Part shown: piece after piece, positions 1 to 64,000 of the stretch
How the letters are laid out: every line of letters begins with the position of its first letter
Numbering within the stretch: position 1 is the stretch's first letter
Assembly: GCA_963965975.1 (NCBI GenBank)
Contig: OZ014418.1
Location: forward strand, 4,910,775-4,974,774
DNA: 64,000 nt
Direction of reading: 5' to 3'
Origin: Xestospongia bergquistia
Lineage: Eukaryota; Porifera; Demospongiae; Haplosclerida; Petrosiidae
Notes under the pieces: generated by a model
Database searches by the model: none
What the model saw: the letters and a program-made list of their open reading frames with translations, nothing else
Told to the model about the DNA's origin: nothing
Position numbers and translations under genes: made by a program

Positions 1-731
1 TGTGGGACTAACTAAATTAACTGCTATTAACAGTTTAGTAAGTTGGTTTGCATTAAATCTCTAAAGTCTTTAATTTAAAGACTTTAGAAGGTTTAAACTA
101 TTGAGTAAAGTTTATAAAGTAAACTGCTCAGTCTAAAGGACTCTATGGGACTAAAGAAATAACCTGCTATTAAAAGTTCAGTAAGTTGGTTTATATTAAC
201 AGTCAGAAGTCTTAAAATTAAAGAGTTTTGAATGTTTAGACTATTGAGTGAAGTTTATAAAGTAAACTGGTCAGTCTAAAGGACTCTATGAAACGAACTA
301 AATGAACTGTTATTACTAGTTTAGTAAGTTGGTTTGCATTAACCCTCTAAAGTCTTTAATTTAAAGACTTTAGAAGGTTTAGACTGTGGAGTGAATTTTG
401 TAAAGTAAACTGATAGGTCTAATGGACTCTATGGGACTAACTAAAGTAACTGCTATTAACAGTTCAGTAAGTTTGTTTGCATTAACACTCTAAAGTCTTC
501 AATTTGAAGACTTTAGAAGGTTTAAACTATTGAGTAAAGTTTATAAAGTAAACTGCTCAGTCTAAAGGACTCTATGGGACTAAAGAAATAAACTTCTATG
601 AACAGTTTAGTAAGTTGGTTTGCATTAACACTCTAAAGTCTTTAATTTAAAGACTTTAGAAGGTTTAAACTATTGAGTAAAGTTTATAAAGTAAACTGCT
701 CAGTCTAAAGGACTCTATGGGACTAAAGAAA

Positions 732-752
732 TAAACTGCTATTAACAGTTTA
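732..752. repeat. Second inverted repeat of the monomer (example copy)
   Basis: TAAACTG (732-738), a 7-nt loop CTATTAA, and CAGTTTA (746-752) form perfect 7-bp arms. In monomers where the loop reads CTGTTAA, the sequence also holds the 10-bp palindrome CTGTTAACAG. This element lies about 25 bp before the 27-bp dyad in forward orientation and is well conserved, though A-type monomers with ATTAACTG keep only the five inner base pairs. Confidence 0.8.
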
Positions 753-775
753 GTAAGTTGGTTTGCATTAACCCA

Positions 776-802
776 CTAAAGTCTTTAATTTAAAGACTTT
801 AG
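776..802. repeat. 27-bp dyad within the monomer (example copy)
   Basis: The arm CTAAAGTCTTTAA (776-788) is followed by a single central T (789) and by the exact reverse complement of the arm (790-802). The dyad is present, perfect or with one to a few mismatches, in nearly every monomer read; the centre is T or A. It is the best conserved part of the unit and could extrude as a cruciform or bind a dimeric protein. Because it is almost self-complementary, two copies in direct repeat are also inverted copies of each other, so recombination between them can invert the DNA between. The island ends at 25,105 and 26,975 fit this. Confidence 0.9.
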
Positions 803-967
803 AAGGTTTAGACTATTCAGTGAAGTTTCTTAAGTAAACTTATAGGTCTAAAGGACTCTATGGGACTAACTAAATTAACTGCTATTAACAGTTTAGTAAG
901 TTGGTTTGCATTAAAACTTTAATGTCTTTAATTTAAAGACTTTAGAAGGTTTAAACTATTGAGTAAA

Positions 968-1000
968 GTTTATAAAGTAAACTGCTCAGTCTAAAGGACT
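968..1000. repeat. Two small inverted repeats at the monomer end (example copy)
   Basis: GTTTA (968-972) and TAAAC (978-982) flank the loop TAAAG. Just after, AGTC (988-991) and GACT (997-1000) flank a second TAAAG. With the 27-bp dyad and the TAAACTG repeat, a monomer of the right subtype has four inverted repeats. The motif TCTAAAG or its complement CTTTAGA occurs three times in one unit, which hints that the 143-bp monomer grew from shorter internal duplications; that origin is inference. Confidence 0.65.
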
Positions 1001-2852
1001 CTACGGGACTAAAGAAATAAACTGCTATTAACAGTTTAGTAAGTTTGTTTGCATTAACACTCTAAAGTCTTTAATTTAAAGACTTTAGAAGGTTTAGACT
1101 ATTGATTGAAGTTTGTAAAGTAAACTAATAGGTCTCAAGGACTCTATGGGAGTAACTAAATTAACTGCTATGAACAGTTTAGGAAGTTGGTTTGCATTAA
1201 CACTCTAAAGTCTTTAATTTAAACACTTTAGAAAGTTTAGATTTTGAGTCAAGTTTATAAAGTAAACTGCTCAATCTAAAGGACTCTATGGGACTAAAGA
1301 AATAAACTGCTATTAAAAGTTCAGTAAGTTTGTTTATACTAACAGTCAAAAGTCTTTAAATTAAAGAGTTTTGAATGTTTGGACTATTGAGTGAAGTTTA
1401 TAAAGTAAACTTGTCAGTCGAAAGGACTCTATGAAACTAACTAAATAAACTTTTATTACTAGTTTAGTAAGTTTGTTTGCATTAACCCCCTAAAGTCTTT
1501 AATTTAAAGACTTTAGAAGGATTAGACTATTGAGTGAAGTTTGTAAAGTAAACTGATAGGTCTAAAAGACTCTATGGGACTAACTAAATAAACTGCTATT
1601 AACAGTTCAGTAAGTTGTTTGCATTAACACTCTAAAGTCTTTAATATAAAGACTTTAGAAGGTTTAAACTATTGAGTAATTTTTATAAAGTAAACTGCTC
1701 AGTCTAAAGGACTCTATGGGATTAAAGAAATAAACTGCTATTAATAGTTTAGTAAGTTTGTTTGCATTTACACTCTAAAGTCTTTAATGTAAAGACTTTA
1801 GAAGGTTTAGACTATTGAGTGAAGTTTGTAAAGTAAACTGATAGGTCTAAAGGACTCTATGGGACTAACTAAATTAACTGCTATTAACAGTTTAGTAAGT
1901 TTGTTTGCGTTAACACTCTAAAGTCTTTAATTTAAAGACTTTAGAAGGTTTAAACAATTGAGTAATGTTTATAAAGTAAACTGCTCTGTCTAAAGGACTC
2001 TTTGGGACTAAAGAAATAAACTGGTATTAACAGTTTAGTAAGTTGGTTTACATTAACCCTCAAAAGTCTTTAATTTAAAAACTTTAGAAGGTTTAGACTA
2101 TTGAGTGAAGTTTGTAAAGTAAACTGATAGGTCTAAAGAACTCTATGAAACTAACTAAATTAACTGCTATTAACACTTTTGTAAGTTAGTTTGCATTAAC
2201 ACTCTTAAGTCTTTAATTTAAAGACTTTAGAAGGTTTAAACTATTGAGTAAAGTTTATAAAGTAAACTGCTCAGTCTAAAGGACTCTATGGGACTAAAGA
2301 AATAAAGTGCTATTAACAGTTTAGTAAGTTGGTTTGCCTTAACACTCTAAAGTCTTTAATTTAAAGACTTTAGAAGGTTTAGACTATTGGGTAAAGTTTA
2401 TAAGGTAGACTGCAAAGTTGAAAGGACTCTATGGGAATAAAGAAATGAACTGCTATTAACAGTTCAGTAAGTTGGTTGGCATTAACACTCTAAAGTCTTT
2501 AAATTAAAGACTTTAGAAGGTTTAGACTATTGAGCGAAGTTTATAAAGTAAACTGGTCCGTCTAAAGGACTCTATGAAACTAACTAAATAAACTGCTATT
2601 AACAGTTTAGTAAGTTCGTTTGCGTTAACACTCTAAAGTCTTTAATTTAAAGACTTTAGAAGGTTTAGACTATTGAGTAAAGTTTATAAAGTAAACTGCT
2701 CAGTTTAAAGGACTCTATGGGACTAAAGAAATAAACTGCTGTTAACAGTTTAGTAAGTTTGTTTGCATTAACACTCAAAAGTCTTTAATTTAAAGAGTTT
2801 AGAATGTTTAGACTATTGAGTGAAGTTTGTAAAGTAAACTGATAGGTCTAAA

Positions 2853-3138
2853 GGACTCTATGGGACTAACTAAATTAACTGCTATTAACTGTTTAGTAAG
2901 TTGGTTTGCATTAACACTCTAAAATCTTTAATTTAAAGACTTTAGAAGGTTTAAACTATTGAGTAAAGTTTATAAAGTAAACTGCTCAGTCTAAAGGACT
3001 CTATGGGACTAAAGAAATAAACTGCTATTAACAGTTTAGTAAGTTGGTTTGCATTAACCCTCTAAAGTCTTTAATTTAAAGACTTTAGAAGGTTTAGACT
3101 ATTGAGTGAAGTTTGTAAAGTAAACTGATAGGTCTAAA
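2853..3138 (+). repeat. Reference A+B dimer of the satellite
   Basis: This pair shows the basic subtypes cleanly. Monomer A (2,853-2,995, 143 bp) has GGGACTAACTAAATTAAC near its start, AAACTATTGAGTAAAG after the dyad, and TGCTCAGTCTAAA at its end. Monomer B (2,996-3,138, 143 bp) has GGGACTAAAGAAATAAAC, AGACTATTGAGTGAAG, and TGATAGGTCTAAA. The next A starts at 3,139. Alternating A/B dimers of 286 bp recur through much of the window, in both orientations. They are the background on which the longer higher-order units are built. Confidence 0.9.
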
Positions 3139-4050
3139 GGACTCTATGGGACTAACTAAATTAACTGCTATTAACAGTTTAGTAAGTTTGTTCGCATTAA
3201 CACTCTAAAGTCTTTAATTTAAAGACTTTAGAAGGTTTAAACTATTGAGTAAAGTTTATAAAGTAAAGTGCTCAGTCTAAAGGACTCTATGGGACTAAAG
3301 AAATAAACTGCTATTAACAGTTTAGTAAGTTGGTTTACATTAACCCTCTAAAGTCTTTAATTTAAAAACTTTAGAAGGTTTAGACTATTGGGTAAAGTTT
3401 ATAAGGTAGACTGCTAAGTTTAAAGGACTCTATTGGACTGAAGAAATGAACTGCTATTAACAGTTCAGTAAGTTGGTTTGCATTAACACTGTAAAGTCTT
3501 TAAATTAAAGACTTTAGAAGGTTTAGACTATTGAGCGAAGTTTATAAAGTAAACTGGTCAGTCTAAAGGACTCTATGAAACTAACTAAATAAACTATTAT
3601 TAACAGTTTAGTAAGTTCGTTTGCATTAACACTCTAAAGTCTTTAATTTAAAGACTTTAGAAGGTTTAGACTATTGAGTAAAGTTTATAAAGTAAACTGC
3701 TCAGTCTAAAGGACTCTATGGGACTAAAGAAATAAACTGCTATTAACAGTTTAGTAAGTTTGTTTGCATGAACACTCTAAAGTGTTTAATTTAAAGACTT
3801 TAGAAGGTTTAGAGTATTGAGTGAAGTTTATAACGTAAACAGCTCAATCTCAAGGGCTCTATGAAACTAACTAAATAAACTGCTGTTAACAGTTTAATAA
3901 GTTGGTTTGCATTAACACTCAAATGTCTTTAAATTAAAGACTTTACAAGGTTTAGACTATTGAGTGAAGTTTGTAAAGTAAACTGATAGGTTTAAAGGAC
4001 TCTACGGGACTAACTAAATAAACTATTATTAACAGTTTAGTAAGTTAGTT

Positions 4051-7000
4051 TGTGATAACACTATAAACACTTTAATTTAAAGACTTTAGAAGGTTTAGAC
4101 TATTGAGTAAAGTTTATAAAGTAAACTGCTCAGTCTAAAGGACTCTATGGGACTAAAGAAATAAACTGCTATTAATGGTTTAGTAAGTTTGTTTGCATTA
4201 AACCTCTAAAGTCTTTAATTTAAAGACTTTAGAATGTTTAGACTATTGAGTGAAGTTTGTAAAGTAAACTGATAGGTCTAAAGGACTCTATGGGACTAAC
4301 TAAATTAACTGCTATTAACAGTTTAGTAAGTTGGTTTGCATTAACACTCTAAAGTCTTTAATTTAAAGACTTTAGAAGGTTTAAACTATTGAGTAAAGTT
4401 TATAAAGTAAACTGCTCAGTCTAAAGGACTCTATGGGACTAAAGAAATAAACTGCTATTAACAGTTTAGTAAGTTGGTTTGCATTAACCTTCTAAACTCT
4501 TTAATTTAAAGACTTTAGAAGGTTTAAACTATTGAGTGAAGTTTGTAAAGTAAACTGATAGGTCTAAAGGACTCTATGGGACTAACTAAATAGGCTGCTA
4601 TTAACAGTTTAGTAAGTTGGTTTGCATTAACACTCTAAAGTCTTTAATTTAAAGACTTTAGAAGGTTTAAACTATTGAGTAAAGTTTATAAAGTAAACTG
4701 CTCAGTCTAAAGGACTCTATGGGACTAAAGAAATCAACTGCTATTAACAGTTTTGTAAGTTCGTTTGCATTAACCCTCTAAAGTCTTTAATTTAAAGACT
4801 TTAGAAAGTTTAGATTTTGAATAAAGTTTATAAAGTAAACTGCTCAATCTATAGGACTCTACGGGACTAAAGAAATAAACTGCTATTAAAAGTTAAGTAA
4901 GGTGGTTTATATTAATAGTCAAAAGTCTTTAAATTAAAGAGTTTTGAATGTTTAGACTATTGAGTGAAGTTTATAAAGTAAACTGCTCAGTCTAAAGGAC
5001 TCTATGAAACTAACTAAATAAACCGTTATTACTAGTTTAGTTTGTTTGCATTAACCCTCTAAAGTCTTTAATTTAAAGACTTTTGAAGGATTAGACGATT
5101 GAGTGATGTTTGTAAAGTAAACTGATAGGTCTAAAGGACTCTATGGGACTAAATAAATAAACTGCTATTAACAGTTTAGTAAGTTGGTTTGCATTAACAC
5201 TCTAAAGTCTTTAAATTAAAGACTTTAGAAGGTTTAGACTATCGAGCGAAGTTTATAAAGTAAACTGGTCAGTCTAAAGGACTCTATGAAACTAAGTAAA
5301 TAAACTGCTATTAACAGTTTAGTAAGTTGGTTTGCATTAACACTCTAAAGTCATTAATTTAAAGACTTTAGAAGGTTTAGACTATTGAGTAATGTTTATA
5401 ATGTAATCTGCTCAGTCTAAAGGACTCTATTGGACTAAAGACATAAACTGCTATTAACAGTTTAGTAAGTTTGTTTGCATTAACGCTCTAAAGTCTTTAA
5501 TTTAAAGACTTTAGAAGGTTTAGAGTATTGAGTGAAGTTTATAACGTAAACAGCTCAATCTAAAGGGCTCTATAAAACTAACTAAATAAACTGCTGTTAA
5601 CAGTTTAGTAAGTTCGTTTGCATTTAACACTCAAAAGTCTTTAAATTAAAGACTTTTTAAGGTTTAGACAATTGAGTGAAGTTTGTAAAGTAAACTGATA
5701 AGTCTAAAGGACTCTATGTTACTAACTAAATAAACTATTATTAACAGTTTTGTAAGTTAGTTTGTGATAACACTCTAAACTCTTTAATTTAAAGACTTTA
5801 GAAGGTTTAGACTGTTGAGTAAAGTTTATAAAGTAAACTGCTCAGTCTAAAGGACTCTATGGGTCTAAAGAAATAAACTGCTATTAACGGTTTAGTGAGT
5901 TTGTTTGCATTAACCCTCTAAAGTCTTTAATTTAAAGACTTCAGAATGTTTAGACTATTCAGTGAAGTTTCTAAACTGATAGGTCAAAAGGACTCTATGG
6001 GACTAACTAAATTAACTGCTATTAACAGTTTAGTAAGTTTGTTTGCATTAACACTCTAAAGTCTTTAATTTAAAGACTTTAGAAGGTTTAGACTATTGAG
6101 TAAAGTTTATAAAGTAATCTGCTCAGTCTAAAGGACTCTATGGGACTAAAGAAATAAACTGCTATTAACAGTTTAGTAAGTTTGTTTGCATTAACGCTCT
6201 AAAGTCTTTAATTTAAAGACTTTAGAAGGTTTAGAGTATTGAGTGAAGTTTATAACGTAAACAGCTCAATCTAAAGGACTCTATGAAACTAACTAAATAA
6301 ACTGCTGTTAACAGTTTAGTAAGTTGGTTTGCATTTAACACTCAAAAGTCTTTAAATTAAAGACTTTATAAGGTTTAGACTATTGAGTGAATTTTGTAAA
6401 GTAAACTGAAAGGTCTAAAGGACTCTATGGTACTAACTAAATAAACTATTATTAACAGTTTAGTAAGTTAGTTTGTGATAACACTCTAAACTCTTTAATT
6501 TAAAGACTTTAGAAGGTTTAGACTATTGAATAAAGTTTATAAAGTAAACTGCTCAGTCTAAAGGACTCTATGGGACTAAAGAAATAAACTGCTATTAACG
6601 GTTTAGTAAGTTTGTTTGCATTAACCCTCTAAAGTCTTTAATTTAAAGACTTTAGAATGTTTAGACTATTCAGTGAAGTTTGTAAACTAAACTGATAGGT
6701 CAAAGGACTTTATGGGACTAACTAAATTAACTGCTATTAACAGTTTAGTAAGTTGGTTTGCATTAAAACTCTAAAGTCTTTAATTTAAAGACTTTAGAAG
6801 GTTTAAACTATTGAGTAAAGTTTATAAAGTAAACTGCTAAGTCTAAAGGACTCTATGGGACTAAAGAAATAAACCGTTATTACTAGTTTAGTAAGTTTGT
6901 TTGCATTAACCCTCTAAAGTCTTTAATTTAAAGACTTTTGAAGGATTAGACTATTGAGTGATGTTTGTAAAGTAAACTGATAGGTCTAAAGGACTCTATG

Positions 7001-7619
7001 GGACTAACTAAATAAACTGCTATTAACAGTTTAGTAAGTTGGTTTGCATTAACACTCTAAAGTCTTTAAATTAAAGACTTTAGAAGGTTTAGACTATCGA
7101 GCGAAGTTTATAAAGTAAACTGGTCAGTCTAAAGGACTCTATGAAACTAACTAAATAAACTGCTATTAACAGTTTAGTAAGTTGGTTTGCATTAACACTC
7201 TAAAGTCTTTAATTTAAAGACTTTAGAAGGTTTAGACTATTGAGTAATGTTTATAATGTAATCTGCTCAGTCTAAAGGACTCTATTGGACTAAAGAAATA
7301 AACTGCTATTAACAGTTTAGTAAGTTTGTTTCCATTAACGCTCTAAAGTCTTTAATTTAAAGACTTTAGAAGGTTTAGAGTATTGAGTGAAGTTTATAAC
7401 GTAAACAGCTCAATCTAAAGGGCTCTATGTGAAACTAACTAAATAAACTGCTGTTAACAGTTTAGTAAGTTGGTTTGCATTTAACAATCAAAAGTCTTTA
7501 AATTAAAGACTTCAGAAGGTTTAGACTATTGAGTGAAGTTTGTAAAGTAAACTGATAAGTCTAAAGGACTCTATGGGACTAACTAAATATACTATTATTA
7601 ACAGTTTAGTAAGTTAGTT
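4051..7619 (+). repeat. 25-monomer higher-order unit, copy 1
   Basis: The copy is defined by markers that recur 3,569-3,578 bp further on. TGTGATAACA lies at 4,051, 5,763 and 6,474, matching 7,620, 9,336 and 10,052. GGCTGC lies at 4,593, matching 8,162. ATAGGACTCT lies at 4,851, matching 8,420. Spacing of the TGTGATAACA monomer inside the unit is 12, 5 and 8 monomers, which sums to 25. Where the unit starts is arbitrary, since it is circularly permutable. The same markers hint at weaker 12- and 13-monomer sub-periods (ATCGAGCG at 5,241, 7,096 and 8,814). Confidence 0.8.
6495..7240 (+). repeat. Near-identical 745-bp block, paired with 10,359-11,104
   Basis: This block and 10,359-11,104 can be read side by side with very few differences. 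Shared rare features are GTAAACTAAACTGATAGGTC followed by the short CAAAGGACTTTATGGG (6,701 and 10,565), CATTAAAACTC, CTGCTAAGTC, and ATCGAGCG (7,096 and 10,960). All pairs have the same offset of 3,864 bp. The identity is higher than in the rest of the 25-mer copies. That suggests gene conversion or a later exchange confined to this part. Confidence 0.75.
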
Positions 7620-10600
7620 TGTGATAACACTATAAACTCTTTAAATTAAAGACTTTAGAAGGTTTAGACTATTGAGTAAAGTTTATAAAGTAAACAGCTC
7701 AGTCTAAAGGACTCTATGGGACTAAAGAAATAAACTGCTATTAACGGTTTAGTGAGTTTGTTTGCATTAACCCTCTAAAGTCTTTAATTTAAAGACTTTA
7801 GAATGTTTAGACTATTCAGTGATGTTTGTAAAGTAAACTGATAGGTCAAAAGGACTCTATGGGACTAACTAAATTTACTGCTATTAACAGTTTAGTAAGT
7901 TGGTTTGCATTAACACTCTAAAGTCTTTAATTTAAAGACTTTAGAAGGTTTAAACTATTGAGTAAATTTTGTAAAGTAAACTGCTCAGACTAAAGGACTC
8001 TATGGGACTAAAGAAATAAACTGCTATTAACAGTTTAGTAAGTTGGTTTGCATTAACCTTCTAAACTCTTTAATTTAAAGACTTTAGAAGGTTTAAACTA
8101 TTGAGTGAAGTGTGTAAAGTAAACTGATAGGTCTAAAGGAATCTATGGGACTAACTAATTTGGCTGCTATTAACAGTTTAGTAAGTTGGTTTGCATTAAC
8201 ACTCTAAAGTCTTTAATTTAAAGACTTTAGAAGGTTTAAACTATTGAGTAAAGTTTATAAAATAAACAGCTCAGTCTAAAGGACTCTATGGGACTAAAGA
8301 AATCAACTGCTATTAACAGTTTAGTAAGTTGGTTTGCATTAATCCTCTAAAGTCTTTAATTTAAAGACTTTAGAAAGTTTAGATTTTGAATAAAGTTTAT
8401 AAAGTAAACTGCTCAATCTATAGGACTCTACGGGACTAAAGAAATAAACTGCTATTAAAAGTTAAGTAAGGTGGTTTATATTAATAGTCAAAAGTCTTTA
8501 AATTAAAGAGTTTTGAATGTTTAGACTATTGAGTGAAGTTTATAAAGTAAACTGGTCAGTCTAAAGGACTCTATGAAACTAACTAAATAAACCGTTATTA
8601 CTAGTTTAGTAAGTTGGTTTGCATTAACCCTCTAAAGTCTTTAATTTAAAGACTTTTGAAGGATTAGACTATTGAGTCATGTTTGTAAAGTAAACTGATA
8701 GGTCTAAAGGACTCTATGGGACTAACTAAATAAACTGCTATTAACAGTTTAGTAAGTTGGTTTGCATTAACACTCAAAAGTCTTTAAATTAAAGACTTTA
8801 GAAGGTTTAGACTATCGAGCGAAGTTTATAAAGTAAACTGGTCAGTCTAAAGGACTCTATGAAACTAACTAAATAAACTGCTATTAACAGTTTAGTAAGT
8901 TGGTTTGCATTAACACTCTAAAGTCTTTAATTTAAAGACTTTAGAAGGTTTAGACTATTGAGTAATGTTTATAAAGTAATCTGCTCAGTCTAAAGGACTC
9001 TATTGGACTAAAGAAATAAACTGCTATTAACAGTTTAGTAAGTTTGTTTGCATTAACACTCTAAAGTCTTTAATTTAAAGACTTTAGAAGGTTTAGAGTA
9101 TTGAGTGAAGTTTGTAACGTAAACAGCTCAATCTAAAGGGCTCTATGAAACTAACTGAATAAACTGCTGTTAACAGTTTAGTAAGTTGGTTTGCATTTAA
9201 CACTCAAAAGTCTTTAAATTAAAGACTTTAGAAGGTTTAGACTATTGAGTGAAGTTTGTAAAGTAAACTGATAAGTCTAAAGGACTCTATGGGACTAAGT
9301 AAATAAACTATTATTAACAGTTTAGTAAGTTAGTTTGTGATAACACTCTAAACTCTTTAATTTATAGACTTTAGAAGGTTTAAACTATTGAGTAAAGTTT
9401 AAAAAGTAAACTGCTCAGTCTAAAGGACACTATGGGTCTAAAGAAATAAACTGCTATTAACAGTTTAGTGAGTTTGTTTGCATTAACCCTCTAAAGTCTT
9501 TAATTTAAAGACTTTAGAATGTTTAGACTATTCAGTGAAGTTTGTAAAGTAAACTGATAGGTCAAAAGGACTCTATGGGACTAACTAAATTAACTGCTAT
9601 TAACAGTTTAGTAAGTTGGTTTGCATTAACACTCTAAAGTCTTTAATTTAAAGACTTTAGAAGGTTTAGACTATTGAGTAAAGTTTATAAAGTAATCTGC
9701 TCGGTCTAAAGGACTCTATGGGACTAAAGAAATAAACTGCTATTAACAGTTTAGTAAGTTTGTTTGCATTAACGCTCAAAAGTCTTTAATTTAAAGACTT
9801 TTGAAGGTTTAGAGTATTGAGTGAAGTTTATAACGTAAACAGCTCAATCTAAAGGGCTCTATGAAACTAACTAAATAAACTGCTCTTAACAGTTTAGTAA
9901 GTTGGTTTGCTTTTAACTCTCAAAAGACTTTAAATTAAAGACTTTATAAGGTTTAGACTATTGAGTGAATTTTGTAAAGTAAACTGATAGGTCTAAAGGA
10001 CTCTATGGGACTAACTAAATAAACTTTTATTAACAGTTTAGTAAGTTAGTTTGTGATAACACTCTAAACTCTTTAATTTAAAGACTTTAGAAGGTTTAGA
10101 CTATTGAGTAAAGTTTATAAAATGAACTGCTCAGTCTAAAGGACTCTATGGGAGTAAAGAAATAAACTGCTCTTAACGGTTTAGTGAGTTTGTTTGCGTT
10201 AACCCTCTAAAGTCTTTAATTTAAAGACTTTAGAATGTTTAGACTATTCAGTGAAGTTTGTAAAGTAAACTGATAGGTCAAGAGGACTCTATGGGACAAA
10301 CTAAATTAACTGCTATTAACAGTTTAGTAAGTTTGTTTGCATTAACACTCTAAAGTCTTTAATTTAAAGACTTTAGAAGGTTTAGACTATTGAATAAAGT
10401 TTATAAAGTAAACTGCTCAGTCTAAAGGACTCTATGGGACTAAAGAAATAAACTGCTATTAACGGTTTAGTAAGTTTGTTTGCATTAACCCCCTAAAGTC
10501 TTTAATTTAAAGACTTTAGAATGTTTAGACTATTCAGTGAAGTTTGTAAACTAAACTGATAGGTCAAAGGACTTTATGGGACTAACTAAATTAACTGCTA

Positions 10601-11104
10601 TTAACAGTTTAGTAAGTTGGTTTGCATTAAAACTCTAAAGTCTTTAATTTAAAGACTTTAGAAGGTTTAAACTATTGAGTAAAGTTTATAAAGTAAACTG
10701 CTAAGTCTAAAGGACTCTATGGGACTAAAGAAATAAACCGTTATTACTAGTTTAGTAAGTTTGTTTGCATTAACCCTCTAAAGTCTTTAATTTAAAGACT
10801 TTTGAAGGATTAGACTATTGAGTGATGTTTGTAAAGTAAACTGATAGGTCTAAAGGACTCTATGGGACTAACTAAATAAACTGCTATTAACAGTTTAGTA
10901 AGTTGGTTTGCATTAACACTCTAAAGTCTTTAAATTAAAGACTTTAGAAGGTTTAGACTATCGAGCGAAGTTTATAAAGTAAACTGGTCAGTCTAAAGGA
11001 CTCTATGAAACTAACTAAATAAACTGCTATTAACAGTTTAGTAAGTTGGTTTGCATTAACACTCTAAAGTTTTTAATTTAAAGACTTTAGAAGGTTTAGA
11101 CTAT
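7620..11104 (+). repeat. 25-monomer higher-order unit, copy 2 (with two extra monomers)
   Basis: This is the second copy of the 25-mer. It matches copy 1 at an offset of about 3,569-3,578 bp until about 10,200, then at 3,864 bp (27 monomers). The shift is explained by one additional A/B dimer near 10,170-10,460, where the AACGGTTTAGT(G/A)AG monomer appears twice instead of once. The match stops at about 11,104, shortly before a small deletion at about 11,143-11,150 (GGACTATCTGGACTAAC). Downstream monomers belong to other subtypes. Confidence 0.75.
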
Positions 11105-11149
11105 TGAGTGATGTTTGTAAAGTAAACTGATAGGTCTAAAGGACTATCT

Positions 11150-11620
11150 GGACTAACTAAATAAACTGCTATTAACAATTTAGTAAGTTGGTTGGCATTA
11201 ACACTCTAAAGTCTTTAATTTAAAGACTTTAGAAGGTTTAGACTATTGAGTCAGTTTTTTAAAGTAAAGTGCTCATTCTAAAGGACTCTATGGGACTAAC
11301 TAAATAAACTGTTATACCAGTTTAGTAAGCTGGTTTGCATTAACACTCTGAAGTCTTTAAATGAAAGAATTAAGAAGGTTTGGACTGTTGAGTGAAGTTT
11401 ATAAAGTAAACAGCTCGGTCTAAAAAACTCTTTGGGACTAACTAAATAAACTATTATTAACAGTTTTGTAAGTTAGTTTGCATTTACACTCTAAAGTCTT
11501 TAATTTAAAGACTTTAGAAGGCTTAGACTATTGAGTAAAGTTTATAAAGTAAACTGCTCAGTCTAAAGGACTCTATGGGACTAAAGAAATAAACTGCTAT
11601 TAACAGTTTAGTAAGTTTGT
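11150..11620 (+). repeat. Segment duplicated at about 16,994-17,463 (offset about 5,844)
   Basis: Several linked rare variants are shared. ATTAACAATTTAGTAAG lies at 11,171 and 17,014. GAGTCAGTTTTTTAAAG lies at 11,248 and 17,091. ATGAAAGA lies at 11,361 and 17,205. All are followed by TGGACTGTTGAGTG and then TTTTGTAAGTTAGTTTGCATTTAC. Offsets are 5,843-5,844 bp, about 41 monomers with a small net deletion. A third, partial relative lies in the forward island at about 25,915-26,040. Confidence 0.7.
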
Positions 11621-14455
11621 TTGCATTAACGCTCTAAAGTCTTTAATTTAAGGACTTTAGAAGGTTTAGAGTATTGAGTGAAGTTTATAAAGTAAACAGC
11701 TCAGTCTAAAGGGCTCTATGAAACTAAATAAATAAACTGCTGTTAACAGTTTAGTAAGTTGGTTTGCATTAACACTCTAAAGTCTTTAAATTAAAGACTT
11801 TATAAGGTTTAGACTATTGAGTGAAGTTTGTAAAGTAAACTGATAGGTCTAAAACACTCTATGGGACTAACTAAATAAACTATTATTAACAGTTTAGTAA
11901 GTTAGTTTGAGATAACACTCTAAACTCTTTAATTTAAAGACTTTAGAAGGTTTTGACTATTGAGTAAAGTTTATAAAGTAAACTGCTCAGTCTAAAGGAC
12001 TCTATGGGACTAAAGAAATAAACTGCTATTAACAGTTTAGTAAGTTGGTTTGCATTAACCCTCTAAAGTCTTTAATTTAAAGACTTTGGAAGCTTTAGAC
12101 TATAGAGTGAAGTTTGTAAAGTAAACTGATAGGTCTAAAGGACTCTATGGGACTAACCCAATTAACTGCTATTAACAGTTTAGTAAGTTGGTTTGCATTA
12201 ACACTCTAAAGTCTTTAATTTAAAGACTTTCGAAGGTTTAAACTATTGAGTAAAGTTTATAAAGTAAACTGCTCAGTCTAAAGGACTCTATGTGACAAAA
12301 GAAATAAACTGCTATTAACAGTTTAGTAAGTTGGTTTGCATTAACCCTCTAAAGTCTTTAATTTAAAGACTTTAGAAGCTTTAGACTATTGAGTGAAGTT
12401 TGTAAAGTAAACTGATAGGTCTAAAGGACTCTATTGGACTCACTAAATTGGCTGCTATTAACTGTTTAGTAAGTTGGTTTGCATTAACACTCTAAAGTCT
12501 TTAATTTAAAGACTTTAGAAGGTTTAAACTATTGAGTAAAGTTTATAAAGTAAACTGCTCAATCAAAAGGACTCTATGGGATTAAAGAAATAAACTGCTA
12601 TTAAAAGTTCAGTAAGTTGGTCTATATTAACAGTCAAACTCTTTAAATTAAATAGTTTTGAATGTTTAGACTATTTAGTGAAGTTTATAAAGTAAACTGG
12701 TCAGTCTAAAGGACTCCATGAAACTAACTAAATAAACTGTTATTACTAGTTTAGTAAGTTGGTTTGCATTAACCCTCTAAACTCTTTAATTTAAAGACTT
12801 TTGAAAGATTAGACTATTGAGTAAGTTTGTAAAGTAAACTGATAGGTCTAAAGGACTCTACGGGACTAACTAAATAACTGCTATTAACAGTTTAGTAAGT
12901 TGGTTTGCATTAACACTCTAAAGTCTTTAATATAAAGACTTTAGAAGGTTTAAACTATTGAGTAAAGTTTATAAAGTAAACTGCTCAGTCTAAGGGACTC
13001 TATGGGACTAAAGAAATAAACTGCTATTAACAGTTTAGTAAGTTGGTTTGCATTTACACTCGAAAGTCTTTAAATTAAAGACTTTAGAAGGTTTAGACTA
13101 TTGATTAAATTTTATAAAGTAAACTGCTCAGTTAAAGGACTCTACGGGACTAAAGAAATCAACTGCTATAAACAGTTTAGTAAGTTGGTTTGCATTAACA
13201 CTCTAAAGTCTTTAATTTAAAGACTTTAGAAGGTTTAAACTATTGAGTAAAGTTTATAAAGTAAACGGCTCAGTCTAAAGGATTCTATGGGAATAAAGAA
13301 ATAAACTGCTATGAACAGTTTAGTAATTTGGTTTGCATTAACACTCTAAACTCTTTAATTTAAAGACTTTAGAAAGTTTAGATTTTGCGTAAAGTTTATA
13401 AAGTAAACTGCTCAATCTAAAGGACTCTATGGGACTAAAGAAATAAACTGCTATTAAAAGTTCAGTAAGTTGGTTTATATTAACAGTCAAAAGTCTTTAA
13501 ATTAAAGAGTTTTGAATGTTTAGACTATTGAGTGAAGTTTATAAATTAAACTGGTCAGTCTAAAGGACTCTATGAAACTAACTAAATAAACTGTTATTAC
13601 TAGTTTAGTAAGTTCGTTTGCATTAACCCTCTAAAGTCTTTAATTTAAAGACTTTTGAAGGATTAGACTATTGAGTGAAGTTTGTAAAGTAAACTGATAG
13701 GTCTAAAGGACTCTATGGGACTAACTAAATAAACTGCTATTAACAGTTTAGTAAGTTAGTTTGCATTAACACTCTAAAGTCTTTAATATATAGACTTTAG
13801 AAGGTTTAGACTATTGATTAAAGTTTATAAAGTAAAGTGCTCAGTTAAAGAACTCTATGGGACTAAAGAAATAAACTGCTATTAACAGTTTAGTAAGTTG
13901 GTTTGCATTAACACTCTAAAGTCTTTAATTTAAAGACTTTAGAAGGTTTAAACTATTGAGTAAGGTTTATAAAGTAAACTGCTCAGTCTAAAGGATTCTA
14001 TGGGACTAAAGAAATAAACTGCTATGAACAGTTTAGTAAGTTGGTTTGCATTAACACTCTAAACTCTTTAATTTAAAGACTTTAGAAATTTTAGATTTTG
14101 AGTAAATTTTATAAAGTAAACTGCTCAATCTGAAGGACTCTATGGGACTAAAGAAATAAACTGTTATTAAAAGTTCAGTAAGTTGGTTTATATTAACAGT
14201 CAAAAGTCTTTAAATTAAAGAGTTTTGAATGTTTAGACTATTGAGTGAAGTTTATAAAGTAAACTGGTCAGTCTAAAGGACTCTATGAAACTAACTAAAT
14301 AAAGTGTTATTACTAGTTTAGTAACTTGGTTTGCATTAACCCTCTAAACTCTTTAATTTAAAGACTTTTGAAGGATTAGACTATTGAGTGAAGTTTGTAA
14401 AGTAAACAAATAGGTCTAAAGGACTCTATGGGACTAACTAAATAAACTGCTATTA

Positions 14456-14883
14456 ACAGTTTAGTAAGTTGGTTTGCATTAACACTCTAAAGTCTTTAAT
14501 ATAAGGACTTTAGAAGGTTTAAACTATTGAGTAAAGTTTATAAAGTAAACTGCTCTGTCTAAAGGACTTTATGGGACTAAAGAAATAAACGGCTATTAAC
14601 AGTTTAGTAAGTTGGTTTGCATTAACACTCTAAAGTCTTTAATTTAAAGACTTTAGAATGTTTAGACTATTGATTAAAGTTTATAAAGTAAACTGCTCAG
14701 TTAAAGGACTCTATGGGACTAAAGAAATCAACTGCTATTAACAGTTTAGTAAGTTGGTTTGCATTAACACTCTAAAGACTTTAATTTAAAGACTTTAGAA
14801 GGTTTAAACTATTGAGTAAAGTTTATAAAGTAAACTGCTCAGTCTAAAGTATTCTATGGGACTAAAGAAATAAACTGCTATGA
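14456..14883 (+). repeat. 428-bp trimer, first tandem copy
   Basis: The three-monomer block is repeated immediately downstream at 14,884-15,311. Distinctive variants all recur 428 bp later: TCTTTAATATAAGGACTT (14,501 and 14,929 at ATAAGG), CTGCTCTGTC, GGACTTTATGGG, ATAAACGGC, TTAAAGGACTC, and AGTCTAAAGTATTC. I read no difference between the copies until A(A/C)AGTTTAG, where 14,885 has C and 15,313 has A. Identity this high in a diverged array marks one of the youngest events in the window. Confidence 0.85.
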
Positions 14884-15311
14884 ACAGTTTAGTAAGTTGG
14901 TTTGCATTAACACTCTAAAGTCTTTAATATAAGGACTTTAGAAGGTTTAAACTATTGAGTAAAGTTTATAAAGTAAACTGCTCTGTCTAAAGGACTTTAT
15001 GGGACTAAAGAAATAAACGGCTATTAACAGTTTAGTAAGTTGGTTTGCATTAACACTCTAAAGTCTTTAATTTAAAGACTTTAGAATGTTTAGACTATTG
15101 ATTAAAGTTTATAAAGTAAACTGCTCAGTTAAAGGACTCTATGGGACTAAAGAAATCAACTGCTATTAACAGTTTAGTAAGTTGGTTTGCATTAACACTC
15201 TAAAGACTTTAATTTAAAGACTTTAGAAGGTTTAAACTATTGAGTAAAGTTTATAAAGTAAACTGCTCAGTCTAAAGTATTCTATGGGACTAAAGAAATA
15301 AACTGCTATGA
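14884..15311 (+). repeat. 428-bp trimer, second tandem copy
   Basis: Direct tandem copy of 14,456-14,883, identical as far as I can read by eye. The first visible difference falls just past its end, at 15,313. The junction lies inside conserved monomer sequence (CAGTTTAGTAAG), as expected from an in-register unequal exchange, so the exact crossover point cannot be placed. Confidence 0.85.
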
Positions 15312-16135
15312 AAAGTTTAGTAAGTTGGTTTGCATTAACACTCTAAACTCTTTAATTTAAAGACTTTAGAAAGTTAAGATTTTGAGTAAAGTTTATAAAG
15401 TAAACTGCTCAATCTAAAGGACTCTATGGGACTAAAGAAATAAACTGCTATTAAAAGTTCAGTAAGTTGGTTTATATTAACATTCAAAAGTCTTTAAATT
15501 AAAGATATTTGAATGTTTAGACTATTGAGTGAAGTTTATAAAGTAAACTGGTCAGTCTAAAGGACTCTATGAAACTAACTAAATAAACTGTTATTACTAG
15601 TTTAGTAAGTTGGTTTGCATTAACCCTATAAAGTCTTTAATTTAAAGACTTTTGAAGGATTAGACTATTGAGTGAAGTTTGTAAAGTAAACTGATAGGTC
15701 TAAAGGACTCTACGGGACTAACTAAATAAACCGCTATTAACAGTTTAGTAAGTTGGTTTGCATTAACACTCTAAAGTCTTTAATATAAAGACTTTAGAAG
15801 GTTTAAACTATTGAGTAAAGTTTAAAAAGTAAACTGCTCAGTCTAAAGGACTCTATGGGACTAAAGAAATAAACTGCTATTAACAGTTTAGTAAGTTTGT
15901 TTGCATTAACACTCTAAAGTCTTTAATTTAAAGACTTTAGAAGGTTTAGACTATTGATTAAAATTTATAAAGTAAACTGCTCAGTTAAAGGACTCTATGG
16001 GACTAAAGAAATCAACTGCTATTAACAGTTTAGTAAGTTGGTTTGCATTAACACTCTAAAGTCTTTAATTTAAAAACTTTAGAAGGTTTAGACTATTGAG
16101 TGAGGTTAATAAAGTAAAAAACTCAGTCTAAAGGA

Positions 16136-16700
16136 CACTATGAAACTAAGTAAATAAACTGCTGTTAACAGTTTAGTAAGTTTGTTTGCATTAACACTCT
16201 AAAGCCTTTAATTTAAAGACTTTAGAAGGTTTAGACTATTGAGTAAATTTCATAAAATAAACTGCTCATTCTAAAGCACTCTAAGGGACTAATTAAACTG
16301 CTAATGACAGTTTAGTAAGTTGGTCTGCATTAACGCTATGGAGTCTTTAAATTAAAGAGTTTAGAAGGTTTAGACTTTTGAGTAAAGTTTACAAAAGTAA
16401 ACAACTCGGTCTAAAGTTCTCTTTGAAACTAAGTAAATAAACTGCTGTTAACGGTTTAGTAAGTTTCTTTGCCTTAACACTCTAAAGCCTTTAATTTAAA
16501 GACTTTAGAAGGTTTAGAATATTGAGTAAATTTCATAAAATAAACTGCTCATTCTAAAGGACTCTAAGGGACTAATTAAACTGCTAATAACTGTTTAGTA
16601 AGTTGGTTTGCATTAACACTCTGAAGTCATTAAATTAAAGAGTTTAGAAGGTTTAGACTTTTGAGTAAAGTTTATAAAGTAAACAACTCGGTCTAAAGGA
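16136..16700 (+). repeat. Diverged dimer pair (283-bp unit)
   Basis: Two copies of a dimer are offset by 283 bp (AAAGCCTTTAA at 16,201 and 16,484). Each has GAAACTAAGTAAATAAACTG, then the dyad with AAAGCC in its left arm, then TTTCATAAAATAAACTGC. A second monomer follows that begins GGGACTAATTAAACTGC, 4 bases shorter than usual, and ends ACAACTCGGTC. Monomers here carry more private changes than their neighbours, so the block may be older or less exposed to homogenisation. Confidence 0.7.
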
Positions 16701-19700
16701 CTCTATGGGACTAACTAAATAAAATGTTATTAACAGTTTAGTAAGTTAGTTTGCGATAACACTCTAAAGTCTTTAATTTAAAGACTTTAGAAGGTTTAGA
16801 CTATTGATTAAAGTTTATAAAGTAAACTGCTCAGTCTACAAGACTCTATGGGACTAACTAAATAAACTGCTATTAACATTTTAGTAAGTTGGTTAGCATT
16901 AACACTCTAAGGTTTTTAATTTAAAGACTTTAGAAGGTTTAGACTATTGAGTGAAACTTGTAAAGTAAACTGATAGGTCTAAAGGACTCTATGGACTAAC
17001 AAAATAAACTGCTATTAACAATTTAGTAAGTCGGTTGGCATTAACACTCTAAAGTCTTTAATATAAAGACTTTAGAAGGTTTAGACTATTGAGTCAGTTT
17101 TTTAAAGTAAACTGCTCATTCTAAAGGACTCTATGGGACTAACTAAATAAGCTGTTATTATCAGTTTAGTAAGTTGGTTTGCATTAACACTCTGAAGTCT
17201 TTAAATGAAAGAGTTGAGAAAGTTTGGACTGTTGAGTGAAGTTTATAAAGTAAACAGCTCGGTCTAAACAAGTCTTTGGGACTAACTAAATAAACTATTA
17301 TTAACAGTTTTGTAAGTTAGTTTGCATTTACACTCTAATATCTTTAATTTAAAGACTTTAGAAGGTTTAGACTATTGAGTAAAGTTTATAAAGTAAACTG
17401 CTCAGTCTAAAGGACTCTATGGGACTAAAGAAATAAACTGCTATTAACAGTTTAGTAAGTTTGTTTGCATTAACGCTCTAAAGTCTTTAATTTAAAGACT
17501 TTATAAGGTTTAGACTATTGAGTGAAGTTTATAAAGTAAACTGATAGTTTTAAAAGACTCTATGAGACTAACTAAATAAACTATTATTAACAGTTTAGTA
17601 AGTTAGTTTGTGATAACACTCTAAAGTCTTTAATTTAAAGACTTTAGAAGGTTTAGACTATTGAGTAAAGTTTATAAAGTAAACTGCTCAGTCTAAAGGA
17701 CTCTATGGGACTAAAGAAATAAACTGCTATTAACAGTTTAGTAAGTTTGTTTGCATTAACGCTCTAAAGTCTTTAATTTAAAGACTTTAGAAGGTTTAGA
17801 GTATTGAGTGATGTTTATAAAGTAAACTGCTCAGTCAAAAGGATTCTATGGGACTAAAGAAGTAAACTGCTGTTAACAGTTTAGTAAGTTGGTTTACATT
17901 AACACTCTAAAGTCTTTAAATTAAAGACTTTATAAGGTTTAGACTATTGAGTGAAGTTTGTAAAGTAAACTGATAGGTCTAAAAGACTCTATGAGTCTAA
18001 CTAAATAAACTATTATTAACAGTTTAGTAAGTTAGTTTGTGATAACACTCTAAAGTCTTTAATTTAAAGACTTTAGAAGCTTTAGACTATTGAGTGAATT
18101 TTGTAAAGTAAACTGATAGGTCTAAAGGACTCTATGGGACTAACTAAATTAACTGCTATTAACAGTTTAGTAAGTTGGTTTGCATTAACTCTCTAATATC
18201 TTTAATTTAAAGACTTTAGAAGGTTTAGACTATTGAGTAAAGTTTATAAAGTAAACTGCTCAGTCTAAAGGACTCTATGGGACTAAAGAAATAAACTGCT
18301 ATTAACAGTTTAGTAAGTTGGTTTACATTAACACTCTAAAGTCTTTAAATTAAAGACTTTATAATGTTTAGACTATTGAGTGAAGCTTGTAAAGTAAACT
18401 GATAGGTCTAAAAGACTCTATGAGACTAAATAAATAAACTATTATTAAAAGTTTAGTAAGTTAGTTTGTGATAACACTCTAAAGTCTTTAATTTAAAGAC
18501 TTTAGAAGCTTTAGACTATTGAGTGAAGTTTGTAAAGTAAACTGATAGGTCTAAAGGACTCTATGGGACTAACTAAATTAACTGCTATTAACAGTTTAGT
18601 AAGTTGGTTTGCATTAACACTCTAAAGTCTTTAATTTAAAGACTTTAGAAGGTTTAAACTATTGAGTAAAGTTTATAAAGTAAACTGCTCAGTCTAAAGG
18701 ACTCTATGGGTCTAAGGAAATAAACTGCTATTAACAGTTTAGTAAGTTGGTTTGCATTAACCCTCTAAAGTCTTTAATTTAAAGACTTTAGAAGGTTTAG
18801 ACTATTCAGTGAAGTTTCTAAAGTAAACTGATCGGTCTAAAGGACTCTACGGGACTAACTAAATTAAATGCTATTAACAGTTTAGTAAGTTGGTTTGCAT
18901 TAACACTCTAAAGTCTTTAATTTAAAGACTTTAGAAGGTTTAAACTATTGAGTAAAGTTTATAAAGTAAACTGCTCAGTCTAAAGGACTCTATGGGACTA
19001 AAGAAATGAACTGCTATTAACAGTTTAGTAAGTTGGTTTGCATTAACACTCTAAAGTCTTTAATTTAAAGACTTTAGAAAGTTTAGATTTTGAGTAATGT
19101 TTATAAAGTAAACTGCTCAATCTAAAGGACTCTATGGGACTAAAGAAATAAACTGCTATTAAAAGTTCAGTAAGTTGGTTTGCATTAACACACTAAGAGT
19201 CTTTAAATTAAAGACTTTAGAAGGTTTAGACTATTGAGCGAAGTTTATAAAGTAAACTGGTCAGTCTAAAGGACTCTATGAAACAAACTAAATAAACTGC
19301 TATTAACAGTTTAGTAAGTTTTTTTGCATTAACACTCTAAAGTCTTTAATTTAAAGACTTTAGAAGGTTTAGACTATTGAGTAAAGTTTATAAAGTAAAC
19401 TGCTCAGTCTAAAAAACTCTATGGGACTAAAGAAGTAAACTGCTATTAACAGTTTAGTAAGTTTGTTTGCATTAATCCTCTAAAGTCTTTAATTTAAAGA
19501 CTTTGGAAGTTTAGAGTATTGAGTGAAGTTTATAAAGTAAACAGCACAGTCTAAAAGGCTCTATGAAACAGACTAAATAAACTGCTGTTAACAGTTTAGT
19601 AAATTGGTTTGCATTAACACTCAAAAGTCTTTAAATTAAAGACTTTATAAGGTTTAGACTATTGAGTGAAGTTTGTAAAGTAAACTGATAGGTCTAAAAG

Positions 19701-22700
19701 ACTCTCTGGGACTAACTAAATAAACTATTATCAACAGTTTAGTAAGTTAGTTTGTGATAACACTCTAAACTCTTTAATTTAAAGACTTTTGCAGGTTTAG
19801 ACTATTGAGTAAAGTTTATAAAGTAAACCGCTCAGTCTAAATGACTCTATGGGACGAAAGAAATAAACTGCTATTAACAGTTTAGTAAGTTGGTTTGCAT
19901 TAACCCTCTAAAGTCTTTAATTTAAAGACTTTAGAAGCTTTAGACTATTGAGTGAAGTTTGTAAAGTAAACTGATAGGTCTAAAGGACTCTATGGGACTA
20001 ACTAAATTAACTGCTATTAACAGTTTAGTAAGTTGGTTTGCATTAACACTCTAAAGTCTTTAATTTAAAGACTTTAGAAGGTTTAAACTATATAGTAAAG
20101 TTTCTAAAGTAAACTGCTCAGTCTAAAGGACTCTATGGGACTAAAGAAATAAACTGCTATTAACCGTTTAGTAAGTTGGTTTGCATTAACCCTCTAAAGT
20201 CTTTAATTTAAAGACTTTAGAAGGATTAGACTATTGAGTGAAGTTTGTAAAGTAAACTGATAGGTCTAAAGGACTCTATGGGACTAACTAAATTAACTGC
20301 TATTAACACTTTAGTAAGTTGGTTTGCATTAACACCCTAAAGTCTTTAATTTAAAGACCTTAGAAGGTTTAAACTATTGAGTAAAGTTTATAAAGTAAAC
20401 TGCTCAGTCTAAAGGACTCTATAGGACTAAAGAAATGAACTGCTATGAACAGTTTAGTAAGTTGGTTTGCATTAACACTCTAAAGTCTTTAATTTAAAGA
20501 CTTTAGAAGGTTTAGACTATTGAGTGAAGTTTGTAAAGTAAACTGATAGGTCTAAAGGACTCTATGGAACTAACTAAGTAAACTGCTATTAACAGTTCAG
20601 TAAGTTGGTTTGCATTAACACTCTAAAGTCTTTAATATAAAGACTTTAGAAGGTTTAAACTATTGGGTAAAGTTTATAAAGTAAACTGCTCAGTATAGAG
20701 GACTCTATGGGACTAAAGAAATAAACTGCTATTAACAGTTTAGTAAGTTGGTTTGCGTTAACACTCTAAAGTCTTTAATTTAAAGACTTTAGAAGGTTTA
20801 AACTACTGATTAAAGTTTATAAAGTAAACTGCTCAGTCTAAAGGACTCTATGGCGCTAACTAAATAAACTGCTATTTACATTTTAGTAAGTTGGTTTGCA
20901 TTAACGCTCTGAAGTCTTTAAATTGAAGAGTTTTGAAGATTTAGACTATTGAGTGAAGTTTATAAAGTAAACAGTTCGGTCTAAAGGACTCTATGGGACT
21001 AACAAAATAAACTATTCTTAACAGTTTTGTAAGTTAGTTTGCAATAACACTCTAAAGTCTTTAATTTAAAGACTTTAGAAGGTTTAGACTATTGAGTAAA
21101 GTTTATAAAGTAAACTGCTCAGTCTATAGGACTCTATGGGACTAAAGAAATAAACTGCTATTAACAGTCTGGTAAGTTGGGTTGCGTTAACACTCTAATG
21201 TCTTTAATTTAAATACTTTAGAAGCTTAAGAGTATTGAGTGAAGTTTACAAAGTAAACAGCTCTTCTTAAATGTCTCTATGAAACTAACGAAATAAATTG
21301 CTGTTAACAGTTTTGTAAGTTGGCTTGCATTAACACTCAAAAGTCTTTAATTTAAAGACTTTAGAAGGTTTAGACTATTGAGTGAATATTGTAAAGTAAA
21401 CTGATAGGTCTTAGGGACTCTATGGGACTAACTAAATAAACTGCTATTAACAGTTCAGTTAGTTGGTTTGCATTAACACTTTAAAGGCTTTTATTTAAAG
21501 ACTTTAGAAGGTTTAGACTATTGAGTAAAGTTTATAAGGTAGATTGCTCCCTCTAAAGGACTCTATGGGACTAAAGAAAGGAACTGCTATTAACAGTTCG
21601 GTAAGTTTTTTTACATTAGCACTCTAAAGTCTTTAAATTAAAGACTTTAGAAGGTTTAGAATATTGAGCGAAGTTTATAAAGTAAACTGGTCAGTCTAAA
21701 GGACTCTATGAAACTAACTAAACAAACTGTTATTAACAGTTTAGTAAGTTCATTTGCGTTAACACTATAAAGTCTTTAATTTAAAGACTTTAGAAGGTTT
21801 AGACTTTTGAGTCAGTTTTTTAAAGTAAACTGCTCATTTAAAGGACTCTATGGGGCTAACTAAATAAACAGTTATTAAGAATTTAGTAAGTTGGTTTGCA
21901 TTAACACTCTGAAGTCTTTAAATTAAAAAGTGTGGAAGCTTTAGACTATTGAGTGAAGTTTATAAAGTAAACAGCTCGGTCTAAAAGACTCTTTGGGACT
22001 AAATAAGTACAATATTATTAACAGTTTTGTGAGTTAGTTTGCATTAAACTCTAAAGTCTTTAATTTAAAGACTTTAGAAGGTTTAGACTATTGAGTAAAG
22101 TTTATAAAGTAAACTGCTCAGTCTAAAGGACTCTATGGGACTAAAGAAATAAACTGCTATTAACAGTTTAGTAAGTTGGCTTGCATTAACGCTCTAAAGT
22201 TTTTAATTTAAAGACTTTAGAAGGTTTAGAGTATTGAGTGAAGTTTATAAAGTAAACAGCTCAGTGTAAAGGTCTCTATGAAGCTAACTAAATAAACTGC
22301 CGTTAACAGTTTAGCAAGTTGGTTTGCATTAACACTCAACAGTCTTTAAAATAAAGACTCTAGAGGCTTTAGACTATTGAGTGAAGTTTGTAAAGTAAAC
22401 TAATAGGTCTAAAGCACTCTATGGGACTAACTAAATAAACTATTATTAACAGTTTAGAAAGTTAGTTTGTGATAACATTCTAAAGTCTTTAATTTAAAGA
22501 CTTTAGAAGGTTTACAGTATTGAGTAAAGTTTATAAAATAAACAGCTCAGTCTAAAGGACTCTATGGGACTAAAGAAATAAACTGCTATTAACAGTTTAG
22601 TCAGTTGGTTTGCATAAACACTCTAAAGTCTTTAATTTAAAGACTTTAGAAAGTTTAGACTATTGAGTGAAGTTTGTAAAGTAAACTGATAGGTCTAAAG

Positions 22701-22843
22701 GACTCTATGGGACTAACTAAATTAACTGCTATTAACAGTTTAGTAAGTTGGTTTGCATTAACACTCTAAAGTCTTTAATTTAAAGACTTTAGAAGGTTTA
22801 AACTATTGAGTAAAGTTTATAAAGAAAACTTCTCAGTCTAAAG

Positions 22844-22900
22844 GACTCTATGGGACACTAAACTGTTAATAGCAGCTTATTTCTTTAGTCCCATAGAGTC
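22844..22900. repeat. Fold-back junction between forward and reverse arrays
   Basis: The forward array stops at GACTCTATGGGAC (22,844-22,856). The next base begins reverse-oriented sequence, ACTAAACTGTTAATAGCAG. The exact reverse complement GTCCCATAGAGTC follows at 22,888-22,900. The result is a 13-bp perfect stem with a 31-nt spacer, extended outward as an imperfect inverted repeat because both flanks are satellite. At the crossover the forward monomer would have T and the sequence has A; the reverse monomer would have T before ACTAAAC and the sequence has C. There is thus no microhomology, and the 27-bp dyad is not involved. Confidence 0.85.
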
Positions 22901-25104
22901 CCTTAGACTGAGCAGTTTACTTTATAATCTTTACTCAATAGTTTAAACCTTCTAAAGTCTTTAAATTAAAGACTTTAGAGTGTTAATGCAAACCAACTTA
23001 CTAAACTGTTAATAGTGGTTTATTTATTTAGTCCCAGAGAGTCCTTTAGACCGATCAGTTTACTTTACAAACTTCACTCAATAGTCTAATCCTTCTAAAG
23101 TCTTTAAATTAAAACCTTTAGAGTGTTATTGCAAACAAACTTACTAAACTACTAATAACAGTTTATTTAGTAAGTTGTTATAGAGTCCTTTAGATTGAGC
23201 ACTTTACTTTATAAACTTCACTCAAATGTCTAAACATTCAAAACTAATTTAAAGACTTTAGAGTGTTAATGCAAAACAACTTACTAAACTGTTTATAGCA
23301 GTTAAATAGTTACTCCCATAGAGTCCTTTAGATCTATCAGTTTACTTTACAAACTTAACTGAATAGTCTAAACCTTCTTAAGTCTTTAAATTAAAGACTT
23401 TAGAGCGTTAATGCAAACCCACTTACTAAACTGTTAATAGCAGTTTATTTCTGTAGTCCCATAGAGTCCTCTAGACTGAGCAGTTCACTTTATAAACTTT
23501 ACTCAATAGATTAAACCTTCTAAAGTATTTAAATTGAAGACTTTAGAGTGTGAATGCAAACCAACTTACTAAACTGTTAATAGCAGTTAATTTAGTTAGT
23601 CCCATAGAGTCCTTTAGACTGAGCAGTTTACTTTATAAACTTCACTCAATAGTCTAAATCTTCTAAAGTCTTTAAATTAAAGACTTGAGAGTGTTAATGA
23701 GAACCAAATTACTAAACTGTTAATAGCAGTTTATTTCTTTATTCCCATAGAGTCCTTTAGACTGAGCAGTTTACTTTACAAACTTCACTGAATAGTCTAA
23801 ACCTTCTAAAGTCTTTAAATTAAAGACTTTAGAGGGTTAATGCAAACCAACTTAGTAAACTGTTAATAGCAGTTTATTTCTTTAGTCCCATAAAGTCCTT
23901 TAGACTGAGCAGTTTACTTTATAAAATTTACTCAATAGTTTAAACCTTCTAAAGTTTTTAAATTAAAGACTTTTGAGTGTTAATGCAAACCAACTTACTA
24001 AACTGTTAATAGCACTTAATTAGTTAGTCCCATAGAGTCCTTTAGACCTATCAGTTTACTTTACAAACATCACTGAATAGTCTAAACCTTCGAAAGTCTT
24101 TAAATTAAAGACTTTAGAGGGTTAATGCAATCCAACTTACTAAACTGTTAATAGCAGTTTATTTCTTTTGTCCCATAGAGCCCTTTAGACTGAGCAGTTT
24201 ACTTTATGAACATTACTCAATAGATTAAACCTTCAAAAGTATTTAAATTAAAGACTTTAGAGTGTTAATGAAAACCAACTTACTAAACTGTTAATAGCAG
24301 TTAATTTAGTTAGTCCCATGGAGTCCTTTAGACTGAGCAGTTTACTTTATAAACTTCACTCAATAGTCTAAATCTTCTAAAGTCTTTAAATTAAAGACTT
24401 TAGAGTGTTAATGCAAATCAACTTCCTAAACTGTTAATAGCAGATTATTTCTTTAGTCCCATAGAGTCCTTTAGACTGAGCAGTTTACTTTATAAACTTT
24501 ACTCAATAGTTTAAACCTTCTAAAGGCTTTAAATTAAAGACTTTAGAGTGTTAATGCAAACCAACTTACTAAACTGTTAATAGCAGTTTATTTCTTTAGT
24601 CCCATAGAGTCCTTTAGACTGAGCAGTTTACTTTATAAACTTTACTCAATCGATTAATCCTTCTAAAGTATTTAAATTAAAGACTTTAGAGTGTTATCGC
24701 AAACTAACTTACTAAACTGTTAATAATAGTTTATTTAGTTAGTCCCATAGAGTCCTTTAGACCTATCAGTTTACTTTACAATCTTCACTCAATTGTCTAA
24801 AGCTTCTAAAGTCTTTAATTTAAAGACTTCAGAGTGTTAATGCAAACCAACTTACTAAAATGTTAACAGCAGTTTATTTAGCTAGTTTCATAGAGCCCTT
24901 TAGACTGAGCTGTTTACTTTATAAACTTCACTCAATACTCTAAACCTTCTAAAGTCTTGAAATTAAAGACTTTAGAGCGTTTATGCAAACCAACTTACTA
25001 AACTGTTAATAGCAGTTTCTTTCTTTAGTCCCATAGAGTGCTTTAGACTGAGCAGTTTACTTTATAAACTTTACTCAATAGTCTAAACCTTCAGAAGTCT
25101 TTAA
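22857..25104 (-). repeat. Short reverse-oriented satellite domain
   Basis: About 15.7 monomers in reverse orientation (TTTAGTCCCATAGAGTCC, then CAGTTTACTTTATAAAC, then CTAAACCTTCTAAAG). It starts at the fold-back junction at 22,856/22,857 and ends on the dyad centred at 25,105. Its last part, from about 24,700, shares rare variants with about 38,550-38,920 at an exact offset of 13,835 bp. Just after the first junction some monomers are unusually changed: around 23,160-23,182 the usual TTAGTTAGTCCCATAG reads TTAGTAAGTTGTTATAG, and near 23,246 the left dyad arm is shortened by about 4 bases. Confidence 0.93.
24700..25083 (-). repeat. Segment related to about 38,535-38,918 (offset 13,835)
   Basis: Shared rare variants are ATCTTCACTCAATTGTC (24,781 and 38,616), TTACTAAAATGTTAACAGC with TTTAGCTAG, GAGCGTTTA(T/G)GC, TTTCTTTCTTTAGTCC, and GAGTGCTTTAGACTG (25,036 and 38,871). 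The offset is the same for both measured pairs. The copy at 38.5 kb runs on in reverse orientation, while this one meets the orientation switch at 25,105. The island was therefore probably flipped after the two segments shared a common source. Confidence 0.75.
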
Positions 25105-25118
25105 TTTAAAGTCTTTAG
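25092..25118. repeat. Orientation switch (reverse to forward) on a dyad, centre 25,105
   Basis: To the left the sequence is a reverse monomer (CAATAGTCTAAACCTTC). To the right it is a forward monomer (GAAGTTGTAGAGTATTGAGTG). Between them is the monomer's dyad, centred on T at 25,105, with a few arm mismatches (for example GTC in place of GAC at 25,111-25,113). The exact crossover cannot be placed within the dyad because it is nearly self-complementary. The left flank from about 24,700 is a relative of about 38,550-38,920, where the array continues in reverse orientation without a switch. Confidence 0.85.
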
Positions 25119-26975
25119 AAGTTGTAGAGTATTGAGTGAAGTTTTTAAAGTAAGCAGCTCAGTCTAAAGGGCTCTATGAAACTAACTAAATAAACTGCTG
25201 TTAACAGTTTAGTTAGTTGGTTTGAATGAACACTCAAAAGTCTTTAAATTAAAGACTTTAGTCGCTTTAGACTGTTGAGTGAAGTTTGTAAAGTTAACTG
25301 ATAGGTCTAAAGGACTCTATGGGACTAACTAAATAAACTATTATTAACAGTTTAGTAAGTTAGTATGTGATAACCCTCTAAAGTCTTTAATTTAAAGACT
25401 TTAGAAGGTTTAGACTATTTAGTAAAGTTTGTAAAGTAAACTGCTCAGTCTAAAGGACTCTATGGGACTAAAGAAATACACTGCTATTAACCGTTTAGTA
25501 AGTTGGTTTACATTAACCTTCTAAAGTGTTTATTTTAAAGACTTTAGAAGGTTTAGACTATTGAGTGAAGTTTGTAAAGTAAACTGATAGGTCTAAAGGA
25601 CTCTATGGGACTAACTAAATTAACTGCTATTAACAGTTTAGTAAGTTAATTTGCATTAAGACTCTAAAGTCTTTAATTTAAAGACTTTAGAAGGTTTAAA
25701 CTATTGAGTAAAGTTCATAAAGTAAACTGCTCAGTCTAAAGGACTCTATGGGACTAAAGAAATAAACTGCTATTAACAGTTTAGTAAGTTGGTTTGCATT
25801 AACGCTCTAAAGTCTTTCATTTAAAGACTTTAGAAGGTTTAGACTATTGAGTGAAGTTTGTAAAGTAAACTGATCGGTCTAAAGAACTCTATGGGACTAA
25901 CTAAATAAACTCCTATTCACAATTTAGTAAGTTGGTTGGCATTAACACTGTAAAGTCTTTAATTTAAAGACTTTAGAAGGTTTAGACTATTGAGTCAGTT
26001 TTTTAAAGTAAACTGCTCATTCTAAAGGGACTCTACGGGGCTATCTAAATAAACTGCTATTAACAATTTAGTAAGTTGGTTTGCATTAACACTCTAAAGT
26101 CTTTAATTTAAAGACCTTAGAAGGTTTAAACTATTGAGAGAAGTTTATAAAGTAAACTGCTCAGTCTAAAGGTCTTTATGGCACTAACTAAATAAACAGC
26201 TATTAACAGTTTAGTAAGTTAGTTTGCATTAACACTCTAAAGTCTTTAATTTAAAGACTTTAGAAGGTTTAAACTACTGAGTAAAGTTTTTTAAAGTAAA
26301 CTGCTCAGTCTAAAGGACTCTATGGGACTAAAGAAATAAACTATTATTAACAGTTTTGTAAGTTACTTTGCATTAACACTCTAAAATCTTTAATTTAAAG
26401 ACTTTAGAAGGTTTAGACTATTGAATAAAGTTTATAAAGTAAACTGCTCAGTCTAAAGGACTCTATGGGACCATAGAAATAAACTGCTATTAACAGTTTA
26501 GTAAGTTGGTTTGCATTAACGCTCTAAAGTCTTTAATTTAAAGACTTTAGAAGTTTTAGAGTATTGAGTGAAGTTTATAAAGTATGCAGCTCAGTCTAAA
26601 GGACTCTATGAAGCTAACTAAATAAACTGTTGTTAACAGTTTAGTAAGTTGGTTTGAATTAACACTCAAAAGTCTTTAAATTAAAGACTTTAGACGCTTT
26701 AGACTATTGAGTGAAGTTTGTAAAGTTTATAAAATAAACTGCTCAGTCTAAAGGACTCTATTGGAGTAAAGAAATAAACTGCTATTAACAGTTTAGTAAG
26801 ATTGTTTGCATTAACACTATAAAGTCTTTAATTTAAAGACTTTAGAAGGTTTAGACTATTGAGTAACATTTATAAAGTAATCTGTTCAGTCTAAAGGACT
26901 CTATGGGACTAAAGAAATGAACTGCTATTAATAGTTCAGTAAGTTTGTTTGCATTAACACTCTGAAGTCTTTAAA
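25105..26975 (+). repeat. Forward-oriented island flanked by reverse arrays
   Basis: A block of about 1,870 bp (about 13 monomers) reads forward while both flanks read reverse. Each end falls on the centre of the monomer's 27-bp dyad, at 25,105 and 26,975. If the block is mentally flipped back, both junctions restore ordinary reverse monomers in phase; the restored left junction has the common TTTAAAGACTTCAGAG form. Inside, the monomer at about 25,992 has the GAGTCAGTTTTTTAAAG variant, which is also found at 11,248, 17,091 and 21,809 in the forward domain. A 152-bp hybrid monomer lies at 26,601. Inversion in place is the simplest reading; insertion of a forward block, or an assembly error, are alternatives. 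Confidence 0.9.
26601..26752 (+). repeat. 152-bp hybrid monomer
   Basis: The distance between successive GGACTCTAT anchors is 152 bp here, about 9 longer than usual. The added bases come from GTTTGTAAAGTTTATAAAATAAAC, where a B-type GTTTGTAAAG runs into an A-type GTAAAGTTTATAAA with GTAAAG shared. The first part of the monomer is B-like (GAGTGAAGTTTG) and the end is A-like (TGCTCAGTC). This looks like an out-of-register exchange between two subtypes at a 6-nt match. Confidence 0.75.
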
Positions 26976-26988
26976 TTAAGGACTTTAA
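26962..26988. repeat. Orientation switch (forward to reverse) on a dyad, centre 26,975
   Basis: The left flank is a forward monomer (GTTTGCATTAACACTCTGAAG). The right flank is a reverse monomer (TTTAAAGTGTTAATGCAAAC). The dyad is centred on A at 26,975. Both sides therefore carry the same half of the monomer in mirror image, giving an imperfect inverted repeat of kilobase arms around this point. It is the second end of the forward island. Confidence 0.85.
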
Positions 26989-28190
26989 AGTGTTAATGCA
27001 AACTAACATACTGAACTGTTAATAGCAGTTTATTTACTTAGTCCCATAGAGTCCTTTAGACCTATCAGTTTACTTTACAAACTTCACTCAATAGTCTAAA
27101 CCTTCTAAAGTCTTTCAATTAAAAACTTTTGAGTGTTAATGCAAACGAACTTACTAAACTGTTAACAGCAGTTTATTTAGTTAGTCTCAAAGAGTTCTTT
27201 AGAAAGAGCTGTTTACTTTGTAAACTTCACTCAATACTCTAAACCTTCTAAAGTGTTGAAATTAAAGACTTTTTAGTTTTAATTAACCCAACTTACCAGA
27301 CAGTTAATAGAAGTTTATTTCTTTAGTCCCATAGAGTCCTTTATACTGTGCAGTTTACTTTATAAACTTTACTCAATAGTCTAAACCTTCTAAAGTCTTT
27401 AAATTAAAGACATTATAGTGTTATCGCAAACTAACTTGCAAAACAGTTAATAATAGTTTATTTAGTTAGTCCCATAGAGTCCTTTAGACCGAACTGTTTA
27501 CTTGATAAACTTCACTCAATAGTCTAAACCTTCTAAACTCTTTAATGTAAAGACTTCAGAGCGTTAATGCAAACCAAATTACTGGCTGTTAATAGCAGTT
27601 CATTTCTTTAGTCCCATAGAGTCCTTTAGACTGAGCAGTTTACCTTATCAACTTCATTCAATAATCTACACCTTCTAAAGTCTTTAAATTAAAGACTTTA
27701 GAGTGTTAATGAGAACCAACTTACTAAACTGTTAATAGCAGTTTATTTCTTTAGTCCCGTAGAGTCCTTTAGACTGAGCAGTTTACTTTATAAACTTTAC
27801 TCAATAGTCTAAACCTTCTAAAGTCTTTGAATTAAAGACCTTAGATTGTTATCACAAACTAACTTACTAAACTGATAATAATAGTTTATTTAGTTAGTCC
27901 CATAGAGTCCTTTAGACCTATTAGTTTGCTTTAAAAACTTCACTCAATAGGCTAAAGCTTCTAAAGTCTTTAAATTAAAGAGTTTTTAGTCCTAATGCAA
28001 ACCAACTTACTAAACTGTTAACAGCAGTTTCTTTAGTTAGTTTCGTAGAGCCCTTTAGACTGAGCTGCTTACTTTATAAACTTCACTCAATACTCTAAAC
28101 CTTCTAAAGTCTTTAAATTAAAGACTTTAGAGTGTTAATGCAAACCAACTTACTAAATTGTTAATAATAGTTTATTTAGTTAGTCCCATA

Positions 28191-28275
28191 GAGTCCTTTA
28201 GACCTATCAGTTTAGAGGGTTAATGTAAACCAACTTACTAAACGGTTAATAGCAGTGTATTTCTTTAGTCTCATA
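28191..28275 (-). repeat. 85-bp truncated monomer
   Basis: GAGTCC anchors lie at 28,191 and 28,276, only 85 bp apart. CCTATCAGTTTA is joined directly to GAGGGTTAATG, so the dyad and the segment before it, about 58 bp, are missing. TTTA occurs at both ends of the lost part, as expected for a microhomology deletion. An identical break occurs at 34,147-34,231. Confidence 0.85.
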
Positions 28276-29880
28276 GAGTCCTTTAGACTGAGCAGTTTAC
28301 TTTATAAACTTTACTCAATAGTCTAAACCTTCTAAAGTCTTTAAATTAAAGACTTTAGAGTGTTATCACAAACTAACTTACTAAACTGTTAATAATAGTT
28401 TATTTAGTTTGTCCCATAGAGTCCTTTAGGCCTATCAGTTTACTTTACAAACTTTCCTCAATAGTTTAAACCTTCTAAACTCTTTAAATTAAAGACTTTA
28501 GAGTGTTAATGCAAACCAACTTACTAAACTGTGAATAGCAGTTTAAGTAGTTAGTCCCGTGGAGTCCTTTAAACCTATCAGTTTACTTTACAATCTTCAC
28601 TCAATAGTCTAAACCTTCTAAAGTCTTTAAATTAAAGACTTTAAAGGGTTAATGCAAACCAACTTACTAAACTGTTAATAGAAGTTTATTTCTTTAGTCC
28701 CATAGAGTCCTTTAGACTGAGTAGTTTACATTATAAACTTTACTCAACAGTCTAAGCCTTCTAAAGTCTTTAAATTAAAGACTTTAGAGTGTTATCACAA
28801 ACTAACCTACTAAATTGTTAATAATAGTTTATTTAGTTACTCCCATAGAGTCCTTTAGACCTATCAGTTTACTTTACAAACTTCACTCAATAGTCTAAAG
28901 CTTCTAAAGTCTTTAATTTAAAGACTTTAGAGCGTTCATGCTAACCAACTTACTAAACTGTTAATAGCAGTTTATTTAGTTAGTTTCATAGAGCCCTTTA
29001 GACTGAGCTGCTTACTTTATAAACTTCACTCAATAGTCTAAACCTTCTAAAGTCTTTAAATTAAAGACTTTAGAGTGTTAACACAAACTAACTTACTAAA
29101 CTGTTAATAATAGTTTATTTAGTTTGTCCCATAGAGTCCTTTAGACCTATCAGTTTACTTTACAAACTTTCCTTAATAGTTTAAACCTTCTAAAGTCTTT
29201 AAATTAAAGACTTTAGAGTGTTAATGCAAACCAACTTACTAAACTGTGAATAGCAGTTAAATTAGTTAGTCCCGTAGAGTCCTTTAGACCTATCAGTTTA
29301 CTTTACAAACTTCACTCAATAGTCTAAACCTTCTAAAGTCTTTAAATTAAAGACTTTAAAGGGTTAATGCAAACCAACTTACTAAACTGTTAATAGCAGT
29401 TTATTTCTTTAGTCCCATAGAGTCCTTTAGACTGAGTAGTTTACATTATAAACTTTACTCAACAGTCTAAGCCTTCTAAAGTCTTTATATTAAAGACTTT
29501 AGAGTGTTATCACAAACTAACTTACTAAATTGTTAATAATAGTTTATTTAGTTAGTCCCATAGAGTCCTTTAGACTATCAGTTTACTTTACAAACTTCAC
29601 TCAATAGTCTAAAGCTTCTAAAGTCTTTAATTTAAAGACTTCAGAGAGTTAAAGCAAACCAACTTACTAAACTGTTAACAGCAGTTTATTTAGTTAGTTT
29701 CATAGAGCCCTTTAGACTGAGCTGCTTACTTTATAAACTTCACTCAATAGTCTAAACCTTCTAAAGTCTTTAAATTAAAGACTTTAGAGTGTTATCACAA
29801 ACTAACTTACTAAACTGTTACTAATAGTTTATTTAGTTAGTCCCATAGAGTCCTTTAGACCTATCAGTTTATTTTACAAA

Positions 29881-32090
29881 CATCACACAATAGTCTAAAG
29901 CTTCTAAAGTCTTTAATTTAAAGACTTCAGAGTGTTAATACAAACCAACTTACTAAACTGTTAATAGCAGTTTATTTAGTTAGTTTCATAGAGCCCTTTA
30001 GACTGAGCAGTTTACTTTATAAAATTTACTCAATAGTCTAAACCTTCTAAAGTCTTTAAATTAAAGACTTTAAAGTGTTACTGCAAACTAACTTACAAAA
30101 CTGTTAATAATAATTACTTTAGTTACTCCCAAAGAGTCCTTTAGACCGAGCAGTTTACTTTATATACTTCACTCAATAGTCTAAACCTTCTAAACTCTTT
30201 AATTTAAAGACTTCAGAGTGTTAATGCAAACCAACTTACTAAACTGTTAATAACAGTTTATTTAGTTAGCCCCATAGAGTCCTTTAGAATGAGCAGTTTA
30301 CTCTAAAAAACTGACTCAATAGTTTAAAACTTCTAAAGTCTTTAAATTAAAGACTTTAGAGTGTTAAAGAAACGAACTTACTAAACTGTTAATAACAGTT
30401 TATTTAGTTAGTTTCGTAGAGTCCTTTAGACTGACCAGTTTACTTTATAAACTTCGCTCAATAGTGTAAACCTTCTAAAGTCTTTAAATTAAAGACTTTA
30501 GAGTGTTAATGCAAAACAACTTTCTAAACTGTTAATAGCAGTTGATTTCTTTAGTTCTATAGAGTCCTTTAAACTGAGCAGTTTACTTTATAAACTTTAC
30601 TCAATATTCTAAACCTTCTAAAGTCTTTTAATTAAGAACTTTAGAGTGTTAATGCAAACCAACTTACTAAACTGTTAATAGCAGTTTATTTCTTTAGTCC
30701 CATAGAGTCCTTTACACTGAGCAGTTTACTTTATAAACTTTACTCAATCGATTAAACCTTCTAAACTCTTTGAATTAAAGACTTTAGAGTGTTAATGCAA
30801 ACCAACTTATTAAACTGATAATAGCATTTAATTTAGTTAGTCCCATGGAGTCCTTTAGACTGAGCAGTTTACTTGACAAACTTCACTCAATAGTCTAAAC
30901 CTTCTAAAGTCTTTAATTTAAAGACTTCAGAGTGTTAATGCAAACAAACTTACTAAACTGTTACTAATAGTTTATTTAGTTAGTCCCATAAAGTCCTTTA
31001 GACCTATCAGTTTATTTTACAAACATCACACAATAGTCTAAAGTTTCTAAAGTCTTTAATTTAAAGACTTCAGAGTGTTAATGCAAACCAACTTACTAAA
31101 CTGTTAATAGCAGTTTATTTAGTTAGTTTCATAGAGCCCTTTAGACTGAGCAGTTTACTTTATAAACTTTACTCAAGAGTCTAAACCTTCTAAAGTCTTT
31201 AAATTAAAGACTTTAAAGGGTTACTGCTAACTAACTTACAAAACTGTTAATAATAGTTTATTGAGTTACTCCCAAAGAGTCCTTTTGACCGAGCAGTTTA
31301 CTTTATATACTTCACTCAATAGTCTAAACCTTCTAAACTCTTTAATTTAAAGACTTCAGAGTGTTAATGCAAACCAACTTACTAAACTGTTAATAACAGT
31401 TTATTTAGTTAGCCCCATAGAGTCCTTTAGAATGAGCAATTTACTTTAAAAAACTGAATCAATAGTCTAAACCTTCTAAAGTCTTTAAATTAAAGACTTT
31501 AGAGTGTTAAAGCAAACGAACTTACTAAACTGTTAATAACAGTTTATTTAGTTAGTTTCATAGAGTCCTTTAGACTGACCAGTTTACTTAATAAAGTTCG
31601 CTCAATAGTGTAAACCTTCTAAAGTCTTTAAATTAAAGACTTTAGAGTGTTAATGCAAACCAACTTTCTAAACTGTTAATAGCAGTCGATTTCTTTAGTT
31701 CCATAGAGTCCTTTAAACTGAGCAGTTTACTTTATAAACTTTACTCAATATTCTAAACCTTCTAAAGTCTTTAAATTAAAAACTTTAGAGTGTTAATGCA
31801 AACCAACTTACTAAACTGTTAATAGCAGTTTATTTCTTTAGTCCCATAGAGTCCTTTAGACTGAGCAGTTTACTTTATAAACTTTACTCAATAGATTAAA
31901 CCTTCTAAACTCTTTACATTAAAGACTTTAGAGTGTTAATGCAAACCAACTTATTGAACTGTTAATAGCAGTTAATTTAGTTAGTCCCATAGAGTCCTTT
32001 AGACTAAGCAGTTTACTTTACAAACTTCACTCAATAGTCTAAACCTTCTAAAGTCTTTAATTTAAAGACTTCAGAGTGTTAATGTAAACC
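29881..32090 (-). repeat. 8-monomer tandem unit (about 1,143 bp), two copies
   Basis: CATCACACAA lies at 29,881 and 31,024. The same order of variants then follows in both copies: TTACTCCCAAAGAGTCC with TTTATATACTTC, AGCCCCATAG with TTAGAATGAGC and AAAACTGACTC, GTTAAAG(A/C), CAATAGTGTAAACC, GATTTCTTTAGTT, and CAATATTCTAAACC. The second copy stops matching at about 32,090, where the monomer reads GTTAACAGCAG instead of GTTACTAATAG. The unit is inside the first copy of the 5,956-bp segment and appears only once in the second. Confidence 0.8.
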
Positions 32091-33690
32091 AACTTACTAA
32101 ACTGTTAACAGCAGTTTATTTAGTTAGTTTCATAGAGACCTTTAGACTGAGCTCTTTACTTTATAAACATCACTCAATATTCTAATCCTTCTAAAGTCTT
32201 TAAATTAAAGACTTTAGAGGGTTAATGCAAACCATCTTACTAAACTAGTAATAACAGTTTATTATTTAGTTAGTTTCATAGAGTCCTTTAGACTGACCAG
32301 TTTACTTTATAAACTTCACTTAATAGTCTAAACATTCAAAACTCTTTAATTTAAAGACTTTAGAGTGTTAACGTAAACCAACTTACTGAACTTTTAATAG
32401 CAGTTTATTTCTTTAGTCCCATATAGTCCTTTAGATTGAGCAGTTTACTTTATAAACCTTACTCTATAATCTAAACCTTTTAAAGTGTTTAAATTAAAGA
32501 CTTTAGAGTGTTAATGCAAACCAACTTACAAAACTGTTAATAGCAGTTTATTTCTTTAGTCCCATAGAGACCTTTACACTGAGCAGTTTACTTTATAAAC
32601 TTTACTCAATAGATTAAACCTTCTAAAGTCTTTAAATTAAAGACTTTAGAGTGTTAATGAAAACCAACTTACTAAACTGTTAATAGCAGTTAATTTAGTT
32701 AGTCCCATAGAGTCCTTTAGACCTATCAGTTTACTTTACAAACTTCACTCAATAGTCTAAACCTTCTAAAGTTTTTGAATTTAAGACTTTAGAGGATTAA
32801 TGCAAACCAATTTACTAAAATGTTAATAGAAGTTTATTTCTTTAGACCCATAGAGTCCTTTAGACTGAGCAGTTTACTTTATAAACTTTACTCAATAGTC
32901 TAAACCTTCTAAAGTCTTTAAATTAAAGACTTTAGAGTGTTATCGCAAACGAACTTACTTAACTGTTAATAATAGTTTATTTAGTTACTCCCATTGAGTC
33001 CTTTAGACCTATCAGTTTACTTTACAAACTTCACTCAAAAGTCTAAAGCTTCTAAAGTCTTTAATTTAAAGACTTCAGAGTCTTAATGCAAACCAACTTA
33101 CTAAACTGTAAACAGCAGTTTACATAGTTAGTTTCATAGAGCCCATTAGACTGAGCTGTTTACTTTATAAACTTCACTCAATACTCTAAACCTTCTAAAG
33201 TCTTTAGTCTTTAAATTAAAGACTTTAGAGCGTTAATGCAAACAAACTTAATAAACTGTTAATAGCAGTTTGTTTCTTTAGTCCCATAGAGTCCTTTAGA
33301 CTGAGCTGTTTACATTATAAACTTTACTCAATAGTCTAAACCTTCTAAAGTATTTAAATTAAAGACTTTAGAGTGATAATGCAAACGAACTTACTAAACT
33401 GTTAATTACAGTTCATTTAGTTAGTTTCATAGAGTCCTTTAGACTGACCAGTTTACTTTATAAACTTTGCTCAATAGTCTAAACCTTCTAAAGTCTTTAA
33501 TTTAAAGACTTTAGTGTGTTAACGGAAACCAACTTACTGAATTGTTAATAGCAGTTCATTTCTTTAGTCCCATATAGTCCTTTAGACTTAGCAGTCTACC
33601 TTATAAACTTTACTCAATAGTCTAAAACTTCTAACGTGATTAAATTAAAGAGTTTAAAGTGTTAATGCAAACCAACTTACTGCACTGTTA

Positions 33691-36600
33691 ATAGCAGTTT
33701 ATTTCCTTAGTCCCGTAGAGTCCTTTAGACTGAGCAGTTTACTTTATAAACTTTACTCAATAGTCTAAACCTTCTAAAGTCTTTAAATTAAAGACTTTAG
33801 ATTGTTATCACAAACTTACTTACTAAACTGTTAATAATAGTTTAATTAGTTAGTCCCATAGAGTCCTTTAGACCTATTAGTTTACTTTACAAACTTCACT
33901 CAATAGGCTAAAGCTTCTAAAGTCTTTAAATTAAAGAGTTTTTAGTCTTAATGCAAGCCAACTTACTAAAATGTTAACAGCAGTTTCTTTAGTTAGTTTC
34001 ATAGAGCCCTTTATACTGAGCTGCTTACTTTATAAACTTCACTCAATACTCTAAACCTTCTAAAGTCTTTAAATTAAAGACTTTAGAGTGTTAATGCAAA
34101 CCAACTTACTAAACTGTTAATAATAGTTTATTTAGTTAGTCCCATAGAGTCCTTTAGACCTATCAGTTTAGAGGGTTAATGTAAACCAACTTACTAAACG
34201 GTTAATAGCAGTGTATTTCTTTAGTCCCATAGAGTCCTTTAGACTGAGCAGTTTACTTTATAAACTTTACTCAATAGTCTAAACCTTCTAAAGTCTTTAA
34301 ATTAAAGAGTTTAGAGTGTTATCACAAACTAACTTACTAAACTGTTAATAATAGTTTATTTAGTTTGTCCGATAGAGTCCTTTAGACCTATCAGTTTACT
34401 TTACAAACTTTACTCAATAGTTTAAGCCTTGTAAAGTCTTTAAATTAAAGACTTTAGAGTGTTAATGCAAACCAATTTACTAAACTGTTAATAGCAGTTA
34501 AATTAGTTAGTCCCGTAGAGTCCTTTAGACCTATCAGTTTACTTTACAAAATTCACTCAATAGTCTAAACATTCTAAAGTCTTTAAATTAAAGACTTTAA
34601 AGGGTTAATGCAAACCAACTTACTAAACTGTTAATAGCAGTTTATTTCTTTAGTCCCATAGAGTCCTTTAGACTGAGTTGTTTACATTATAAAATTTACT
34701 CAACAGTCAAAGCCTTCTAAAGTCTTTAAATTAAAGACTTTAGAGTGTTATCACAAACTAACTTACTAAACTGTTAATAATAGTTTATTTAGTTAGTCCC
34801 ATAGAGTCCTTTAGACCTATCAGTTTACTTTACAAACTTCACTCAATAGTCTAAAGCTTTCAAAGTCTTTAATTTAAGACTTCAGTTAATGCAAACCAAC
34901 GTACTAAATTCTTAACAGCAGTTTATTTATTTAGTTTCATAGAGCCCTTTAGACTGAGCTTCTTACTTTATAAACTTCACTGAATAGTCTAAACCTTCTA
35001 AAGTCTTTAAATTAAAGACTTTAGAGTGTTATCACAAACTAACTTACTAAACTGTTAATAATAGTTTATTTAGTTAGTCCCATAGAGTCCTTTAGACCTA
35101 TCAGTTTACTTTACAAACTTTACTCAATAGTTTAAACCTTCTAAAGTCTTTAAATTAAAGACTTTAGAGTGTTAATGCAAACCAACTTACTAAACTGTTA
35201 ATAGCAGTTAAATTAGTTAGTCCCGTAGAGTCCTTTAGACCTATCAGTTTACTTTACAAACTTCACTCAATAGTCTAAACCTTCTAAAGTCTTTAAATTA
35301 AAGACTTTAAAGGGTTAATGCAAGCCAACTTACTAAACTGTTAATAGCAGTTTATTTCTTTAGTCCCATAGAGTCCTTTAGACTGAGTTGTTTACATTAT
35401 AAACTTTACTCAACAGTCTAAGCCTTCTAAAGTCTTTAAGTTAAAGACTTTAGAGTGTTATCACAAACTAACTCACTAAATTGTTAATAATAGTTTATTT
35501 AGTTAGTCCCATAGAGTCCTTTTGACCTATCAGTTTACTTTACAAAATTCACTCAATAGTCTAAAGCTTCTAAAGTCTTTAATTTAAAGACTTCAGAGAG
35601 TTAATGCAAACCAACTTACTAAACTGTTAACAGCAGTTTTTTTAGTTAGTTTCATAGAGCCCTTTAGACTGAGCTGCTTACTTTATAAACTTCACTCAAT
35701 AGTCTAAACCTTCTAAAGTCTTTAAATTAAAGACTTTAGAGTGTTATCACAAACTAACTTACTAAACTGTTACTTATATTTTATTTAGTTAGTCCCATAG
35801 AGTCCTTTAGACCTATCAGTTTATTTTACAAACATCACACAATTGTCTAAAGCTACTAAAGTCTTTAATTTAAAGACTTCAGAGTGTTAATACAAACCAA
35901 CTTACAAAACTGTTAATAGCAGTTTATTTAGTTAGTTTCATAAAGCCCTTTATACTGAGCAGTTTACTTTATAAACCTTACTCAATAGTCTAAAACTTCT
36001 AAAGTCTTTAAATTGAAGACTTTAAAGATTTACTGCAAACTAACTTACAAAACTGTTAATAATAGTTTATTTAGTTATTCCCAAAGAGTTTTGTAGACCG
36101 AGCAGTTTACTTTATATACTTCACTCAATAGTCCAAACCTTCTAAACTCTTTAATTTAAATGAGCAGTTAACTTTATAAAATTTTCTAAATAGTATAAAC
36201 CTTCTAAAGTCTTTAAATTAAAGACTTTAGAGTGTTAATGCAAACCAACTTTCTAAACTGTTAATAGCAGTTTATTTCTTTATTCCCATAGAGTCCTTTA
36301 CACTGAGCAGTTTACTTTATAAACTTTACTCAATAGATTAAACCTTCTAAACTCTTTAAATTAAAGACTTTAGAGTGTTAGTGCAAACCAACTTATTAAA
36401 CTGTTAATAGCAGTTTATTTAGTTAGTCCCATAGAGTCTTTTAGACTGAGCAGTTTACTTTACAAACTTCACTCAATAGTCTAAACCTTCTAAAGTCTTT
36501 AATTTAAAGACTTCAGAGTGTTAATGCAAACCAACTTACTAAACTGTTAACAGCAGTTTATTTAGTTAGTTTCATAGAGACCTTTAGACTGAGCTGTTTA

Positions 36601-38130
36601 CTTTATAAACTTCACTCAATAGTCTAATCCTTCTAAAGTCTTTAAATTAAAGACTTTAGAGGATTAACGCAAACCAACTTACTAAACTAGTAATAACAGT
36701 TTATTTAGTTAGTTTCATAGAGTCCTTTAGACTGACCAGTTTACTTTATAAACTTCACTTAATAGTCTAAACATTCAAAACTCTTTAATTTAAAGACTTT
36801 AGAGTGTTAATGTAAACCAACTTACTGAACTTTTAATAGCAGTCTATTTCTTTAGTCCCATAGAGTCCTTTAGATTGAGCAGTTTATTTTATAAACCTTA
36901 CTCAATAATCTAAACATTCTAAAGTCTTTAAATTAAAGACTTTAGAGTGTTAATGCAAACCAACTTACTAAACTGTTAATAGCAGTTTATTTCTTTAGTC
37001 CCATAGAGTCCTTTAGACTGAGCAGTTTACTTTATAAACTTTACTCAATAGATTAAACCTTCTAAAGTCTTTAAATTAAAGACTTTAGAGTGTTAATGCA
37101 AACCAACTTACTAAACTGTTAATAGCAGTTAATTTAGTTAGTCCGATAGAGTCCTTTAGACCTATCAGTTTACTTTACAAACTTCACTCAATAGTCTAAA
37201 CCTTCTAAAGTTTTTGAATTAAAGACTTTAGAGGATTAATGCAAACCAATTTACTAAAATGTTAATGGCAGTTTATTTCTTTAGACCCATATAGTCCTTT
37301 AGACTGAGCAGTTTACTTTATAAACTTTACTCAATAGTCTAAACCTTCAAAAGTATTTAAATTAAAGACTTTAGAGTGTTATCACAAACTAACTTACTTA
37401 ACTGTTAATAATAGTTTATTTAGTTACTCCCATAGAGTCCTTTAGACCTATCAGTTTACTTTACAAATTTCACTCAAACGTCTAAAGCTTCTAAAGTCTT
37501 TTATTTAAAGACTTCAGAGTGTTAATGCAAAGCAACTTACTAAACTGTAAACAGCAGTTTATATAGTTAGTTTCATAGAGCCCTTTAGACTGAGCTGTTT
37601 ACTTTATAAACTTCACTCAATACTCTAAACCTTCTAATGTCTTTAGTCTTTAAATTGAAGACTTTAGAGTGTTGATGCAAACAAACTTACTAAACTGTTA
37701 ATAGCAGTTTATTTCTTTAGTCCCATAGAGTCCTTTAGACTGAGCTGTTTACATTATAAACTTTACTCAATAGTCTAAACCTTCTAAAGTCTTTAAATTA
37801 AAGACTTTAGAGTGATAATGCAAACGAACTTACTAAACTGTTAATAACAGTTTATTTAGTTAGTTTCATAGAGTCCTTTAGACAGACCAGTTTACTTTAT
37901 AAACTTTGCTCAATAGTCTAAACCTTCTAAAGTCTTTAATTTAAAGACTTTAGTGTGTTAACGCAAACCAATTTACTGAATTGTTAATAGCATTTCATTT
38001 CTTTAGTCCCATATAGTCCTTTAGACTTAGCAGTCTACCTTATAAACTTTACTCAATAGTCTAAACCTTCTAACGTGATTAAATTAAAGACTATAAAGTG
38101 TTAATGCAAACCAACTTACTGCACTGTTAA
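33691..38130 (-). repeat. 5,956-bp segment, second tandem copy (about 1,517 bp shorter)
   Basis: This copy follows the first directly and is about 4,439 bp long. The offset changes at about 36,160-36,168, where CTCTTTAATTTAAA runs straight into TGAGCAG and skips the rest of a dyad and more. TTTAAA is common to both sides of the break. The missing 1,517 bp can be read as one loss. Equally, it can be a loss of about 370 bp here plus a later gain of one 8-monomer unit (1,143 bp) in the first copy. The shared TTTACACTGAG (30,711 and 36,297) favours the second reading. Confidence 0.75.
34147..34231 (-). repeat. 85-bp truncated monomer, duplicated copy
   Basis: The same deletion breakpoint as at 28,191-28,275 (CAGTTTA joined to GAGGG), again with an 85-bp anchor spacing, 5,956 bp downstream. 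Because such a deletion is unlikely to arise twice, it shows that the two segments are copies of each other and that the deletion came before the duplication. Confidence 0.85.
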
Positions 38131-41100
38131 TAGCAGTTTATTTGTTTAGTCCAATAGAGTCCTTTAGACTGAGCAGTTTACTTTATTAACTTTACACAAT
38201 AGTTTAAACCTTCTAAAGTCTTTAAATTAAAGACTTTAGAGTGTTTATGCAAACCAAGTTACTAAACTGTTAATAGCAGTTAATTAGTTAGTCCCATAAA
38301 GTCCTTTAGACCTATCAGTTTTCTTTACAAAATTCACTGAATAGTCTAAACCTTCTAAAGCCTTTAAATTAAAAACTTTTGAGTGTTAATGCAAACCAAC
38401 TTACTAAACTGTTAATAGCAGTTTATTTCTTTAGTCCCATAGGGTCCTTTAGACTTAGCAGTTTACTTTATAAACTTTACTCAATAGATTAAACCTTCTA
38501 AAGTATTTAAATTAAAGACTTTAGAGTGTTATCACAAACTAACTTACTAAACTGTTAATAATAGTTTATTTAGTTAGTCCCATAGAGTCCTTTAGACCTA
38601 TCAGTTTACTTTACAATCTTCACTCAATTGTCTAAAGGTTCTAAAGTCTTTAATTTAAAGACTTCAGAGTGTTAATGCAAACGAACTTACTAAAATGTTA
38701 ACAGCAGTTTATTTAGCTAGTTTCATAGAGCCCTTTAGACTGAGCTGTTTACTTTATAAACTTCACTCAATACTCTAAACCTTCTAGAGTCTTGAAATTA
38801 AAGACTTTAGAGCGTTTAGGCAAACCAACTTACTAAACTGTTAATAGCAGTTTCTTTCTTTAGTCCCATAGAGTGCTTTAGACTGAGCAGTTTACTTCAT
38901 AAACTTTACTCAATAGTCTAAACCTTCTAAAGTCTTTAATTTAAAGACTTTAGAGTGTTAATGCAAACCAACTTACTAAACTGTTAATAGCAGTTCATTT
39001 CTTTAGTCCCATAGAGTCCTTTAGACTGAGCAGTCTACCTTATGAACATTACTCAATAGTTTAAACATTCTAAAGTCTTTAAATTGAAGACTTTAAAATG
39101 TTAATGCAAACCAACTTAGTAAACTGTTAATAGCAGTTTATTTCTTTAGTCCCATAGAGTCCTTTAGACTGAGCAGGTTACCTTATAAATTTTACTCAAT
39201 AGTTTAAACCTTCTAAAGTCTTTAAATTAAAGACTTTAGAGTGTTAATGCAAACCAACTTACTAAACTGTTAATAGCAGTTAATTAGTTAGTCCCATAGA
39301 GTCCTTTAGATCTATCAGTTTACTTTACAAACTTCACTGAATAGACTAAACCTTCCAAAGTCTTTGAATTAAAGACTTTAGAGTGTTAATGCAAACCAAC
39401 TTACTAAACTGTTAATAGCAGTTTCTTTCTTTAGTCCCATAGAGTCCTTTAGACTGAGCAGTTTACTTTATAAACTTTACTCAACAGATTAAACTTCTAA
39501 AGTATTTAATTTGAAGACTTTAGAGTGTTAATGCAAACCAACTTACTAAACTGTTAATAGCAGTTAATTTAATTAGTCCCATAGAGTCCTTTAGACTTAG
39601 CAGTTTACTTTATAAACTTCTCTCAATAGTCTAAATCTTCTAAACTCTTTAAATTAAAAACTTTAGAGTGTTTATGAGAACCAACTTACTAAACTGTTGA
39701 TAGCAGTTTATTTCTTTAGTCCCATAGAGTCCTTTAGACTGAGCAGTTTACTTTATAAACTTTACTCAATAGTGAAAACCTTCTAAAGTCTTTAAATTAA
39801 AGACTTTAGAGTGTTATCACAAAGTAACTTACTCAACTCTTAATAATAGTTTATTTATTTAGTCCCATAGAGTCCTTTAGACCTATCAGTTTACTTTACA
39901 AACTTCACTCAATTGTCTAAAGCTTCTAAAATCTTTAATTAAAAAGACTTTAGAGTGTTAATGCAAACCAACTTACTAAACTGTTAACAGCAGCTTATTT
40001 AGTTAGTTTCATAGAGCCCTTTAGATGAGCTGTTTACTTTATAAACTTCACTCAATACTCTAAACCTTCTAAAGTCTCCAAATTAAAGACTTTAGAGCGT
40101 TTATGCAAACAAACTTACTAAACTGTTAATAGCAGTTTCTTTATTTAGTCCAATAGAGTCCTTTAGACTGAGCAGTTTACTTTATAAACTTTACTCAATA
40201 GTCTAAACCTTCTAAAGTCTTTAATTTAAAGACTTTAGAGTGTGAATTCAAACCAACTTACTGAACTGTTAATAGCAGTTCATTTCTTAAGTCCCATAGA
40301 GTCCTTTAGACTGAGCAGTCTACCTTATAAACTTTAGTCAATAGTCTAAACCTTCTAAAGCCTTTAAATTAAAGACTTTAAAGTGTTAATGCAAACCAAC
40401 TTACTGAAATGTTAATAGCAGTTTATTTCTTTAGTCCCATAGAGTCTTTTAGACTGAGGAGTTTACTTTAAAAACTTTACTCGTTTAAACCTTATAAAGT
40501 CTTTAAATTAAAGACTTTAGAGGGTTAATGCAAACCAACTTACTAAACTGTTAATAGCAGTTTTTTTCTTTAGTCCCAGAGAGTCCTTTAGACTGAGCAG
40601 TTTACTTTATAAACTTTACTCAATAGTCTAAACATTCTAAAGTCTTTAAATTAAAGACTTTAGAGTGTTAATGCAAAACAACTTACTAAACTGTTGAAAG
40701 CAGTTTATCTAGTTATTTTGATAGAGCCCTCGAGAGTGAGCTTTTTACTTTATAAGCTTCACTCAATACTCTAAAGCTTCTAAACTCTTTAATTTAAAGA
40801 CTTCAGAGTTTCAATGCAAACCAACTTACTAAACTGTTAAAAACAGTTTATTTAGTTAGCCCCATAGAGTCCTTTAGAATGAGCAGTTTACTTTAAAAAA
40901 CTGACTCAATAGTCTAAACCTTCTAAAGTCTTTAAATTAAAGACTTTAGAGTGTTAATGCAAACGAACTTACTAAACTGTTAATAACATTTTATTTAGTT
41001 ATTTTTATAGAGTCCTTTAGACTGACCAGTTTACTTTAAAAACTTCGATAAATAGTCTAAACCTTCTAAAGTCTTTAATTTAAAAACTTTAGAGTGTTAA

Positions 41101-42924
41101 TGCAAACAAACTTACTGAACTGTTAATAGCTGTTCATTTCTTTAGTCCGATAGAGTCCTTTAGACTGAGCAGTCTACCTTATAAACTTTACTCAGTAGTC
41201 TAAACCTTCTAAAGTCTTTAAATTAAAGACTTTAAAGTGTTAATGCAAACCAACTTACTGAACTGCTAATAATAGTTTATTTAGTTAGTCTCATAGAGTC
41301 CTTTAGACCTATCTGTTTTCTTTTCAAACTTCAATCAATAGTCTAAACCTTCTAAAGTCTTTAAATTAAAGACTTTTGAGTGTTAATACAAACCAACTTA
41401 CGAAACTGTTAACAGCAGATTATTTAGTTAGTCTCATAGAGTCCTTTAGAAAGACCTGTTTACTTTGTAAACTTCACTCAATACTCTAAACCTTCTAAAG
41501 TCTTTAAATTAAAGACTTTAGAGTGTTAATGCAACCCAACTTACCAGACTGTTAATAGCAGTTTATTTCTTTAGTCCCATAGAGTCCTTTAGACTGAGCA
41601 GTTTACTTTATTAACATTACTCAATAGTCTAAACCTTCTAAAGTCTTTAAATTAAAGACTTTAGAGTGTTACGGTAAACTAACTTACAAATCTGTTAATA
41701 ATAGTTTATTTAATTAGTCCCATAGAGTCCTTTAGACCGAACTGTTTACTTTATAAACTTCACTCAACAGTCTAAACCTTCTAAACTCTTTAATTTAAAG
41801 ACTTCAGAGCGTTAATGCAAACCAACTTACTAAACTGTTAATAGCATTTTATTTAGTTAGTTCCTTAAAGTCCTTTAGAATGAGCAGTTTACTTTATAAA
41901 CTTCACTCAATAGTCTAAACCTTCTAAACTCTTCATTTTAAAGACTTTAGAGTGTTAATGCAAACCAACTTACTGAACTGTTAATAGCAGTTCATTTCTT
42001 CAGTCCCATAGAGTCCTTTAGACTGAGCAGTTTACTTTAGAAACCTCACTCAACAGTCAAAACATTCTAAAGTCTTTAAATTAAAGACTTTAGAGTGTTA
42101 ATGCGAACCAACTTACTAAACTGTTAATAGCAGTTTATTTCTTTAATCCCATAGAGTCCTTTAGACTGAGGAGTTTACTTTATAAACTTTACTCAATAGT
42201 CTAAACCTTCTAAAGTCTTTAAATTAAAGACTTTAGAGAGTTATCGCAAACTAACTTACTAAACTGTTAATAGCAGTTTTTTTAGTTAGTCCCATAGAGA
42301 TTTATAGACCAAGCTGTTTACTTTATAAACTTTACTCAATAGTCTAAACATTCTAAACTCCTTAATTTAAAGACTTGAGAGTAATAATGCAAACCAACTT
42401 TCTAAACTTTTAATAGCAGTTTATATACTTAGTCCCATAGAGTCCTTTAGAATGAGCAGTTTACTTTATAAAATTTACTCAGTAGTCTAAACCTTCTAAA
42501 GCCTTTAAATTAAAGACTATAGAGTGTCAATGCAAACGAACTTACTAAACTGTTAATAACAGTTTATTTAGTTAGTTTCATAGAGTCCTTTAGACTGACA
42601 ATTTTACTTTATAAACTTCACTCAATAGTCTAAACCTTCTAAACTCTTTAATTTAAAGACTTTAGAGTGTTAATGTAAACCAACTTACCGAACTGTTAAT
42701 AGCAGTTCATTTCGTTAGCCCCATAGGGTCATTTAGATTGAGCAGTTTACTTCATAAACTTTACTCAATAGTCTAAATCTTCTAAAGTCTTTAAATTAAA
42801 GACTTTAGAGGGTTAATGCAAACCAACTAATAAAACTGTTAATAGCAGTTTATTTAGTTAGTCCCATTAAGTCAATTTGACTGAGCAGTTTATATTATAA
42901 ACTTTACTCAACAGTCTAATCATT

Positions 42925-44110
42925 CTAAACTCATTAAATTAAAGACTTTAGAGTGTTAATGCAAAAAAACTTACTAACTGTTAAAAGCAGTTTACATAGT
43001 TAGTCCCATAGAGTCCTTTAGACTGAGCAGTTTACTTTACAAAATTTACTCAATATTCTAAACCTTCTAAAGTCTTCAAATTAAAGACCTTAGCGCGTTA
43101 ACGCAAACTATCTTACTAAAGTGTTAATAGCAGTTTCTTTCTTTAGTCCCATAGAGTCCTTTAAATTGAGCAGTTTACTTTATAAACTTTACTCAATAGT
43201 CTAAACCTTCTAAAGTCTTTAAATTAAAGATTTTAGAGTGTTAATGCAAACCAACTTACTAAACTGTTAATAGCAGTTTATTTAGTTAGTCCCATAGAGT
43301 CCTTTAGACCTATCAGTTTACTTTACAAACATCACTCAATAGTCTAATCCTTCTAAAGTCTTTAAATTAAAACCTTTATGGGGTTAATGCAAACCAACTT
43401 ACTAAACTAGTAATAACAGTCTATTCAGTTAGTTTCATAGAGTCCTTTAGACTGACCAGTTTACTTTATAAACTTCACTCAATAGTCTAAACTTTCAAAA
43501 CTCTTTAATTTAAAGACTTTAGAGTGTTAATGTAAACAAACTTACTGAACTTTTAATAGCAGCTTATTTCTTTAGTCCCATAGAGTCCTTTAGATTGAGC
43601 AGTTTACTTTATAAACTTTAATCAATAGTCTAAACCTTCTAAAGTCTTTAAATTAAAGACTTTAGAGTGTTAATGCAAACCAACTTACTAAACTGTTAAT
43701 AGCAGTTTATTTCTTTAGTCCCATAGAGTCCTTTAGACTGAGCAGTTTACTTTATAAACTTTACTCAATAGTCTAAACCTTCTAAAGTCTTTAAATTAAA
43801 GACTTTAGAGTGTTAATTCAAACCAACTTACTAAACTGTTAATAGCAGTTAATATAGTTAGTCCCATAGAGTCCTTTAGACCTATCAGTTTACTTTAGAA
43901 ACTTCACTCAATAGTCTAAACCTTCTAAAGTCTTTAAATTAGAGACTGTAGAGGGTTAATGCAAACCAACTTACTAAACTGTTAATAGCAGTTTATTTCT
44001 TTAGTCCCATAGAGTCCTTTAAACTGAGCAGTTTACTTTATAAACTTTACTCAATAGTCTAAACATTCTAAAGTCTTTAAATTAAAGACTTTATAGTGTT
44101 ATCACAAACT
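42925..44110 (-). repeat. Segment duplicated at 45,209-46,390 (offset 2,284)
   Basis: GCAAAAAAACTTACTAACTG lies at 42,961 and 45,245. CTTAGCG(C/T)GTTAACGC lies at about 43,091 and 45,375. CTAA(A/T)CTAGTAATAACAG lies at 43,402 and 45,686. All offsets are 2,284 bp, 16 monomers. The ends are approximate. Smaller differences are scattered through both copies, so this is older than the 428-bp event. Confidence 0.75.
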
Positions 44111-46799
44111 AACTTACTAAACTGTTAATAATAGTTTATTTAGTTAGTCCCATAGAGTCCTTTAGACCTATCATTTTACCTTACAAACTTCACTCAATAG
44201 TCTAAAGCTTCCAAAGTTCTTAATTTAAAGACTTTTGAGTGTTAATGCAAAACAACTTCTAAACTGTTAACAGCAGTTTATTTAATTAGTTTCATAGAGC
44301 CCTTTAGACTGAGCTGTTTACTTTATAAACTTCACTCAATAGTCTAAACCATCTAAAGTCTTTAAATTAAAGACTCTAGAGCGTTATTGCAAACCAACTT
44401 ACTAAACTCTTAATAGCAGTCTATTTTTTTAGTGCCATAGAGTCCTTTAACTGAGCAGTTTACTTTGTAAACTTTACTCAATAGTCTAAACCTTCTAAAG
44501 TCTTTAAATTAAAGACTTTGGAGTGTTAATCAAACTAACTTACAAAACTGTTAATAATAGTTTTTTAGTTAGTCCCAAAGAGTCCTTTAGACCGAGCTGT
44601 TTACTTTATAAACTTCACTCAATAGTCTAAACCTTCTAAACTCTTTAATTTAAAGACTTCAGAGTGTTAATGCAAACAAACTTACTAAACTGTTAATAAC
44701 AGTTTATTTAGTTAGCCCCATAGAGTCCTTTAGAATGAGCAGTTTACTTTAACAAACTGACTCAATAGTCTAAACCTTCTAAAGTCTTTAAATTAAAGAC
44801 AATAAAGTGTTAATGCAAACGAACTTACTAAACTGTTAATAACCATTTATTTAGTTAGTTTCATAGAGTCCTTTAGACTGACTATTTTACTTTATAAACA
44901 TCGCTCAATAGTCTAAACCTTCTAAAGTCTTTAAATTAAAGACTTTAATGTGTTCATATGCAAACCAACTTACTAAACTGTTAATAGCAGTTTATTTCTT
45001 TAGTCCCATAGAGTCCTTTAGACTGAGCAATTTACTTTATAAACTTTACTCAATAGTTTAAAACTTCCAAAGTCTTTAAATTAAAAACTTTAGAGTGTTA
45101 ATGCAAATCAACTTACTAAACTGTTAATAGCAGTTTATTTAGTTAGTCCCATAGAGTCCTTTAGACCTATCAGTTTACCTTATAAACATCACTCAATAGT
45201 CTAAACCTTCTAACTCATTAAATTAAAGACTTTAGAGTGTTAATGCAAAAAAACTTACTAACTGTTAATAGCAGGTTACATAGTTAGTCCCATAGAGTTC
45301 TTTAGACTAAGCAGTTTACTTTATAAAATTTACTCAATATTCTAAACCTTCTAAAGTCTTCAAATTAAAGACCTTAGCGTGTTAACGCAAACTATCTTAC
45401 TAAAGTGTTAATAGCAGTTTATTTCTTTAGTCCCAAAGAGTCCTTTAGATTGAGCAGTTTACTTTATAAACTTTACTCAATAGTCTAAATCTTCTAAAGT
45501 CTTTAAATTAAAGACTTTAAAGTCTTATCACAAACTAACTTACTAAAATGTTAATAATAGTTTACGTAGTTAGTCCCATAGAGTCCTTTAGACCTATCAG
45601 TTTAATTTACAAACTTCACTCAATAGTCTAATCCTTCTAAAGTCTTTAAATTAAAGACTTTAAAGGGTTAATGCAAACCAACTTACTAATCTAGTAATAA
45701 CAGTTTATTTAGCAAGTTTAATAGAGTCCTTTAGACTGACCAGTTTACTTTATAAACTTTACTCATTAGTCTAAACTTTCAAAACTCTTTAATTTAAAGA
45801 CTTTAGAGTGTTAATGTAAACCAACTTACTGAACTTTTAATAGCAGTTTATTTCTTTAGTCCCATAGAGTCCTTTAGATTGAGCAGTTTACTTAATAAAC
45901 TTTACTCAATAGTCTAAACCTTTTAAAGTCTTTAAATTAAAGACTTTAGAGTGTTAATGCAAACCAACTTACTAAACTATTAATAGCGGTTTATTTCTTT
46001 AGTCCCATAGAGTAATTTAGACTGAGCAGTTTACTTTATAAACTTTACTCAATAGTTTAAACCTTCAGAAGTCTTTAAATTAAAGACTTTAGAGTGTTAA
46101 GGCAAACCAACTTACTAAACTGTTAATAGCAGTTAATTTAGTTAGTCCCATAGAGTCCTTTAGACCTATCAGTTTACTTTACAAACTTCACTCAATAGTC
46201 TAAACCTTCTAAAGTCTTTAAATTAAAGACTTTAAAGGGTTAATGCAAACCAACTTACTAAACTGTTAATAGCAGTTTATTTCTTTAGTCCCATAGAGTC
46301 CTTTAGACTGAACAGTTTACTTTACAAACTTTACTCAATAGTCTAAACCTTCTAAAGTCTATAAATTAAAGACTTTAGAGTGTTATCACAAACTAACTTA
46401 CTAAACTGTTAATAGCAGTTTATTTCTTTAGTCCCATAGAGTCCTTTAGACTGAGCAGTTTACTTTTTAAACTTTACTCAAAAGTTTAAACCTTCAGAAG
46501 TCTTTAAATTAAAGACTTTAGAGTGTTAATGCAAGCAAACTTACTTAACTGTTAACAGCAGTTTATTTAGTAAGTTTCATAGAGCCCTTTAGACTGAGCT
46601 GTTTACTTTATAAACTTCACTTAACACTCTAAACCTTCTAATATCTTTAAATTAAAGACTTTAGAGCGTTAATGCAAACGAACTTACTAAACTGTTAATA
46701 GCAGTTTATTTCTTTAGTCCCATAGAGTCCTTTAGACTGAGCAGTTTACTTTATAATCTTTACTCAATAGTCTAAACCTTCTAATGTCTTTAAATTAAA

Positions 46800-49080
46800 G
46801 ACTTTAGAGTGTTAATGCAAACTAACTTACAAAACTGTTAATAATAGTTTATTTATTTAGTCCCAAAGAGTCCTTTAGTCCAAGCTGTTTACTTTATAAA
46901 CTTCACTCAATAGTCTAAACCTTCTAAACACTTTAATTTAAAGACTTCATGTTGTTAATGCAAACCAACTTACTAAACTGTTAATAACAGTTTATTTAGT
47001 TAGCCCCATAGAGTCCTTTAGAATGAGCAGTTACTTTAAAAAACTGACTCAATAGTCTAAACCTTCTAAAGTCTTTAAATTAAAGACTTTAGGGTGTTAA
47101 TGCCAACAAACTTACTAAATTGTTTTTAGAAGTTTATTTATTTAGTCCCATAGAGTCCTTTAGACATATCAGTTTACTTTTCAAACTTCACTCAATAGTG
47201 TAAACCTTCTAAAGTCTTTAAATTAAAGACTTTAGAGTGTTAATGGAAACCAACTTACTAAACTGTTAATAGCAGTTAATTTAGTTATTATCATACAGTC
47301 TTTTAGACTGAGCAGTTTACTCTATAAACTTTACTCAATAGTCTAAACCTTCTAAAGTCTTTAAATTAAAGACTTTAGAGTGTTATCGCAAACTAACTTA
47401 CTAAACTGTTAATAACATTTTATTTAGTTAGTCACATAGAGTCCTTTAGACCGAGTTGTTTACTTTATAAACTTCACTCAAAAGTCTAAACCTCCTAAAC
47501 TTATTAATTTAAAGACTTCAAAGTGTTAATGCAAACCAACTTACTAAACTGTTATTAGCAGTTTAATTAGTCCCATAGAGTCCTTTAGAATGAGCATTTT
47601 TCTTTATAAAATTTACTCAACAGTCTTAACCTTCTAGTCTTTAAATGAAATATTTTAGAGTGTAAATGAAAACCAACTTACTAAACTGTTAATAACAGTT
47701 TATTTAGTTAGTTTCATAGAGTCCTTTAGACAGACCAGTTTAGTTCATAAAATTCACTCAATAGTCTAAACTTTCTAAACTCTTTAATTTAAAGACTTTA
47801 GAGTGTTAATGGAAACAAACTTCCTCAACTTTTAATAGCGGTTTATTTCTTTAGTCCCATAGAGTCCTTTAGATTGAGCAGTTTACTTTATAAACCTTAC
47901 TCAATAGTCTAAACCTTCTAAAGTCTTCAAATTAAAGACTTTAGAGGGTTAATGCAAACTAACTTACAAAACTGTTAATAATAGTTTATTTAGTTAGTCC
48001 CAAAGAGTCCTTTAGACCGAGCTGTTTACTTTATAAACTTTACTCAATAGTTTAAACCTTCTAAACTCTTTAATTTAAAGACTTCAGAGTGTTAATGCAA
48101 ACCAACTTACTAAACTGTTAATAACAGTTTATTTAGTTAGCCCCATAGAGTTCTTTAGAATGAGCAGTTTACTTTAAAAAACTGACTCAATAGTCTAAAC
48201 CTTCTAAAGTCTTTAAATTAAAGACTTTAGGGTGTTAATGCCAACCAACTTACTAAATTGTTAATAGAAGTTTATTTCGTTAGTCCCATAGAGTCCTTTC
48301 GACCTATCAGTTTACTTTACAAACTTCACTCAATAGTCTAAACCTTCTAAAATCTTTAAATTAAAGACTTTAGAGTGTTAATGGAAACCAACTTACTAAA
48401 CTGTTAATAGCAGTTTATTTAGCTAGTCCCATACAGTCTTTTAGACTGAGCAGTTTACTTTATAAACTTTACTCAATAGTCTAAACCCTTTAAAGTCTTT
48501 AAATTAAAGACTTTAGAGTGTTTTCGCAAACTAACTTACTAAACTGTTAATAACATTTTATTTAGTTAGTCCCATAGAGTCCTTTAGACCGAGTTGTTTA
48601 CTTTATAAACTTCACTCAAAAGTCTAAACCTTCTAAACTCTTTAATTTAAAGACTTCAAAGTGTTAATGCAAACCAACTTACTAAACTGTTATTAGCAGT
48701 TTAATTAGTCCCATAGAGTCCTTTAGAATGAGCAGTTTACTTTATAAAATTTACTCAAAAGACTAAACCTTCTAGTCTTTAAATGAAATATTTTAGAGTG
48801 TAAATGCAAACCAACATACTAAACTGTTAACAACAGTTTACTTAGTTAGTTTCATAGAGTACTTTAGACTGACCAGTTTACTTTACAAACTTCACTCAAT
48901 AGTCTAAACTTTCTAAACTCTTTAATTTAAAGACTTTAGAGTGTTAATGCAAACAAACTTACTGAACTTTTAATAGCGGTTTATTTCTTTAGTCCCATAG
49001 AGTCCTTTAGATTGAGCAGTTTACTTTATAAACATTACTCAATAGTCTAAACATTCTAAAGTCTTTCAATTAAAAACTTT
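46800..49080 (-). repeat. 8-monomer tandem unit (about 1,138 bp), two copies
   Basis: AGGGTGTTAATGCC lies at 47,091 and 48,229. Around it both copies have TTAATAACATTTTATTTAG with GAGTTGTTTAC, GTTATTAGCAGTTTAATTAG, CTTCTAGTCTTTAAATGAAA with ATATTTTAGAGTGTAAATG, and a GCGGTTTATTTCTTTAG monomer. The last marker falls near 47,838 and 48,976. The offset of 1,138-1,141 bp is eight monomers less a few bases. Confidence 0.75.
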
Positions 49081-51449
49081 AGAGTGTTAATGCAAACAAA
49101 CTTACTAAACTGTTAATTGCAGTTTATTTCTTTAGTCCCATAGAGTCCTTTAGACTGAGCTGTTAACTATATAAAATTTACTCAAAAGTTTAAACCTTCT
49201 AAAGTCTTTAAATTAAAGACTTTAGAGTGTTAATGCAAACCAACTTACTAAACTGTTAATAGCAGTTTATTTAGTTATTCCCATAGTGTCCTTTAGACCT
49301 ATCAGTTTACTTTCTAAACTTTACTCAATAGTTTAAACATTCTAAAGTCTTTAAATTAAAGACTTCAGAGTGTTAATGCAAACAAACTTACTAAACTGTT
49401 ATTAGCAGTTGAATTAGTTAGTCCCATAGAGCCCTTTAGAATGAGCAGTTTACTTATGAAATTTACTCAATAGTCTAAACCTTCTAAAGTCTTTAAATAA
49501 AAGGCTTTATAGTGTTAATGCAAACAAACTTGCTAAACTGTTAACTGCAGTTTATTTCTTTAGTCCCATAGAGTCCTTTAGACTGAGCAGTTTACTTTAT
49601 AAACTTTACTCAATAGTTTAAACCTTCTAAAGTCTTTAAATTAAAGACTTTAGAGTGTTAATGCAAACCAACTTACTAAACTGTTAATAGCAGTTTATTT
49701 AGTTAGTCCCATAGAGTCCTTTAGACCTATCACTTTACTTTACAAACTTCACGGAATAGTCTAATCCTTCTAAAGTCTTTAAATTAAAGACTTTAGAGGG
49801 TTAATGCAAACCAACTTACTAAACTAGTAATAACAGTTCATTTAGTTAGTTTCATAGAGTCCATTTAACTGACCAGTTTACTTTATAAACTTCACTCAAT
49901 AGTCGAAAATTTCAAAACTCTTTAGTTTAAAGACTTTAGAGTGTTAATGTAAACCAACTTACTGAACTTTTAATAGCAGTTTATTTCTTTAGTCCCATAG
50001 AGTCCTTTAGATTGAGCAGTTTACTTTATAAACGTTACTCAATATTTGAAACCTTCTAAGGTCTTTAAATTAAAGACTTTAGAGTGTTAATGCAAACAAA
50101 CTTACTAAACTGTTAATAGCAGTTCATTTAGTTAGTCCCATAGAGTCCTTTAGACCTATCAGTTTACTTTACAAACTTCACTCAATAGTCTAAACCTTCT
50201 AAAGTCTTAAATTAAAGACTTTAGAGGGTTAATGTAAACCAACTTACTAAACTGTTAATAGCAGTTTATTTCTTTAGTCCCTTAGAGTCCTTTAGACTGA
50301 GCAGTTTACTTTATAAACATTACTCAATAGTCTAAAGCTTCTAAAGTCTTTAATTTAAAGACTTTTGAGTGTTATTGCAAACCAACTTACTAAATTGTTA
50401 GCAGCAGTTTATTTAGTTAGTTTCATAGAGCCCTTTAGACTGAGCAGTTTACTTTATGAACTTCACTCAACACTATAAACCTTCTAAACTCTTTAATTTA
50501 AAGACTTCAGATTGTTAATGCAAACCAACTTACGAAATTGTTAATAACAGTTCATTTAATTAGTCCCGTAGAGTCATTTAGAATGTGCAGTTTACTTTAA
50601 AAAAATGACTCAATAGTCTAAACCATCTAAAGTCTTTAAATTAAAGACTTTAGAGTGTTTGTTCAAACGAACTTACTAAACTGTTAATAACAGTTTGTTT
50701 AGTTAGTTTCATAGAGTCCTTTAGACTGACCAGTTTACTTTATAAACATCGCTCAATAGTCTAAACCTTCTAAAGTCTTTAATTTAAAGACTTTAGAGTG
50801 TTAATGCAAACCATCTTACTGAACTGTTAATAGCAGTTCATTTCTTTAGTCTCATAGAGTCCTTTAGACTGAGCAGTCTACCTTATAAAAATCACACAAG
50901 AGTCTACACCTTCTAAAGTCTTTAAAATAAGGACTTTAAAGTGTTAATGCAAACCAACTTATTGAACTGTTAATAGCAGTTTATTTCTTTAGTCCCATAG
51001 AGTCCTTTAGGCTGAGCAGTTTACTTTATAAACTTTACACAATAGTTTAAACCTTCTAAAGTCTATAAGTCGAAGACTTTAGAGAGTTAATGCAAACCAA
51101 CTTACTAAACTGTTAATAGCAGTTAATTTAGTTAGTCCCATAGAGTCCTTTAGACCTATCAGTTTACTTTAAAATCTTCACTCAATAGTCTAAACCTTCT
51201 AAAGTCTTTAAATTAAAGACTTTAGAGGGTTAATGCAAACCAACTTACTAAACTGATAATAGCAGTTTATTTGTTTAGTCCCATAGAGTCCTTTAGACTG
51301 AGCAGTTTACTTTATAAACTTTACTCAATATCTAAACCTTCTAAAGTCTTTAAATTAAAGACTTTAGAGTGTTATCACAAACTAACTTACTAAACTGTTA
51401 ATAATAGTTTATTTAGTTAGTCCCATAGAGTCCTTTAGACCTATCAGTT

Positions 51450-53760
51450 TACTTTACAAAATTCACTCAATAGTCTAAACCTTCTAAAGTCTTTAAATTA
51501 AAGACTTTAGAGCGTTAATGCAAACCAACTTACTAAACTGTTAAAAGCAGTTTATTTCTTTAGTCCCATAGAGTCCTTTAGACTGAGCAGTTTTATTTAT
51601 AAACTTTACTCAATAGTCTAAATCTTATAAAGTATTTAAATTAAAGACTTTAGAGTGTTAATGCAAAATAACTTACAAAACTGTTAATAATAGTTTATTT
51701 AGTTAGCCCCAAAGAGTCCATTAGACCGAGCTGTTTACTTTATAAACTTCACTCAATAGTCTAAACCCTCTAAAATCTTTAATTTAAAGACTTCAGAGTG
51801 TTAATGCCAACGAACTTACTAAACTGTTAATAACAGTTTATTTAGTTAGCCCAATAGAGTCCTTTAGAATGAGCAGTTTACATTAAAAAACTGACTCAAT
51901 AGTCTAAACATTCTAAAGTCTTTAATTTAAAGACTTTAGAGTCTTAATGCAAACCAACTTACTAAACTGTTAACAGCAGTTTATTTATTTAGTTTCAAAG
52001 AGTCCTTTAGACTGACCAGTTTACTTTATAAACTTCGCTCAATAGTCTAAACCTTCTAAAGTCTTTAATTTAAAGACTTTAGAGTGTTAATGCAAACGAA
52101 CTTACTAAACTGTTAATAACAGTTTATTTAGTTAGTTTCATAGAGTCTTTTAGACTGACCAGTTTAATTTATAAACCTCGCTCAATAGTCTAAACATTCT
52201 AAAGTCTTTAATTTAAAGACTTTAGATTGTTAATGCAAACCAACTTACTGAACTGTTAATAGCAGTTTATTTCTTTAGTCCCATAGTGTCCTTTAGACTG
52301 AGCAGTTTACTTTATAAACTATACTCAATAGTTTAAACCTTCTAAAGTCTTTAAATTAAAGACTTTAGAGTGTTAGTGAAAACCTACTTACTAAACTGTT
52401 AATAGCAGTTAATTTAGTTAGTCCCATAGAGTCCTTTAGACCTATCAGTTTACTTTACAAACTTCACTCAATAGTCTAAACCTTCTAAAGTCTTTAAATT
52501 AAAGACTTTAGAGTGTTAATGCAAACGAACTTACTAAACTGTTAATAACATTTTGTTTAGTTAGTCCCATAGTGTCCTTTAGACCTATTAGCTTACTTTA
52601 TAAACTTTACTCAATAGTTTAAACCTTCTAAAGTCTTTAAATTAAAGACTTCAGAGTGTTAATGCAAACCAACTTACTAAACTGTTAATAGCAGTTTATT
52701 TCATTAGTCCCATAGAGTCCTTTAGACTGAGTAGTTTTATTTATAAACTTTACTCAATAGTCTAAACCTTATAGAGTCTTTAAATTAAAGACTTTAGAGT
52801 GTTAATGCAAAATAACTTACAAAACTGTTAATAATAGTTTATTTAGTTAGCCCCAAAGAGTCCATTAGACCGAGCTGTTTACTTTATAAACTTCACTCAA
52901 TAGTCTAAACCCTCTAAACTCTTTAATTTAAAGACTTCAGAGTGTTAATGCCAACAAACTTACTAAACAGTTAATAACAGTTTATTTAGTTAGCCCAATA
53001 GAGTCCTTTAGAATGAGCAGTTTACATTAAAAAAATGACTCAATAGTCTAAACCTTCTAAAGTCTTTAATTTAAAGACTTTAGAGTCTTAATGCAAACAA
53101 ACTTACTAAACTGTTAACAGCAGTTTGTTTAGTTAGTTTCAAAGAGTCCTTTAGACTGACCAGTTTACTTTATAAACTTCGCTCAATAGTCTAAACCTTC
53201 TAAAGTCTTTAATTTAAAGACTTTAGAGTGTTAATGCAAACGAACTTACTAAACTGTTAATAACAGTTTATTTAGTTAGTTTCATAGAGTCCTTTAGACT
53301 GACCAGTTTACTTTATAAACTTCGCTCAATAGTCTAAACCTTCTAAAGTCTTTAATTTAAAGACTTTAGAGTGTTAATGCAAACCAACTTACTGAACTGT
53401 TAATAGCAGTTTATTTCTTTAGTCCCATAGTGTTCTTTAGACTGAGCAGTTTACTTTATAAACTATACTCAATAGTTTAAACCTTCTAAAGTCTTTAAAT
53501 TAAAGTCTTTAGAGTGTTAATGCAAACCAACTTACTAAACTGTTAATAGCAGTTAATTTAGTTAGTCCCATAGAGTCCTTTAGACCTATCAGTTTACTTT
53601 ACAAACTTCACTCAATAGTCTAAACCTTCTAAAGTCTTTAAATTAAAGACTTTAGAGTGTTAATGCAAATGAACTTACTAAACTGTTAATAACAGTTTGT
53701 TTAGTTAGTCCGATAGTGTACTTTAGACCTATCAGCTTACTTTATAAACTTTATTCAATA
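51450..53760 (-). repeat. 8-monomer tandem unit (1,144 bp), two copies
   Basis: ATGCAAAATAACTTAC lies at 51,661 and 52,805. TTAGTCC(C/G)ATAGTGT lies at 52,561 and 53,705. Both pairs are 1,144 bp apart. Between them both copies hold the same ordered monomers: GCCCCAAAGAGTCCATTAG, TTAGCCCAATAG, GTTTCAAAGAGTCC, then monomers with TTCGCTCAATAG, and CATAGTGT with AACTATACTC. The two copies are close, with scattered single-base differences. Part of the unit reappears near 61,080-61,560. Confidence 0.75.
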
Positions 53761-54379
53761 GTTTAAACCTTCTAAAGTCTTTAAATTAAAGACTTCAGAG
53801 TGTTAATGCAAACCAACTTACTAAACTGTTATAAGCAGTTGAATTAGTTAGTCCCATAGAGCCCTTTAGAATGAGCAGTTTATTTTATGAAATTTACTCA
53901 ATAGTCTAAACTTTCTAAAGTCTTTAAATTAAAGGCTTTAGAGTGTAAATGCAAACCAACTTACTAAACTGTTAATAACAGTTTATTTAGTTAGCTTCAT
54001 AGAGTCCTTTAGACTGACCAGTTTACTTTATAAACTTCGCTCAATAGTCTAAACCTTCTAAAGTCTTTAATTTAAAGACTTTAGAGTGTTAATGCAAACG
54101 AACTTACTAAACTGTTATTAACAGTTTATTTAGTTAGTTTTATAGAGTCCTTTAGACTGACCAGTTTACTTTATAAACTTCGCTCAATAGTCTAAACCTT
54201 CTAAAGTCTTTAATTTAAAGACTTTAGAGTGTTAATGCAAACCAACTTACTGAACTTTTAATAGCAGTTTATTTCTTTAGTCCCATAGTGTTCTTTAGAC
54301 TGAGCAGTTTACTTTATAAACTATACTCAATAGTTTAAACCTTCTAAAGTCTTTAAATTAAAGACTTTATTGTGTTAAT

Positions 54380-55800
54380 GCAAACCAACTTACTAAACTA
54401 GTAATAACAGTTTATTTAGTTAGTTTCAAAGAGTCCATTAGACTGACCAGTTTACTTTATAAACTGCACTCAATAGTCGAAAATTTCAAAACTCTTTAAT
54501 TTAAAGACTTTAGAGTGTTAATGTAAACCAACTTACTGAACTTTTAATAGCAGTTTATTTCTTTAGTCCCATAGAGTCCCTTAGATTGAGCAGTTTACTT
54601 TATAAACTTTACTCAATAGTCTAAACCTTCTAAAGTCTTTAAATTAAAGGTTTTGGAGTGGTAATGCAAACCAACTTACTAAACTGTTAATAGCAGTTTA
54701 TTTCTTGAGTCCCATAGAGTCCTTTAAACTGAGCAGTTTACTTTATAAACTTTACTCAATAGTTTAAACCTTCTAAAGTCTTTAATTAACGACTTTAGAG
54801 TGTTAATGCAAACCAACTTACTAAACTGTTAATAGCAGTTTATTTGGTTAGTCCCATAGATTTCTTTAGACTGAGCAGTTTACTTTACAAAATTCACTGA
54901 ATAGTCTAAACCTTCTAAAGTCTTAAATTAAAGACTTTAGAGGGTTAATGCAAACAAACTTACTAATCTGTTAATAGCAGTTTATTTCTTTACTCCCATA
55001 GAGTCCTTTAGACTGAGCAGTTTACTTTATCAACATTACTCAATAGTCTAAACCTTCTAAAGTCTTTAAATTAAAGACTTTAGAGTGTTATCACAAACTA
55101 ACTTACTAAACTGTTAGTAATAGTTTATTTAGTTAGTCCCATAGAGTCCTTTAGACCTATCAGTTTACTTTACAAACTTCACTCAATAGTCTAAAGCTTC
55201 TAAAGTCTTTAATTTAAAGACTTTTGAGTGTTATTGCAAACCAACTTACTAAACTGTTAACAGCAGTTTATTTAGTTAGTTTCATAGAGCCCTTTAGACT
55301 GAGCTGTTTACTTTATAAACTTCACTCAATACTCTAAACCTTCTAAACTCTTTAATTTAAAGACTTCAGAGTGTTAATGGAAACCAACTTACGAAATTGT
55401 TAATAACAGTTCATTTAGTTAGTCCCATAGAGTCATTTATAATGTGCAGTTTACTTTATAAAGCTGACTCAATAGTCTAAACCATCTAAAGTCTTTAAAT
55501 TAAAGACTTTAGAGTGTTAATGCAAACGAACTTACTAAACTGTTAATAACAGTTTATTTATTTAGTTTCATATAGTCCTTTAGACTGACCAGTTTACTTT
55601 ATAAACTTCGCTCAATAGTCTAAACCTTCTAAAGTCTTTAATTTAAAGACTTTAGAGTGTTAATGCAAACCATCTTACTGAACTGTTAATAGCAGTTCAT
55701 TTCTTTAGTCCCATAGAGTCCTTTAGACTGAGCAGTCTACCTTATAAAATTTACTCAATAGTCTAAACCTTCTAAAGTCTTTAAATTAAAGACTTTAAAG
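54380..55800 (-). repeat. Segment duplicated at about 56,950-58,330 (offset 2,570)
   Basis: Shared markers are GTCGAAAATTTCAAAAC, AAAGGTTTTGGAGTG (TTTTGGAGTG at 54,651 and 57,221), TTACTCCCATAG with TTATCAACATTACTC, GTTAGTAATAG, and AGTCATTTATAATGTGC (55,431 and 58,002). The offset is 2,570-2,571 bp, 18 monomers. An older relative of the same series starts near 49,810 (AGTCGAAAAT at 49,901) and runs to about 50,950 with different spacing. Near the end, the copy at 58.3 kb lacks a monomer that is present at 55.8 kb. Confidence 0.75.
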
Positions 55801-58800
55801 TGTTAATGCAAACCAACTTACTAAACTGTTAATAGCAGTTTATTTCTTTAGTCCCATAGAGTCCTTTAGACTGAGCAGTTTACTTTATAAACTTTACTCA
55901 ATAGTTTAAACCTTCTAAAGTCTTTAAATCGAAGACTTTAGAGAGTTAATGCAAACCAACTTACTAAACTGTTAATAGCGGTTTATTTCTTTAGTCCCAT
56001 AGAGTCCTTTAGATTGAGCATTTTACTTTATAAACATTACTCAATAGTCTAAACCTTCTAAAGTCTTTAAATTAAAAACTTTAGAGTGTTAATGCAAACC
56101 AACTTACTAAACTGTTAATAGCAGTTTATTTCTTTAGTCCCATTGAGTCCTTTAGACTGAGCAGTTTACTTTATAAACATTACTCAAAAGTTTAAACCTT
56201 CTAAAGTCTTTAAATTAAAGACTTTAGAGTGTTAATGCAAACCAACTTGCTAAACTGTTAATAGCAGTTTATTTACTTAGTCCCATAGTGTCCTTTAGCC
56301 CTATCTGTTTACTTTATAAACTTTACTCAATAGTTTAAACTTTCTAAAGTCTTTAAATTAAAGACTTCAGAGTGTTATGCAAACCAACTTGCTAAACTGT
56401 TATTAGCAGTTTAATTAGTTAGTCCCATAGAGCCCTTTAGAATGAGCAATTTTTTTAATGAAATTTACTCAATAGTCTAAACATTCTAAAGTGTTTAAAT
56501 TAAAGGCTTTAGAGTGTTAATGCAAACAAACTTGCTAAACTTTTAACAGCAGTTTATTTACTTAGATTCATGGAGTCCTTTAGACTGAGCTTTTTACTTT
56601 ATAAACTTCACTCAATAGTCTAAACCTTCTAAAGTCTTTAAATTAAAGACTTTAGAGTGTTTATGCAAACCAACTTACTAAACTGTCAATAGCATTTGAT
56701 TTCTTTAGTCCCATAGAGTCCTTTCAACTGAGCATTTTACTTTATAATTTTACTCAATAGTCTAAACCTTCTAAACTCTTTAAATTAAAGACTTTAGAGT
56801 GTTAATGCAAACCAACTTACTAAACTGTTAATAGCAGTTTATTTAGTTAGTCCCATTGAGTCCTTTAGACCTATCAGTTTACTTTAAAAACTTCACTCAA
56901 TAGTCTAATCCTTCTAAAGTCTTTAAATTAAAGACTTTAGAGGGTTAATGCAAACCAACTTACTAAACTAGTAATAACATTTTATTTAATTAGTTTCAAA
57001 GAGTCCATTAGACTGACCAGTTTACTTTATAAACAGCATTCAATAGTCGAAAATTTCAAAACTCTTTAATTTAAAGACTTTAGAGTGTTAATGTAAACCA
57101 ACTTACTGATCTTTTAATAGCAGTTTATTTCTTTAGTCCCATAGAGTCCTTTAGATTGAGCAGTTTACTTTATAAACTTTACTCAATAGTCTAAACCTTC
57201 TAAAGTCTTTAAATTAAAGGTTTTGGAGTGTTAATGCAAACCAACTTACTAAACTGTTAATAGCAGTTTATTTCTTTAGTCCCATAGAGTCCTTTAAACT
57301 GAGCAGTTTACTTTATAAACTTTACTCAATAGTTTAAACCTTCTAAAGTCTTTAAATTAAAGACTTTAGAGTGTTAATGCAAACCAACTTACTAAACTGT
57401 TAATAGCAGTTAATTTAGTTAGTCCCATAGAGTCCTTTAGACTGAGCAGTTGACTTTACAAAATTCACTGAATAGTCTAAACCTTCTAAAGTCTTAAATT
57501 AAAGACTTTAGAGGGTTAATGCAAACCAACTTACTAAACTGTTAATAGCAGTTTATTTCTTTACTCCCATAGAGTCCTTTAGACTGAGCAGTTTACTTTA
57601 TCAACATTACTCAATAGTCTAAACCTTCTAAAGTCTTTAAATTAAAGACTTTAGAGTGTTATCACAAACTAACTTACTAAACTGTTAGTAATAGTTTGTT
57701 TAGTTAGTCCCATAGAGTCCATTAGACCTATCAGTTTACTTTACAAACTTCACTCAATAGTCTAAAGCTTCTAAAGTCTTTAATTTAAAGACTTTTGAGT
57801 GTTATTGCAAACCAACTTACTAAACTGTTAACACCAGTTTATTTAGTTAGTTTCATAGAGCCCTTTAGACTGAGCTGTTTACTTTATAAACTTCACTCAA
57901 TTCTCTAAACCTTCTAAACTTTTTAATTTAAAGACTTCAGAGTGTTAATCCAAACCAACTTACGAAATTGTTAATAACAGTTCATTTAGTTAGTCCCATA
58001 GAGTCATTTATAATGTGCAGTTTACTTTTTAAAGCTGACTCAATAGTCTAAACCATCTAAAGTCTTTAAATTAAAGACTTTAGAGTGTTAATGCAAACGA
58101 ACTTACTAAACTGTTAATAACAGTTTATTTATTTAGTTTCATAGAGTCCTTTAGACTGACCAGTTTACTTTATAAACTTCGCTCAATAGTCTAAACCTTC
58201 TAAAGTCTTTAATTTAAAGACTTTAGAGTGTTAATGCAAACCATCCTACTGAACTGTTAATAGCAGTTCATTTCTTTAGTCCTATAGAGTCCTTTAGACT
58301 GAGCATCTACCTTATAAATATTTACTCAATAGTCTAAACCTTCTAAAGTCTTTAAATCGAAGACTTTAGAGAGTTAATGCAAACCAACTTACTAAACTGT
58401 TAATAGCAGTTAATTTAGTTATTCCCATAGAGTCCCTTAGACCAATCAGTTTACTTTACAAAGTTCACTGAATAGTCTAAACCTTCTAAAGTTTTTAAAT
58501 TAAAGACTTTAGAGGGTTAATGCAAACCAACTTACTAAACTGTTAATAGCAGTTTATTTCTTTAGTCCCATAGAGTCCTTTAGACCTATCAGTTTACTTT
58601 ACAAACTTCACTCAAATAGTCTAAAGCTTCCAAAGTCTTTAATTTAAAGACTTTTGAGTGTTAATGCAAACCTACTTACTAAAGTGTTCACAGCAGTTTA
58701 TTTAGTTAGTTTCATAGTGCCCTTTAGACTGAGCTGTTTACTTTATAAAATTCAGTCAATACTCTAAACCTTTTAAAGTCTTTAAATTAAAGACTTTAGA

Positions 58801-61800
58801 GCGTTTATGCAAACCAACTTACTAAACTGTTAATAGCAGTTTATTTCTTTAGTCCCATAGAGTCCTTTAGACTGAGCAGTTTACTTTATAAACTTTACTC
58901 AATAGTCTAAGCCTTCTAAAGTCTTTAAATTAAAGAGTTTAGAGTGTTAATGCAAACAAACTTATAAAACTGTTAATAATAGTTTATTTAGTTTGTCCCA
59001 AAGAGTCCTTTAGACCAAGCTGTTTACCTTATAAACTTCACTCAATCGTCTAAACCTCCAAAACTCTTTAATTTAAAGACTTTAGAGTGTTAATGTAAAC
59101 CAACTTATTGAACTTTTAATAGCAGCTTATTTCTTTAGTCCCATAGAGACATTTAGATTGAGCAGTTTACTTTATAAACTTTAATCAATAGTCTAAACCT
59201 TCTAAAGTCTTAAATTTAAAGACTTTAGAGTGTTAATGCAAACCAACTTACTGAACTGTTAATAGCGGTTTATTTCTTTTGTCCCATAGAGTCCCTTAAA
59301 CTGAGCAGTTTACTTTATAAACTTTACTTAATAGTTTAAACCTTCTAAAGTCTTTAAATTAAAGACTTTAGAGTGTTAATGCAAACCAACTTATTTAACT
59401 TTTAATAGCAGTATATTTAGTTAGTCTCATAGAGTCCTTTAGGCCTATCAGTTTACTTTACAAACTTCACTCAATAGTCTAAATCTTCTAAAGTCTTAAA
59501 TTAAAGACTTTAGGGGGTTAATGCAAACAAACTTAGTAAACTGTTAATAGCAGTTTACTTCTTTAGTCCCATAGAGTCCTTTAGACTGAGCAGTTTACTT
59601 TATAAGCTTTACTCAATAGTCTAAACCTTCTAAAGTCTTTAAATGAAAGACTTTAGAGTGTTATCACAAACTAACTTACTAAACTGAATATAATAGTTTA
59701 TTTAGTTAGTCCCATACAGTCCTTTAGACATATCAGTTTACTTTACAAACATCACTCAATACTCTAAAGCTTCTAAAGTCTTTAATTTAAAGACTTTTGA
59801 GTGTTAATGCGAACCAACTTACTAAACTGTTAACAGCAGTTTATTTATTTAGTTTCATAGAGCCCTTTAGACTGAGCTGTTAACTTTATAAACTTCACTC
59901 AATACTCTAAACCTTCTAAACTCTTTAATTTAAAGACTTCAGAGTGTTAATGCAAAACAACTTACTAAATTGTTAATAACAGTTCATTTAGTTAGCCCGA
60001 TAGAGTCTTTTAGAATGAGCAGTTTACTTTAAAAAATTGACTCAATAGTCTAAACCATCTAAAGTCTTTAAATTAAAGAGTTTAGAGTGTTAATGCAAAC
60101 GAAATTACTAAACTGTTAATAACATTTTATTTATTTAGTTTAATAGAGTCCTTTAGACTGACCAGTTTACTCTATAAACTTCGCTCAATAGTCTAAACCT
60201 TCTAAATCTTCAATTTAAAGAGTTTAGAGTGTTAATGCAAAACAACTTACTAAACTGTTAATAGCAGTTCATTTCTTTAGTCCTATAGAGTCCTTTAGAC
60301 TGAGCAGTCTACCTTATAAACTTTACTCAATAGTCTAAACCTTTTAAAGTCTTTAAATTAAAGACTTTAAAGGGTTAATGCAAGCCAACTTACTGAACTG
60401 TTAATAGCAGTTTATTTCTTTAGTCCGATAGAGTCCTTTAGACTGAGCAGTTTACTTTATAAACTTTGCTCAATAGTTTAAACCTTCTAAAGTCTTTAAA
60501 TCAAAGACTTTAGAGAGTTAATGCAAACCAACTTACTAAACTGTTAATAACAGTTAATTTAGTTAGTCCCATTGAGTCCTTTAGACCTATCAGTTAACTT
60601 TACAAACTTCACTCAATAGTCTAAACCTTCTAAAGTCTTTAAATTAAAGACTTTAGAGGGTTAACGCTAACAAACTTACTAAACTGTTAATAGCAGTTTA
60701 TTTGTTTAGTCCCATAGAGTCCTTTAGACTGAGCAGTTTACTTCATAAACTTTACTCAATAGTCTAAACCTTTTAAAGTCTTTAAATTAAAGACTTTAAA
60801 GGGTTATCACAGACTAACTTACTAAACTGTTAATAATAGTTTATTTAGTTAGTCGCATAGAGTTTTTTAGACCTATCAGTTTACTTTACAAAATTCACTC
60901 AATAGTCTAATCCTTCTAAAGTCTTTAAATTAAGGACTTTAGAGCGTTAATCTAAACCAACTTACTAAACTGTTAATAGCAGTTTATTTCTTTAGTCCCA
61001 TAGAGTCCCTTTGACTGAGCAGTTTCCTTTATAAACTTTACTCAATAGTCTAAACCTTATAAAGTCTTTAAATTAAAGACTTTAGAGTGTTAATGCAAAA
61101 TAACTTACAAAACTGTTAATAATAGTTTATTTATTCAGTCCCAAAGAGTCCTTTAGACCGAGCTGTTTGCTTTATAAACTTCACTCAATAGTCTAAACCT
61201 TCTAAACTCTTTAATTTAAAGACTTCAGAGTGTTAATGCAAACCAACTTACTAAACTGTTAATAACAGTTTATTTAGTTAGCCCAATAGAGTCCTTTAGA
61301 ATGAGCAGTCTACATTAAAAAACTGACTCAACAGTCTAAACCTTCTAAAGTCTTTAATTTAAAGACTTTAGAGTCTTAATGCAAACCAACTTAGTAAACT
61401 GTTAACAGCAGTTTATTTAGTTAGTTTCAAAGAGTCCTTTAGACTGACCATTTTACTTTATAAACTTCGCTCAATTGTCTAAACCTTCTAAAGTCTTTAA
61501 TTTAAAGACTTAAGAGTGTTAATTCACACCAACTTAATGAACTGTTAATAGCAGTTTATTTCTTTAGTCCCTTAGAGTCCTTTAGACTGAGCTGTTTACT
61601 TTATAAACTTTACTCAATAGTCTAAACCTTCTAAAGTCTTTAAATTAAAGACTTTAGAGTGTTATCACAGACTAACTTACTAAACTGTTAATAATAGTTT
61701 ATTCAATTAGTCCCATAGAGTCCCTTAGACCTATCAGTTTACTTTACAAACTTCACTCAATAGTCTAAACCTTCTAAAGTCTTTAAATTAAAGACTTTAG

Positions 61801-62010
61801 AGGGTTAATGCAAACCAACTTACTAAACTGTTAATAGCAGTTTATTTCTTTAGTCCCATAGAGTCCTTTAGACTGAGCAGTTTACTTTATAAACTTTACT
61901 CAATAGTCTAAACCTTCTAAAGTCTTTAAATGAAAGACTTTAGAGTGTTAATGCAAACAAACTTACTAAACTGTTAATAGCAGTTAATTTAGTTAGTCCC
62001 ATAGAGTCCT

Positions 62011-64000
62011 TTATTCCTATCAGTTTACTTTACAAAATTCACTCAATAGTCTAAACCTTCTAATGTCTTTACATTAAAGACTTTAGAGGGTTAATGCAAA
62101 CCAACTTACTAAACTGTTAATAGCAGTTTATTTCTTTAGTCCCATAGAGTCCTTTAGATTGAGCAGTTTACTTTATAAACTTTACTCAATAGTCTAAACC
62201 TCATAAAGTCTTTAAGTTAAAGACTTTAGAGTGTTAATGCAAAATAACTTACAAAACTGTTAATAATAGTTTATTTAGTTAGTCCCAAAGAGTCCTTTAG
62301 ACCGAGCTGTTTACTTTATAAACTTCACTCAATAGTCTAAAGCTTCTAAAGTCTTTAATTTAAAGACTTCAGAGTGTTAATGCAAACCAACTTACTAAAC
62401 TGTTAATAACAGTTTATTTAGTTAGCCCAATAGAGTCCTTTAGAATGAGCAGTTTACATTAAAAAACTGACTCAATAGTCTAAACCTTCTAAAGTCTTTA
62501 ATTTAAAGACTTTAGAGTCGTAATGCTAACCAACTTACTAAACTGTTAACAGCAGTTTATTTAGTTAGTTTCAAAGAGTCCTTTAGACTGACCAGTTTAC
62601 TTTATAAACTTCGCTCAATAGTCTAAACCTTCTAAAGTCTTTAATTTATAGACTTTAGAGTGTTAATGCACACCAACTTACTGAACTGTTAATAGTAGTT
62701 TATTTCTTTAGTCCCATAGAGTCCTTTAGACTGAGCAGTTTACTTTATAAACTTTAGTCAATAGTTTAAACCTTCCAAAGTCTTTAAATTAAAGACTTTA
62801 GAGTGTTAATGCAAACGAACTTACTAAACTGTTAATAACAGTTTATTTAGTTAGTTTCATAGAGTCCTTTAGACTGACCAGTTTACTTTATAAACTTCGC
62901 TCAATAGTCTAAACCTTCTAAAGTCTTTAAATTAAAGACTTTAGAGTGTTAATGCAAACCAACTTACTAAACTGTTAATAGCAGTTAATTTAGTTAGTCC
63001 CATAGAGTCCTTTATTCCTATCAGTTTACTTTACAAAATTCACTCAATAGTCTAAACCTTCTAATGTCTTTACATTAAAGACTTTAGAGCGTTAATGCAA
63101 ACCAACTTACTAAACTGTTAATAGCAGTTTATTTCTTTAGTCCCATACAGTCCTTTAGATTGAGCATTTTCCTTTATCAACTTTACTCAATAGTCTAAAC
63201 CTTATAAAGTCTTTAAGTTAAAGACTTTAGAGTGTTAATGCAAAATAACTTACAAAACTGTTAATAATAGTTTATTTAGTTAGTCCCAAAGAGTCCTTTA
63301 GACCGAGCTGTTTACTTTATAAACTTCACTCAATAGTCTAAACCTTCTAAACTCTTTAATTTAAAGACTTTAGAGTGTTAATGCAAACCAACTTACTAAA
63401 CTGTTAATAACAGTTTATTTAGTTAGCCCAATAGAGTCCTTTAGAATGAGCAGTTTACATTAAAAAACTGACTCAATAGTCTAAACCTTCTAAAGTCTTT
63501 AATTTAAAGACTTTAGAGTCTTAATGCAAACCAACTTACTAAACTGTTAACAGCAGTTTATTTAGTTAGTTTCAAAGAGTCCTTTAGACTGACCAGTTTA
63601 CTTTATAAACTTCGCTCAATAGTCTAAACCTTCTAAAGTCTTTAATTTAAAGACTTTAGAGTGTTAATGCACACCAACTTTCTGAACTGTTAATAGTGGT
63701 TTATTTCTTTAGTCCCATAGAGTCCTTTAGACTGAGCAGTTTACTTTATAAACTTTAGTCAATAGTTTAAACCTTCTAAAGTCTTTAAATTAAAGACTTT
63801 AGAGTGTTAATGCAAACGAACTTACTAAACTGTTAATAAAAGTTTATTTAGTTAGTTTCATAGAGTCCTTTAGACTGACCAGTTTACTTTATAAACTTCG
63901 ATCAATAGTCTGAACCTTCTAAAGTCTTTAATTTAAAGACTTTAGATTGTTAATGCAAACCAACTTACTGAACTGTTAATAGCAGTTTATTTCTTTAGTC
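62011..64000 (-). repeat. 7-monomer tandem unit (1,001 bp), two copies
   Basis: TTATTCCTATCAG lies at 62,011 and 63,012. The same chain of variants follows in both: TAATGTCTTTACATTAAAG, CCTTTAGATTGAGCA, TAAAGTCTTTAAGTTAAAG, ATGCAAAATAACTTAC, TTAGCCCAATAG, GTTTCAAAGAG, AATGCACACCAAC, and AACTTTAGTCAATAG. The offset of 1,001 bp is exactly seven monomers of 143. The second copy continues to the window edge. Confidence 0.8.

Follow-up and report, generated by a model that had tools for sequence, protein, structure and literature searches.

How does a satellite array come to reverse its direction for a few units and then resume it? This question is raised by a stretch of 64,000 nucleotides from the sponge Xestospongia bergquistia (the window; contig OZ014418.1, here C8), which was identified as a 143-bp AT-rich satellite by TRF and by a two-orientation cyclic profile Viterbi parsing that allowed a switch at any phase. 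A forward array of about 160 units (3..22856, + strand) is followed by about 16 reverse units (22857..25104, −), joined to it out of phase at 22,857, then by a forward island (25105..26974, +) that unit parsing resolves into 13 dyad-to-dyad units, one of which is slightly enlarged by an internal duplication at 26,720, and finally by a reverse array that extends to the window end (26976..64000, −). The three switches are unchanged at switch penalties of 15, 20, 30 and 45 and, like all junctions discussed below, were read from the assembled sequence alone. Long subarrays of one satellite thus stand in opposite orientations, as is characteristic of macro-dyads.

Each 143-bp unit contains a 27-bp near-perfect palindrome (dyad 1) as well as a weaker, interrupted one (dyad 2). 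Perfect 13-bp arms of dyad 1 occur in 41% of 1,798 units, and the fold of dyad 1 with its flanks (37 nt) reaches −10 kcal/mol (z −6.4). The units diverge by about 13%, and the order of neighbouring monomers in the satellite arrays is clearly non-random; a fixed higher-order repeat was not found in the array, so that the flip is not datable by higher-order phase. Its pattern matches some 22,000 places in the assembly, in arrays that amount to about 3 Mb or more; the clustering of these matches, among those listed, suggests that the satellite is probably (peri)centromeric. A 143-bp satellite from a rotifer (PMC8447722) was set aside, as it is higher in G+C (37% peak).

Both ends of the island fall on dyad 1. 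The left junction (reverse to forward; 25092..25118, centre 25,105) and the right junction (forward to reverse; 26962..26988, centre 26,975) each have 10 of 13 arm positions paired and reflect the array exactly about the dyad centre (consensus base 71), without gain or loss of a base. The Viterbi parsing places the orientation changes at 25,093, which is equivalent to 25,105, and at 26,975; the left breakpoint is ambiguous over 29 nt, that is, over the palindrome itself. The right-junction dyad coincides with a match of the genome scan described below (C8:4937721-4937777). Both breakpoints therefore lie inside copies of an inverted repeat, as in inverted-repeat-mediated inversions, and are separated from centre to centre by 1,870 bp or 13.08 units. 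An earlier reading of this DNA (the sequence-only reading) had placed the island ends on the dyad centre and estimated its length at about 1,870 bp or 13 monomers, in agreement with these measurements.

The same reading had proposed that the satellite carries its own inversion site in every unit, and had called for a search for further switches and their distance from the nearest dyad. Among the array-scale switches in 264 kb of C8, three of five are exact at a dyad, including a dyad-2 junction at C8:4527084, while those at 22,857 and C8:4,565,090 lie off the dyads. With a chance of 1/143 per switch for exact reflection at one dyad, three of five at either dyad correspond to P ~3e-5 under a uniform null, or to P ~1e-3 if the two island ends are counted as one event. 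None of the four ends of two C8 micro-inversions is an exact dyad reflection. Excluded from these counts were the L027 micro-switches and a C4 fragment (L005; F33 to R108, sum 142), which is degenerate in sequence and switches outside the dyad.

The genome was further scanned for exact motif pairs spanning a dyad, using five patterns and allowing 31 spacer lengths. This afforded eight distinct in-array junctions on six contigs, seven of which have the reflection-exact spacer, six at dyad 1 and one at dyad 2 (C2:12320721). On C2, C4, C8 (the junction of the window), C10, C11 and C13, dyad 1 is crossed by a forward-to-reverse junction, and the in-phase spacer is exact in all six; those on C10 and C11 are known by place and length only. 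Across dyad 2, the pattern scan gave no forward-to-reverse in-array match in the genome. One dyad-1 pattern showed the exact spacer in 5/5 matches out of 31 possible lengths, for which 4/4 is the fair count, because the motif was picked after its match in the window, one of the five, was known. At C13:3253979 the dyad core is kept and 9 nt of one arm are missing. Two off-array matches (C14:641997 and C1:11818071) were rejected as junctions, since their letters were judged to be non-satellite. Four control patterns placed in other register ranges of the unit gave no in-array junction genome-wide, each covering 31 of the 143 reflection registers with exact motifs only, so that asymmetric or scattered switches would escape them. 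The proportion of intact motif pairs was 0.28-0.41 in the controls versus 0.17-0.43 in the dyad searches. Counts taken by themselves give a modest excess (P 0.04 for the first four junctions). The letters of the dyad region differ among the junctions on C2, C4, C8 and C13, the flanks having been read at C8, C2 and one C13 junction; the junctions may be non-independent if one was copied between chromosomes. The proposed inversion site is borne out in part: in-phase switches centred on a dyad are present on several contigs, as would fit units with a self-complementary exchange site, but the two off-dyad switches on C8 do not conform, and the junctions at C8:4527084 and C2:12320721 use the second dyad instead of the main one.

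The recurrence on several chromosomes suggests that the palindrome is the turning point of the array. In our estimate, the probability that dyad-to-dyad exchange or template switching produces the orientation switches in this satellite is roughly 0.6. Because a palindrome reads the same on both strands, two of its copies anywhere in the array are direct and inverted repeats at the same time. Two dyads on opposite strands could then be joined by annealing, by crossover or by a template switch during replication, which would reverse the array in phase and without loss, and repeated events of this kind may generate forward and reverse islands and macro-dyads. The 13-unit island could have arisen by one inversion between two dyads or, alternatively, as an inverted patch via two dyad-to-dyad template switches. 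We infer that the palindrome acts as a cause of the switches rather than as their companion, and the enzymatic routes named above are equally conjectural. The common factor is palindromy rather than the keeping of phase, since dyad-2 reflections arithmetically break the 143-bp spacing of dyad 1. More tentatively, and with slightly less than even odds, the within-unit palindrome of this (peri)centromeric satellite may be the main source of switches on all chromosomes, with macro-dyads being built in phase by the monomer dyads.

A special case of dyad exchange is a single in-place inversion between dyad-1 copies 13 units apart, with no other event involved. Its simplest signature, two exact dyad-1 ends at this distance and both in phase, is present, and one clean inversion is a possible origin of the window's island; as the complete account, we consider it unlikely. 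The sequence-only reading had held that flipping the island back gives a normal reverse array. Phase is indeed restored at both ends, as it would be by any reflection about a palindrome, but the order of neighbouring monomers is restored at neither (LR 0.092 and 0.277, jointly ~0.025), and a simpler neighbour test ranks the flip-back joins at percentiles 1 and 10 of the distribution for true neighbours. This counter-evidence is tempered by two of five internal controls, both within the island, that also fall below 1 (0.31 and 0.51), and by the possibility that the event is old. The last four units of the left flank (24534..25105, −) are 97.6% identical (by eye, 14 differences over 572 positions) to an un-inverted paralogue at 38,369-38,940, with the similarity stopping at the junction dyad. 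This paralogue continues at comparable identity into neither the flipped island nor the right flank, and the unit that follows it is only ~91% like the first unit of the flipped island. A self-BLAST pair (26,965-30,208 and 32,912-36,160; 93.9%) was rejected as a paralogue cut at the junction, its four junction-side units being only at background on direct alignment. Paired comparisons at 32,922 (left flank ~90%, flipped island ~84%, both taken from the column figure of the alignment tool) were set aside for that reason and lean, if at all, away from a flip. The assignment of island units to forward- or reverse-array subfamily profiles was uninformative.

Alternatively, a replication fork or broken end may snap back at a dyad and copy its own strand, leading to fold-back inverted duplication or origin-dependent inverted-repeat amplification. 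In yeast, the available portions of the reports on such amplification and on leading-lagging template switching (PMC4689423, PMC10766183) likewise describe junctions at pre-existing short inverted repeats, for inversions in PMC10766183. In that model the arms copy each other and repeat spacings of 40-80 bp are over-represented, whereas the junction arms in the sponge fall short of full copies, and dyad 1 is almost spacer-free. Fold-back would make the island and its flanks mirror copies of each other, but mirrored arms over 13-15 units are at background at all six switches tested (22857, 25105, 26975, 4527084, 4565090 and C2:12307593), so that only age or short tracts could save this explanation. 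Weak hints in its favour are the first five mirrored pairs at 25,105, which at a one-unit offset are 90-94% alike (with a 13-unit mean of 0.886, at background level), and the first two at 22,857 (95 and 94%, background beyond). Both sides of 25,105 also match C8:4525.6-4526.4 kb at 93.5% (BLAST), a weak hint that the reflection test bears out only in part, and the 30-bp micro-inversion at C8:4683065 resembles a snap-back. Overall, fold-back is improbable and its recent form already disfavoured, while exchange between distant units predicts what is seen over 13 units, namely joined arms whose mean likeness does not exceed that of other units.

It is also quite improbable that switches arise anywhere and that selection or constraint retains only those that preserve a protein or nucleosome lattice of 143 bp. 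Within the unit, conservation over 25-bp windows is highest in the dyad, where no covariation above shuffles was detected, as for a protein site, and phase is kept in all five matches of the dyad-1 pattern mentioned above. However, the out-of-phase switches at 22857 and C8:4565090 persist, as do the junctions of two 59-bp deletions (28215 and 34171; Viterbi) and the lattice-breaking dyad-2 reflections. An assembly artefact, whether a false join or a chimeric fold-back read at a palindrome, is very improbable, as the mirror-identical arms expected of fold-back chimeras are missing from all six switches tested, ordinary long reads exceed the 1.87-kb island in length, and a 27-bp palindrome among units about 13% apart should not mislead a long-read assembler.

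Monomer palindromes are a long-noted feature of centromeres, and in the array described here the breakpoints can be read almost to the base. Should the palindrome direct the switches, their positions would be predictable in any dyad-bearing satellite, which could be tested cheaply in every published centromere and would tie monomer palindromes to large-scale centromere architecture. Long-read centromere assemblies have revealed such reversals of satellites, for example in human arrays (PMC10813616), which share with the present case inversions within centromeric arrays and crossover between inverted repeats; a within-unit palindrome is not named as breakpoint in the accessible part of that work. 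Chionographis japonica likewise mixes forward and reverse satellite arrays with dyads in each monomer, yet its monomers measure 23 and 28 bp, and the portion of the source at hand (PMC10264360) does not relate switch positions to dyads. The island array resembles the known satellite macro-dyads that are described, in the available part of PMC13081366, for the (peri)centromeric TmSat1 and TmSat2 arrays of Tribolium madens. Both combine long subarrays of either orientation with units that contain short inverted repeats and with recurring switch sites. In T. madens, according to the same text, these sites are specific diverged segments (INV_1a, INV_1b and INV_2) whose thousands of copies are 98-99% alike, whereas in the sponge array the switches fall within the unit's ordinary palindrome, with letters that differ among the junctions read on C2, C4, C8 and C13 and a spacing that is exactly reflective.

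The whole window (C8:4910775-4974774, C8 being the contig OZ014418.1 of a 146 Mb source assembly in 21 contigs) is a single unbroken satellite array with a 143-bp unit of about 29% G+C, in which no base was assigned as non-satellite and units are on average 87% identical to one another. Each unit harbors two palindromic dyads. In dyad 1, 13-bp arms flank one central base, consensus base 71 (AAAGTCTTTAAWTTAAAGACTTT plus adjacent bases); dyad 2 has its centre at base 24, with 7-bp arms and a 7-nt loop. With up to three mismatches, the dyad pattern occurs at 22,034 places in the genome, and the matches listed fall into one internal region per contig, with the exception of one at 1.55 Mb on C1; the satellite is likely (peri)centromeric. 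The best-conserved 25-bp windows of the unit lie inside dyad 1 (0.96 vs 0.92 elsewhere outside both dyads), while the unpaired base at its centre varies (0.80). Perfect dyad-1 arms occur in 41% of 1,798 units, and on average 12.05 arm positions are paired, the same as in shuffles. Because pairing is thus no higher than in shuffles, dyad 1 is kept as a sequence, for example as a candidate protein site, with no visible conservation of a hairpin.

Using a two-orientation profile model, three orientation switches were located in the window, at 22,857 (forward to reverse), 25,105 (reverse to forward) and 26,975 (forward to reverse), all of them stable at switch penalties of 15, 20 and 45. The latter two enclose an island of 13 forward units (1,870 bp) and are exact reflections about base 71, i.e. 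mirrored there without gain or loss of bases, which bears out the sequence-only reading that both island ends sit on the dyad centre, about 1,870 bp or 13 monomers apart; since the site is palindromic, each breakpoint may lie anywhere within 29 nt. The switch at 22,857 is not a dyad reflection; it is a blunt join, offset by 6 nt from the register of dyad 2. This main forward-to-reverse boundary joins forward base 5 to reverse base 36 out of phase, shortly beyond the limits of dyad 2, and so differs from the two dyad-centred joins found 2-4 kb from it.

On C8, the reading covered 4.5-4.7 Mb plus the window (264 kb). Two array-scale switches were found in 4.5-4.7 Mb, an exact dyad-2 reflection at 4,527,084 and a complex, off-dyad switch at 4,565,090. 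Hence, two of the five array-scale switches in the 264 kb are exact at dyad 1, one at dyad 2 and two at neither; with the four ends of two micro-inversions of 38 bp (4672354-4672391) and 30 bp (4683065-4683094) included, three of nine are exact. The 30-bp inversion resembles a snap-back copy beside dyad 1.

Genome-wide, junctions were searched by exact match to patterns of a motif, a spacer (31 lengths allowed) and the reverse complement of the motif. For forward-to-reverse switches at dyad 1, one pattern matched twice, on C2 and C13, both exact reflections, and another five times, all exact, on C2 (again), C4, C8 (the window), C10 and C11, the C10 and C11 junctions being known by place and length alone. 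Under a uniform spacer null, P is ~4e-8 for these five and, worked by hand, ~1e-6 without the window's junction, whose match had guided motif choice. The reverse-to-forward pattern of dyad 1 has a single match, on C13, where the dyad core is intact and one arm is short of 9 nt; the pattern misses the window's junction at 25,105, because the flanks there are mutated. Dyad 2 gave one exact reverse-to-forward junction, on C2, and no in-array forward-to-reverse junction, the sole match being off-array and not satellite. Four control patterns in other registers gave 0, 0, 0 and one off-array match, none in-array, with 0.17-0.43 of motif pairs expected intact for the dyad searches vs 0.28-0.41 for the controls in the sequence read. 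In total, the dyad patterns yielded eight distinct in-array junctions on six contigs, seven of them exact, each pattern covering near-symmetric reflections only (31 of 143 registers), so that scattered asymmetric switches, such as two on C8, would escape. The C2 junctions at 12,307,593 (dyad 1, forward to reverse) and 12,320,749 (dyad 2, reverse to forward) are ~13.2 kb apart and possibly delimit a reverse island with ends at different dyads, its reverse orientation having been read for the first 2 kb. The C2 array is younger, with units ~93% alike in the part of it read.

Since palindromy is what the exact reflections have in common, they are best accounted for by an exchange between dyads on opposite strands, which could proceed via strand annealing, a crossover or a template switch. 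The 143-bp lattice is preserved by reflections at dyad 1 and broken by those at dyad 2; lattice-keeping alone is therefore insufficient as an explanation. That every unit carries its own inversion site agrees with the recurrence of dyad-exact switches on six contigs, but does not extend to 22,857 and C8 4,565,090. Related systems are already known: Tribolium madens has macro-dyad satellite arrays (PMC13081366) and Chionographis a mixed-orientation satellite with dyads (PMC10264360), inverted junctions in yeast lie at inverted repeats (PMC4689423, PMC10766183), and inversions of human arrays have been reviewed (PMC10813616). The new aspect is the placement of switches at the unit's own palindrome, of which no published case was found in the accessible parts of a mostly open-access literature.

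Whether the island arose by inversion in place was judged from phase and neighbour order. Flipping the block back does restore phase, as had been proposed, yet this is a weak test, because any reflection about a palindrome does so, and neighbour order speaks against the restored array. In the arrays read, true neighbours are recognisable (score 0.024 vs 0.001 for random pairs), and the flipped-back joins score as non-neighbours, with likelihood ratios of 0.092 (left) and 0.277 (right; product 0.025); joining flank to flank without the block gives 0.41. This evidence is only moderate, because two of five internal controls, both in the block, also fall below 1 (0.31 and 0.51). Moreover, the four units that adjoin the junction on its left have a paralogue at 38,369-38,940 (97.6% identical, 14 differences in 572). 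Counted by eye, the unit after it shares ~91% with the first unit of the flipped block and ~87% with the first unit of the right flank, so that the paralogy continues into neither. A single clean inversion fits no better, and perhaps less well, than an inverted patch made by two template switches or an old inversion that was subsequently reworked.

Fold-back duplication, by which the junction arms would be mirror copies, is disfavoured, as such arms are absent over 13-15 units at all six switches compared (25,105, 26,975, 22,857, the C2 switch, C8 4,527,084 and 4,565,090), the mirrored arms at C2 being no more alike than background (0.928 each); C13:3740797, with only 155 bp of reverse array beyond the junction, lies outside this test. 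Short-range hints in its favor are that the first five mirrored pairs at 25,105 are 90-94% alike at a one-unit offset, that both sides of this junction match one C8 stretch at 93.5%, and that the first two mirrored pairs at 22,857 are 95 and 94% alike. The one-unit-offset similarity at 25,105 is what would result if the template had switched to the adjacent dyad of the opposite strand.

Other rearrangements were also seen. A 59-bp deletion junction (reverse base 117 to 58) occurs at 28215 and again 5,956 bp away at 34171, within a ~94% duplicated segment, and an out-of-register join at 36161 (reverse base 66 to 127) starts a copy of 31,719-34,170 (94.9%), an apparent tandem duplication of ~4.4 kb. 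The satellite array has an edge at C8:4,500,731, followed in its first kilobases by several joins that are out of register, including an identical pair (forward base 53 to 135, at 4505522 and 4508700). Three non-satellite stretches were found on C8: a 495-bp stretch (4530729-4531223) and inserts of 358 bp (4529706-4530063) and 1,010 bp (4537031-4538040). The ends of the two inserts are similar and oppositely oriented, with what seem to be 5-bp target duplications, and the pair looks like a putative DNA transposon and its short derivative.
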